NCBI GenBank assembly: GCA_032622095.1 | Contig: CP136061.1 | Coordinates: 48,305,797-48,369,796 of the forward strand | From: Siphonodentalium dalli | Lineage: Eukaryota > Mollusca > Scaphopoda > Gadilida > Siphonodentaliidae | DNA: 64,000 bases | Direction: 5' to 3' | Shown: positions 1 to 64,000 of the stretch, in pieces | Layout of the letters: each line of letters starts with the position of its first letter | Position numbering within the stretch: the stretch's first letter is position 1 | The notes under the pieces: generated by a model | What the model was told of the DNA's origin: nothing | What the model saw: the letters and a program-made list of their open reading frames with translations, nothing else | The model's database searches: none | Translations under genes and position numbers: made by a program

Positions 1-408
1 TATATACAATTGTTTATACACGTGTAGCATATATTTATATGTGGTAGAAATAAAGAGCGTTTTTTAACTTATGTGAGAAAAATTAAAAACAGCTGGGAAA
101 TGGCTGTGGCCATGGCAACTATTTTTTTTAAACATGTGACGCCGGTGTATCAATATTTTTTGTTTGTCAAACTATCTTATAACTGCTTCCATAATACGCA
201 GACACAATTTAGAAGATCGGATGAGCCAAGATTAAATATATTTTTAATATATACATATTTTTTATCAAAATGTTTAAAAGATCAAAATGTGCGCGAAGCG
301 CACACGGGGATAACATTCCTCGACCTTTTGTCCAGCCCCTAAATCGATGAAGGCTCCCGAAGGGAGAGTTTGATTCAGCTAATATATAAGTGTATATATA
401 ATGCAGGC
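1..408. other. AT-rich sequence, no gene seen
   Basis: Short open frames exist on both strands but none has a recognisable domain or a start context that sets it apart from chance. A small GC-richer patch around 285-370 contains short self-complementary words but no RNA gene that I can fold with confidence. Confidence 0.5.
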
Positions 409-891
409 AATACGCACAAGCTTGACTACCAAGAGATATCTTATCGGGGTCCACGATATGATGGCTCTTGGTATACAATCGCGACCACGGGAGGCACGTG
501 ATGTTCGATTGAATATCAGAATGTTGGGTATCATATAATACCATATCCCATAATATGTCAAATATAGCGAAATATCGAAATATAAAATAAAACGAAAAAG
601 CGAAATAGGAAAATACATCGAAATCGAAATAGGAAAATACAGCGAAATAGCGAAATAGAACGAAAACTCGAAATAGGAACATACAGCGAAATAGCGAAAT
701 AGGGAGAAATATAGAACGAAATATATAAATATGAAATTATTTTTATAAACGAAATAACGGAGATATTTGAAAAGGTGTCTTTGACGAAATAACGGACATA
801 TTTGGAGAAGTGTTTTAAAGATTGTATACCAAGAGCCATCATATCGTGGACCCCGATAAGATATCTCTTGGTAGTCAAGCTTGTGCGTATT
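409..891. repeat. Foldback-type element: 72-bp perfect inverted repeat around a GAAATA minisatellite
   Basis: Bases 409-480 are the exact reverse complement of 820-891 (72 bp, no mismatch by eye), starting AATACGCACAAGC and ending GGTATACAATC. The loop between them holds a short-period array (about 555-760) of GAAATAGCGAAATA-like words with frequent AAATA units. Open frames across the loop are low-complexity Phe/Tyr/Ser reads of this repeat and are not genes. The layout suits a MITE or foldback transposon. No clear target duplication was found, so the element ends are uncertain. Confidence 0.75.
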
Positions 892-2356
892 AGGTGATAT
901 AATGCATATACGTTCATGTATTTGATTATGTCCAAAATTCTATAAAAACATGCATCATGTTTTGTTATTTTTGGTTTAACGAGATCACTGTGTGTGAACG
1001 CTGGTTTGTGGTAATCAGCGGTATTTAACACAATTATTTTCTTACAAATTAATAAATACTATTTGTTTCTACATGTATAAAATTATTCGTAGTATTGACC
1101 CCAGAATGGGCATTCTCAATAAGCAGTCTAAGAAATACATATGCACAGCATAATTATGAAGTCACTTTGTACAACACCTGTCGGTGTAAGTGTTAAAATT
1201 CCAGCAGCTGAAAAAGGTATACATCAACTTTTGTCTACATGCAATAATTGTTCATCTTTGTTTGTCTCATATACTGTTTATTTCACAAGGCTGGTCTGAG
1301 GTTTGGAAGCACAATAATCATTGATACTATATATTACATACCTCGATTATCCACATTATCCTTAAATGTCAAAAATTGAATGATATCAGGAAGAGACACA
1401 TCGAACCATACTACTATATCAGGCCAAACACGATGAAACTGAACGCACTTTTCAACACTAAGAAAGGTAGAATATTGGCCCATTTGACTCTCTTTATCCA
1501 AAAAGCCCTCAAATTTTGCCAGGAACACCCTGGGGCTTAACTATGGGCCAAGCTGAACAACCCTACAATATGGACATACTATATATCCCCAACCCCTCCC
1601 TATGGATACACCACTCCTCAGGTGGTACCACTCTATATTTTGCCCCTGATTTCAAAATGAAACTTCATTGGAACCACAATCCCTCACCCCACCCTATGAT
1701 ACAACACCCACCCCTAGTAATTTTCATGCGGCTTTACTCTAGATTTCGCCAATTCTGCTAAAGGAAACCTCATTAGAACCACCATAACACCACGCCACAA
1801 TTCCCACTGAAATTACATAGCTACTCCCACCCCCCCCCCACAACTCGCGCATGCGTCACGTATTTTATGTATTACCATATTCTGTATTATTCTGTGAGCT
1901 TCAACATCATAATATTCATGATAACTTTAGCTAATAAAATCGTATCGTATCGTATCGTATCGTCCATTAATCAGCCATAAATAAAAGTCGCTCACCTCAG
2001 ACTGACTACGGTACGCATATTTTCGTCTTTCCCTCAAATTGTGTAAAAATTCCAGCCCGGGTACCAATCTGCATCGATGAGGGGTATATTCCGCTACATT
2101 TTCGTACTCATTTCGTTTCAGTGTCGTGTCTATAGTTCTCTCGTAAACCAAGGAAAACCTCATATTTTCGTGCTAAAACACGTCACGTTCGCGATCAAAA
2201 GCACATTTTTCAAACTATACGATGTCGTATTTAATAACAAAGACATGTTTTGGATGCCTTAATTTCCCATTGAAAGCCACGCTTAACGTTTGGCACCTGT
2301 TTCCTGTGTTTTCTCGATATACGAGCCCGATTTCAAAGCGTGGTGCTCCAACAGAA
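892..2356. other. Unassigned stretch with small microsatellite
   Basis: No coding potential could be supported. The stretch contains a (CGTAT)n pentanucleotide run at about 1938-1962 and a poly-C run near 1831. Open frames here show no domain, and no conserved protein words were recognised. Confidence 0.45.
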
Positions 2357-2432
2357 TTGAACGCCCAGTAAAATCTGACAAACTAGCATTGAACGCCGGG
2401 TACAATCTGACAAACTAGCATTGAACGCCCGG
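2357..2432 (+). repeat. 32-bp minisatellite, about 2.4 copies
   Basis: The unit begins TTGAACGCCC and ends GACAAACTAGCA. It recurs at 2357, 2389 and 2421 with one or two substitutions. Looser relatives of the first ten bases occur downstream to about 2670, so the array may once have been longer. Confidence 0.7.
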
Positions 2433-3690
2433 TATTGTTTTTATTATTTGTATTGAACGTCTAGTAAACACCCTGTAAAATGCCTTTTACGGCCGGTTAG
2501 TATCATATTTCTAACTTGATTTTAACATGCCACAAATGTACATTTTTACATTTCCACAGCCAATATTGCTACTTATTGTGCTAACAAATGTTTATTTAAA
2601 TGGTTAAATGTCACAGTCAAGATATGAGATGCATTAGATCATCCTACAAATAGTCATTGAATGTCCAGTGTTTGAGATTTTCCCTTGTTTGTTATCATAA
2701 CTAGCACTTTAACTATCATGAGTAACCATGAAAACCCTATAATCTTTTGTCAATTCGACCAAAGATAGTGGGTTTCCAAGGTTACACTCGAGAAAGCGAA
2801 ACCGTTTGTTTGCACATGATGGTTGGTATACAATAATATCGACACATAATACGGGGCATCCCAAATCCCAATGCGTCCACACACAGTGGAGATTAAAGAC
2901 TGAACATCTCATCAGGGGTCAATACTATGAACAATTTTATACCTGTAAATACAAATAGTATTTACAAATTTGTAAGAGCAAATTTGTGTCAAACATCACA
3001 GTGGTTTCATAGTACAGGGGAAATTGAGCCGTTTTGTTTGTACAATAAATTATGAATATACAAACATATTATTAACAGTTTAATAGTCAATTGTTATCGT
3101 CTCCGGCCATACCATTTCGGCCTAATAGGGACACGACGACGCGAGGGGTGACAGGTGGGGTGTTGGAAGGCTTGGTATGTGCGGCATAATGTGCCCCCAA
3201 CTTTGGTCAAAATATTTCAACAGTTGTAAATTTCATAGCGATAGGCTGACCCAAACATTTTACAAGCTCACATTGTCCTTATTGTTTAATTTCACAACCA
3301 ATAATAATGTGTATGGAGACCATTTAGTCTGAATCACTAGCCTAATTTCGACTTTTGTTGAAAATTATGGTATAAATGGCCATCAGATAGAACTTCTCCA
3401 AACTATTGCCGGTATCAGGTTAGAAATTTTAACAGACGGAAAGCTTGAGGTACCAGCTGGAAACTTTCAATCCAATCAGGGGGGGGGGGGGGGTCGTTCG
3501 TAAAACATTTCAGGCACGTATGCTGATTTTTTCCTTTCGACCTTTGTTGGGACCCACCCACCGTTTTCGGCAGTTTTTTCCGACCATTTTTGGACACCCA
3601 ACCCCCTTTTAACACTAAAATAGAGATTTGCGCATATTTGAGGGGGAAAATTCACTGTAAACAGCTGTATATAAATTTAGTGTGCATACT
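2433..3690. other. Unassigned stretch, poly-G run
   Basis: No gene is supported. A poly-G tract lies at about 3479-3494. The reading frames crossing it give artificial proline runs. Confidence 0.45.
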
Positions 3691-4016
3691 ATTTGTCATG
3701 GATGTTAATATTGACATGTAGATGGGAACGAGTCATTTTCGGGTCATTCAGCAAAAAAACACGGCTGCCAGCGGCCATCTTGGATTTTACTCTGTGCATG
3801 ACTAAATCCTTTAGCACGGGCTACAGGTCATAGCTTTGGTCGGATCATCATGAAATTTGTCATGAATGTTAATATTGACATGTAGATGGGAACGCGTCAT
3901 TTTGGGGTCATTCGGTTATAAAACATGGCCGCCAGCAGCCATCTTGTATTTTACTCTTTGCATGATTAAACCCTTTGGCACGGGCTACAGGTCGTACCTT
4001 TGGTCGGATCATCACG
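3691..4016 (+). repeat. Tandem duplication, 164-bp period, two copies
   Basis: The copies at 3691-3854 and 3855-4016 both open with ATTTGTCATG and share the words GTTAATATTGACATG and ACGGGCTACAGGTC, with roughly 10-15% divergence. Each contains a GGCCGCCA/GCCATCTT-rich segment. Similar words recur near 29080 and 32180, so this may belong to a dispersed repeat family. Confidence 0.75.
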
Positions 4017-5433
4017 ATAACTGTCTGCAGTCAGTTTAGCAGTTATAATTACATTATTTCTCTTATTCTGAGGTGTTTTAAGACAAACTCATTGCAAAAA
4101 ACAGTCAAAAAGACTTGCAGGGAAAAAACAAGTTGCGGAAAAATTGTTTGTTGGTCCCATCGAACCAATCACCCACCCACCCCGGCATACGTGCCCGAAG
4201 GAAATTTGTTTGACCCCCCCCCCCCGACCCAATGGGTACAAATTTTATTTTTTAAAACTGGGAGTTTGGTCTTGTTCAACGAGTGCAGTTGGAAAATTAA
4301 AGGTTGGGAGCCGATGAACACTCACTAGCCACGTCCCTGTGTCCGAATATGTTGTTACTTTTTCAGTTGATGGGAGGAGTGTCCACATCTAAATTTCATA
4401 TGCACCCGATATGCTACGAGTGTTAGGGATATAAATTATTATTATACCTTAGACTGGAAGATGGGTGAAACCCCTAAAAAGTAGGGGGGAAATAACTCAC
4501 CACTCTGCTCTCATTCACCCGTTACCAGCGTTGTCTGAGTACCTAGTTCAAATTATACGGACATGTGGAAGTTAAAACAACTGACACACAATTAATATGG
4601 GAAAGTTACAACGCGTGCTATTATTTTGTGATTATTGATATCGCCGGTACTATGAAACGATGAGCTAACATAAACTCGCCAATTTCACAAAGATCAACTA
4701 TTAATTATTGTAAATTTCTGACGGGCAAGGTGTCGCCTGTGAGTGATTCACAATATATTGAATCACGGCAAGCCTAAGTTACAAAAGAATTAACCAATCA
4801 TAAGTTGAGAGGTTGATCGCTGATGAGCTATCCAATCGGTACACGGATTGGTAAGTTGATGACCACATGTCTGCGCAAAGTTAATCAATAAATTGTTCGT
4901 TTGTAAATTGTGTATGTAAGTACAAATCTGTGTGCTATGGAGTAATACAACTAATTTGGTATCATTGTTTTCACAAATTACAACCATACCATTTGTGAAA
5001 ACCAAACATTATTTTGATGGTACAACATTATATATATTGTGCCCAGCCTATGATTTAAAACTGAATCGTCCCTCTTATCATAACATATCGAGGCAGGGAC
5101 GTGGCTCCGTTTATCAGGGGGTGACCATCACATGATCGAAGCAGGGACGTACTAAAGCTCTCAGTTATAGGAGGGGTGGTCATTCTATAATTTCAAACTG
5201 CTCCGATATCTAATAATATATCGAGACAGGGACGTGACTATATGGGCTCAGTTTGGTGATGAGGTATCCGTCCTATAATTTCAATACGCACCATTTGAAC
5301 CAAGTTCCACATAGCGATGGAATCGTATATCAAGAGGCGAGTACTTCCCCAGGGTGACTAACTTAGTTTAGTCAACATGACTGAGGCATAACATTAGTCA
5401 AAATTACCAGGGTGATATTAGTCATAACGACAA
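4017..5433. other. Unassigned stretch with repeated CAGGGACGTG motifs
   Basis: No gene is supported. The motif CAGGGACGTGGCTA, or close variants, occurs near 5095, 5146 and 5228 on the plus strand and near 4329 on the minus strand. It recurs at 6150, 35547 and 35930. This resembles the terminal motif of some hAT-like elements (known of the superfamily), but no complete element with matching 8-bp duplications was found. Confidence 0.4.
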
Positions 5434-6428
5434 CACCCCCGTGTACGTGGTATCGCCAAACCCAGGGTATCACCAAACCAGACCATGCGGTTTTGATAAA
5501 TGAACATATCTTTCATCAGATGAAGCTATATATCTCCTAGTTAAATGGTGATATCCACTATTCAAAACATAACTTCGCAAAGCGGTATGTTTCCTCAATA
5601 GGATAGCGATCATAGCTTGCTCTCACCCCGATAAATTTATTCATATCCGCTTTTATCATAAATAGTAGACGCTTTTTGACGTTAGGTAGTTTCTTTGAAA
5701 CATAATTATCAGTCATAGATGGCGGATAATGCGTGTAACAACAGAAAAATATTTGATTAATTAACCAAAACATTTTCTAGCCTGCAGAACGGTTCGCAAA
5801 AATACTATCTGCGTCCAAGTGTGGGTGCCCACCATTATTTCGGCTATCAAAGCCGCAGATCGATCCTGCGATGAAATGTCGCCAACCCAGAGCTGGATGT
5901 CAAAGATGCGAATGATATGCTTCACATTTTGACCGTTTCTGCTTGAAAATATCCAATTATCCTTCGGACAGGCCGGTACATGGACCATCTTTAGGGTGGG
6001 TTGCATGTGCAAGGGTGAAAACATTTATGTTTTTTTGTGTTTTATGTTCTAATGTCATAATAATAGTATAGGCTATTCTGTGTTATTCGACATTATAGGT
6101 CCGGAACTGTACAACGAATGAAAACATTAAATCAGAGTAAATCATGAGTTAGCAGGGACGTGGCTAGAGGGTCTCTGTTAGGGATGTTCGCCTAGATAGT
6201 TTCTAAATGCACCCCCTTCCGGTAAGTCTATTTGTACCCTCGTGTTAGATTCGAGTTTTCATCGCGTTTACGACGGGTTCTTCCAACTTTTGGATATGAC
6301 AACCCATAAGTTTAGATTTCATCTGGTGACCATTTCAGTCCTCAAATTTGGCTGAAATTATTTAAATTTTCTAAATATGCGGGTTTTCCTCTGAAAACAA
6401 TTTTGGCGATACCACGTACACGGGGGTG
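5434..6428. repeat. 27-bp perfect inverted repeat flanking the left foldback arm
   Basis: Bases 5434-5460 are an exact reverse complement of 6402-6428 (CACCCCCGTGTACGTGG...). Together they bracket a 995-bp segment that includes nearly all of the left arm of the larger inverted duplication (5464-6287). They could be the TIRs of a small transposon nested in or forming that arm. No clear target-site duplication was seen. Confidence 0.65.
5464..6287 (+). repeat. Left arm of a large (3.3-kb) inverted duplication
   Basis: This segment aligns as reverse complement along almost its whole length with 7939-8785. Shared words include the AACATATCTT, TAGCTTGCTCTCACC, GATCGATC and TGTACAGTTCC regions, with roughly 85% identity and several small indels. 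With the central minisatellite it forms a foldback-like structure. Open frames within it are parallel in both arms only because the DNA is shared. No protein domain was recognised. Confidence 0.75.
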
Positions 6429-6429
6429 A

Positions 6430-7020
6430 TCCAACTCGAACACAAACCATTTGCTAACTGTCATCTTAATACATCCAAAAAAGTGTACAAAACCCTCAAT
6501 AGAGTATTTATGACCATCAAGTGTGTTCCATACCATCCAATTGGTTTACTCGCTGGTTGGTTTGAGATATTCGATGATGGTTTTGTACACTAGTTGGGAC
6601 ACTCATTAGTTGGGATGTGGAACATTTTACATGGGGGTGGTTTTAGACACTAGTTGGTTTTAGACACTTCTGGTTCTGATGGTATGAGGTAATCGTCGTG
6701 ATATAATGAACAGTCATTAAATGGCGTGGGACACCCAGTGGAAGGTTTGAGGTTCTCAATTGATGGTTTTATTTGGTATACATATTGGGTGTTTCGAGAC
6801 TCTAGTTGGCTGATTTGTGACACCATTCTATGAACTGGGTTTGTTTGGTATAGCATATTAATTAAGATGTTGGCTTGAGACACCCGTTGCGTGTATTTAC
6901 GCTTTATATAGATGGTTTGGGACCCTCGGTTAGTGGTTTTGGACACTCATTGGATATATTTGGATAATATTTATGTTTCTTTTGACACTCATCTGAGGCA
7001 TATATAAATTATATTATAGC
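6430..7020. repeat. Degenerate 21-22 bp minisatellite, homologous to the core of the 4.2-kb array units
   Basis: Repeated words of the type GGTTTGGGACACTCATTGGAT occur throughout. The segment aligns with the centre of the tandem units (about 11395-12060), including TATTTGAAGGATGG-like and ACACTAGTTGG words. The similarity continues up to GACACTCAT at about 6981-6989, the point where the array units carry a Helitron. This looks like an older, Helitron-free relative of the array core. Confidence 0.65.
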
Positions 7021-7938
7021 TTTGTACTCGAACGTTTAAATAGAAGTCATTTGGGGGGTTTTGTGGGTACTTTAAAAAAAACTATTCTGAAATTAAAACG
7101 CCAGGCATTTGCGTTTCAGAAATCGCGTATTGTTGATCAGTGATTCCTGGATCACTATTAATAAAAAAGATCAGCTTCGTACTCAGAAGTGCAAAAAGAA
7201 GTCATAGTGATGGGGGGGGGGGGTTGGATGGTCTCTGTATGAATGCGGAACTTAGAAAATCGGATTTCTTTGAACGTCCCTGGGGTGTAACAAATTTGAG
7301 GCATCAAACCTTTCGTACGCGATTATGCGAATAGTACCCAGCAGACTCTCTGATTAATAGTCAGTTATGTTGGAAGGGTCACGTTAGAAGGTTTATCATT
7401 CTAAACCTCCCCATTATCTGAACATTTCTTAATGTATATGAACCATTCTACACTTGTAGCTTTCGTCTGCTCATAGTACTTGAACATCCCTCAGAATTAA
7501 TATAATACACCATTACACCAGTTTTTTTATAATTGCATGTCATTATTCCATTTAGTATAAAGAAATGGCTAAATAATTCATCTCACATGGAGATACTTGG
7601 AGGTACGTAATATACAGGGTATTATGCTTATCCGTCCATGCCTGACGAGTGTCTCTATTATATAGAAATTGAGGTAGAGATGTTTCATTCGTGCAGGTAA
7701 TATAATATGCGTACACCACAAAGAACATATCGAGTACATCAGATATTGTGATTTAATGACCGTTTCATGCATAACATCGAGATGTTGGGATATCATGCAG
7801 GTGTTTTATGGGCTGAAACGTTGGAATCTCGATCATGATCCCCACGTAGCTATTAATTGTATGACGCTGCAATACTCGCGTTCAAATTAAAGGCACATTG
7901 CTCATTCGAACCCCAACGCTATATCTATATTTGCGAAT
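7021..7938. other. Loop region of the inverted duplication, no gene seen
   Basis: The stretch is unassigned and includes a poly-G run near 7212. It separates the minisatellite from the right arm. Open frames are short and without domains. Confidence 0.4.
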
Positions 7939-8785
7939 GTTGGAAGAACCCGTTGTAAACTCGATGAAAACTCGAACCTAACATGGGGGTGCAAATATAA
8001 GTTACTGGAAGGAGGTGCATTTAGAAACTATAGGTGAACACCCCTAACAGGGATCCTCTAGCCACGCATGATTTACACTGATTTAATGTTTCCATTCGTT
8101 GTACAGTTCCGGGCCTATAATGTCAAATAACACATAATAGCCTATACTATTAATATGACAATAGAACATATATAAAACACAAACAAACATACACGTCTTC
8201 ACCCTTGTGCATGCACCCCCACCTAACGATGTGCCATGTGCCGGTCTGTCCGAATGATAATTGGGATATTTTCAAGCCGAAACGGTCAAATCAAGCCGAA
8301 ACGGTCAAAATGTGAAGCATATCATTCGCATCTTTGACACACCAGCTCTGGTTTGGCGACATTTCATCGCAGGATCGATCTGCGGCTTTTATACCCGAAG
8401 TTATTATGGATACCCACACTTGGACGCAGATACTATTTTCGCGAACCGCTCTGCAAGCTAGACAATTGTATGGTTAATTCAACATATATTTTTCTATTAA
8501 TACACGCACTATACGCCATCTATGACTGATAATTATGTTTCAAAGAAACTACCTAACGTCAAAAAGTATCTGCTGTTTATGATAAAAGCAGAAATGAGTC
8601 GGAATTTCTATTAAATTTATCGGGGTGAGAGCAAGCTATGGTCGCTGTCCCATTGAGGAAACATTCCGCTTTGCGAAATTATGCTTTGGATAGTGGATAT
8701 CATCATTTAACTGGGAGATATATAGCTTCATCTGGGGGAAGATATGTTCATTTAGCAAAACCGCGTGGTCTGGTCTGGTGATACA
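7939..8785 (-). repeat. Right arm of the large inverted duplication
   Basis: This is the reverse-complement partner of 5464-6287 (about 847 versus 824 bp). It contains a local duplication of a short word (AAGCCGAAACGGTCAAA, near 8273-8305) that the left arm lacks. The flanks beyond 8785 no longer match. Confidence 0.75.
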
Positions 8786-8875
8786 CTCGGTAATGACCAA
8801 TATTGAGTCATAACTTTTCTTATAGTCACCGGGAAGGCGAAAATGTAAGTTCGTGGAAATTTTGTGCAAATAATT

Positions 8876-9168
8876 CCAATGACCAAATGATATATAATCC
8901 AGCACCAGAGACCGAGTTGAAAGCAGGATAGACTCAATAAATTCTCCAAAACACAGTTTGTGGTATATGCCTGTTTAACTGGTTCATTTTCCGACATGTC
9001 TGTGGTGTCTATGGAATGAAAACCAATGACCAAATGATATATAATCCAGCACCAGAGACCGAGTTGAAAGCAGGATAGACTCAATAAATTCTCCGAAACA
9101 CAGTTTGTGGCATATGTCTGTTTAACTGGTTCATTTTCCGACATGTCTGTGGTGTCTATGGAATAAGA
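8876..9168 (+). repeat. Direct tandem duplication, 147-bp period
   Basis: Copies at 8876-9022 and 9023-9168 both begin CCAATGACCAAATGATA and end near GTCTATGGAAT. They differ at only a handful of positions. The two copies give near-identical open frames that have no recognisable domain. Confidence 0.85.
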
Positions 9169-10554
9169 ACCTTTTATCCAAATAAGTTAGCATTTGTTGT
9201 GAGAGTTAAGTTCTGGTTTGTTAGTCTGGTCGTTGAGATTCGATTTTGAGGTTAACCTAGAACAAATTGTTTACAAGCTGTTTTTGGTGTCATTTTGTCG
9301 GGCAGAATCTAGGGAACAATATATCCAAAATCTGCTAAAATCCGCTTTGGGGAAAAATTTCCACAGCTCGTTGAAATGGAGTACTATTTATGGGTTTTTG
9401 TGTAAATTTTGCTGTTCCTTATTAGTCTAGTCAATCTGATGGAAAGAAAAACCCAACCGTGAACAAATTGCTATGCAATGTCTTTTGGTGTGTTGACTGT
9501 GACTATATCCATATGATAACATAACCAAAATCCGCGTGAATCCAAGAGTGGGAAAATCGTCATTTTTGGGTGAAAAGTGAGGAATATGTAAACAAAAAAG
9601 GTGAAAACTGTAATTTTCTGGTTGAGACTCAGATTTTAAGGTGAACCTATATTAAATTGGTAACAAGCTGTTGGTATAATTTTGTTGGGCAGAATATGGG
9701 GAACAATATATCCAAAATTCGCTTTGGGGGAAATTTTCCACATATCTTTGAAATAGGGTCCCATTTGTGTCTTTTTTGTGTCAAGTTTGCAGTTCCTTAT
9801 TATTCCAGTCAAACGGATGGAAGGAAACGACCAACCATGAACAAAATTAGCTTTTGGTCTTTTTGAGTGTGATTATACTCACATAATAACATATCCAAAA
9901 TCCCCATGAACCAGAAGTCGTAATTTTTGAGTCAAAATACTGGAATATGTAAACAAAAATGGTGAAAATTGGAATTTTTTTAATAAACAAATCTGCCAAC
10001 CATAAACGCTCAGTCGAGTTCCCTGACTGCCAAATGTGACCATATAATAATATATCCAAAATATCCATGCGTTTAATGAAGGGAAAGTCGTTAATTTAGA
10101 TACAAATGAAGAAAATGGTGAAAATTTGAATTTTTGTCTCCAGACTGGGGCCCCAATATTAAACTTGATCCATTTTTTCGTAATGATGTCTGCTCCAACT
10201 AATTTGCCGCTAACATGTGGCCGTGAATATTACGGCGCAATATGGTGGCAATTTCCTGGAGTGTACTACCATTCACTACATTGTCCTCTAAATGTATTAA
10301 TGTGACAGAAACCTGCAACAAAAAAAAACGCATTATTACTGTTGCCATAGCATAATTATGCCTGTCATTTCGTGCATAATTTGACCCTAATACTATAAAA
10401 TGGCGAATCCTAATCCGTTATAGTAAGTCATATCCCGAGGATTGGGCAATTCGGTGTCTAAGCAGTCTTCAAAATGACAGCGAAAATGTCAGTCGGAAGT
10501 GAACAATTGAAGTGTATTTTTTCTTACGATATCGAATAAACGTATAGCCATGTG

Positions 10555-12053
10555 AGTATCCAAATCCATACGACGGGCGCCCCAAATCCAAACATTGCTC
10601 CAAACCATCGACGGGGTGTCCCAATCCACCAAACGAGTTTCACAAACCACCAGACTGATGTAGACTGAGGTATGTATCTCCCCAAACGATGCTCAACTGG
10701 TGTCAGTACTCACACATATAGTCCCCAAACCATGTATTTGGTATTCCAACTCACCCAAAATGAATGTCATAAGCCACTAAATGAATGTCTCAATCGACCT
10801 GATTAAGGACCCAAACCAATCAACGAATGTTCCCAAACCACACCAGTAGTGCTCCATACGTTGCAACCTATGTTCGAAACAACATAATAGGCGTGTCCCA
10901 AGCCATCCAGTAGGTTCCAGAAATATCCAATGAGTGTCCATAACCATCAGATGAGTAAAACATACAATGAGCACAAATTAAGTGCGTCAAACCACTCAAT
11001 GAGTGCCCAAACCACGCAATGGGTGTACCACGGTTACCAAGCCATCCATCGGGTGTTCGAAACCCCACGATAGGCAGACATCCAATATGTAACCCATGCC
11101 ATATGTCATACAACATACAACTGTCGTCTAAATCCATTCAACTGTAGTGTCCCAAACGACCCAACCAGTGACCCAAATCGGCCACGCAGTGTCTCAATGC
11201 ACAAAAACCAGTATCTAAAATCTATAGCGAGTGTCCCAAACCACGCAATGTGAACACTCCACCAATTGGTGTCCCAAAAGCATCCAACTGAAGTCACAAA
11301 TTACCCAGCGGGTGACCCAAACCATAAAACTAACATCATAAACCATCCAACAAGTTTCCTATCCACCAACTGCACTGGACTGGTGTTGCGAACCAACAAC
11401 CAACTGTCATATCAATACATCTACAATAGTGTACAAACATTCCATCGAGTATTTCACACGATCAAGTGAGTTTGTCAAACCATCCAATGAGTTTACCAAA
11501 ACATAGTTTGATATATTTGAAGGATGGTTTTGTGCTCTAGTTTGGGACACATATTAAATGACTGGGACATTCAGTGGGTGGTCTGAGACACTAGTTGGAC
11601 GTTTTATACACTCCTGCTGGTTTTGATAATCATCGTGTGGCTTGGGACACCCATTGGGTGATTATGGACACTCATCTGTTGGTTTGGGACACCCATTGGA
11701 TGGTTTGTGGTACACACTTGATGATTTGAGACACCCATTTGTGTGGTTTGGGATACCACATACATAAGTTGGGACACTCGATGGTTGACATATGGCAATC
11801 GTTGGATGGTATGGAACACACAATGGACTGGTTTAGGCACTAATTGGATGGTTTTTGACACTATTTGGGTGGACTGTTACATATTATGTGGTTTGGGACA
11901 CTCGTTGGCTGATTTGGAATGCCCCTTCTATGGACTGGGGTACTCACTGATTAATTTGGTATATTATTAAGAAGGCGGTTGAGACACCTGTTGTGTGGTT
12001 TTACACTCCTTGGATGGTTTGGCACACGCGTTAAGTTGATTCTGACACTCATC
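10555..12053. repeat. Orientation-switching 21-22 bp minisatellite in unit 1
   Basis: From about 10555 to 11500 the repeat reads as CCAAACCATCCAATGAGTGT-like words. From about 11525 to 12053 it reads as the reverse complement (GGGACACTCGTTGGATGG-like). The two arms therefore face each other around about 11515. Individual repeats are degenerate, so pairing would be imperfect. Translations give biased, meaningless Trp/Gly or His/Pro-rich peptides. Confidence 0.75.
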
Positions 12054-12452
12054 TCATATACATTTTGAAGACCTCTGTTTGTCTGTCTGTATGTATGTCT
12101 GTCTGTCTGTATGTCATTTATACAAATCTACGATTCTCGACCGATCGGGACGAAACTTGGTACGTGTGTGTAGATTGACCAGGCGGTCGACGTTGTCGAA
12201 TTTTATCGGGTCGCCGAGCCCGTGGGACGCCAGCTTCGTGCATGCGCAGACGAGATATCGGAAACGGGTGGAGCTGTCGACTTGAAATTTGCTATGTGAA
12301 TGTATCTTGCCCCGGATACGAATTTTATCGGGTCGCCGAGCCCGTGCGACGCCAGCTTCGCGCATGCGCAGACCAGATCTCGGAAACGGGTGGAGCTATC
12401 GACTGAAATTTGGTTTTTAAATAGCCCGGGCAACGTCGGGCTCATCGGCTAG
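12054..12452 (+). mobile_element. Nested non-autonomous Helitron in unit 1
   Basis: The element begins TCTCATATACATTTTG after an A. It ends with a GC-rich hairpin (GCCCGggcaacgtCGGGC) followed by CTAG and then T. This is the 5'-TC...hairpin...CTRR-3' architecture inserted between A and T that defines Helitrons. It contains a (GTCT)n run and two internal copies of a GAATTTTATCGGGTCGCCGA-type repeat, each with a GCATGCGCAG core. The same internal sequence occurs inverted in the Helitrons at 46921-55529. No Rep or helicase is encoded. Confidence 0.85.
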
Positions 12453-14768
12453 TTTGATGTATTTCTATACTAGTTTGGTTGCTGTGGACACTAATCAAAT
12501 TATATTTGATACCGGATATGAGAAGATTTAGTTAAAAATCAATGACGAAATAGATATTTTTGACTTTCGATTGCAATATTCCCCGCCATTATGGGACATT
12601 GTAGGGACAAATTCTCGACATACAGATCATTATTATCGGATTAGGGTCCGACATAATTTACTGTTGTGCTAGCCAATACATGTTTTTCGTCTAAATGGAA
12701 ACAATCTAGTGAACTTTAACGAAAATTCCCAATTATACTACTTTCAGTAGCCATAGTGTCCCTATTTTTGGAAGTGATTGCCTAGTTTCTGCTAAAATGG
12801 ACACTAGTGGTTCATATCTGACGTCTAATGAGTATTAAGTACACTGGTGTGTTCGATTTGCGGTTATTCTGGACATTAAAATAATATTTGATTTTTCTTC
12901 GAAATTTAGTACAATCTATTTCGAATTTGAAGGGTCCAAATTCCCAATCCTCGTGATATGGCTCACAATGATCATACATTGATTTAAAATGGTGTGGTGT
13001 ATGTTGGCACAAATGGCCATTTAAACCATATTTCTTATAAATGGAAACGATCTGGTGAAATTTAGTGAAAATTGTCCAATTTTACCAATTTCGGTCGCCC
13101 TTTTGTCCGCCATTTTGATTTTTTACAATCAAAGTGTACACGAAATAACATACGTCTGTCATGGCAACAATAATAATTTGTTTATGTTGCATATTCCTGC
13201 CATTTGTATAACTTTAATTTAAATGACATTCATGTGTATATTTCATAAGAAACGGAAAATCATACATAAAAAACACAAATATGACCTTTTTTTCAAAATG
13301 CTCTAGAAAATTTTCCCCAAAGCGGGTTTCAGCGGATTTTGGATATCTTGTTCCCCAGGTTCTGCCCGACTAAATGACAGCAAAAAACAGCTTGTAAATA
13401 ATTTGTTCTAGGTACAATGCTTCAACGACCAGACTAGTCTGGTCGTTGAGATTCGATTTTGAGGTTAACCTAGAACAAATTGTTTACAAGCTGTTTTTGG
13501 TGTCATTTTGTCGGGCAGAATCTGGGGAACAATATATCCAAAAACCGCTAAAAATCCGCTATGGGGAAAAATTTCCACAGCTCGTTGAAATGGGGTACTA
13601 TTTATGGGTTTTTGTGTAAATTTTGCTGTTCCTTATTAGTCTAGTCAATCTGATGGAAAGAAAAACCCAACCGTGAACAAATTGCTATGCAATGTCTTTT
13701 GGTGTGTTGACTGTGACTATATCCATATGATAACATAACCAAAATCCGCGTGAATCCCAGAGTGGGAAAATCGTCATTTTTGGGTGAAAAGTGAGGAATA
13801 TGTAAACAAAAATGGTGAAAACTGTAATTTTCTGGTTGAGACTCAGATTTTAAGGTGAACCTATATTAAATTGGTAACAAGCTGTTGGTATAATTTTGTT
13901 GGGCAGAATATGGGGAACAATATATCCAAAATTCGCTTTGGGGGAAATTTTCCACATATCTTTGAAATAGGGTCCCATTTGTGTCCTTTTTGTGTCAAGT
14001 TTGCAGTTCCTTATTATTCCAGTCAAACGGATGGAAGGAAACGACCAACCATGAACAAAATTAGCTTTTGGTCTTTTTGAGTGTGATTATACTCACATAA
14101 TAACATATCCAAAATCCCCATGAACCAGAAGTCGTAATTTTTGAGTCAAAATACTGGAATATGTAAACAAAAATGGTGAAAATTGGAATTTTTTTAATAA
14201 ACAAATCTGCCAACCATAAACGCTCAGTCGAGTTCCCTGACTGCCAAATGTGACCATATAATAATATATCCAAAATATCCATGCGTTTAATGAAGGGAAA
14301 GTCGTTAATTTAGATACAAATGAAGAAAATGGTGAAAATTTGAATTTTTGTCTCCAGACTGGGGCCCCAATATTAAACTTGATCCATTTTTTCGTAATGA
14401 TGTCTGCTCCAACTAATTTGCCGCTAACATGTGGCCGTGAATATTACGGGGCAATATGGTGGCAATTTCCTGGAGTGTACTACCATTCACTACAGTGTCC
14501 TCTAAATGTATTAATGTGACAGAAACCTGCAACAACAAACAACGCATTATTACTGTTGCCATAGCATAATTATGCCTGTCATTTCGTGCATAATTTGACC
14601 CTAATACTATAAAATGGCGAATCCTAATCCGTTATAGTAAGTCATATCCCGAGGATTGGGCAATTCGGTGTCTAAGCAGTCTTCAAAATGACAGCGAAAA
14701 TGTCAGTCGGAAGTGAACAATTGAAGTGTATTTTTTCTTACGATATCGAATAAACGTATAGCCATGTG

Positions 14769-16265
14769 AGTATCCAAATCCATACGACGGGCGCCCCAAA
14801 TCCAAACATTGCTCCAAACCATCGACGGGGTGTCCCAATCCACCAAACGAGTTTCACAAACCACCAGACTGATGTAGACTGAGGTATGTATCTCCCCAAA
14901 CGATGCTCAACTGGTGTCAGTACTCACACATATAGTCCCCAAACCATGTATTTGGTATTCCAACTCACCCAAAATGAATGTCACAAGCCACTAAATGAAT
15001 GTCTCAATCGACCTGATTAAGGACCCAAACCAATCAACGAATGTTCCCAAACCACACCAGTAGTGCTCCATACGTTGCAACCTATGTTCGAAACAACATA
15101 ATAGGCGTGTCCCAAGCCATCCAGTAGGTTCCAGAAATATCCAATGAGTGTCCATAACCATCAGATGAGTAAAACATACAATGAGCACAAATTAAGTGCG
15201 TCAAACCACTCAATGAGTGCCCAAACCACGCAATGGGTGTACCACGGTTACCAAGCCATCCATCGGGTGTTCGAAACCCCACGATAGGCAGACATCCAAT
15301 ATGTAACCCATGCCATATGTCATACAACATACAACTGTCGTCTAAATCCATTCAACTGTAGTGTCCCAAACGACCCAACCAGTGACCCAAATCGGCCACG
15401 CAGTGTCTCAATGCACAAAAACCAGTATCTAAAATCTATAGCGAGTGTCCCAAACCACTCAATGTGAACACTCCACCAATTGGTGTCCCAAAAGCATCCA
15501 ACTGAAGTCACAAATTACCCAGCGGGTGACCCAAACCATAAAACTAACATCATAAACCATCCAACAAGTTTCCTATCCACCAACTGCACTGGACTGGTGT
15601 TGCGAACCAACAACCAACTGTCATATCAATACATCTACAATAGTGTACAAACATTCCATCGAGTATTTCACACGATCAAGTGAGTTTGTCAAACCATCCA
15701 ATGAGTTTACCAAAACATAGTTTGATATATTTGAAGGATGGTTTTGTGCTCTAGTTTGGGACACATATTAAATGACTGGGACATTCAGTGGGTGGTCTGA
15801 GACACTAGTTGGACGTTTTATACACTCCTGCTGGTTTTGATAATCATCGTGTGGCTTGGGACACCCATTGGGTGATTATGGACACTCATCTGTTGGTTTG
15901 GGACACCCATTGGATGGTTTGTGGTACACACTTGATGATTTGAGACACCCATTTGTGTGGTTTGGGATACCACATACATAAGTTGGGACACTCGATGGTT
16001 GACATATGGCAATCGTTGGATGGTATGGAACACACAATGGACTGGTTTAGGCACTAATTGGATGGTTTTTGACACTATTTGGGTGGACTGTTACATATTA
16101 TGTGGTTTGGGACACTCGTTGGCTGATTTGGAATGCCCCTTCTATGGACTGGGGTACTCACTGATTAATTTGGTATATTATTAAGAAGGCGGTTGAGACA
16201 CCTGTTGTGTGGTTTTACACTCCTTGGATGGTTTGGGACACGCGTTAAGTTGATTCTGACACTCA
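14769..16265. repeat. Orientation-switching minisatellite in unit 2
   Basis: This is the same core as in unit 1, with the change of orientation near 15729. It has the shorter left arm. Confidence 0.7.
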
Positions 16266-16658
16266 TCTCATATACATTTTGAAGACCTCTGTTTGTCTGT
16301 CTGTCTGTCTGTCTGTATGTCATTTATACAAATCTACGATTCTCGACCGATCGGGACGAAACTTGGTACGTGTGTGTAGATTGACCAGGCGGTCGACGTT
16401 GTCGAATTTTATCGGGTCGCCGAGCCCGTGGGACGCCAGCTTCGTGCATGCGCAGACGAGATATCGGAAACGGGTGGAGCTGTCGACTTGAAATTTGCTA
16501 TGTGAATGTATCTTGCCCCGGATACGAATTTTATCGGGTCGCCGAGCCCGTGCGACGCCAGCTTCGCGCATGCGCAGACCAGATCTCGGAAACGGGTGGA
16601 GCTATCGACTGAAATTTGGTTTTTGAATAGCCCGGGCAACGTCGGGCTCATCGGCTAG
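16266..16658 (+). mobile_element. Nested non-autonomous Helitron in unit 2
   Basis: It has the same TC start, terminal hairpin, CTAG end and A|T insertion point as in unit 1. The (GTCT)n run differs in length and composition, consistent with microsatellite slippage after amplification of the array. Confidence 0.85.
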
Positions 16659-18969
16659 TTTGATGTATTTCTATACTAGTTTGGTTGCTGTGGACACTAA
16701 TCAAATTATATTTGATACCGGATATGAGAAGATTTAGTTAAAAATCAATGACGAAATAGATATTTTTGACTTTCGATTGCAATATTCCCCGCCATTATGG
16801 GACATTGTAGGGACAAATTCTCGACATACAGATCATTATTATCGGATTAGGGTCCGACATAATTTACTGTTGTGCTAGCCAATACATGTTTTTCGTCTAA
16901 ATGGAAACAATCTAGTGAACTTTAACGAAAATTCCCAATTATACTACTTTCAGTAGCCATAGTGTCCCTATTTTTGGAAGTGATTGCCTAGTTTCTGCTA
17001 AAATGGACACTAGTGGTTCATATCTGACGTCTAATGCGTATTAAGTACACTGGTGTGTTCGATTTGCGGTTATTCTGGACATTAAAATAATATTTGATTT
17101 TTCTTCGAAATTTAGTACAATCTATTTCGAATTTGAAGGGTCCAAATTCCCAATCCTCGTGATATGGCTCACAATGATCATACATTGATTTAAAATGGTG
17201 TGGTGTATGTTGGCACAAATGGCCATTTAAACCATATTTCTTATAAATGGAAACGATCTGGTGAAATTTAGTGAAAATTGTCCAATTTTACCAATTTCGG
17301 TCGCCCTTTTGTCCGCCATTTTGATTTTTTACAATCAAAGTGTACACGAAATAACATACGTCTGTCATGGCAACAATAATAATTTGTTTATGTTGCATAT
17401 TCCTGCCATTTGTATAACTTTAATTTAAATGACATTCATGTGTATATTTCATAAGAAACGGAAAATCATACATAAAAAACACAAATATGACCTTTTTTTC
17501 AAAATGCTCTAGAAAATTTTCCCCAAAGCGGGTTTCAGCGGATTTTGGATATCTTGTTCCCCAGGTTCTGCCCGACTAAATGACAGCAAAAAACAGCTTG
17601 TAAACAATTTGTTCTAGGTACAATGCTTCAACGACCAGACTAGTCTGGTCGTTGAGATTCGATTTTGAGGTTAACCTAGAACAAATTGTTTACAAGCTGT
17701 TTTTGGTGTCATTTTGTCGGGCAGAATCTGGGGAACAATATATCCAAAAACCGCTAAAAATCCGCTATGGGGAAAAATTTCCACAGCTCGTTGAAATGGG
17801 GTACTATTTATGGGTTTTTGTGTAAATTTTGCTGTTCCTTATTAGTCTAGTCAATCTGATGGAAAGAAAAACCCAACCGTGAACAAATTGCTATGCAATG
17901 TCTTTTGGTGTGTTGACTGTGACTATATCCATATGATAACATAACCAAAATCCGCGTGAATCCCAGAGTGGGAAAATCGTCATTTTTGGGTGAAAAGTGA
18001 GGAATATGTAAACAAAAATGGTGAAAACTGTAATTTTCTGGTTGAGACTCAGATTTTAAGGTGAACCTATATTAAATTGGTAACAAGCTGTTGGTATAAT
18101 TTTGTTGGGCAGAATATGGGGAACAATATATCCAAAATTCGCTTTGGGGGAAATTTTCCACATATCTTTGAAATAGGGTCCCATTTGTGTCCTTTTTGTG
18201 TCAAGTTTGCAGTTCCTTATTATTCCAGTCAAACGGATGGAAGGAAACGACCAACCATGAACAAAATTAGCTTTTGGTCTTTTTGAGTGTGATTATACTC
18301 ACATAATAACATATCCAAAATCCCCATGAACCAGAAGTCGTAATTTTTGAGTCAAAATACTGGAATATGTAAACAAAAATGGTGAAAATTGGAATTTTTT
18401 TAATAAACAAATCTGCCAACCATAAACGCTCAGTCGAGTTCCCTGACTGCCAAATGTGACCATATAATAATATATCCAAAATATCCATGCGTTTAATGAA
18501 GGGAAAGTCGTTAATTTAGATACAAATGAAGAAAATGGTGAAAATTTGAATTTTTGTCTCCAGACTGGGGCCCCAATATTAAACTTGATCCATTTTTTCG
18601 TAATGATGTCTGCTCCAACTAATTTGCCGCTAACATGTGGCCGTGAATATTACGGGGCAATATGGTGGCAATTTCCTGGGGTGTACTACCATTCACTACA
18701 GTGTCCTCTAAATGTATTAATGTGACAGAAACCTGCAACAACAAACAACGCATTATTACTGTTGCCATAGCATAATTATGCCTGTCATTTCGTGCATAAT
18801 TTGACCCTAATACTATAAAATGGCGAATCCTAATCCGTTATAGTAAGTCATATCCCGAGGATTGGGCAATTCGGTGTCTAAGCAGTCTTCAAAATGACAG
18901 CGAAAATGTCAGTCGGAAGTGAACAATTGAAGTGTATTTTTTCTTACGATATCGAATAAACGTATAGCC

Positions 18970-20617
18970 AATATGTAGTCATATATGCCTCCATACGAGT
19001 TTGCAAAGCCACCAATAGTTTCATAATACATCAAATGATTGTCCCAAACCACACAACGAGTCCGCCAAACCATATACAGAGTTACAAAACCCATATGGTA
19101 TCCAAAAAAAAAACAACATGTGAGTATCCAAATCCATACGACGGGCGCCCCAAATCCAAACATTGCTCCAAACCATCGACGGGGTGTCCCAATCCACCAA
19201 ACGAGTTTCACAAACCACCAGACTGATGTAGACTGAGGTATGTATCTCCCCAAACGATGCTCAACTGGTGTCAGTACTCACACATATAGTCCCCAAACCA
19301 TGTATTTGGTATTCCAACTCACTCAAAATGAATGTCACAAGCCACTAAATGAATGTCTCAATCGACCTGATTAAGGACCCAAACCAATCAACGAATGTTT
19401 CCAAACCACACCAGTAGTACTCCATACGTTGCAACCTATGTTCGAAACAACATAATAGGCGTGTCCCAAGCCATCCAGTAGGTTCCAGAAATATCCAATG
19501 AGTGTCCATAACCATCAGATGAGTAAAACATACAATGAGCACAAATTAAGTGCGTCAAACCACTCAATGGGTGCCCAAACCACGCAATGGGTGTACCACG
19601 GTTACCAAGCCATCCATCGGGTGTTCGAAACCACACGATAGGCAGACATCCAATATGTAACCCATGCCATATGTCATACAACATACAACTGTCGTCTAAA
19701 TCCATTCAACTGTAGTGTCCCAAACGACCCAACCAGTGACCCAATCGGCCACGCAGTGTCTCAATGCACAAAACCAGTATCTAAAATCTATAGCGAGTGT
19801 CCCAAACCACTCAATGTGAACACTCCACCAATTGGTGTCCCAAAAGCATCCAACTGAAGTCACAAATTACCCAGCAGGTGACCCAAACCATAAAACTAAC
19901 ATCATAAACCATCCAACAAGTTTCCTATCCACCAACTGCACTGGACTGGTGTTGCGAACCAACAACCAACTGTCATATCAATACATCTACAATAGTGTAC
20001 AAACATTCCATCGAGTATTTCACACGATCAAGTGAGTTTGTCAAACCATCCAATGAGTTTACCAAAACATAGTTTGATATATTTGAAGGATGGTTTTGTG
20101 CTCTAGTTTGGGACACATATTAAATGACTGGGACATTCAGTGGGTGGTCTGAGACACTAGTTGGACGTTTTATACACTCCTGCTGGTTTTGATAATCATC
20201 GTGTGGCTTGGGACACCCATTGGGTGATTATGGACACTCATCTGTTGGTTTGGGACACCCATTGGATGGTTTGTGGTACACACTTGATGATTTGAGACAC
20301 CCATTTGTGTGGTTTGTGATACCACATACATAAGTTGGGACACTCGATGGTTGACATATGGCAATCGTTGGATGGTATGGAACACACATTGGACTGGTTT
20401 AGGCACTAATTGGTTGGTTTTTGACACTATTTGGGTGGACTGTTACATATTATGTGGTTTGGGACACTCGTTGGCTGATTTGGAATGCCCCTTCTATGGA
20501 CTGGGGTACTCACTGATTAATTTGGTATATTATTAAGAAGGCGGTTGAGACACCTGTTGTGTGGTTTTACACTCCTTGGATGGTTTGGGACACGCGTTAA
20601 GTTGTTTCTGACACTCA
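18970..20617. repeat. Orientation-switching minisatellite in unit 3
   Basis: This is the longer form of the core. The extra piece contains the same CCAAACCA...GAGT-type repeats plus a run of about nine A residues near 19107. The orientation reverses near 20080. Confidence 0.7.
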
Positions 20618-20639
20618 TCTCATATACATTTTGAGGACC

Positions 20640-20672
<33 letters not shown>

Positions 20673-21014
20673 ATGTCATTTATACAAATCTACGATTCTC
20701 GACCGATCGGGACGAAACTTGGTACGTGTGTGTAGATTGACCAGGCGGTCGACGTTGTCGAATTTTATCGAGTCGCCGAGCCCGTGCGACGCCAGCTTCG
20801 TGCATGCGCAGACGAGATATCGGAAACGGGTGGAGCTGTCGACTTGAAATTTGCTATGTGAATGTATCTTGCCCCGGATACGAATTTTATCGGGTCGCCG
20901 AGCCCGTGCGACGCCAGCTTCGCGCATGCGCAGACCAGATCTCGGAAACGGGTGGAGCTATCGACTGAAATTTGGTTTTTGAATAGCCCGGGCAACGTCG
21001 GGCTCATCGGCTAG
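20618..21014 (+). mobile_element. Nested non-autonomous Helitron in unit 3
   Basis: Same boundaries and insertion point as in the other units. It has TTTTGAGGACC near the 5' end, where units 1 and 2 have TTTTGAAGACC, a variant shared with unit 4. Confidence 0.85.
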
Positions 21015-23325
21015 TTTGATGTATTTCTATACTAGTTTGGTTGCTGTGGACACTAATCAAATTATATTTGATACCGGATATGAGAAGATTTAGTTAAAAA
21101 TCAATGACGAAATAGATATTTTTGACTTTCGATTGCAATATTCCCCGCCATTATGGGACATTGTAGGGACAAATTCTCGACATACAGATCATTATTATCG
21201 GATTAGGGTCCGACATAATTTACTGTTGTGCTAGCCAATACATGTTTTTCGTCTAAATGGAAACAATCTAGTGAACTTTAACGAAAATTCCCAATTATAC
21301 TACTTTCAGTAGCCATAGTGTCCCTATTTTTGGAAGTGATTGCCTAGTTTCTGCTAAAATGGACACTAGTGGTTCATATCTGACGTCTAATGAGTATTAA
21401 GTACACTGGTGTGTTCGATTTGCGGTTATTCTGGACATTAAAATAATATTTGATTTTTCTTCGAAATTTAGTACAATCTATTTCGAATTTGAAGGGTCCA
21501 AATTCCCAATCCTCGTGATATGGCTCACAATGATCATACATTGATTTAAAATGGTGTGGTGTATGTTGGCACAAATGGCCATTTAAACCATATTTCTTAT
21601 AAATGGAAACGATCTGGTGAAATTTAGTGAAAATTGTCCAATTTTACCAATTTCGGTCGCCCTTTTGTCCGCCATTTTGATTTTTTACAATCAAAGTGTA
21701 CACGAAATAACATACGTCTGTCATGGCAACAATAATAATTTGTTTATGTTGCATATTCCTGCCATTTGTATAACTTTAATTTAAATGACATTCATGTGTA
21801 TATTTCATAAGAAACGGAAAATCATACATAAAAAACACAAATATGACCTTTTTTTCAAAATGCTCTAGAAAATTTTCCCCAAAGCGGGTTTCAGCGGATT
21901 TTGGATATCTTGTTCCCCAGGTTCTGCCCGACTAAATGACAGCAAAAAACAGCTTGTAAACAATTTGTTCTAGGTACAATGCTTCAACGACCAGACTAGT
22001 CTGGTCGTTGAGATTCGATTTTAAGGTTAACCTAGAACAAATTGTTTACAAGCTGTTTTTGGTGTCATTTTGTCGGGCAGAATCTGGGGAACAATATATC
22101 CAAAAACCGCTAAAAATCCGCTATGGGGAAAAATTTCCACAGCTCGTTGAAATGGGGTACTATTTATGGGTTTTTGTGTAAATTTTGCTGTTCCTTATTA
22201 GTCTAGTCAATCTGATGGAAAGAAAAACCCAACCGTGAACAAATTGCTATGCAATGTCTTTTGGTGTGTTGACTGTGACTATATCCATATGATAACATAA
22301 CCAAAATCCGCGTGAATCCCAGAGTGGGAAAATCGTCATTTTTGGGTGAAAAGTGAGGAATATGTAAACAAAAATGGTGAAAACTGTAATTTTCTGGTTG
22401 AGACTCAGATTTTAAGGTGAACCTATATTAAATTGGTAACAAGCTGTTGGTATAATTTTGTTGGGCAGAATATGGGGAACAATATATCCAAAATTCGCTT
22501 TGGGGGAAATTTTCCACATATCTTTGAAATAGGGTCCCATTTGTGTCCTTTTTGTGTCAAGTTTGCAGTTCCTTATTATTCCAGTCAAACGGATGGAAGG
22601 AAACGACCAACCATGAACAAAATTAGCTTTTGGTCTTTTTGAGTGTGATTATACTCACATAATAACATATCCAAAATCCCCATGAACCAGAAGTCGTAAT
22701 TTTTGAGTCAAAATACTGGAATATGTAAACAAAAATGGTGAAAATTGGAATTTTTTTAATAAACAAATCTGCCAACCATAAACGCTCAGTCGAGTTCCCT
22801 GACTGCCAAATGTGACCATATAATAATATATCCAAAATATCCATGCGTTTAATGAAGGGAAAGTCGTTAATTTAGATACAAATGAAGAAAATGGTGAAAA
22901 TTTGAATTTTTGTCTCCAGACTGGGGCCCCAATATTAAACTTGATCCATTTTTTCGTAATGATGTCTGCTCCAACTAATTTGCCGCTAACATGTGGCCGT
23001 GAATATTACGGGGCAATATGGTGGCAATTTCCTGGGGTGTACTACCATTCACTACAGTGTCCTCTAAATGTATTAATGTGACAGAAACCTGCAACAACAA
23101 ACAACGCATTATTACTGTTGCCATAGCATAATTATGCCTGTCATTTCGTGCATAATTTGACCCTAATACTATAAAATGGCGAATCCTAATCCGTTATAGT
23201 AAGTCATATCCCGAGGATTGGGCAATTCGGTGTCTAAGCAGTCTTCAAAATGACAGCGAAAATGTCAGTCGGAAGTGAACAATTGAAGTGTATTTTTTCT
23301 TACGATATCGAATAAACGTATAGCC

Positions 23326-24973
23326 AATATGTAGTCATATATGCCTCCATACGAGTTTGCAAAGCCACCAATAGTTTCATAATACATCAAATGATTGTCC
23401 CAAACCACACAACGAGTCCGCCAAACCATATACAGAGTTACAAAACCCATATGGTATCCAAAAAAAAAACAACATGTGAGTATCCAAATCCATACGACGG
23501 GCGCCCCAAATCCAAACATTGCTCCAAACCATCGACGGGGTGTCCCAATCCACCAAACGAGTTTCACAAACCACCAGACTGATGTAGACTGAGGTATGTA
23601 TCTCCCCAAACGATGCTCAACTGGTGTCAGTACTCACACATATAGTCCCCAAACCATGTATTTGGTATTCCAACTCACTCAAAATGAATGTCACAAGCCA
23701 CTAAATGAATGTCTCAATCGACCTGATTAAGGACCCAAACCAATCAACGAATGTTTCCAAACCACACCAGTAGTACTCCATACGTTGCAACCTATGTTCG
23801 AAACAACATAATAGGCGTGTCCCAAGCCATCCAGTAGGTTCCAGAAATATCCAATGAGTGTCCATAACCATCAGATGAGTAAAACATACAATGAGCACAA
23901 ATTAAGTGCGTCAAACCACTCAATGGGTGCCCAAACCACGCAATGGGTGTACCACGGTTACCAAGCCATCCATCGGGTGTTCGAAACCACACGATAGGCA
24001 GACATCCAATATGTAACCCATGCCATATGTCATACAACATACAACTGTCGTCTAAATCCATTCAACTGTAGTGTCCCAAACGACCCAACCAGTGACCCAA
24101 TCGGCCACGCAGTGTCTCAATGCACAAAACCAGTATCTAAAATCTATAGCGAGTGTCCCAAACCACTCAATGTGAACACTCCACCAATTGGTGTCCCAAA
24201 AGCATCCAACTGAATTCACAAATTACCCAGCAGGTGACCCAAACCATAAAACTAACATCATAAACCATCCAACAAGTTTCCTATCCACCAACTGCACTGG
24301 ACTGGTGTTGCGAACCAACAACCAACTGTCATATCAATACATCTACAATAGTGTACAAACATTCCATCGAGTATTTCACACGATCAAGTGAGTTTGTCAA
24401 ACCATCCAATGAGTTTACCAAAACATAGTTTGATATATTTGAAGGATGGTTTTGTGCTCTAGTTTGGGACACATATTAAATGACTGGGACATTCAGTGGG
24501 TGGTCTGAGACACTAGTTGGACGTTTTATACACTCCTGCTGGTTTTGATAATCATCGTGTGGCTTGGGACACCCATTGGGTGATTATGGACACTCATCTG
24601 TTGGTTTGGGACACCCATTGGATGGTTTGTGGTACACACTTGATGATTTGAGACACCCATTTGTGTGGTTTGTGATACCACATACATAAGTTGGGACACT
24701 CGATGGTTGACATATGGCAATCGTTGGATGGTATGGAACACACATTGGACTGGTTTAGGCACTAATTGGATGGTTTTTGACACTATTTGGGTGGACTGTT
24801 ACATATTATGTGGTTTGGGACACTCGTTGGCTGATTTGGAATGCCCCTTCTATGGACTGGGGTACTCACTGATTAATTTGGTATATTATTAAGAAGGCGG
24901 TTGAGACACCTGTTGTGTGGTTTTACACTCCTTGGATGGTTTGGGACACGCGTTAAGTTGTTTCTGACACTCA
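23326..24973. repeat. Orientation-switching minisatellite in unit 4
   Basis: Long form as in unit 3, reversing near 24436. Confidence 0.7.
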
Positions 24974-24995
24974 TCTCATATACATTTTGAGGACC

Positions 24996-25028
<33 letters not shown>

Positions 25029-25370
25029 ATGTCATTTATACAAATCTACGATTCTCGACCGATCGGGACGAAACTTGGCACGTGTGTGTAGATTGACCAG
25101 GCGGTCGACGTTGTCGAATTTTATCGAGTCGCCGAGCCCGTGCGACGCCAGCTTCGTGCATGCGCAGACGAGATATCGGAAACGGGTGGAGCTGTCGACT
25201 TGAAATTTGCTATGTGAATGTATCTTGCCCCGGATACGAATTTTATCGGGTCGCCGAGCCCGTGCGACGCCAGCTTCGCGCATGCGCAGACCAGATCTCG
25301 GAAACGGGTGGAGCTATCGACTGAAATTTGGTTTTTGAATAGCCCGGGCAACGTCGGGCTCATCGGCTAG
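24974..25370 (+). mobile_element. Nested non-autonomous Helitron in unit 4
   Basis: Same boundaries as in the other units: TC start after A, hairpin, CTAG before T. Confidence 0.85.
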
Positions 25371-26543
25371 TTTGATGTATTTCGATACTAGTTTGGTTGC
25401 TGTGGACACTAATCAAATTATATTTGATACCGGATATGAGAAGATTTAGTTAAAAATCAATGACGAAATAGATATTTTTGACTTTCGATTGCAATATTCG
25501 CCGCCATTATGGGACACTGTAGGGACAAATTCTCGACATACAGCTCATTATTATCGGATTAGGGTCCGACATAATTTACTGTTGTGCTAGCCAATACATG
25601 TTTTTCGTCTAAATGGAAACAATCTAGTGAACTTTAACGAAAATTCCCAATTATACTACTTTCAGTAGCCATAGTGTCCCTATTTTTGGAAGTGATTGCC
25701 TAGTTTCTGCTAAAATGGACACTAGTGGTTCATATCTGACGTCTAATGAGTATTAAGTACACTGGTGTGTTCGATTTGCGGTTATTCTGGACATTAAAAT
25801 AATATTTGATTTTTCTTCGAAATTTAGTACAATCTATTTCGAATTTGAAGGGTCCAAATTCCCAATCCTCGTGATATGGCTCACAATGATCATACATTGA
25901 TTTAAAATGGTGTGGTGTATGTTGGCACAAATGGCCATTTAAACCATATTTCTTATAAATGGAAACGATCTGGTGAAATTTAGTGAAAATTGTCCAATTT
26001 TACCAATTTCGGTCGCCCTTTTGTCCGCCATTTTGAATTTTTACAATCAAAGTGTACACGAAATAACATACGTCTGTCATGGCAACAATAATAATTTGTT
26101 TATGTTGCATATTCCTGCCATCTGTATAACTTTAATTTAAATGACATTCATGTGTATATTTCATAAGAAACGGAAAATCATACATAAAAAACACAAATAT
26201 GACCTTTTTTTCAAAATGCTCTAGAAAATTTTCCCCAAAGCGGATTTCAGCGGATTTTTGATATCTTGTTCCCCAGGTTCTGCCCGACTAAATGACACAA
26301 ACAAACAGCTTGTAAACAATTTGTTCTAGGTACAATGCTTCAACGACCAGACTACTATGTCGAATTCACTGAGCAGCTTGTTCAAATAGAGGCTACTAGA
26401 TAATATACCAGTGCAATTCCAAGTAAGTAAATTTAACATTATATAAATATACAATGTTTTCAAAAAGACATCAATAAGACAAAATGTGTGTGCACACTGC
26501 AATCAATCGTACGGAAGCCCATATAAATAATATTATTAAATAT

Positions 26544-26938
26544 CTATATATATATAGACACGGATAACCTATGGCATGTGTTGTTGTTGTTGTTGTTGTC
26601 TAGATATGAATATATCATATGGTACCCAGTCAGTGCAAATTGTGGATTTGGGCCAGAAATTATATAAGGCCTTTTGCAGAATTCGGCGTCGTTAGATTGG
26701 ACATTGGTCCGAGCTGTTCGCGTTCCGTCATTCCTCGGTGTTAAGAGTCGTACTATTGAGAATTTTACTTTGTTGTCAAACAAAATGTTCGCGATTTCCT
26801 CTGCTGTGACATGCCCTGGAATGTTTGCCAAGAATAGCCTGGATGTCTTTATGGGGTGTTGGTTGCGTGAGCGGTAAATGTCTGGATCGCCGTCTTGCCT
26901 ATCTGCTTTGTGCTGAGATCGGCGCGTGCGGCAACCAT
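26544..26938 (-). pseudogene. Broken RRM-like fragment of a non-LTR ORF1
   Basis: On the minus strand the frame running from 26831 to 26544 extends upstream without an ATG and contains RLFLANIPGHVTAEEIAN...VRLLTPRNDGTRTAR, which fits the beta-alpha-beta start of a small RRM-like domain. It is laid out like the C-terminal domain of the LINE-B ORF1 in this window (KFYIGRISPN...FIRLISSTRFGTQSAR). An ATG at 26938 opens a different frame that stops after about 29 codons, so a frameshift probably separates start and domain. It ends in an asparagine run from a GTT microsatellite (26580-26598). The family assignment is inferred from layout only. Confidence 0.4.
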
Positions 26939-27082
26939 CTCACGGAGATTGAGATCCGTGATGAATAGATAACGAGAACGAGGCTACCAAGATGGCGGTC
27001 TAAAAATATTTCGTCTCCGTTTGGATGGACATAATTCGACTATTTGTATGTTAATACAGCAACTTTGAACATGATTGTGAGT

Positions 27083-28021
27083 ATGGCAGATAAAAAAAGA
27101 CCCACTGTTATGAGTTCCACATCAGATGCTGATGACAGTCTCAACAATGACTCTAAAACTTCAAACAAAAAATTGAGCGCCCAGAATAAAAAGCAAAAAA
27201 CTAACACTGCAACAACAGGTCAGACAAAAATTAGTTTTGCATCTCAGCAAAAATCAACAATGCAAGCTTCCAACAGTATAGAAAGTATGCTGGCAGATAT
27301 TCAGCTAAAACTGGAGCAGGTTGTTACCAAAACTGATCTTGAGAAAAGTTTGGAACCTGTAGTGAGGAAAAGTGACTTAGATGACACAATAGGAAAACTG
27401 AAACAAGAATATGATAAAAAACTTGAAGACACAAAAGATGAATACAGAGGTAAATTTCATGAACTAGAATTAAAATTAGACCAAATGGATATAAAAAGTA
27501 AAAATGATGATAAAGAAGCAGACTATAGAAAAGATCAACTTGATGCACTTGAACAAAAGTTCTACAAGCTCGAGCAGAAATATAATAGATTGGAGCAGCA
27601 TACACGGAAAGAGAGTATTCGTATATATGGCATTGCTGGTGATCACAAACATGAAGACTCTGATGATAGTGAAGAAAAAGTGCTGAAAACATTAAACAAA
27701 ACACTGGCATTGAATCTGACTCAAGCTGATATCAGTATTGCCCACAGACTTGGTGAATATTCTGAAGGTAAATCGAGGGGCATTATTGTGAAATTCGTCC
27801 TCCGGAAAACAAAAAATGATGTGATAAAGCACAGAAAGCTGCTGAAGGGGAGCAAAATAGTAATAAAAGAAGACTTAACACAATTTAATTCTACCATTGT
27901 CGAGAAGGCAAAGGAATTTGATAGGGTAGAAGACAGCTGGGCAATAGGAGGGAAAATATATGTATCATATGTGGACAAAACAAAGAAGAAGAAGCAGATC
28001 AGCTCATTGTCTGATATATAA
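27083..28021 (+). CDS. ORF1p-like protein of a non-LTR retrotransposon, intact, orphan
   Basis: An open frame of 325 codons runs from 27044. I favour the internal ATG at 27083 (MADKKRP..., 312 aa). The N-terminal 60 residues are polar and Lys/Ser/Asn-rich. Residues about 75-188 (numbered from 27044) form a charged, heptad-like coiled coil. About 189-275 carry the hallmarks of an L1/CR1-type ORF1 RNA-binding domain: SIRIYGI, then DISIAHRLG, then RGIIVKF. About 276-315 resemble the small C-terminal domain (SWAIGGKIYV). Such proteins trimerise through the coil, bind the element RNA and act as chaperones. No endonuclease or RT follows: the next kilobase is non-coding. It is therefore either a 5' fragment of an element or a co-opted single gene. 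The frame has no stops or shifts, which is unusual in this window. Confidence 0.65.
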   Translation: MADKKRPTVMSSTSDADDSLNNDSKTSNKKLSAQNKKQKTNTATTGQTKISFASQQKSTMQASNSIESMLADIQLKLEQVVTKTDLEKSLEPVVRKSDLDDTIGKLKQEYDKKLEDTKDEYRGKFHELELKLDQMDIKSKNDDKEADYRKDQLDALEQKFYKLEQKYNRLEQHTRKESIRIYGIAGDHKHEDSDDSEEKVLKTLNKTLALNLTQADISIAHRLGEYSEGKSRGIIVKFVLRKTKNDVIKHRKLLKGSKIVIKEDLTQFNSTIVEKAKEFDRVEDSWAIGGKIYVSYVDKTKKKKQISSLSDI

Positions 28022-29104
28022 ATTCATACATGTATTATAATCTGCATATACATATGTTAAAATGTTATGATGTTTGATGTCTCCATAACACAATAAGTTT
28101 GCAACTTAATCTTCCAAGTCAATCTATTTCTCTGGCATTCATGTAGCATGCATAAAACAAAACCGAATACTCATGGGAATTTAGTACCCTTTATTGTTGG
28201 AATTGTTAATTGTTAGAATTTAATTACTTATTCAAGGAAACAGTTGCCAAATAGCCCAACTTTCAGTATCCATTGGCACTGAACAAATTGCATTTGTGTA
28301 TTTTTTTAGTGAAATCACTATCATATTTAATGGAACAACTTGTCTATATCTGATGAGTTTACTTGAATAGAGTCGTAATTCTCAGAAAAGACATTTCTAG
28401 AAGCATTTCCGCGGAAAAGTGTCAAACCAACTTTTTTACCATAATTCGAAGGTGCCGAACACGAATAGACTGCCTGTCGCCCGATTGGATGAACATAGGG
28501 TTCAATAAAAGGCTTTAAAAATCTTCGTGTTTTCTTCGTTGGGGGGGGGGGGGGGGGGGGGGTTGTTGATACGGCGCATCGTACAACGTAATATGAAATC
28601 ACGTAATTGGCCTTGAACTTACTCAAACTGATATACTCCTCGCGGAACGTTCAAAGCCGCGTTGTATCATGATACTATCATCACAGTAATAATTCTGAAA
28701 CATTAACATCATAGTAATCAGGTACCTACGGTAAGACATTGCTGTTTTGTATATTTATCGACGATTCTCGTAAGAATTCTCTTCTAGTCCGGGAGCCAAC
28801 AGGGGTGCCCTTGCACCCCGGGACTTAACATCACCCCACTCATTTTGTTCTTTATTATGTCCTTGAACTTTTAAGCAATGTTAACAAGAACAAAATGTGG
28901 CCGTGTAGACTCCAGACAAGAATGCGTCCATCCTGGCCGCCGTTTTTCAGATCAGACCCTAAGTCAGTTTTATGCAAATTATAGCGGGGAAATCTATTAA
29001 AATGTATACATATGTATATATTTTCGTGAAGCTAAGACATATTGACACTTTTTTGACTCAAAACTGAAACTCACCCTCGAAGATGGCCGCCAAAATGGCC
29101 GCCG
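28022..29104. other. Unassigned stretch with 22-bp poly-G run
   Basis: No gene is supported. A poly-G tract occupies about 28541-28562. A minus-strand frame of 99 codons reads through it as polyproline and is probably chance. A GGCCGCC/AAATGGCC-rich patch lies at 29080-29105. Confidence 0.4.
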
Positions 29105-29195
29105 GAAGTTGAAAATATGATCAGTTCATGTTGTTTGGAACTGGTTGAGTAATATGACTTTATTTTGTGTTTTGTATATTAACTGATCATTGGAG

Positions 29196-29711
29196 CGGCG
29201 TGTATGAGTACGGTATACAGTGAGTTGCTGAATTGTCATGTGTGAGGTGTATATATGCAAGTATGGAAGGTATAAATGGTCATGTGTGTGGGTATTGGTA
29301 TATCTGGAAGGGCTCACCATTGGTGAGGTGTATATGTATACCTGGATTGACCCTATGGTCATGGGTATGGCGAATAGGTATACATGTAGTGGCTATATGG
29401 TCCATAGTGAGATGAATATGTATACACTGACTGAATGTATGATTGTGAATGTGATGAATATGAATACATATAGTGACTATATGGTCATGAGCCAGGTGTA
29501 GGAGTATACCTGGTGTTCATGTATGGTGAATCGTGGCTGTATCGTCATTTGTGGTATGTACGGGTATAACCAAGTATGGCTGTATGGTCAGGCGTACGTG
29601 TATAAAGTGGGTGACTATATTGCCATTTGTGTGGTATTTGTGTACATATGGAGTGACTGAGGTAATGGGTTGGTTGTACACGTGTACCTTGGGTGGCTAT
29701 CGCTTTCCACA
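29196..29711 (-). repeat. Minisatellite, left arm (about 42-bp unit)
   Basis: Units read as GTGAGGTGTATATGTATACC...CTATGGTCATG-like words. The outermost part (about 29195-29290) is about 90% identical to the reverse complement of about 30800-30890, and the innermost part (GGGTGGCTATCGCTTTCCAC, 29692-29711) pairs with 29803-29822. Open frames here are repeat translations. Confidence 0.75.
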
Positions 29712-29802
29712 ATAACTCAAGGATATGTTAATCAATAGAGAGGTCATGTCAGAGAGTTCTCCATCTTGATGGTGTTTATGTATATGGGGGAAACATTAAA
29801 CG

Positions 29803-31490
29803 TGGACAGCGATAGCCACCCATTATCACACAGTCATTCCATATATACATAAACACCACAGATATAACAATATAGTGACCCAATGTATACACGTACACCT
29901 GACCCATGACAACGGATGACCATACAGCCATGAGTCACAATGGATGCACTTCGGGTATACTCCTAAACATGACCCATAACCATATAGTCACTCCGTGTAT
30001 ACCCATGCATTCACCTCACCATTGGCTATACGGTAACCCCCCATATACCTATTCTCCACACACATGGTCAAATATACATTCAATATATACATCAACACCA
30101 CAACAATGACCATAGAGTCACTACAGGTATACATACCTCACCAATCGCCACATAGCCACTTGCTTCATACACATACCCTCACCCATGCCACCTGGTATAC
30201 TACTTCATACATTCATACATGGTATACATTCATACATGATCATGGTCAATCCTTGTATACACATTCACCTCACCATTGGCCATGTCACTCCCTGTATCCA
30301 TATATGTCACACCATAGCCGAATAGCGACACATGATATACTAAAACACCCCAGCCATGTCAGGAAACTCACTCCATGTATGCATATGCACCTCGTCCATG
30401 GCCATATAACCACTCGCTATATACACATACCCCTCGCCCATGACCATATAACAACACGTGTGTATACCCGTATATCATACACATGACCATACCGCCACGA
30501 GTCACCAAGCGGGAACACCAGGTATACTCATACACCTGACACATGACCATTTAGTCACCCCTGTTATATCTATATGTATAGATACTCATTACATTTACGA
30601 TCATACAGTCACTCCCTGCATACCTACATGTACTCATCTCACCATTGACCATACAGTCACTACATGTATACCTATTCGACACACATAGTCATATAACCAC
30701 TCGATATATACATATGCAGCCCACCCTAGACCATAGAGTCACTCCAGGTATACATATACACCTCACCAACGGCCATTCAGCCCTTCCAGATATGCTTCCA
30801 GATATGCACACACGACCACTCATACCTTCCATACTTGCATATACACCTCACACATGACAATTCAGCAACTCACTGTATAATCATACACGCCATCCATGAT
30901 CATTCAGCTAATCCCTATACACCCACCAATGATAATACATTCACGAGATATATAAATATCTACCACAAGGACACTCCATATATACCCACACGCTCGATAA
31001 TGCCCACCAGCTTACTCCAGGTATGCATATACACTTCAAGCATGGCCGTACAGTCATGCCATGTATACCTATATACATTACCCGTAACCATAAAATAACT
31101 CCCTATTTATCCACACACCCCATCCATGATCATACAGACAACAAATGTACATCCCACCCATGACCTTACAGTCACTCCATATATACATAATCAACACACA
31201 GATGACCATGTAGCTATATCCATACACCACAGCAATGCCCATACAGGCACATCGGGTTAACCCGTACTGGATAGACACAACCATACACCATACAGTCACT
31301 GCATTCATACCGATTCACCTCACACATGACCGTGACCTCTCCCTGTATACCTATGCATCTTACTATGGACAACCCACACGTAACCATATAGTCACTCATT
31401 GTATACCTATTCACATCATTCATGACATACAATAACTCCCTGTATACCTATTCACCTCACCTATGATCATAGAGTAACTCCCTGACTACC
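29803..31490 (+). repeat. Minisatellite, right arm (about 42-bp unit)
   Basis: Some 40 degenerate copies of a unit resembling CATGACCATATAGTCACTCC + TGTATACCTATTCACCTCAC. The arm is about three times longer than the left arm and opposite in orientation. The His/Thr/Tyr-rich open frames across it are artefacts of the repeat. Confidence 0.8.
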
Positions 31491-32396
31491 ATCTTGGCAT
31501 CCACGCTGTATCCAGTTGATATTTTAGTTATCATAATGGACCAGAATGGCCACAGATTATGGTTCATCTCGGTTCCGTCTCAAAGTTCTGCCCATTTCCT
31601 TTCAATAATATGGCCAGAATCACAAAAGAGGTTCTTGGCAAAATTCCATACTTTAAAATGAATTTGTCATGCCCCATACGGAACTGGGACAACCAGAATA
31701 TAACATATAGTTGTCAGTTAATTAACTAACACGTATAATAACCAAGTGAGTCACAATTTACTACCTTTTATGATAACACAGAGAATAATGTTCGGGATAT
31801 ATGTAAATAAAACTTTTTATAAATTTGGTTGCCATTTTGGAAGCCATCTTGAGGAATTTGGTCTATAAATACCGTAGTGTGACACATTTAAGATAGACCA
31901 AAACAATAAACACGTTTGAATCCAAAGACAGTTACATTTTACTTGAGAAAATGGTCCATACCTGAAAAGTTAATTTTTGCCGATATTTATGTCAAGTTTT
32001 TGAGAGAAAAGTCCAATATTTTTGGTGGTGTCAGTGGTGACAATAGTAACAATTAACCATGTGCATCAGACATGTTAGTATTCAATGTATAGGAGGCAGA
32101 ATAGGAGGACAATTTTATACATCAACCACAATTTGTAAGCGATTGCAGGACACGCTGGGGCAATATTTACCATTTTCCATATTTTGGCGGCCATTTTGGC
32201 AGCCATTTTGAGCCAAAGTAAGAATTTTGGTTCCAATGAGTTGGAATATTCATAGGTAATGATATGCCTCACTTAGATTACAAAGTTCTGTTCATTTCTT
32301 GTTGAAATATAACTAGAATCCCAATTGTGATTTTTTTGTGAATTTTGTACCGCGTTTTTGAGGGAAGGGGCTAGGACACCAATAATTGCATATTGA
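31491..32396. other. Non-coding sequence inside the foldback structure
   Basis: No gene is seen. Two diverged direct copies of a segment beginning CAAAGTTCTG (31591 and 32280) lie about 690 bp apart. Patches rich in GCCATTTTGG occur at 31829 and 32186. Confidence 0.45.
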
Positions 32397-32510
32397 ATTG
32401 CTCCAATGATCAGTTAATATACAAAACACAAAATAATCACATTACTCAACCCGTTCCAAACAGTATGAAGATATTTGTGAAAAAACGTCATATTTTCAAC
32501 TTAATCCTGA

Positions 32511-32964
32511 TTCACACAACTTTCAACCGGGTGTGATTTCATGAAGAGCGTTTACTTATTAAATAACATACTTATCCATATATGTATAGCAGATGATGAG
32601 ATAGTTCTGACAGAAAGGTCTCGAGTGGTGATTCAAATAATAAAATATTCCCATGTTCATGATATTATATGTATAACGAGTGTGAAATATGTCTCGATAT
32701 TGACTTACTGTATTTTCGCGGCAATAAAAACAGTATGTGACTTTAAGTTGATTTTATGGGTGAAATATGGGTCACAGGCAGCGACAGGCACCCTCATTGG
32801 ATTCAGCATACTTGATTTATGCTAGAAAACTTAGTTTCATGCTTTTCCCCAAAAATGCCTCTAGGGTTCTAGTATTCCACAAATGTAGCTTTTCCGACCA
32901 GACTAATGCATAAAGGCTTGAATTAAGATATTCCATTAACATATGTAGCAACTAACATAAATTT
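32511..32964. other. Unassigned stretch
   Basis: A 94-codon open frame (32541-32825) lacks any recognisable domain. The word CGACCAGACTA near 32896 equals the terminus of the 4.2-kb array element, but the similarity does not extend far enough to call a copy. Confidence 0.35.
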
Positions 32965-34260
32965 GAACCAATTTGTATATGCTCTTATGCATGTCAAATA
33001 CTTTATTGAAAAACCCTATACCTCTTTAAATTGTCCTAATGTAATGATAAGTCTATATTTAAAGGCATTTAATACCTTGAATAATTTATTCACCAAACTT
33101 TGTAGTCAACAATCTCAATTACTCAAAGTGTATACATGTATAGACAATACAATGTTATACTTATATTTATAGGCATGTATTACTTTATTCAGTGACAGTT
33201 GGATGTAAAATCTTAGGAACCAACTTGTATGTGCTCCTATTCATGTCAAGTAACTGATTGAATGAACCTCTAACATCTCTTTAAATTGTCATAATTGTCT
33301 ATACTTAAAGGCATTTAATACCTTGAGTGATTTATTTACCAATATGTGTAGTAACAATCTCAATACTCAAGGTGTCTATATGTATAGACAATAGTGTTAT
33401 GTCTATATTTAAAGTATTTAAAGCATTTATTACTTTGTCTATTGACATTGAATGTAAAATCTTGGGAACCAACTTTATGTGCTCCCATTTATGCAATTAA
33501 CTGATTGGAAATGTCAAGTATCCCTTTAAATTGTCATAATGCAATTACTATTCTATATTTAAAGGCATATAATACATAGAATAAATCACTCACCAATATT
33601 TGTAGTCAATAATTTCAGTTTACTCAAAGTGTCTATAATGTAAAGACAATACCGTGTTATGTCTATATTTGAAGGCATCTAGTACTGTCTTGGTTCATTG
33701 ACATTTGAATGTAAACATCTTGGGAAACAGCATCCATTTAAAGTAACTAATTGAAAAATGTCTATTTCTTTACATTGTCATAATGCAAAAATAAGTCTAT
33801 ATTTAAAGGCATTTAATATCTTGAGTAATTTATTCACCAATGTGTGTAGTAACAATCTCATTTACTCAAGGTGTCTATATGTATAGACAATAGTTTTATG
33901 CCTATATTTAAAGGCATTTATTATTTTGTCCATTGACATTGAAGGTAAAATCTAGGGGAACCAACATTCATGTCAAGTTACTGATTAAAAAATGTCAATT
34001 TCCTTAAATTGTCATAATGCAATTATAGATCTATATTTAAAAGGCATTTAATACCTTGCATAATTTACTCAAAAAATTCACCTTAATTTGTAGTCAGCAA
34101 TCTCATTTACTCAAAGTGTCAACATGTATAGACAATACAGTGATATACCTATATTTAGAAACATTTGTTACTGTATTCATTGACATTTGAAGATCAAATC
34201 TTAGGAACCAACTTTCATGTGCTCCCATTCATGTCAAGTAACTGATTGAATGAATGTAAT
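32965..34260 (+). repeat. Satellite of about 245 bp, five to six diverged copies
   Basis: Recurring landmarks are GGAACCAACTT...GTGCTCC followed by CATGTCAAGTAACTGATT, then TTTAAATTGTCATAAT, then TATATTTAAAGGCATTTAAT, then GTCTATATGTATAGACAAT. Copies begin near 32965, 33217, 33465, 33722, 33957 and 34203. Divergence is substantial, with deletions in the copies near 33722 and 33957, so the array is old. Confidence 0.8.
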
Positions 34261-35144
34261 ACCAAGTGAATAGAGCGAAATTTTCTAGCAGCATATTTGG
34301 TATGACATGCACAGACCTTTACTTAAAGACACATCAAGAGAATTATAGCTAAATATTAAATTTATTTATAATTCACTTTATATGTACACTCATATATATA
34401 CCAAAACATCATAATATTCACAACATGCCACTTCATTACTTCATACTTACGATTCATATTGACAAGCTCACTCAAATTAAGCTTTTCCGCGAGAGAAGAT
34501 ATGATATATGCTGAAGCAAGCTACGGGTGATATACTCACGTACTGACGATAAAATCCCAATGTGGAAATAATCCTTTTGGGGCAACTATTCACAAACTTA
34601 TAAACGGAAACGCTCTCCATTAGAAACGACAACATGAAATGCTAAATCCCATTTGATAACAGAATATAACCACATTGCTCAGCATTGCTCACTAAACAAC
34701 AGAGCAAATTCGGTGTTCAAATTGTTCCCGAACTGACACAGTTATTCCACATTCGTGATTTTCATGCAAACCGTGACTTATGAATGACCCCCTTCCCTCA
34801 AGTGGCCTGATCATCGGACAACAAAAGACATAACTATGTTCGCGTCAACTCATTCTATATAAACTCGGTACAGCTGAGCTCAAAGTAAATTGGTTACACT
34901 GTCGAGAAACCACTGACAACTAAATTTCGCCGAATTGCAGAAATGCTTCGATTCCAACACATGAACAACCAGTCTGGAAATGTTAAAACATACAGCTCAT
35001 CTTATTTTCTCACCTCATTCCATTCATAAACGGAACTACTTACATATTGCCAAATCATAATTTTATTGTATTTCTTTGATATCCGCAGACTTGAATCTAT
35101 GAAAAGCATCACAAACAATTATTTGATACTCTCATTATTAGTAA
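34261..35144. other. Unassigned stretch
   Basis: Nothing recognised. There are no open frames of note and no repeats beyond local AT-rich runs. Confidence 0.4.
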
Positions 35145-37408
35145 TAGCGAGTTTGCGATACCCGTTCGACGGGAACGGGTACGGGTAAATCTGTGAACAT
35201 CGTCACGGTCACTTGGGTACTTTCAATGCAGCACATAAAGCGATAGCGAATTGAAACGGGTAGATTTGTCCCATTGACCGGTAGCCTTTCACTACGATTT
35301 TCTCAATGAATTCTATGAAATTCCAGTCAGCTATGCGTTAACCTATTTATTGAAAGATTTCATGGGCAAATATTATTGATAAAGTTGTCATTTTAACCCA
35401 GGATTTGTGTTCAAATTCTCGAGGCGGCTTTTAGCACTTAGATAAATACGGAAGGCCGATTTGTTTTCACTAACAACTTTGTTCACTGCATTAATGACAG
35501 GTTGTGATTAATAGAGTGAGTAGATGGTGCTATAGATGCCCGTTGCAGGGACATGGCTATAGGAAGGGTGTCCACCTTCGAATTTCTAACTACACATCTC
35601 GAACCATATCAAATTCACAAGTTTGTGCGTAAATCCACCCCCCCCCCCTTGGCTGGCATCAAGCTTTCCAATTGTTAGAAATTTTGAGACTTGAACAATT
35701 TCCAACTGTTTCTGACAGCCATTTCAGTCCAAATTTTTTTACCGGAAATATGCAAATGTTGGTCTAAAAACTACAAATTATCCACTAATAAATTGTTCGA
35801 AAATCAAACTACGAAAACAATTTCAACCTATTATTTGTGTGAAATTTCCAACAAATGTTGTGTCAGGTATATCAAATTTCCAAATGTTGAACATTTGACC
35901 AAAGTTGGTGGGGGGTTAAGACACCCCTGTCGTCACGTCCCTGTCTCAACCCATTGTACAACGGACATAAATATATCGTGGATTTATTTATGCATTGCAC
36001 ATTTGAATACAATTACCGTTTAGTTACCTTATCGTATGTAGGTGGGGACTGATTTCTCATTTTAATATATATTTACTATCTGAACGGACATGGCGCATTT
36101 GAACCACAATACTTGTGTATACTGTAGTGGGGATAATATAGGTCGCCAAATACACGAAATACCTATATCTACTCCACAAAATCTAAGCATAAGCAGAGCG
36201 AGTTTCAGCTGTTTTCTGTGTTTCGCACAGAAGTGGAGCAAACGCTCTTTATTCCATCCGTATAATAAACAGACTACATTTTGACACCTTTTTTGTTACC
36301 AAGTTAAACATTTCAACCAACCTCCTGGTTTAGATCCGGACAACAATCCCAATTCTTGGGATAAATATTCCCTTGCCCCGACGGGCCGACCCTTCGATCT
36401 GTTGAAAGATTCCAAACAACGGTTTACTTAAAGCTACTCAAACCGATCAGACGGTCCCCATATCATAAAGTTACAACAAGAACATTTCTTCAAAATAACC
36501 GTTTGTTATCAGAATCGATTAATTACAACAAAATAATGCTAACTGCTGTCAACTATAGTATAAAATTTTGGCCGCATTATACCACTTGATATTAGAGTTA
36601 AGCATCTTCATCCGCAATTTTGTCCGAGACCGTCGGTTTGATGACTCTTTTCTGGGCCACAAATCATTACACAATTCAAGAAATAACAAACTTCAAAAAC
36701 CGATATCTGATCACTCTGCGCTTTGATGGTGGGTTCCTCGATTCGAATAAAATATATTTTTTTTACCCCCGAAGCCAAAAAAAATAGTAACTTGGGAGCG
36801 TTAATTCGGATTATGCATCTTTAATATGACTAACTATTCCCCAACTAAAATAAGGGGCAAATGCGGTATTATATCGAACTGAAAGTACATGTAGGACAAT
36901 ATTAGACCCTTGGTCTAAAACAATTCATTTTACACCGAATATTGGTTGGACATTTTAACTATATATAACGTAATTGTATATTTGAGCTATCACAATCTAT
37001 TTTCTAAGTTTAAAAAATCCAACCTATGTATTGTCACACTCGATCGGTCTATGACTTGTAGAATCCAATTGTTGAAAATGTTACCAATATGAGTGAAAGA
37101 AAAGCAACGTCCTCTTCCAACTGATACCTAGCTCGTCCTTGATGAAAGCAACTGATTATCATGGGGCTCATCTAATCTAAATACATATTTCCAACAACCC
37201 ATAACGCTAAGTATAACATCGGCCAATAACGCGAATAACAATCTATATCATAATATCTTTTGTGTTGCAGTTGGCTCACCATACATTACCAGTCGATGTG
37301 ATGAATTCTACCGGTAAAACAGTTTGCGATTTCAAAACGTGTACCGGTACGGGTAGCTACCCGTTCGCGTACCGGTACCCGTACCGGTTTGAAATCGCAA
37401 ACTCGCTA
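35145..37408. mobile_element. Candidate TIR element with TAGCGAGTTTGCGAT ends
   Basis: TAGCGAGTTTGCGAT at 35145-35159 is exactly inverted at 37394-37408 (ATCGCAAACTCGCTA). The ends may include a TA duplication. Both ends continue into ACCCGT/ACGGGTACGGGT-rich sequence, and the right end contains an 83-bp palindrome. A poly-C run lies near 35638. The short open frames inside (for example 35691-36023) show no transposase domain. An alternative is two separate short copies of one palindromic element. Confidence 0.45.
37321..37403. repeat. 83-bp palindrome (GTACCGG-rich hairpin)
   Basis: AGTTTGCGATTTCAAA and its exact inverse flank a centre of GTACCGGTACGGGTAG and CTACCCGTTCGCGTACC words, giving a strong cruciform-forming palindrome. 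A second copy lies at 44507-44589 as part of the direct repeat. Confidence 0.75.
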
Positions 37409-37472
37409 ATGTTACAGGAACGGTATATTGTCATGGGCAGGAAAGATAACTCTAATGATTTCAAGCTAATCT

Positions 37473-38159
37473 ATGACGAGTAGAATTAGACTGGGTGAAC
37501 TTCAGAGAAATGAGTCGTATGATTTTGCTCGATTGTTTACAGGGTCGCAACACGATGATGACAATATGCCGGCCCCCTCCCCATACAATTTGGTTGATCA
37601 TCGGTGCGATTACGTTACTCCATCGCAATTGAAAGAAAATATTACTTCTCGCGAAAATACCGTATCATTTTTAGGACTTAATTGTCGAAGTTTAACGGCG
37701 AATTGGGATACATTTGTAGATCTGTTATCCGACATTCAGCAATCGGGAAAATACACCACTGCGATAGCCTTAAGTGAAATATTCAAAATTAAAACTAAGT
37801 TCACTCTTCCTGGATATCACGAATTAATTTACAATACACGACCAGTTGACGATGACGGTAGGGGTGGGGTGGACATCTTCTTAAAAGATGATTTATCGTA
37901 TAGAATACGTACAGACCTGTCAATCTTCATCCCCCACGTGATCGAATCACTATTTGTAGAAATCGACACTGGTAAAAATGCTTCCTATATTATGGGATCA
38001 GTGTATAGGCCAAACACAGCCCCGTTAGCGGATCTTGATATATTTATAACTAAAATGACTGAAATTGTTGGACAAATAAGTGAATCGGGGAAGAAGGCTT
38101 ACATTTTAGGTGACTTTAATTTTGATTTACTCAACATATCGAGTCATAAAAAAAACTAG
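37473..38159 (+). pseudogene. LINE-A APE-type endonuclease domain, copy 1 (truncated by LINE-B)
   Basis: The open frame of 228 codons shows the order of motifs of a retrotransposon endonuclease: FLGLNCRSL (metal-binding Asn), ALSEIF (catalytic Glu), YNTRPVDDDGRGGVDIF, YIMGSVYRPN and YILGDFNFDLL (Asp/Asn pair). The enzyme nicks target DNA to prime reverse transcription. The frame is interrupted at 38159, just before the boundary with LINE-B at 38177/38178, so the C-terminal catalytic SDH motif is absent here. Unlike copy 2, this copy keeps the frame through GRGGVDIF. Confidence 0.8.
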
Positions 38160-38177
38160 CAATTTTATCGACACTAT

Positions 38178-38534
38178 ATATGTGTTTATTACCTCCATTA
38201 CTGAAGAGCATACATAGTGTTACACAGTATTCATAAGTATCTAGATCCGATAACACATTATATACAATAAATTAGGATATATACATTGCGAAAACAGAAA
38301 ATAGAGAGAGCTGGATAGTGCTGGAGTGACACTGAGTGCAGAGAGAGGGAGTGGTATTGAGAAAGAGAGAAAGAGAAGATAGTTATAAAGATACAAATAG
38401 TATGATGTATATCTCACACGCAAGTGGCTTCGTGGAAGAGAGATAAATGTATTTGTCTTATTTCATTCTCACACGCTAGTGGTTACTGTCACAAAACAAA
38501 TAATCTTTCATCGGAGAACGCGAACTCCGTCATT
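38178..38534 (-). other. LINE-B 3' UTR
   Basis: The sequence is pyrimidine-rich on the element strand (TTCTCTTTCTC... near 38350-38380) and ends with AATAAA (complement at 38185-38190) about 7-8 bases before the junction with LINE-A. No open frame belongs to it. Confidence 0.6.
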
Positions 38535-40859
38535 TTATACAATTTGTTTGATGAACCGACATGCCCGGATGAGAAACTGTGCCGCGAATATCAAAATTTT
38601 GTCCCAACAGAGTTCTACGACCGGTGGTGGGTCAAATGCAGTGCCCCCTAGAAAGAATTCGTGAAGACGATTTGGTTCCAGGGAATCCATGAACACGAAG
38701 ACATCGATTCCGTAATGGTCCAAGATACCACACCAGAAGATGTAACGTAGTTGAACCATTGCCGGGGAGGTACACGAATTTGTGATGTGCTCCATCTCGT
38801 CGTTATAGATTGCTCTACAAGCTGAGCACACAGAGTTGTTTTTGAACGTTGTTTTGTTACAAAGAATAGCGAGGTTCCTCAATTCTGCTGACTGGCGTGG
38901 GTTCTCAACAAGGAGTCTCCAGATGCTCCAGGAAGAGAGGGGATCGCTGTGGGCCGAGACTAGACGGCGTAACTGTGTGTCCTCGGAGACTGATGTTATC
39001 CATTCATCAGAGTAATGGTCACGCACAGCTGTTTTGACGATACTTTTCCAACAGGGTTTAGTCGGAAAACATCCTTCCTTGAGAAAATTGCTCAAGTACG
39101 ACTCGAGATTGTACAATTGAATGATGTCAGTGATGTCAGCAGCAAACCCTGTTGCTGGGATATTGAACAGTTGTAGTTGATATATTTTGTACAGGAATAT
39201 TCTGAGAGGGGTGTCGTGTGTCGTGGGTAAATGAATGAGGTCTCCCAGAAATAAAAGTTTCCGAACATGTAGCTGGTGTTTTACAGGTAGAAGTCCAAGA
39301 AGTCCGTTGGATAGGTTTGTGCTTGCTCTGCGAGGAAGATTTTGCATGTGTTTCGAGCAGGTTCGGAAAGATTTTTCGATAGTATACATTGCTTCTTTGC
39401 TCGGTGTGTTGAGAAGTTCTGCACCATATAAAGCTTTTGGTAGAACGATGCTCTGAAGAAGATTTGACATCGTGAGTGGGCTGCATAGCTTGAGACTTTT
39501 CCTACCAGCTATTGAGAAGTATGTTTTGCGCATGGTATTTGCTATATCTTCTGCTCGACATGTACTATGTGTGAATTTGTGCTGGATGATGCCAAGGTGG
39601 CGACATTCGGTAGTCTCCATAAGATCTCTCGATCCGAGGGACCATGTCCTGTGTTTGTTGGATTCATGTTGATAGCGTGTCTCGTTGAATACGACCACAA
39701 CGCTTTTTGTTTGAGAGAACGTAAAACGCCATCTTTTGCTGTATGAATCACAAATGTCGATTAGCCTTTCGAGACCGGCCTTGTGAATTGACATTAAACA
39801 TATATCGTCAGCAGTAGTGGGAGAAGTGCAGTTTATATGACCCATCTGGAGACCTTGGTCGGACTGCTCAAGAGTGTGCAGGAGTTCGTCAATGAACACT
39901 AGATAAAAGAAAGGTGACGTAACTGATCCTTGTCTGGAGCCTTGTAAAATGTCAAATGGTTCTGATAAGCAGCCATTATAACATACACGGCTGGTACAGT
40001 TGTTGTGCATGTTGGCGATGATTCTTAGAATTTTTCCTTTGTAGCCGGCTCTGCTAAGTTTGAACAGCAGACCGTCATGCCACACACGATCGAAGGCTTT
40101 TTGAGAGTCCAGAAAGCAAACAAAGGCCTTCGACCCATGGTCACGTGCGTAGCTAATAGATTCCTGTACAACAAAAGACGTCATGTTACACCCAATACGT
40201 TTCTGGAAACCAAACTGCAAGCGGTGAGGTGAGAAGTTTGTCGGAATACGCGAGAGTCGTGACATGATAATGGTTTCGAAAAGTTTATATATTGTGGACA
40301 ACAGGGTGATTGCACGATAACTGTCGGGATTATCCCTCGGTTTTGGATCGCCTTTAAACAAAGGAATGATTATTCCAACCTTCATGTCTGTGGGAATCCA
40401 TTCATGTGTGATTATGGCGTTGAACAGCTTGGCTAGAACATGGGACATAGGCGGTGGAGCGTTGATGAAGTGTTCATTTACAATATCATCGCAGCCCCCC
40501 GCTTTGTTTTTCTTCAATTGTTTTATATGAAGAGAAACCTCTGATGGTGTAATGCTATCACACAGGGTTGTTATGTTGTAGTCCTCGTGAGATTCTGAAA
40601 ACAGTCGGGAAATTTCTGCACGAACATGTTCCTCAAAGTCATGGTCTTCGTGTCCGTTTGGTCTATAAAGTTGGCTGAAATAATCATTCCAACCATGAAG
40701 TAAATCCACAGGGTTGTTACATACGCCAGATCCAAAATTCAAACCTGTCGACATAAGTTGGGACCTTGAGGTAGGTTTCGTCATCCGCCAGAAAGCTGTA
40801 TTTTCGGAATGAGCTGCGCGTTCTACATCGTAGAGATATTGTTTCTCGTGTTCCCGCAC
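38535..40859 (-). CDS. LINE-B reverse transcriptase (C-terminal part of ORF2)
   Basis: This is an uninterrupted 774-codon frame. It contains the RT fingers/palm: a conserved GIIIPLFKGD at about 162-171, SYRAITLLST at 180-189, the catalytic Asp in FLDSQKAFDRVWHD (D251), QGSRQGSVTSPFFY at 306-319 and TADDICLMS with the catalytic pair D351/D352. Thumb-like regions follow (LGIIQHKF, LPKALYGAEL). Near the C-terminus a knuckle of the form C-x2-C-x9-H-x4-C (CSACRAIYNDEMEH...) is visible. The protein would copy element RNA at the nicked target. The true ORF2 starts upstream; the ATG at 40859 is only the first in this frame after a frameshift in the 40860-40972 interval. It is the best preserved coding part in the window. 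Clade not determined. Confidence 0.85.
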   Translation of the reverse strand: MREHEKQYLYDVERAAHSENTAFWRMTKPTSRSQLMSTGLNFGSGVCNNPVDLLHGWNDYFSQLYRPNGHEDHDFEEHVRAEISRLFSESHEDYNITTLCDSITPSEVSLHIKQLKKNKAGGCDDIVNEHFINAPPPMSHVLAKLFNAIITHEWIPTDMKVGIIIPLFKGDPKPRDNPDSYRAITLLSTIYKLFETIIMSRLSRIPTNFSPHRLQFGFQKRIGCNMTSFVVQESISYARDHGSKAFVCFLDSQKAFDRVWHDGLLFKLSRAGYKGKILRIIANMHNNCTSRVCYNGCLSEPFDILQGSRQGSVTSPFFYLVFIDELLHTLEQSDQGLQMGHINCTSPTTADDICLMSIHKAGLERLIDICDSYSKRWRFTFSQTKSVVVVFNETRYQHESNKHRTWSLGSRDLMETTECRHLGIIQHKFTHSTCRAEDIANTMRKTYFSIAGRKSLKLCSPLTMSNLLQSIVLPKALYGAELLNTPSKEAMYTIEKSFRTCSKHMQNLPRRASTNLSNGLLGLLPVKHQLHVRKLLFLGDLIHLPTTHDTPLRIFLYKIYQLQLFNIPATGFAADITDIIQLYNLESYLSNFLKEGCFPTKPCWKSIVKTAVRDHYSDEWITSVSEDTQLRRLVSAHSDPLSSWSIWRLLVENPRQSAELRNLAILCNKTTFKNNSVCSACRAIYNDEMEHITNSCTSPAMVQLRYIFWCGILDHYGIDVFVFMDSLEPNRLHEFFLGGTAFDPPPVVELCWDKILIFAAQFLIRACRFIKQIV

Positions 40860-40971
40860 CGCGTTACGAAATCTCGTCGGAAGCGACGCTTGGCTTCTCT
40901 GTAAAATAGGTACGATTCAGCACTAATGGAATGAGGCTTCCCGTCAGATATCCAATATCTCCGAGCTTGCT

Positions 40972-42011
40972 TTACTTCGAGGTGAAGATTACACAGAGAA
41001 GAGTTCCAATATGGTTTCTTGTATTTGCAAAACTTTTTCTGTCCGACAGTTTCTTTTGCAACTGTATGACAATCTTGTTGTACAACTCTAGAATATCGTT
41101 TTTGTCGACAATCGTATGCTTCAGGAGACAGTTAATATGAGTTACAAGTCGGTCTTGGTAATCTTGGATTTTTGTATTATCCCATTTGTATTTCTGGCGA
41201 GTACGCTGCGATGTGCTTTCTGTGCGGCCATGTTTTAAACGAATTGAACATGTCACAGGCATGTGGTTTGATACATTCAGAGAATTATCATCCATGATGG
41301 AGCACCGCACAACACATTGCTGGAGGCAATCGGAAATCATGATGTGGTCTATAAGAGTATAGGAGTGGCCACGGAAACAAACGGGCTGAATGAGAAACCT
41401 GGTCCAGAACACATCCTTGATGTAGTGATCGGCCACATGCGTGCACGCGAGAGATAACCTCTCAGGAGTTTTGTGCGAACTCTGTGGGACACAGGAATAA
41501 TTCCATCAGCAGAGAGGTGAGCATTGAAATCTCCCATAATGATCACCAGGCCTTGCTCTGATAAAAGTATCGTTTGCTTCTCAAGCTCCTGCAGGCAGTC
41601 TTTGAAGAATTCATCACCGTGGTTACTGCTTGGAAGGTAAACTTGTACTATGCTCAACCTGCAATCTTGCGAAAGGCTTAGATTCACACCGACAGTCCGA
41701 TCACCGGGTAAGTTTATGCATGTGCATCTTTGGTAGAGGTCAGTGGGAACAAGTAAAGCTACCCCGTCACGTGTAAACGTATTTCCGGATTTAGTTGTAA
41801 TTGTTCTACCGGGTTTGGCCACGGCCGTATGCGTGTTACTAAGATTGTCAAGCAGCGAAATGTTCTCGGAGTCCAACCAGTGTTCTGAAATTCCAACGAA
41901 GCACAGGTTTAGCTCACGTATAGCCGATGATAGGTATTTTTGCGAAGTTGTGGCTCCAGTCGCGTTCCACGTGAAGAAACTCAGGTCCGTTATCTTAGTC
42001 GTCATTGTCAT
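40972..42011 (-). pseudogene. LINE-B endonuclease domain (N-terminal part of ORF2), frameshifted
   Basis: The start is probably the ATG at 42011 (or 42005), overlapping the ORF1 stop. Motifs are FFTWNATGA (Asn), VGISEHWL (Glu), RDGVALLVP, SIVQVYLPSS and VIIMGDFNAHLS (Asp/Asn). After about 41450 the frame shifts, and the 40972-41436 frame continues with SYTLIDHIMISD and VSNHMPVTC, where the usual S-D-H reads S-N-H. A second shift near 40972 is needed to enter the RT frame. At least two indels plus a substitution in the catalytic region indicate a dead copy. An APE-type fold is expected. Confidence 0.75.
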
Positions 42012-44004
42012 TATGTCGAGCTCTGGGGGGTTCAGGTTTCCATGCGCGGACGACGATGCCTTTGGGCCAGAAATTGTCCTGATAAAGTTTCTTAACATCT
42101 GTTGCCAGTATGTGGACACGGGCAGATTGAGTTCCAAATCGTGTGCTTGAAATCAGGCGAATGAACGTTGGGATTATGCCTCTAGTTTGCGAAGAATGTC
42201 CACATATCCCTGTCTGTCGAATTCGGGGAGATGCGTCCAATATAAAATTTGCGTGTCCTCTTGGTCCGATTGACTGGAACGCCAGAGAATCCATCAGAAT
42301 CCCTGTGCTGATCGTCATGATAATCCATGGTTTCATGTGACTCCCCTGTGGTCGAGTATGTGCGCGTTTTCGGTTGTGAGGACGCAACCTGTTCATCCCA
42401 GCCGTTTGTGTGTGACTTGTCTTGTTGATTTGAGTCAACCGAGAATGAAACAATTGACACGCTGTTTAGACTTTCAACGTAATCTGAACTTATGCTTTGT
42501 TCTGGAATGTTCTTATCTGCATTTGCAAGTTCGGAAATTTGCTCGCAATTGGTCCGTTCCATGTATTTCGCAGGAATCACATGTGGAGGTTTTTCTGATT
42601 TAGTCTTAGTATCACTCTTGTCTAATGAATCAACAGACGGTGATTTCTTCGATAGGATGTCTTTGAGTATTGAGCTGGCATCCTTCGACCAGTTGATAGG
42701 CGAAGAATGGTCGACAGGTTTGGGCTTTGTTGGTGCACTCTTCTTTGGTGTTGTCGGAGATGCATCTGCCGCACTCGGCGAGATATAGACGGCGTCTGAT
42801 TTGAATGATAAATCAGATTCATTGAGTTTATAAACGGGTACTTGCTGAGTCTCATTCGCATGTTGACCTGATTGCATGCATGACTGGGTGAACGTTACCA
42901 GTGAATTGTGTTTGATTGTCATGTCTCTAGCAAGCAAATCAAACATTGTATTGAGGCGTTGCTCAACATTTCCGATGTGCTCATTGATCGCATTGCCGTT
43001 CGAGTTGCATTTCACATAAGAGGCAGACAGTCGGCGGTCGAGTGAGTCATTCTTGACAAATGTTTTGGACATATCGTTCAATTTAGTGCTTATACTTTTT
43101 GTGAAGTTGCAGTTGTCCTCTTCGGTCGATTTTACACCCTCTTCGAGTAGTTTAACCCTCTGTTTCAAGTTATCGACACCCATGCATCTATCGTCTCTGA
43201 GTCTCTCGAAACCAAGACTTAGTCCAGTGAAGCTCCCAATGGTGCTTCCAATTGATTTGGTATTCGAGTTACACTTCACGTTCAAGTCAGTGACAATCTT
43301 TTCCAGTGAGGTAAGTTTTTCTAGAATTTCACACTGGGTGTTGGAAATTGTTTTCACACAATTTTGCACAGTCGATAAGTCGTCAGCGAACTTTTTATCC
43401 TTTTCATGTTGATTTTTCTTCATGAGTGTGACATCCGTCATAACCTCTGCGAGTTTTCCTTGGATACACAATGTGTTGCAGTGACATGGATCGGTGTTAT
43501 TAGAATCACTATCCGCTTTAGCGGCTTTCGGAATGTCCTGTGGGCGATCAGAAACTTTCGTGATGACATCACGAATTGAGTCCATTGATTCGCCGCGGAT
43601 AAATTGCACCAAATGTCTAGAGCATATTTATCACGCAGAGGTTTGCCAGATTCTCTCTGGAATCGCTGTTTCAATCTGAAGCGTCCGAGGTCGTCACAAC
43701 GTCGCTTGGCTTCATCGTATACGCCGTACCTCAGGGCATTTAGGCTGCGTTCATCGGGAACTTTGTGCTGTAATTCCTTCATGAATTTATCTTTGGGCAG
43801 ACACAACAAACTCCGCAGAGGCGGCAAATCCTCAATGGATGAACGTTCTACTGGTGTATTCATCGTGGGCGTGTTGGTGTTTAGATTAGTCGGTGGAACT
43901 CCCAGCGAAGATAAGTCGGCGTCTACTGGTGTCGTAGACTTAATGTTACAGTGAACGGGCGTCAAGTAGATTGGATCTATAACTGAACAATTCGGATTAT
44001 GCAT
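41995..44004 (-). pseudogene. LINE-B ORF1 (coiled coil plus RRM-like domain), frameshifted
   Basis: Three consecutive frames cover it: 44004-43438, 43612-42182 and 42453-41995. The first holds a basic segment (DEAKRRCDDLGRFRLKQRFQ) and leads by a one-base shift near 43610 into the second, which is rich in Ser/Asn/Lys with heptad-like stretches (about 43390-42900) and ends with RKFYIGRISPNSTDRDMW. A second shift near 42190-42240 continues with FIRLISSTRFGTQSARVHI and FWPKGIVVRAWKPE, giving an RRM-like domain. The stop TAA (41995-41997) overlaps the ORF2 start. The apparent first ATG lies within the flanking repeat, so the element may be slightly 5'-truncated. ORF1 proteins bind element RNA. 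Confidence 0.7.
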
Positions 44005-45362
44005 CTTTAATATGACTAACTATTCCCCAACTAAAATAAGGGGCAAATGCGGTATTATATCGAACTGAAAGTACATGTAGGACAATATTAGACCCTTGGT
44101 CTAAAACAATTCATTTTGCACCGAATATTGGTTGGACATTTTAACTATATATAACGTAATTGTATATTTGAGCTATCACAATCTATTTTCTAAGTTTAAA
44201 AAATCCAACCGATGTATTGTCACACTCGATCGGTCTATGACTTGTAGAATCCAATTGTTGAAAATGTTACCAATATGAGTGAAAGAAAAGCAACGTCCTC
44301 TTCCAACTGATACCTAGCTCGTCCTTGATGAAAGCAACTGATTATCATGGGGCTCATCTAATCTAAATACATATTTCCAACAACCCATAACGCTAAGTAT
44401 AACATCGGCCAATAACGCGAATAACAATCTATATCATAATATCTTTTGTGTTGCAGTTGGCTCACCATACATTACCAGTCGATGTGATGAATTCTACCGG
44501 TAAAACAGTTTGCGATTTCAAAACGTGAACCGGTACGGGTAGCTACCCGTTCGCGTACCGGTACCCGTACCGGTTTGAAATCGCAAACTCGCTAATGTTA
44601 CAGGAACGGTATATTGTCATGGGCAGGAAAGATAACTCTAATGATTTCAAGCTAATCTATGACGAGTAGAATTAGACTGGGTGAACTTCAGAGAAATGAG
44701 TCGTATGATTTTGCTCGATTGTTTACAGGGTCGCAACACGATGATGACAATATGCCGGCCCCCTCCCCATACAATTTGGTTGATCATCGGTGCGATTACG
44801 TTACTCCATCGCAATTGAAAGAAAATATTACTTCTCGCGAAAATACCGTATCATTTTTAGGACTTAATTGTCGAGATTTAACGGCGAATTGGGATACATT
44901 TGTAGATCTGTTATCCGACATTCAGCAATCGGGAAAATACACCACTGCGATAGCCTTAAGTGAAATATTCAAAATTAAAACTAAGTTCACTCTTCCTGGA
45001 TATCACGAATTAATTTACAATACACGACCAGTTGACGATGACGGTAGGGGTGGGTGGACATCTTCTTAAAAGATGATTTATCGTATAGAATACGTACAGA
45101 CCTGTCAATCTTCATCCCCCACGTGATCGAATCACTATTTGTAGAAATCGACACTGGTAAAAATGCTTCCTATATTATGGGATCAGTGTATAGGCCAAAC
45201 ACAGCCCCGTTAGCGGATCTTGATATATTTATAACTAAAATGACTGAAATTGTTGGACAAATAAGTGAATCGGGGAAGAAGGCTTACATTTTAGGTGACT
45301 TTAATTTTGATTTACTCAACATATCGAGTCATAAAAAAAACTAGCAATTTTATCGACACTAT
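43989..45362 (+). repeat. Direct repeat, copy 2 (1374 bp), right flank of LINE-B
   Basis: This is the partner of 36803-38177. It lacks one G in the GGGGTGGGG stretch (around 45050). After TATCGACACTAT it continues into the rest of LINE-A (GTTCGACAAGGG...), showing that this is the side connected to the remainder of the interrupted element. Confidence 0.9.
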
Positions 45363-45851
45363 GTTCGACAAGGGATTTATGCCGGTAATAACAAAACCCA
45401 CACGAGTTACCGAATACTCAGCTACTCTAATTGACCACATCTACACCAACAATCTTGTATCAGAAGCTCATTCAGAAATTATTTTAACTGATGTTTCAGA
45501 TCATTTTGCAACTTTTTATGCTGAAAAAAGAAATTCGATACCTGCGAATACGAGACCACAGAAAACTTGGGAAAGAATAATGAATAGAAGTAACCTCATG
45601 AAATTTAAACAAATTCTGGCTGATCATGACTTCACTACTATATATAATTCACAGTCGACCAACGAAGCGTATGACAACTTTATAAACATATATACAACTG
45701 CATTCAATGCAGCTTTTCCACTCAAACTATCCACTACACCGAAAAAATATGTAAAAAAAAGAATCGTGGATGACCAACGGTATGATCTGCTCTTCTATCA
45801 AAAAGAATAAATTATATGCAAAATAACTCACAAATCCAACTATATATAATA
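44659..45851 (+). pseudogene. LINE-A endonuclease, copy 2, with C-terminus and linker
   Basis: Frame 44659-45069 repeats the N-terminal endonuclease motifs, then a one-base deletion sends it to a stop (GRGGWTSS). The correct frame resumes at 45054-45344. After another shift at the poly-A tract near 45333, the frame 45295-45810 supplies the missing end: RVTEYSATLIDHIYTNN and DVSDHFATFYAEKR (catalytic SDH). A basic linker follows (KKYVKKRI). The frame breaks near 45800 but similarity continues up to the Helitron at 45852. Together with copy 1 this gives a full endonuclease in pieces; neither copy is functional. Confidence 0.75.
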
Positions 45852-46920
45852 CTAGCAGGTTAGCCCGCCACTGGCGGCATTCGTCCCATGGCTTTGTTTC
45901 AGAAACATGACATTTTTGTAATTATTTTGTTTTTATTTATTTTTGTTTTTTATTTTTGAATATGAATTTAATGTTTTTTAAATTTAATATATTTTGTTTC
46001 TAAATTGTTTTTTTATTGTTAATTGTTTTTAATTTTAAATTATTTTAATTAAATTGTAAATTGTTTTATTTAATTTTTTTGTTTCTGGCGGAAAAATTTA
46101 CCGGTAGAAATCCCCCCCCCCCCCCCCCTTCCTAGGAACGACAGACAACGCATTCTTTGTTTCGCGAAATCTCTCTACGATAACATTGCATTGAATTTAA
46201 AACAAACGCTTCCCGTCGGGAAATCTGTCTTCGGGTCGTTGTTGTTGTCATCACGGCTCCCCGAAAACTCTCACATTGCCGAAAACGTGTATTTAGTAAT
46301 ATCGTTGTTGTTGATATTTACGGCTTGGGGGCTATTTTCTTATTTAGCAAGTTTGAGCTCAATCGGTTAGAGTCTATAAAGGACACACTCATATATATGA
46401 CACTTCCCGTAGGTAGCAAGTTTGAGCTCAATCGGCATTCCCTGGAATTTCCCGTAGATTGGCAGATTCCAGTAGCTTTATAACGGTATATCTGGGGAGA
46501 AATCTGATGCTATATTCGTGATTATCTGGGATGATTTCGGTATATACCAAAGGTATATACTGTAAAAACAGAGCGCGCCATCCGTGCTCGCAGGGAATAA
46601 ATTTCGAGCGATAACGTTTGCGTTCCCGTATAACTCTGCAGATGCGAATAACGTTGAATGGGAAACAGACGCTCTTTATAGAGATGCGTCAAAAACAAAC
46701 GCTCATTAAATAATCACTTGATTAACCCCCGCCGTGCCTTTGTGGTGATTTGAGATTGGAGAACGGGTGCTCTGAGCTTTTCTAAACCGCGACTACGGCG
46801 GTGTCGGTGTGATTTTACACTTACATACGAAATTTGATCTCAATCTGTACACGCGTTTTGGATTCTATGAAGTACACACACACACACACCCATATATACG
46901 AAGTCTCAAAATATATAGTA
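45852..46920 (-). mobile_element. Helitron 1 (type X), non-autonomous
   Basis: On the minus strand it ends in a GCCGCCagtGGCGGGC hairpin and CTAG, preceded by the element body and followed by T. On the plus strand this is seen as A|CTAGCAGGTTAGCCCGCC. The body has an AT-rich stretch, a 17-bp poly-C run (46112-46128), several FELN-coding GTTTGAGCTCAATCGG words and a (CA)n run before AAGTCTCAAAATATATAGTA. No Rep or helicase is encoded. It sits in the linker of LINE-A. Confidence 0.8.
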
Positions 46921-48090
46921 CTAGCAGGTTAGCCCGCCACCGGCGGCTTGTCCGAAACATGACATTTTTTTAATATTTGTTTTTAATTTTTAGCTCCACG
47001 CGTTTCAATAAGAAAAATTTGTACCCGGTAGCTCCACCCGTTTCCGAGATCTGGTCTGCGCATGCGCGAAGCTGGCGTCGCACGGACTCGGCGACCCGAT
47101 AAAATTTGTACCCGGCGCAAGATACATTCACATAGCAAATTTCAAGTCGATAGCTCCACCCGTTTCCGAGATCTCGTCTGCGCATGCGCTGCACGGGCGT
47201 CGCATGGACTCGGCGACCCGATACAATTTGTACCCGGTGCAAGATACATTCACATAGCAAATTTCAGGTCGATAGCTCCACCCGTTTCCGAGATCTGCCT
47301 TTCTGCATAATATTTCGAGCGATAACATTGCATTGAAATGTCAGACTCCCATCGTGAACCTCAACACGAAGTAAACACGTGTTTCGAGCGATAACATTGC
47401 ATTGAAATGACTCCCATCGTGAACCTCAAGACGACGTAAAACACGTGTTGCGTTCTAGGAAATGCACTCAATGCAGATGCTAATAACGTTGACTTCGTAT
47501 ATATATATATAATGACGTTATTAACCCCGGCCGTGCCGTTTGAGCTGATTTTTATGACTGGGAGTGGAGTACGGGTGCTCGGAGCTTCTGGAAAACGCGT
47601 GGACGACATCGTACGTGGTATTTTACCTTTAGATAGGAAGTTTGAGCTCAATCTGTCCAGCCGTTCCCGTCCTAATGTACTATTTCGAGCGATAACAATT
47701 GTCAGACTCCCATCGTGAACCTCAACACGAAGTAAACACGTGTTTCGAGCGATAACATTGCATTGAAGTCAGACTCCCATCGTGGACCCCCAAGACGACG
47801 TAAACACGTGTTTGTTCCGGTATAACTTTGGAGACTCTGACTTCATATATATATATAATGACGTTATTAACCTCGACCGTGCCGTTTGAGCTGATTTAGA
47901 TGACTGGGAGTGGATAAAGGGTGCTCAGAGCTTCTCGAAAACACATCTACGGCGGTGTCGGTGGGATTTTACACTTACATACGAAATTTGATCTCAATCT
48001 GTACACGCGTTTTGGATTCTATGAAGTACACACACACACACACACACACATATATACGAAGTCTCAAAATATATAGTATAGATAGATAGA
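46921..48090 (-). mobile_element. Helitron 2 (type W), non-autonomous
   Basis: It starts (plus view) CTAGCAGGTTAGCCCGCCACCGGCGGC directly after Helitron 1 and ends in (GATA)n, GA before T. Near its hairpin it has two to three tandem copies of a unit of about 120 bp (TAGCTCCACCCGTTTCCGAGAT) with a TGCGCATGCGC palindrome (47057, 47179). Further on are repeated GAACCTCAACACGAAG + TAAACACGTGTTTCGAGCG units. A (CA)n run precedes the 5' end. Type W shares internal sequence with the Helitrons in the 4.2-kb units. Confidence 0.8.
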
Positions 48091-48633
48091 TAACTGAATA
48101 CAAAGAATATTGTAAACAATTTAACAAATTGAAGAGAAAACGCAAAGCAGAGTACTATGCCAAAACTTTATCAGAACACCGATGTAATATGAAGCGAACT
48201 TGGGTTATTTTGAAAAAATCACTTAAACTATCAACGAGCTTTTCACAGATTCCACAGAAACTTATGCATAACAACAAAGAATTCACAACACCAGAGTCAA
48301 TCGCGAAAGAGTTAAACGACTATTTTGCCAACATTGGTCAAACAACGAGTGATAGCGTTCCAATCGGCAATGGAAAAACGTTTTCGTCATACCTATGCAA
48401 AGAAAACCCTAAAAATATGTTCATATTCCCAACCGCCCGCAAAGGTAGCACCGACATCGATGATCTCTCAACAAAATTAATGAAAAATACTATTCACGAA
48501 ACGGCAACAGTCCTTACACATATATTCAATCTTTCATTTAAAGACGGCACATTCCCCGAAAAAATGAAAACCGCAAAAATTGTCCCTATACATAAAGGCG
48601 ACAGTAAAGAAAATATTGCAAATTATAGACCTA
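48091..48633 (+). pseudogene. LINE-A fragment: start of RT domain, copy 1
   Basis: The 543-bp piece begins TAACTGAATAC and encodes a Lys/Arg-rich linker (KLKRKRKAEYY) followed by ELNDYFANIG, LMKNTIHETATVLTHIFNLSF, TFPEKMKTAKIVPIHKGD and NYRP, the conserved N-terminal part of a LINE reverse transcriptase. It is cut on both sides by Helitrons. The 187-residue frame continues a few codons into Helitron 3, which is not part of the gene. The translated sequence is identical to the copy at 57509-58051. Confidence 0.8.
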
Positions 48634-49749
48634 CTAGCAGGTTAGCCCGCCACTGGCGGCATTCGTCCCATGGCTTTGTTTCAGAAACATGACATTTTTG
48701 AATATGAATTTAATGTTTTTTTAATTTAATATATTTTGTTTCTGAATTGTTTTTTTATTGTTAATTTTTTTTAATTTTAAATTGTTTTAATTAAATTGTA
48801 AATTGTTTTAATTATTTTTTTTGTTTCTGGCGGAAAAATTTCCCGTAGAAATCCCCCCTTCCTAGGAACGACAGACAACGCATTCTTTGTTTCGTGAAAT
48901 CTCTCTACGATAACATTGCATTGAATTTAAAACAAACGCTTCCCGTCGGGAAATCTGTCTGCATAATATTTTGAGTCTGCCGTAACCGTCGTAATGTCGT
49001 GAAATCTCTCTGCATAATAGATAACATTGCATTGAATCTGTTGTTGGCATTCAGGGCTTCGGGTCGTTGTTGTTGGCATGACGGCTCCCCGAAAACTCGC
49101 ACATTGCCGAAAACGTGTATTTAGTAATATCGTTGTTGTTGATATTTACGGCTTGGGGGGCTATTTTCTTATTTAGCAAGTTTGAGCTCAATCGGTTCGA
49201 GTCTATAAAGGACACACTCATATATATGACACTTCCCGTAGGTAGCAAGTTTGAGCTCAATCGGCATTCCCTGGAATTTCCCGTAGATTGGCAGATTCCA
49301 GTAGCTTTATAACGGTATATCTGGGGAGAAATCTGATGCTATATTCGTGATTAACTGGGATGATTTCGGTATATACCGAAGGTATATACTGTAAAAACAG
49401 AGCGCGCCATCCGTGCTCGCAGGGAATAAATTTCGAGCGATAACGTTTGCGTTCCCGTATAACTCTGCAGATGCGAATAACGTTGAATGGGAAACAGACG
49501 CTCTTTATAGAGATGCGTCAAAAACAAACGCTCATTAAATAATCACTTGATTAACCCCCGCCGTGCCTTTGTGGTGATTTGAGATTGGAGAACGGGTGCT
49601 CTGAGCTTCTCTAAACCGCGACTACGGCGGTGTCGGTGTGATTTTACACTTACATACGAAATTTGATCTCAATCTGTACACGCGTTTTGGATTCTATGAA
49701 GTACACACACACACACACACATATATACGAAGTCTCAAAATATATAGTA
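48634..49749 (-). mobile_element. Helitron 3, chimeric type Y/X
   Basis: The half next to the CTAG end matches type Y (Helitrons 5 and 11: short poly-C, TTTTGAGTCTGCCGTAACCG, TTGGCATGACGGC). The half next to the other end matches type X (Helitrons 1 and 4: GTATATACCGAAGGTATATAC, AATAAATTTCGAGCG). The switch lies around 49100-49370. This is what a crossover within two Helitrons would leave. Confidence 0.75.
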
Positions 49750-50836
49750 CTAGCAGGTTAGCCCGCCACTGGCGGCATTCGTCCCATGGCTTTGTTTCAG
49801 AAACATGACATTTTTGTAATTATTTTGTTTTTATTTATTTTTGTTTTTTATTTTTGAATATGAATTTAATGTTTTTTAAATTTAATATATTTTGTTTCTA
49901 AATTGTTTTTTTATTGTTAATTGTTTTTAATTTTAAATTATTTTAATTAAATTGTAAATTGTTTTATTTAATTTTTTTGTTTCTGGCGGAAAAATTTACC
50001 GGTAGAAATCCCCCCCCCCCCCCTTCCTAGGAACGACAGACAACGCATTCTTTGTTTCGCGAAATCTCTCTACGATAACATTGCATTGAATTTAAAACAA
50101 ACGCTTCCCGTCGGGAAATCTGTCTTCGGGTCGTTGTTGTTGTCATCACGGCTCCCCGAAAACTCTCACATTGCCGAAAACGTGTATTTAGTAATATCGT
50201 TGTTGTTGATATTTACGGCTTGGGGACTATTTTCTTATTTAGCAAGTTTGAGCTCAATCGGTTAGAGTCTATAAAGGACACGCTCATATATATGACACTT
50301 CCCGTAGGTAGCAAGTTTGAGCTCAATCGGCATTCCCTGGAATTTCCCGTAGATTGGCAGATTCCAGTAGCTTTATAACGGTATATCTGGGGAGAAATCT
50401 GATGCTATATTCGTGATTATCTGGGATGATTTCGGTATATACCTAAGGTATATACCTAAGGTATATACTGTAAAAACAGAGCGCGCCATCCGTGCTCGCA
50501 GGGAATAAATTTCGAGCGATAACGTTTGCGTTCCCGTATAACTCTGCAGATGCGAATAACGTTGAATGGGAAACAGACGCTCTTTATAGAGATGCGTCAA
50601 AAACAAACGCTCATTAAATAATCACTTGATTATCCCCCGCCGTGCCTTTGTGGTGATTTGAGATTGGAGAACGGGTGCTCTGAGCTTCTCTAAACCGCGA
50701 CTACGGCGGTGTCGGTGTGATTTTACACTTACATACGAAATTTGATCTCAATCTGTACACGCGTTTTGGATTCTATGAAGTACACACACACACACACCCA
50801 TATATACGAAGTCTCAAAATATATAGTATAGATAGA
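49750..50836 (-). mobile_element. Helitron 4 (type X), non-autonomous
   Basis: Nearly identical to Helitron 1, with a 14-bp poly-C run and an extra copy of CTAAGGTATATAC near 50442-50460. The end is followed by the next CTAG at 50837. Confidence 0.8.
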
Positions 50837-51963
50837 CTAGCAGGTTAGCCCGCCACTGGCGGCATTCGTCCCATGGCTTTGTTTCAGAAACATGACATTT
50901 TTGAATATGAATTTAATGTTTTTTAAATTTAATATATTTTGTTTCTGAATTGTTTTTTTATTGTTAATTTTTTTTAATTTTAAATTGTTTTAATTAAATT
51001 GTAAATTGTTTTAATTATTTTTTTTGTTTCTGGCGGAAAAATTTCCCGTAGAAATCCCCCCTTCCTAGGAACGACAGACAACGCATTCTTTGTTTCGTGA
51101 AATCTCTCTACGATAACATTGCATTGAATTTAAAACAAACGCTTCCCGTCGGGAAATCTGTCTGCATAATATTTTGAGTCTGCCGTAACCGTCGTAATGT
51201 CGTGAAATCTCTCTGCATAATAGATAACATTGCATTGAATCTGTTGTTGGCATTCAGGGCTTCGGGTCGTTGTTGTTGGCATGACGGCTCCCCGAAAACT
51301 CGCACATTGCCGAAAACGTGTATTTAGTAATATCGTTGTTGTTGATATTTACGGCTTGGGGGCTATTTTCTTATTTAGCAAGTTTGAGCTCAATCGGTTC
51401 GAGTCTATAAAGGACACACTCATATATATGACACTTCCCGTGGGTAGCAAGTTTGAGCTCAATCGGCATTCCCTGGAATTTCCCGTAGATTGGCAGATTC
51501 CAGTAGCTTTATATAACGGTATATCTGGGGAGAAATCTGATGCTATATTCGTGATTATCTGGGATGATTTCGGTATATAACTATATACTGTAAAAACAAA
51601 GCGCGCCATCCGTGCTCGCAGGGTTGGTCAGAAACAAATGTTTTTAAAATTTAATGTATGTTCCGTATATCTCTCTGCAGATGCAAATAACGTTGAATGG
51701 CAAACAGACGCTCTTTATAGAGATGCGTCAAAAACAAACGCTCATTAAATAACCACTTGATTAACCCACGCCGTGCCTTTGCGGTAATTTGAGATTGGAG
51801 AACGGGTGCTCTGAGCTTTTCTAAACCGCGACCACGGTCGTGTCGGTGGTATTTGACACTTACATAGGAAGTTTGAGCTCAATATGTACACGCGTTTTGG
51901 ATTCTATGAGGTACACACACACACACACACACACATATATACGAAGTCTCAAAATATATAGTA
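50837..51963 (-). mobile_element. Helitron 5 (type Y), non-autonomous
   Basis: Practically identical to Helitron 11 (58052-59186). It lacks the poly-C expansion and has the GGTTGGTCAGAAACAAATG segment in place of the AATAAATTTCGAGCG segment of type X. No element protein is encoded. The repeated 99-codon frame around 51281 is a by-product. Confidence 0.8.
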
Positions 51964-53161
51964 CTAGCAGGGTAGCCCGCCACCGGCGGCTTGTCCGAAA
52001 CATGACATTTTTTGTTTTTCAATGAGTTAATTGTGACATTTGTTTATATTTTTTTTAATTTTTAGCTCCACGCGTTTCAATAAGAACAAATTGTACCCGG
52101 TAGCTCCACCCGTTTCCGAGATCTGGTCTGCGCATGCGCGAAGCTGGCGTCGCACGGGCTCGGCGACCCGATCAAATTTGTACCCGGCCCAAGATACATT
52201 CACATAGCAAATTTCAAGTCGATAGCTCCACCCGTTTCCGAGATCTCGTCTGCGCATGCGCTGCACGGGCGTCGCATGGGCTCGGCGACCCGATAAAATT
52301 TGTACCCGGTGCAAGATACATTCACATAGCAAATTTCAGGTCGATAGCTCCACCCGTTTCCGAGATCTGCCTTTCTGCATAATATTTCGAGCGATAACAT
52401 TGCATTGAAATGTCAGACTCCCATCGTGAACCTCAACACGAAGTAAACACGTGTTTCGAGCGATAACATTGCATTGAAATGACTCCCATCGTGAACCTCA
52501 AGACGACGTAAAACACGTGTTGCGTTCTAGGAAATGCACTCAATGCAGATGCTAATAACGTTGACTTCGTATATATATATATAATGACGTTATTAACCCC
52601 GGCCGTGCCGTTTGAGCTGATTTTTATGACTGGGAGTGGAGTACGGGTGCTCGGAGCTTCTGGAAAACGCGTGGACGACATCGTACGTGTATTTTACCTT
52701 TAGATAGGAAGTTTGAGCTCAATCTGTCCAGCCGTTCCCGTCCTAATGTACTATTTCGAGCGATAACAATTGTCAGACTCCCATCGTGAACCTCAACACG
52801 AAGTAAACACGTGTTTCGAGCAATAACATTGCATTGAAGTCAGACTCCCATCGTGGACCCCCAAGACGACGTAAACACGTGTTTGTTCCGGTATAACTTT
52901 GGAGACTCTGACTTCATATATATATATAATGACGTTATTAACCCCGGCCGTGCCGTTTGAGCTGATTTCGATGACTGGGAGTGGATAAAGGGTGCTCAGA
53001 GCTTGTCGAAAACACGATTACGGCGGTGTCGGTGGTATTTTACACTTACATACGAAATTTGATCTCAATCTGTACACGCGTTTTGGATTCTATGAAGTAC
53101 ACACACACACACACACACACATATATACGAAGTCTCAAAATATATAGTATAGATAGATAGA
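51964..53161 (-). mobile_element. Helitron 6 (type W), non-autonomous
   Basis: Close to Helitron 2. The plus view starts CTAGCAGGGTAGCCCGCC (one base different). It contains the 120-bp tandem units with the TGCGCATGCGC core and a (CA)n run, and ends in GATA repeats and GA. Confidence 0.8.
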
Positions 53162-54485
53162 CTAGCAGGTTAGCCCGCCACCGGCGGCTTGTCCGAAACA
53201 TGACATTTTTTTAATATTTTTTTTTAATTTTTAGCTCCACGCGTTTCAATAAGAAAAATTTGTACCCGGTAGCTCCACCCGTTTCCGAGATCTGGTCTGC
53301 GCATGCGCGAAGCTGGCGTCGCACGGACTCGGCGACCCGATAAAATTTGTACCCGGCGCAAGATACATTCACATAGCAAATTTCAAGTCGATAGCTCCAC
53401 CCGTTTCCGAGATCTCGTCTGCGCATGCGCTGCACGGGCGTCGCACGGGCTCGGCGACCAGATAAAATTTGTACCCGGCGCAAGATACATTCACATACCA
53501 AATTTCAAGTCGATAGCTCCACCCGTTTCCGATATCTCGTCTGCGCATGCGCTGCACGGGCGTCGCACGGGCTCGCCAATACGACAGCGACGACCACCTG
53601 GTCAAACTACACTCACGTATCAAGTTTCGTCCCGATCGGTCGAGGTGTTGGTATCTGATGCAAAAGACGAAATTGTGAGTGTTGGTCAATAGTCCCCGCC
53701 GTGAACCTCATCGTCGCAAAGAGCGGACAGTCAATTAACCCCGTTGTGAACCTCAATCACCAACGCGACGTAAACATGTGTTGCGTTCTAAAAATAGGAA
53801 AGCATTTTCTCTCTGCATAATTCTGCAGATGCTAATAACGTTGCTCCCCGTAGGTAGCAATATCGTTGTTGTTGATATTTACGGCTTGGGGGCTATTTTC
53901 TTATTTAGCAAGTTTGAGCTCAATCGGTTCGAGTCTATAAAGGACACACTCATATATATGACACTTCCCGTGGGTAGCAAGTTTGAGCTCAATCGGCATT
54001 CCCTGGAATTTCCCGTAGATTGGCAGATTCCAGTAGCTTTTTATAACGGTATATCTGGGGAGAAATCTGATGCTATATTCGTGATTATCTGGGATGATTT
54101 CGGTATATAACTATATACTGTAAAAACAAAGCGCGCCATCCGTGCTCGCAGGGTTGGTCAGAAACAAATGTTTTTTAAATTTAATGTATGTTCCGTATAT
54201 CTCTCTGCAGATGCAAATAGCGTTGAATGGCAAACAGACGCTCTTTATAGAGATGCGTCAAAAACAAACGCTCATTAAATAATCACTTGATTAACCCACG
54301 CCGTGCCTTTACGGTGATTTGAGATTGGAGAACGGGTGCTCTGAGCTTTTCTAAACTGCGACCACGGTCGTGTCGGTGGTATTTGACACTTACATAGGAA
54401 GTTTGAGCTCAATCTGTACACGCGTTTTGGATTCTATGAAGTACACACACACATATATACGAAGTCTCAAAATATATAGTATAGA
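53162..54485 (-). mobile_element. Helitron 7, chimeric type W/Y, longest member
   Basis: The CTAG-proximal half is type W with three 120-bp units plus a CGATCGGTCGAGG-containing segment that is the inverse of the start of the Helitron in the 4.2-kb units. From about 53860 the rest is type Y (GTTGTTGATATTTACGGC, GGTTGGTCAGAAAC). At 1324 bp it is a second recombinant and the closest link between the two Helitron groups in the window. Confidence 0.75.
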
Positions 54486-55529
54486 CTAGCAGGTTAGCCC
54501 GCCACCGGCGGCTTGTCCGAAACATGACATTTTTTTAATATTTGTTTTGAATTTTTAGCTCCACGCGTTTCAATAAGAAAAATTTGTACCCGGTAGCTCC
54601 ACCTGTTTCCGAGATCTGGTCTGCGCATGCGCGAAGCTGGCGTCACACGGACTCGGCTACCCGATAAAATTTGTACCCGGCGCAAGATACATTCACATAG
54701 CAAATTTCAAGTCGATAGCTCCACCCGTTTCCGAGATCTGCCTTTCTGCATAATATTTCGAGCGATAACATTGCATTGAAATGTCAGACTCCCATCGTGA
54801 ACCTCAACACGAAGTAAACACGTGTTTCGAGCGATAACATTGCATTGAAATGACTCCCATCGTGAACCTCAAGACGACGTAAAACACGTGTTGCGTTCTA
54901 GGAAATGCACTCAATGCAGATGCTAATAACGTTGACTTCGTATATATATATATAATGACGTTATTAACCCCGGCCGTGCCGTTTGAGCTGATTTTTATGA
55001 CTGGGAGTGGAGTACGGGTGCTCGGAGCTTCTGGAAAACGCGTGGACGACATCGTACGTGAGATTTTACCTTTAGATAGGAAGTTTGAGCTCAATCTGTC
55101 CAGCCGTTCCCGTCCTAATGTACTATTTCGAGCGATAACAATTGTCAGACTCCCATCGTGAACCTCAACACGAAGTAAACACGTGTTTCGAGCGATAACA
55201 TTGCATTGAAGTCAGACTCCCATCGTGGACCCCCAAGACGACGTAAACACGTGTTTGTTCCCGTATAACTTTGGAGACTCTGACTTCATATATATATATA
55301 ATGACGTTATTAACCCCGGCCGTGCCGTTTGAGCTGATTTCGATGACTGGGAGTGGATAAAGGGTGCTCAGAGCTTCTCGAAAACACTACTACGCCGGTG
55401 TCGGTGGTATTTTACACTTACATACGAAATTTGATCTCAATCTGTACACGCGTTTTGGATTCTATGAAGTACACACACACACACACACATACACACATAT
55501 ATACGAAGTCTCAAAATATATAGTATAGA
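54486..55529 (-). mobile_element. Helitron 8 (type W, short), non-autonomous
   Basis: Type W with the 120-bp unit reduced to about one and a half copies, one TGCGCATGCGC site near 54623, and otherwise the same order of internal repeats and (CA)n run. Confidence 0.8.
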
Positions 55530-56571
55530 CTAGCAGGTTAGCCCTCCACTGGCGGCATTCGTCCCATGGCTTTGTTTCAGAAACATGACATTTTTGTAAT
55601 TATTTTGTTTTTATTTATTTTTGTTTTTTATTTTTGAATATGAATTTAATGTTTTTTAAATTTAATATATTTTGTTTCTGAATTGTTTTTTTATTGTTAA
55701 TTTTTTTTAATTTTAAATTGTTTTAATTAAATTGTAAATTGTTTTAATTAATTTTTTTGTTTCTGGCGGAAAAATTTACCCGTAGAAATCCCCCCTTCCT
55801 AGGAACGACAGACAACGCATTCTTTGTTTCGTGAAATCTCTCTGCGATAACATTGCATTGAATTTAAAACAAACACTTCCCGTCGGGAAATCTGTCTTCG
55901 GGTCGTTGTTGTTGGCATCACGGCTCCCCGAAAACTCTCACATTGCCGAAAACGTGTATTTAGTAATATCGTTGTTGTTGATATTTACGGCTTGGGGGCT
56001 AATTTCTTATATTAGCAAGTTTGAGCTCAATCGGTTAGAGTCTATAAAGGACACACTAATATATATGACACTTCCCGTAGGTAGCAAGTTTGAGCTCAAT
56101 CGGCATTCCCTGGATGGCAGATTCCAGTAGCTTTATAACGGTATATCTGGGGAGAAATCTGATGCTATATTCGTGATTATCTGGGATGATTTCGGTATAT
56201 ACCGAAGGTATATACTGTAAAAACAAAGCGCGCCATCCGTGTTCGCAGGAAATAAATTTCGAACGATAACGTTTGCGTTCCCGTATAACTCTGCAGATGC
56301 GAATAACGTTGAATGGGAAACAGACGCTCTTTATAGAGATGCGTCAAAAACAAACGCTCATTAAATAATCACTTGATTAACCCCCGCCGTGCCTTTGCTG
56401 TGATTTGGGAGTGGATAAAGGGCGATCAGAGCTTCTCGAAAACACGACTACGGCGGTGTCGTTGGGATTTTACACTTACATACGAAATTTGATCTCAATC
56501 TGTACACGCGTTTTGGATTCTATGAAGTACACACACACACACATATATACGAAGTCTCAAAATATATAGTA
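55530..56571 (-). mobile_element. Helitron 9 (type X with type W-like 5' end)
   Basis: Its plus-view start is CTAGCAGGTTAGCCCTCC, with a substitution in the hairpin. The body follows type X, then GGGAGTGGATAAAGGG near 56406, as in type W. It is thus a further mosaic. Confidence 0.7.
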
Positions 56572-57508
56572 CTAGAAGGTGACCCGACTTCGTCCGGGCT
56601 TTGACCTTGAATTGTCTATTTTGAAGGCCAAGGTCAAGTGGGGTCACGATTTGACCCGTCCAAAACACTGCCCGAACAAAAGTACCCGACAAAAGTACCC
56701 GTCGAAATCCATCCGGTTTTACCCGATTTGACCTTGAATTGACCATTTTGAAGGTCAAGTTCAGGTGGGGTCAAACACCAACACCCCAAAAATGGTGGAA
56801 ATCGGCCCAGCGGATACCGGGAAATCGGCCCAGCGGATACCGAGATACCCTATGCATAAAATTTCGTCCGTAAAAATCCGCCAGTTTAACCCGATTTGAT
56901 TTCCACTGAAGTATATAAACGCGCCTCATATACACACGCTCATTAATTATCAAGTTTCAACGTAAAGATAAATTACCATCGGTGCCCGAGATATCGCCAA
57001 GACGTCTGAAACAGTCAAATGCATCGGCCTGTTAAGAGTTAACGTGATCTAACTTTATGACCTCTAACGACGTCATAGAAGTTACGCATTGTTTTTACCC
57101 TGATAGAAGATCGTACCACTTCTTCTTAATAATTGAGGCAGATAACTAAAACGGATACATACATATTATATATCGTTGGAAAGAGGAAACACGAAAGATT
57201 CTCATAGTGTCATTATTATGACTGGCATGTTATTATTCGCGCTGTTTCGAATCGATTTGTAAGCACCGAACTCAAATGAAAGTCCCGTAACACAGCGTAA
57301 AAACAGATTTGACCTCGGCACGTGAAAAGTTGACCTCGGATCTGAAAATCAATAGGCCTATGTTCGTCCCCGGCCGAAAATACACCCACATACCAAGTTT
57401 CATCGAAATCGGGTGGGACGTTTTCGAGTTCATCGCGAACACACACACACACAGACACACACACAGACACACAGATCTTCCAAAATATATAATAGATAGA
57501 TAGATAGA
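56572..57508 (-). mobile_element. Helitron 10 (type Z), distinct family
   Basis: The plus view starts CTAGAAGGTGACCCGACTTCGTCCGGGC, so on the element strand it has a GCCCGgacgaagtCGGG hairpin and CTAG. The other end is CTTCCAAAATATATAATAGATAGA... with GA before T. The body differs from types W-Y and contains repeated TTGACCTTGAATTG words and CGGCCCAGCGGATACC twice. The ends are clearly related to those of the other types. No protein-coding capacity is evident. Confidence 0.7.
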
Positions 57509-58051
57509 TAACTGAATACAAAGAATATTGTAAACAATTTAACAAATTGAAGAGAAAACGCAAAGCAGAGTACTATGCCAAAACTTTATCAGAACACCGA
57601 TGTAATATGAAGCGAACTTGGGTTATTTTGAAAAAATCACTTAAACTATCAACGAGCTTTTCACAGATTCCACAGAAACTTATGCATAACAACAAAGAAT
57701 TCACAACACCAGAGTCAATCGCGAAAGAGTTAAACGACTATTTTGCCAACATTGGTCAAACAACGAGTGATAGCGTTCCAATCGGCAATGGAAAAACGTT
57801 TTCGTCATACCTATGCAAAGAAAACCCTAAAAATATGTTCATATTCCCAACCGCCCGCAAAGGTAGCACCGACATCGATGATCTCTCAACAAAATTAATG
57901 AAAAATACTATTCACGAAACGGCAACAGTCCTTACACATATATTCAATCTTTCATTTAAAGACGGCACATTCCCCGAAAAAATGAAAACCGCAAAAATTG
58001 TCCCTATACATAAAGGCGACAGTAAAGAAAATATTGCAAATTATAGACCTA
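57509..58051 (+). pseudogene. LINE-A fragment: start of RT domain, copy 2
   Basis: Same 543 bp as 48091-48633 with an identical 187-residue reading. This copy is probably the original, because the Helitron that follows (58052-59186) is in turn followed by the continuation of the RT (ISILPVFSKL). It carries the conserved IVPIHKGD and NYRP motifs. Confidence 0.8.
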
Positions 58052-59186
58052 CTAGCAGGTTAGCCCGCCACTGGCGGCATTCGTCCCATGGCTTTGTTTC
58101 AGAAACATGACATTTTTGAATATGAATTTAATGTTTTTTAAATTTAATATATTTTGTTTCTGAATTGTTTTTTTATTGTTAATTTTTTTTAATTTTAAAT
58201 TGTTTTAATTAAATTGTAAATTGTTTTAATTATTTTTTTTGTTTCTGGCGGAAAAATTTCCCGTAGAAATCCCCCCTTCCTAGGAACGACAGACAACGCA
58301 TTCTTTGTTTCGTGAAATCTCTCTACGATAACATTGCATTGAATTTAAAACAAACGCTTCCCGTCGGGAAATCTGTCTGCATAATATTTTGAGTCTGCCG
58401 TAACCGTCGTAATGTCGTGAAATCTCTCTGCATAATAGATAACATTGCATTGAATCTGTTGTTGGCATTCAGGGCTTCGGGTCGTTGTTGTTGGCATGAC
58501 GGCTCCCCGAAAACTCGCACATTGCCGAAAACGTGTATTTAGTAATATCGTTGTTGTTGATATTTACGGCTTGGGGGCTATTTTCTTATTTAGCAAGTTT
58601 GAGCTCAATCGGTTCGAGTCTATAAAGGACACACTCATATATATGACACTTCCCGTGGGTAGCAAGTTTGAGCTCAATCGGCATTCCCTGGAATTTCCCG
58701 TAGATTGGCAGATTCCAGTAGCTTTATATAACGGTATATCTGGGGAGAAATCTGATGCTATATTCGTGATTATCTGGGATGATTTCGGTATATAACTATA
58801 TACTGTAAAAACAAAGCGCGCCATCCGTGCTCGCAGGGTTGGTCAGAAACAAATGTTTTTAAAATTTAATGTATGTTCCGTATATCTCTCTGCAGATGCA
58901 AATAACGTTGAATGGCAAACAGACGCTCTTTATAGAGATGCGTCAAAAACAAACGCTCATTAAATAACCACTTGATTAACCCACGCCGTGCCTTTGCGGT
59001 AATTTGAGATTGGAGAACGGGTGCTCTGAGCTTTTCTAAACCGCGACCACGGTCGTGTCGGTGGTATTTGACACTTACATAGGAAGTTTGAGCTCAATAT
59101 GTACACGCGTTTTGGATTCTATGAGGTACACACACACACACACACACACATATATACGAAGTCTCAAAATATATAGTATAGATAGA
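58052..59186 (-). mobile_element. Helitron 11 (type Y), single insertion in LINE-A RT
   Basis: A clean insertion between A (58051) and T (59187). Excising it joins GACCTA to TTAGCATATTACC and restores the RT frame across NYRP-ISILP without any target duplication, which is the behaviour expected of Helitrons. Its other end reads TATATAGTATAGATAGA. Confidence 0.85.
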
Positions 59187-60543
59187 TTAGCATATTACCA
59201 GTCTTCTCAAAATTAATCGATAAAATTATTCAGAATAGATTATTCTCTTTCTTGTCAAAACATAACATTCTACATAATAACCAGTTTGGTTTTCGAAAAA
59301 AACACTCTACCATTCATCCACTAATGCAACTTTTACATTACGTGGCAGAGAAAAATGATCAGCCAACTAGAGATTCAACTGTGGGACTATTTATCGATCT
59401 GTCTAAAGCCTTTGACACAATAAGTCATGAAATACTTTTAGCCAAACTCAATCACTATGGAATTCGTGGGATAGCGAACGAATGGTTTTCAAGCTATCTC
59501 AGGGACAGACGACAATATGTTGAATTTCTTGGTTCAAAATCGCACTTTAACCCTATCACTTGTGGAGTGCCCCAGGGGTCCATCCTCGCACCGACAATTT
59601 TCCTATTGTACGTTAACGATAAGCCCCGCAGTACATCATTAAAATTACTTTCATTCGCCGATGATACCACTATATATACATCAGACCATAAATACGACCG
59701 CCTTAAAAAAAAAATCAACGAAGAACTAAGAAATGTCTTTATATGGTGCTGCTGCAACAGACTTGCAATAAATGTATCCAAAAGTAAATTTATATTGATG
59801 CATCCTAAAAACAATGAATCAAAGTGGAGAAAATTCAAAGTTATGCTAAATGGGAAAGCATTAACTCGAGTTGGAAATAATATGCAGGAAACTTCACTGA
59901 AATTTCTTGGCATTTCAATCGATGAAAACCTTACATTTAAATACCATATTGATATGGTCCATAAGAAACTATGTCACACGCTCTACCTCCTGAACAAAGT
60001 TAAACGAATTCTTCCGAAAAATGCACAAAAAACTCTTTACTATGCCCTAGTACATAGTCGCTTAACATACGGCATACATATTTGGGGGCACGCATCCTTC
60101 GATTCACTTTTAAAACAGCAGAAAAGGGCAATACGTATTTTTTGCAATGCCAGTTATAGAGCTCACACCGAACCTCTGTTCAAACAAGAAGGAATCCTGA
60201 ACCTCAATGACATATTTAGAGTTAATGCAGCATGCTTTATGTATGACTGGACTAGAAATAACTTACCGAAATCATTTAAAACGTGCTACTCTTATTCTCT
60301 CGCGAAAAATACGAGAAATGTGAATAATATACGTCTGATAACACCGAAATAATCATTTTCAGCATCCCTCCCAAAACACTCCTTCCCAGACATTTGGAAT
60401 TCAATTGATAAAACATCAAGAGGATGTAAATTTAGAGCTACGTTCAAGAAAACTCTATCACATCAAATAATATCCAAATACATTGTCGATTGCAAAAATA
60501 AAAACTGTTACAGTTGCTCATTACAAAATAACCCCGGGAACTA
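59187..60543 (+). pseudogene. LINE-A reverse transcriptase core and C-terminus
   Basis: The frame is open from before 59252 to 60352. Visible motifs are NNQFGFRKKHST, FIDLSKAFDTISHE with the first catalytic Asp (D49 counted from the Met at 59252), GVPQGSILAPTIFLLYVND and LLSFADDTTIYT with the catalytic Asp pair. Then come KFLGISIDENL, the thumb, and a C-terminal WGHASFDSLLKQQKRAIRI segment typical of CR1/Jockey-like elements. A frameshift near 60350 breaks it, and SLPKHSFPDIWNSI...CYSCSLQNNPGN continues to a stop near 60543. No C-terminal zinc knuckle of the LINE-B type is seen. The catalytic residues are intact, but the gene is split by Helitrons and shifted. Confidence 0.85.
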
Positions 60544-61084
60544 AATGTTATAACTAAATATTATAACTATATCCTATAACTAAATATTATAATTATACTT
60601 ATTGATATTGATGTCATTCTCTCTGGATATTTCACCGTCTGGTCATAACAAGTTCAATTAATTTGCACACGTATCACTTAAAAATATCGTAATGAACTCG
60701 ATGTGACCAGCTACTATAATGACACCCATTGAACATAGCCCATGACTATAATATGACTAGTATTAACGTTCACTGACTTTCTGTCCTTATTTATTTATTT
60801 ATTTACATTCAATCTATATAGTCAACATTCGATGCCTACATGTACAATTGAATCTGGTCTGCGGATATTAGTTTATATTATATCATATTATATTATATAT
60901 ATTATATATATATACTTATTATTTGACAATTACCGCCAGGTAGTGGATAATTTGTTATTTATTTAAGGGACTGCAGGAAGGCGGTCAGTATTGGCCATGC
61001 AGTCCCTGTACAATATCATTAATTTTGTATCTTTAGTTTAACTGTAATATGCTATGTTTATTGTACAAATAAAATCTATCTATC
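60544..61084 (+). other. LINE-A 3' UTR with terminal stem-loop and tail
   Basis: The UTR is AT-rich with near-tandem TAACTAAATATTATA words (60545-60600). At 60967-61006 a stem of nine perfect pairs (GGGACTGCA / TGCAGTCCC) encloses a 22-base loop. The element ends with TTGTACAAATAAAATCTATCTATCTTT, a short tetranucleotide tail. CR1/L2-type elements are known to use a 3' stem-loop and a microsatellite-like end for template recognition. Confidence 0.65.
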
Positions 61085-62610
61085 TTTCTAATAGAGTTAT
61101 TCCTCTTTTGTTGCGGTGAATCCTTGAAGTCATCACTTGATATTTCACTGTACATTTGTGTATGCGGGGAAGAATGTGAATGTGTTTGCGCTTTGCTCTC
61201 GGTTTGTCGAAAGCTGTTTCTCATCTCTTCTCGCAATTCATCGAGTACAGTGTATATATTTTCATATTCATCATTATTACAGGCGGCATTGACGTGAGAA
61301 TCATCTTTTTCATCTCCAGTATCACTATATGGATATTTAAGGTTGAGGCAAATGTGGTCAGATGCTCATAGCCACTGATGCATTGATGATCGCTGTATTT
61401 TAATGTCATTATCATCAAATTTCTGAGAGTTTTCAGTCACAGTTATATTCACGTCATTGAGAGTAGACTTTATTTCCTCGATGTCTGAAGTGATCACTCG
61501 CAGAACAGTTTGGTTGGATTATCGCATATCCAGGTTCTTTTCAATGTTCGTCACACGGTCATCGAGTTTAGTTATCAACTCGTGAAGCAGAAGCACTGGA
61601 AGTCTCTCCAATATCTTATTATTGGATTCCTGATTTTGTTTAAGAAGATATAAGACTTCGTTCTTAAAGTCACATGAACCATCTGACATACCGAGTGGGG
61701 GAGATGTTTCCGGGCATATGCTGGCACTATCATTTTGAGTAATGAAGCTTGGCTGCGATAATGTTTGTGTTATATTGCGACTTGAGCTGATCACGTCAGT
61801 TAACACAGTGCATCCGTCGACAAGAATAATCATCATTGTGTAAATATCATCGGCCAGTTTGTCTGCTAAGGAAAGACCCCCTTTAGTACTGGTATCACGG
61901 CGCCTTTTAAGTGTGCTCTGAGGACCATATCTGTAAGAGTTGTCTGCTTTCACTTCAACGAATATGGCATCTCTCATCTGGAGGAGGATTGAGTCTTTCA
62001 TAACGTCATCGCTGGTTGCTGAGAGTTTAATGTATTTTGTGATGATATCCTTCGGATCAGAGCTCAAGAACTTAATTCAGTATAGCTGCGATAGCAAGGG
62101 ATGAGGCTGTGGTTGGCTCGTATAGTGTCCGGCGTTCATTACGATATCCCTGAGTTGATCAAGAGCGGATTGAATGTCTAAGTCCCCTTTCTGCAAGTCG
62201 TTTGGGATTTGATAAGATGTTAGACTGTGATTAATGAACATATTATCATGCATGCTGCAGTCATGGTTATTGGATTTCGTTAACTCCATAATTGTTGCAC
62301 CAGTGACAGAGTCCACAAACACTTCGCCTTGCGAAGAACTGTTAGTGCGCGTACACATGGCGGGCAAGAAAATATCAGGTATGCCCCATGTGACTTACTT
62401 GACCAATCAAATAAATAATACCGGAAATATCCGACGAAGGCAGCGCGCTGATTTTTTATCGCCAGTTAGTGATATGTGTTCACCTTGATTGGTGGCCATC
62501 GGTGTCCGTTTTCTAATCTCTATAAGGGACACGCTGGTAACCGTTCGCGCACTCGAGTTATGATCCATCAATATTATCGCCTGTTTCAACAATTGACTTC
62601 GTAATTCCAT
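61085..62610 (-). pseudogene. LINE-C: decayed ORF1-like gene, cut by the 3' end of LINE-A
   Basis: Reading leftwards from an ATG at 62610, a single frame runs to about 61370 with in-frame stops near 62407, 62077, 61519 and 61373. The sequence between the stops still looks protein-like: MELRSQLLKQ, an acidic/polar segment, LADKLADDIYTMM, and a heptad-like LLYLLKQNQ-type segment leading to ITKLDDRVTNIEKN and SDIEEIKSTLND. After a shift it continues with NIYTVLDELREEMRNSF until LINE-A begins. Length, composition and coiled coil suit an ORF1 protein of a non-LTR element, but no RNA-binding motif survives, so a decayed host gene is not excluded. The missing rest was not found left of LINE-A. Confidence 0.45.
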
Positions 62611-64000
62611 TTTGGATTGTTTTACATAATCGCTGAGCTATTATATGGATATGTGTGGGGACATATATCTTTTTGAGGGTTTCCGCTGACGGATTATTTC
62701 CAACTGCACCCCCTCTTGAATCGGGCCAAAGACCCAAGATCACATAATTGAATTTGCACACCTCCCATCGTCTTTGAATGGTACCTCACATACCTTGAAT
62801 TTTGACTGGACACCGGGGAGGGAGGGGCCTAGAAGAAATTCCTAACCAATAATTTGACCAAAGTAAGAAAAATGCAAATGTTGGTCTAAAACCACTAATT
62901 ACACATACATTAATGGTTGAAAAATCAGACTACAAGAACAATTTCAAACCATTGTTGGTGTGAAATTTCCAACTAATATTGTTTCCAAGTTGTATCCATG
63001 TCCCCGCATGCACCCATGTAAGTTCGGTAACATAATGTACACCATAGCCTCATGCACCAAGCAACAATATCCTGAAAACTTCATATGGGGGTCTCAATGG
63101 GGTGGGGTCATCCGATTTGCCACAAAACCATAATAACATTTGTCACCCCACATATACATGCACTATGAAATTATAACATTTCCAAATTTCCAGATAACGT
63201 GACCACTTTCTCATTATGCAGAAGGTCTTTATGCATGAGATCAGCAACGTTGCTACATGTTGTTGGGTGTCTAATCCCACCCGACTTCGGTAATACATGT
63301 CAACAGTTGGAAATTTCACAAAGCTATGAATTGCCAAAATGGACTATAGGTTATTTACCGGACGCAATTCACTTGAACCAGCATGACTATTACTGTTCTG
63401 ATTGAGCTCAATCAACGCCGTCTAAACCGCCGCGTTCTCACGGGCGTAATCTTTGCAGCAAGAAAATATCAGTGTGCAATTTTACCTGATATTTTCTTGC
63501 AGATATTTTCTTGCAGCTTCATGTGTACGCGCCCTAAATTATTCTCGGGCGCGAACAGGTGTGTAACGGCAGTATAATTATAATTAATCTCAGGTGAGCT
63601 GTCCAGCCAATCTCAAGTCAACATTTATACATTTATGTATATGCATTGCATGTCGCTATGACAGTAAATTATGTGTGAATGACGCGAGTGTATCAAATAA
63701 ATAGATATTCTGTATATAGTAACGGGCACATCCACCCTAACTTAGTCTTTATCTTTTTATTCAATGATTTTTTCTATTTTTGTTATTATGTCCAATCAAC
63801 AACGTTGCAATATTCACAGTACTGCCGAATAAGGAAGAGTCTCAATCGCACTTAAAGGTTTCATGACATAAGTTTTGGGTGGATGTGCCTTCAATCAATA
63901 CATTAATATTACATTACATATACTATAATATAATTATGTACTTGTTAAGTGTGCTTTTGTCATTTATTTGTATTTATATTTATGTATCTCAAATGCCATG
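62611..64000. other. Unassigned stretch with dispersed repeat fragments
   Basis: No gene is supported. Bases about 62871-62984 resemble 35750-35862 in the same orientation (GCAAATGTTGGTCTAAAA ... GTGAAATTTCCAAC). Open frames in the stretch lack domains. Confidence 0.4.
63458..63535. repeat. Short inverted repeat matching part of LINE-C
   Basis: GCAAGAAAATATCAG (63458-63472) is inverted at 63486-63500. The right arm continues as TTCATGTGTACGCGCCC, which matches the minus strand of LINE-C at about 62344-62380 (CATGTGTACGCGCAC next to TATTTTCTTGC). It is a small inverted fragment related to the LINE-C region. Confidence 0.6.

Follow-up and report, generated by a model that had tools for sequence, protein, structure and literature searches.

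How a DNA transposon with intact ends comes to be stacked as a tandem array is the question raised by positions 9224–26352 of the window, by which we mean the whole 64,000-nucleotide stretch of Siphonodentalium dalli DNA analyzed here. Four units of a TIR element lie there head to tail, in a host genome of about 2.2 billion bases. The array of four units is real. Three exact CCAGACTAGTCTGG junctions are found in the window (Table 1), in a search that tolerated at most 2 mismatches and that reached 3 matches in 0 of 100 shuffles, and the units are 98.9–99.7% identical in pairwise comparison, which bears out the first-pass annotation of a four-copy head-to-tail array with shared single TAs. The units measure 4211 bp (9224–13434), 4204 bp (13437–17640), 4354 bp (17643–21996), and 4354 bp (21999–26352), in line with the 4.2–4.35 kb claimed for them. 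The outermost 13 bp of the two inverted ends of a unit are identical, and inverted terminal similarity continues over about 200 bp (unit positions 32–200 versus 4165–4333, 81%); the inverted ends proposed earlier thus stand, their length being slightly greater than the 130–140 bp given. In the last unit the longest stop-to-stop frame is at most 122 amino acids, and an Rfam search gave no match.

A single TA lies between neighboring units and also outside both array ends. The junction reads CCAGAC-TA-GTCTGG, the two element termini overlapping by 2 bp; it differs from an ordinary neighboring insertion, and from double-insertion dimers with a target site duplication (TSD) between the copies, in having no target duplication between the termini.

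Table 1. Positions of the array, its junctions, crossover intervals, nested insertions, and flanking repeats in the window
Feature	Positions	Strand	Basis or remark
Left flank: dispersed repeat R1, cut at array boundary	8792..9219	.	
Unit 1: founder X, with terminal TAs and X-type 148-bp deletion	9222..13436	+	junction search, unit alignment
Unit 2: chimera, Y-type left of crossover and X-type right, with 148-bp deletion	13435..17642	+	
Unit 3: chimera, Y-type until later crossover and X-type after	17641..21998	+	
Unit 4: founder Y	21997..26354	+	
Junction 1: CCAGACTA (right end) meets TAGTCTGG (left end), one TA common to both	13429..13442	.	
Junction 2: sequence as junction 1	17635..17648	.	
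Junction 3: sequence as junction 1	21991..22004	.	
First unequal crossover interval, in unit 2 (unit-4 positions 1106-1329)	14540..14763	.	narrowed by 148-bp indel
Second unequal crossover interval, in unit 3 (unit-4 positions 3147-3388)	20787..21028	.	
Nested Helitron-like insertion, unit 1	12052..12452	+	
Nested Helitron-like insertion, unit 2	16266..16658	+	
Nested Helitron-like insertion, unit 3	20618..21014	+	
Nested Helitron-like insertion, unit 4	24974..25370	+	
Right flank: dispersed repeat R2, unlike R1, cut at array boundary	26357..26725	.	

The meaning of this overlap depends on whether the TA belongs to the element. The first-pass annotation had placed it outside, as a target duplication, and had expected single copies elsewhere; such dispersed copies do exist, with homology ending at the proposed element ends. 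In 14 of 16 of them (a table that leaves out C4:226.89 Mb) the bases just beyond the TA form a 3-bp target duplication, compared with 6 of 240 when flanks were mismatched as a control, and the empty-site paralogue of copy L019 has the target TAA once, without an extra TA. The TA is therefore the element's own terminus and not target DNA, the element being TAGTCTGG...CCAGACTA, and its reading as a target duplication is rejected; the 2-bp TA target duplication of Tc1/mariner elements is not what these copies show. It follows from the 3-bp duplications that a neighboring insertion should leave CCAGACTA-nnn-TAGTCTGG. An exact genome-wide search found this form at 2 places, both within a 35-bp satellite unrelated to the element, and termini continuing as TAGTCTGGTC gave no case of two ends 0–20 bp apart (exact matches only). 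Double insertions of these elements spaced by a TSD are absent from the exact genome-wide matches, zero mismatches being allowed, so that older ones could escape; the suggestion that a dimer arose by insertion into the TA beside an existing copy finds no support here.

The related coding element that had been proposed as a target of search was found (L041), flanked by TTA/TTA. Elements of the L041 type encode a large protein of 1575 amino acids, whose C-terminal region is PIN/XPG-like by eye only. AcademX elements carry an XPG nuclease. Their TSD is 3 or 4 bp as described in PMC10045372, and the duplications here are of that size (3 bp in the 14 of 16 copies and in L041). The superfamily of the coding partner may be AcademX-like, a likeness that consists of the TSD and of motifs seen by eye, whereas XPG_I was unmatched when the coding pieces were run against Pfam, which returned only matches below the cut-off (best LacAB_rpiB, E 5e-4). 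The exception is the nested frame of L032, with a weak hAT match in Pfam. Sequence searches of the PDB gave no convincing match.

The differences among the units record how the array grew. The order U1-only, U1U2/U3U4, U4-only is followed by 35 of 44 variant sites, and none of 20,000 shuffles reached 35, the best giving 31; because of this order, a dimer X–Y is shown to have been lengthened to four by two unequal crossovers, and the enlargement of a dimer through unequal exchange, which the first-pass annotation had foreseen, is upheld. The units are mosaics with internal crossovers, as in a satellite built by unequal exchange. The second crossover interval was placed past site 3341, which is taken as private to unit 1, and the 9 of 44 variants that are out of order are likewise read as private mutations. 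Units 1 and 2 have the 148-bp deletion in common, the founders X and Y diverge by about 0.8%, and the closest pairs are neighbors (99.57, 99.64, and 99.66%), compared with 99.24 and 99.33% for pairs 1-3 and 2-4.

All four units also carry a nested insertion. Helitrons begin with 5′ TC, end in 3′ CTRR with a hairpin, and insert between A and T without a TSD. The insertion here has 5′ TC, the hairpin GCCCGGGCAACGTCGGGC, and 3′ CTAG, and lies between A and T, as read from an alignment against 8 insertion-free copies. It is absent at that site in 8/8 single copies of the array's subfamily, and the 23-mer of its boundary occurs with 0–1 mismatches only in the four units, the other places listed having 2 or 3. 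Since the four units thus carry a Helitron-like insertion found nowhere else at that site, the founders of the array can be taken to be sister copies.

The TA-sharing junction is present at five loci, namely the window (C1:48.31–48.34 Mb), C1:112.63 Mb, C2:142.58 Mb (with the dinucleotide TT in place of TA), C1:228.24 Mb, and C6:117.28 Mb, and control patterns gave 0 matches. Exact matching recovers the TA-sharing form at four of the five loci versus none for the TSD-spaced form. The loci span several subfamilies, one of them related to the coding element, and one junction per locus was found at the four outside the window. The orientation is head to tail at 5/5 loci, for which the chance would be 1 in 32 if it were random, and the palindromic patterns would equally detect inverted pairs. 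The paired copies are 99.9% identical over 773 bp at C1:112.6 (97.7–98.0% to two other copies), 99.5% over 1471 bp at C2 (96–98% to six others), and 100% over 531 bp at C1:228. At C6 (dimer at 117276310–117285625) they are 100% identical over 344 bp, a value that is little informative, since single copies elsewhere reach 100% over the terminal 320 bp too. Truncation of the second copy at C1:112.6 and C2:142.6 is as compatible with aborted repair as with a circle.

Several further candidates were rejected. C1:112.6 Mb is not an inverted pair, its family having 1.3-kb inverted ends and the pair being head to tail. C4:226.89 Mb is a segmental duplication, flank included, rather than a second such array, and C1:87.7 Mb, with 28 equally spaced ends among those listed, has a monomer made of a truncated element and other DNA, as judged from two stretches read. 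Four junction matches, each compared with five element sequences, were dropped: the element is absent near C1:160.8 Mb (1 mismatch) and near the exact 14-mer at C2:139.3 Mb, a related element end lies on one side only at C8:94.8 Mb (2 mismatches), and C9:156.7 Mb (2 mismatches) is within Helitron-type repeats.

We consider it probable that the TA served to fuse element ends head to tail, either in a circle or by end fusion between sister chromatids, and that unequal exchange then led to four units. Each unit is a complete copy of a TIR element that is non-autonomous and makes 3-bp target duplications, and the transposase of the related coding element would presumably have cut exactly at its ends. 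The right end of one copy may then have been joined to the left end of its sister via the terminal TA, giving the dimer X-TA-Y, whose junction is the one present in the array. The likeliest routes would be recombination of an excised circle, its junction being RE-TA-LE, into a resident copy, or the fusion of ends cut on sister chromatids or on two sister copies; two unequal crossovers within units of these founders, by then some 0.8% apart, produced the two chimeric middle units. Of the circular or rolling intermediate put forward in the first-pass annotation, a circle would fit better than neighboring insertion, and a rolling concatemer inserted whole is disfavored by the ordered variants.

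The outer flanks count against this reading: R1 and R2 differ and have no matching 3-bp duplication, with TGT on the left and CTA on the right. Had a circle simply integrated into a single resident copy, the duplications should match; a further rearrangement, or a fusion of copies from two sites, would therefore be needed. Of 465 candidate places, 40 were scored, and in none of these do R1 and R2 adjoin. At its right outer edge the array reads CCAGACTA-C-TA-TGT; TGT also closes the left flank, where R1 copies have TAT (4/4). This arrangement matters for a rival that we regard as unlikely, in which a second element was targeted to the terminal bases of a resident copy, between CCAGAC and TA (TSD GAC or shortened), before unequal exchange. 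Such an insertion yields CCAGAC|TAGTCTGG without loss, and the right-end CTA-TGT with the left TGT, which looks foreign to R1, would be the leftover TA of X plus a TSD, if the duplication of Y was only 1 bp; however, a 1-bp in place of a 3-bp duplication occurs in 0/16 copies, and GACTA is predicted after the last unit where CTA is observed. CTATGT is better read as belonging to R2, the fetched copies of which have CGATGTCGAATTC as in the right flank (6/6), and a record of two nested insertions was rejected as first choice since the 6/6 R2 copies themselves carry CGATGTCG. The first insertion would also have to fall exactly at the R1/R2 boundary, and 5/5 head-to-tail orientation is not predicted; the near identity of the paired copies also counts against this rival.

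The TA would equally serve as a 2-bp microhomology in a tandem duplication made without transposase, by microhomology-mediated repair or template switching, and other kilobase-scale cases that include flanks are at hand (C4:226.89 Mb, the C2 locus, and the C1:87.7 Mb array). For the breakpoints to match both element ends exactly at five loci would take a large coincidence, although this very junction was the search pattern that brought the loci up, and element duplications found otherwise have different breakpoints; we judge this origin improbable. A rolling-circle concatemer inserted as a block, as proposed for Bari1 (PMC8834629), would account for head-to-tail units and a single type of junction, but it should show independent private changes instead of three ordered blocks and a deletion common to units 1-2, and with a single such junction found at each of the other four loci it appears very unlikely. 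That the array, known from the assembly alone (one set, nine contigs), is an assembly duplication, such as two haplotypes joined, is more doubtful still: haplotype dimers would make 1-3 and 2-4 the closest pairs, whereas neighbors are closest, and the same junction recurs at four further loci.

In bacterial insertion sequences of the IS30 and IS3 type, head-to-tail dimers and circles occur in which a spacer of a few bp is all that separates the right end from the left. The ends abut here as well, in a eukaryotic-type element known from sequence alone. By a tentative and rather unlikely extension, the TA-sharing junction would be a regular intermediate of this group of transposons, as in some bacterial elements: a circle or dimer exits, cutting of RE-TA-LE gives each new end its TA, and integration makes a 3-bp duplication, the genomic dimers being intermediates that homologous recombination or failed integration had trapped.

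The nearest precedent appears to be Bari1 of Drosophila melanogaster (Tc1/mariner), described as forming head-to-tail clusters of full-length TIR copies with an invariant junction missing two terminal nucleotides, the CA of the left terminus, with TA target duplications, recombination between copies, and two heterochromatic clusters of about 80 and 6 copies in one genome (PMC8834629, PMC4877112). The present array likewise has full-length head-to-tail units and one invariant junction, at which one of two TAs is missing; it differs in its 3-bp TSD, in a shared dinucleotide that is the terminal TA, and in comprising one tetramer and four two-copy junctions over several subfamilies. Membership in the Bari family is unlikely because the TSD differs. 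Double insertions of transposable elements and a 16-copy hobo array, attributed to McGurk and Barbash 2018, resemble our case as DNA-transposon dimers able to grow into arrays by exchange; in the accounts cited, such dimers are mainly explained by repeated insertion at one target, with a TSD-sized junction for P-elements (PMC12628747, PMC9659126), whereas the copies here have no TSD between them. Literature searches on MITE multimers, and on circular intermediates of tandem arrays, returned no matching paper.

Most accounts of the passage from transposon to satellite array invoke repeated insertion or the duplication of inner repeats; here five loci have a different, exact junction. The locus in the window represents the next step after the dimer, an array enlarged by unequal exchange and caught after two crossovers, and offers a second system for comparison with the long-standing puzzle of Bari1.

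The array holds four units head to tail, and its three junctions are identical (CCAGACTAGTCTGG): in CCAGAC-TA-GTCTGG the two termini share 2 bp, with no bases in between. As the first-pass annotation had anticipated, single copies are dispersed through the genome (2.23 Gb, nine contigs, C1–C9). A search with the junction region finds the left end at dozens of other places, with homology ending at the proposed terminus (40 of 2758 candidates scored; counts are lower bounds), and exact matches to the 15-mer TAGTCTGGTCGTTGA number 524 in forward and 564 in reverse orientation (control, 1 and 0). In 14 of 16 fetched copies (8 full copies of the array subfamily, 6 of a 2.2-kb subfamily and 2 long ones), the three bases preceding the left TA equal the three past the right TA, compared with 6 of 240 mismatched flank pairs. 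In the other two copies the triplets differ at a single base, and a duplication of 4 bp or more fits none of the 16. One single copy (L019) is inserted in a dispersed repeat, the empty relative of which (in L009) has TAA once and no extra TA. These triplets and the empty site place the termini at TAGTCTGG...CCAGACTA, with a 3-bp target site duplication (TSD) outside the TA, which had initially been taken as the flanking target. A subfamily with closely alike ends (see table) has probably moved recently.

The array units are 98.9–99.7% identical, their main length difference being a 148-bp indel. The segment is present in all eight single outgroup copies, one of which has a smaller gap inside it, so units 1 and 2 have lost the segment. 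All four units carry a Helitron-like insertion (5′ TC, a hairpin and 3′ CTAG, sited between A and T) that is absent from 8 of 8 single copies. The 23-mer at its right boundary has 135 genome matches at ≤3 mismatches; those with 0–1 mismatches are the four array units, and the others among the 100 matches listed have 2 or 3. With no frame longer than 122 aa, the last unit looks like a non-autonomous element.

An ordinary neighbouring insertion would leave CCAGACTA-nnn-TAGTCTGG, unlike the observed junction. The 20-mer CGACCAGACTAGTCTGGTCG (≤2 mismatches) occurs at 8 places genome-wide and the exact 14-mer of the junction at 7, the control giving 0 in both cases. Four candidates (C1:160.8, C8:94.8, C9:156.7 and C2:139.3 Mb) were dropped, having no element end abutting both sides; at C8:94.8 Mb only one side carries a related end. 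Five loci, the window included, have a true junction. The second copy is truncated at C1:112.6 and C2:142.6 Mb, and both C6 copies, each 4659 bp long judging from their end coordinates, look complete. At all five loci the right end meets the left end. The pattern is palindromic, so inverted pairs would be detected too, and under random orientation this outcome has a probability of 1/32.

Coordinates of the array, the junction loci and associated features
Feature	Position	Description
Window	C1:48305797-48369796	
Array	window 9224-26352	
Direct duplication	window 36803-38177, 43989-45362	1375 bp, 99.6% identity; brackets a region with a long frame (38535-40916, minus), reverse-transcriptase-like by eye
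122-bp tandem repeats	window 47029-47296, 52101-52368, 53270-53575	resemble body of nested Helitron-like element; in direct-repeat complex at 45.8-59.2 kb
Junction locus	C1:112.63 Mb	4.3-kb family with 1.3-kb inverted ends
First copy at this locus	L009 1-2139 and C1:112607629-112625720	may span ~18 kb; internal direct repeat, 915 bp, 99.7%
Junction locus	C2:142.58 Mb	2.2-kb subfamily; TT instead of TA
Tandem duplication around C2 dimer	C2:142.57-142.59 Mb (L011, L056)	period 5716 bp, 99.6%; next copy has complete right end, then TTG, equal to the TTG preceding left ends
Junction loci	C1:228.24 and C6:117.28 Mb	family 85-92% like coding element L041
Diverged relative, long-inverted-repeat family	L012 ~3797-4467 (C8:94.82 Mb)	71% to L043; ends beside chance-like junction match
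Macrosatellite	C1:87745515-87865375 (L023, L024)	28 listed ends spaced 4392-4865 bp; in two stretches read, monomer is truncated part of element family plus other DNA
~4.3-4.7-kb subfamily	C3:2.78, C4:63.06, C4:77.78, C9:7.82 Mb and others	ends 98-100% alike
Coding element L041	C8:100.82 Mb, 606-6527 of fetched stretch	5922 bp, TAGTCTGGCTG...CCAGACTA
hAT-like frame	L032 3175-4596 (C1:100.05 Mb)	nested in long element copy; weak Dimer_Tnp_hAT match, below cut-off

The junctions have exact termini, one shared dinucleotide and a head-to-tail orientation. We infer that a transposase would cut the element ends and that the cut ends would be joined through the TA, either in a circle, which would later recombine with a resident copy, or by fusion of ends on sister chromatids; both routes yield identical copies head to tail. 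The founder copies are near-identical at three loci: in the window, at C1:112.6 Mb (99.9% over 773 bp, and 97.7–98.0% to two other copies) and on C2 (99.5% over 1471 bp, and 96–98% to six others). The C1:228 copies, compared with each other alone, are 100% alike over 531 bp. The 100% identity of the C6 pair over 344 bp says little, because single copies at C3 and C9 also match its terminal 320 bp at 100%.

The main rival to such end joining is an insertion targeted to the final bases of the resident copy. TE dimers are mainly ascribed to insertion-site preference, and hobo is reported to have expanded to 16 copies in tandem (PMC12628747). The initial proposal that the dimer arose by insertion next to an existing copy is not borne out: the array copies have no TSD between them, and exact searches found no TSD-spaced element pairs, the pattern with three free bases occurring at 2 places, both inside a 35-bp satellite, and termini of the TAGTCTGGTC type occurring nowhere in the genome 0–20 bp apart. 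The Bari1 clusters of D. melanogaster are, like the present array, head to tail; at their junctions every left terminus is described as missing its two initial nucleotides, and the clusters have been explained by a proposed circle or rolling mechanism (PMC8834629, PMC4877112). The authors of a 2022 review state that they know of no comparable described example (PMC8834629). We found no published account of the present element in open-licence PMC papers, the literature covered.

The array is flanked by two different dispersed repeats, R1 on the left and R2 on the right, each of which continues differently elsewhere (4 R1 and 6 R2 copies); no R1–R2 join was found among 40 scored places of 465 candidates. 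The triplet left of the array is TGT (TAT in R1 copies) and that on the right is CTA (CGA in R2 copies), so the array as a whole has no matching 3-bp duplication. Copies at two sites may have fused, the locus may have been rearranged, or the first copy may have inserted exactly at an older R1/R2 boundary.

Related coding elements, which the first-pass annotation had suggested seeking, are present. One (L031) is 7965 bp long and has the same termini, a TAA/TAA duplication and a coding stretch in several separate frames; its last frame gives at least 114 matches at E ≤0.001 (109 of 3852 candidates scored). Another, L041, has TTA on both sides and a single 1575-aa frame, the C-terminal part of which contains acidic motifs, PIN/XPG-like by eye, and a cysteine-rich tail. 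Pfam and PDB sequence searches of the coding relatives gave nothing convincing, and the genome's 7 matches to XPG_I are all at other places. Duplications of 3 or 4 bp are reported for AcademX transposons (PMC10045372), which makes an AcademX affiliation a lead rather than a finding.

The suggested expansion of a dimer by unequal exchange agrees well with the variants of the array. Three main patterns account for 44 substitutions, of which 35 are ordered (unit 1 only, units 1–2 vs 3–4, unit 4 only); none of 20,000 shuffles reached 35 ordered sites, the best having 31. This order is the product of two crossovers in which copies of a dimer X–Y were misaligned, X and Y being the founders: Y sequence gives way to X in unit 2 within positions 1106–1329 of the unit, an interval narrowed by the 148-bp deletion, and in unit 3 within 3147–3388. 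X and Y diverge by ~0.8% (the 35 ordered sites over ~4205 bp). A single private substitution is seen in unit 2 and another in unit 3; such changes are several times fewer than the X–Y differences, which suggests that the growth of the array is recent relative to the dimer.
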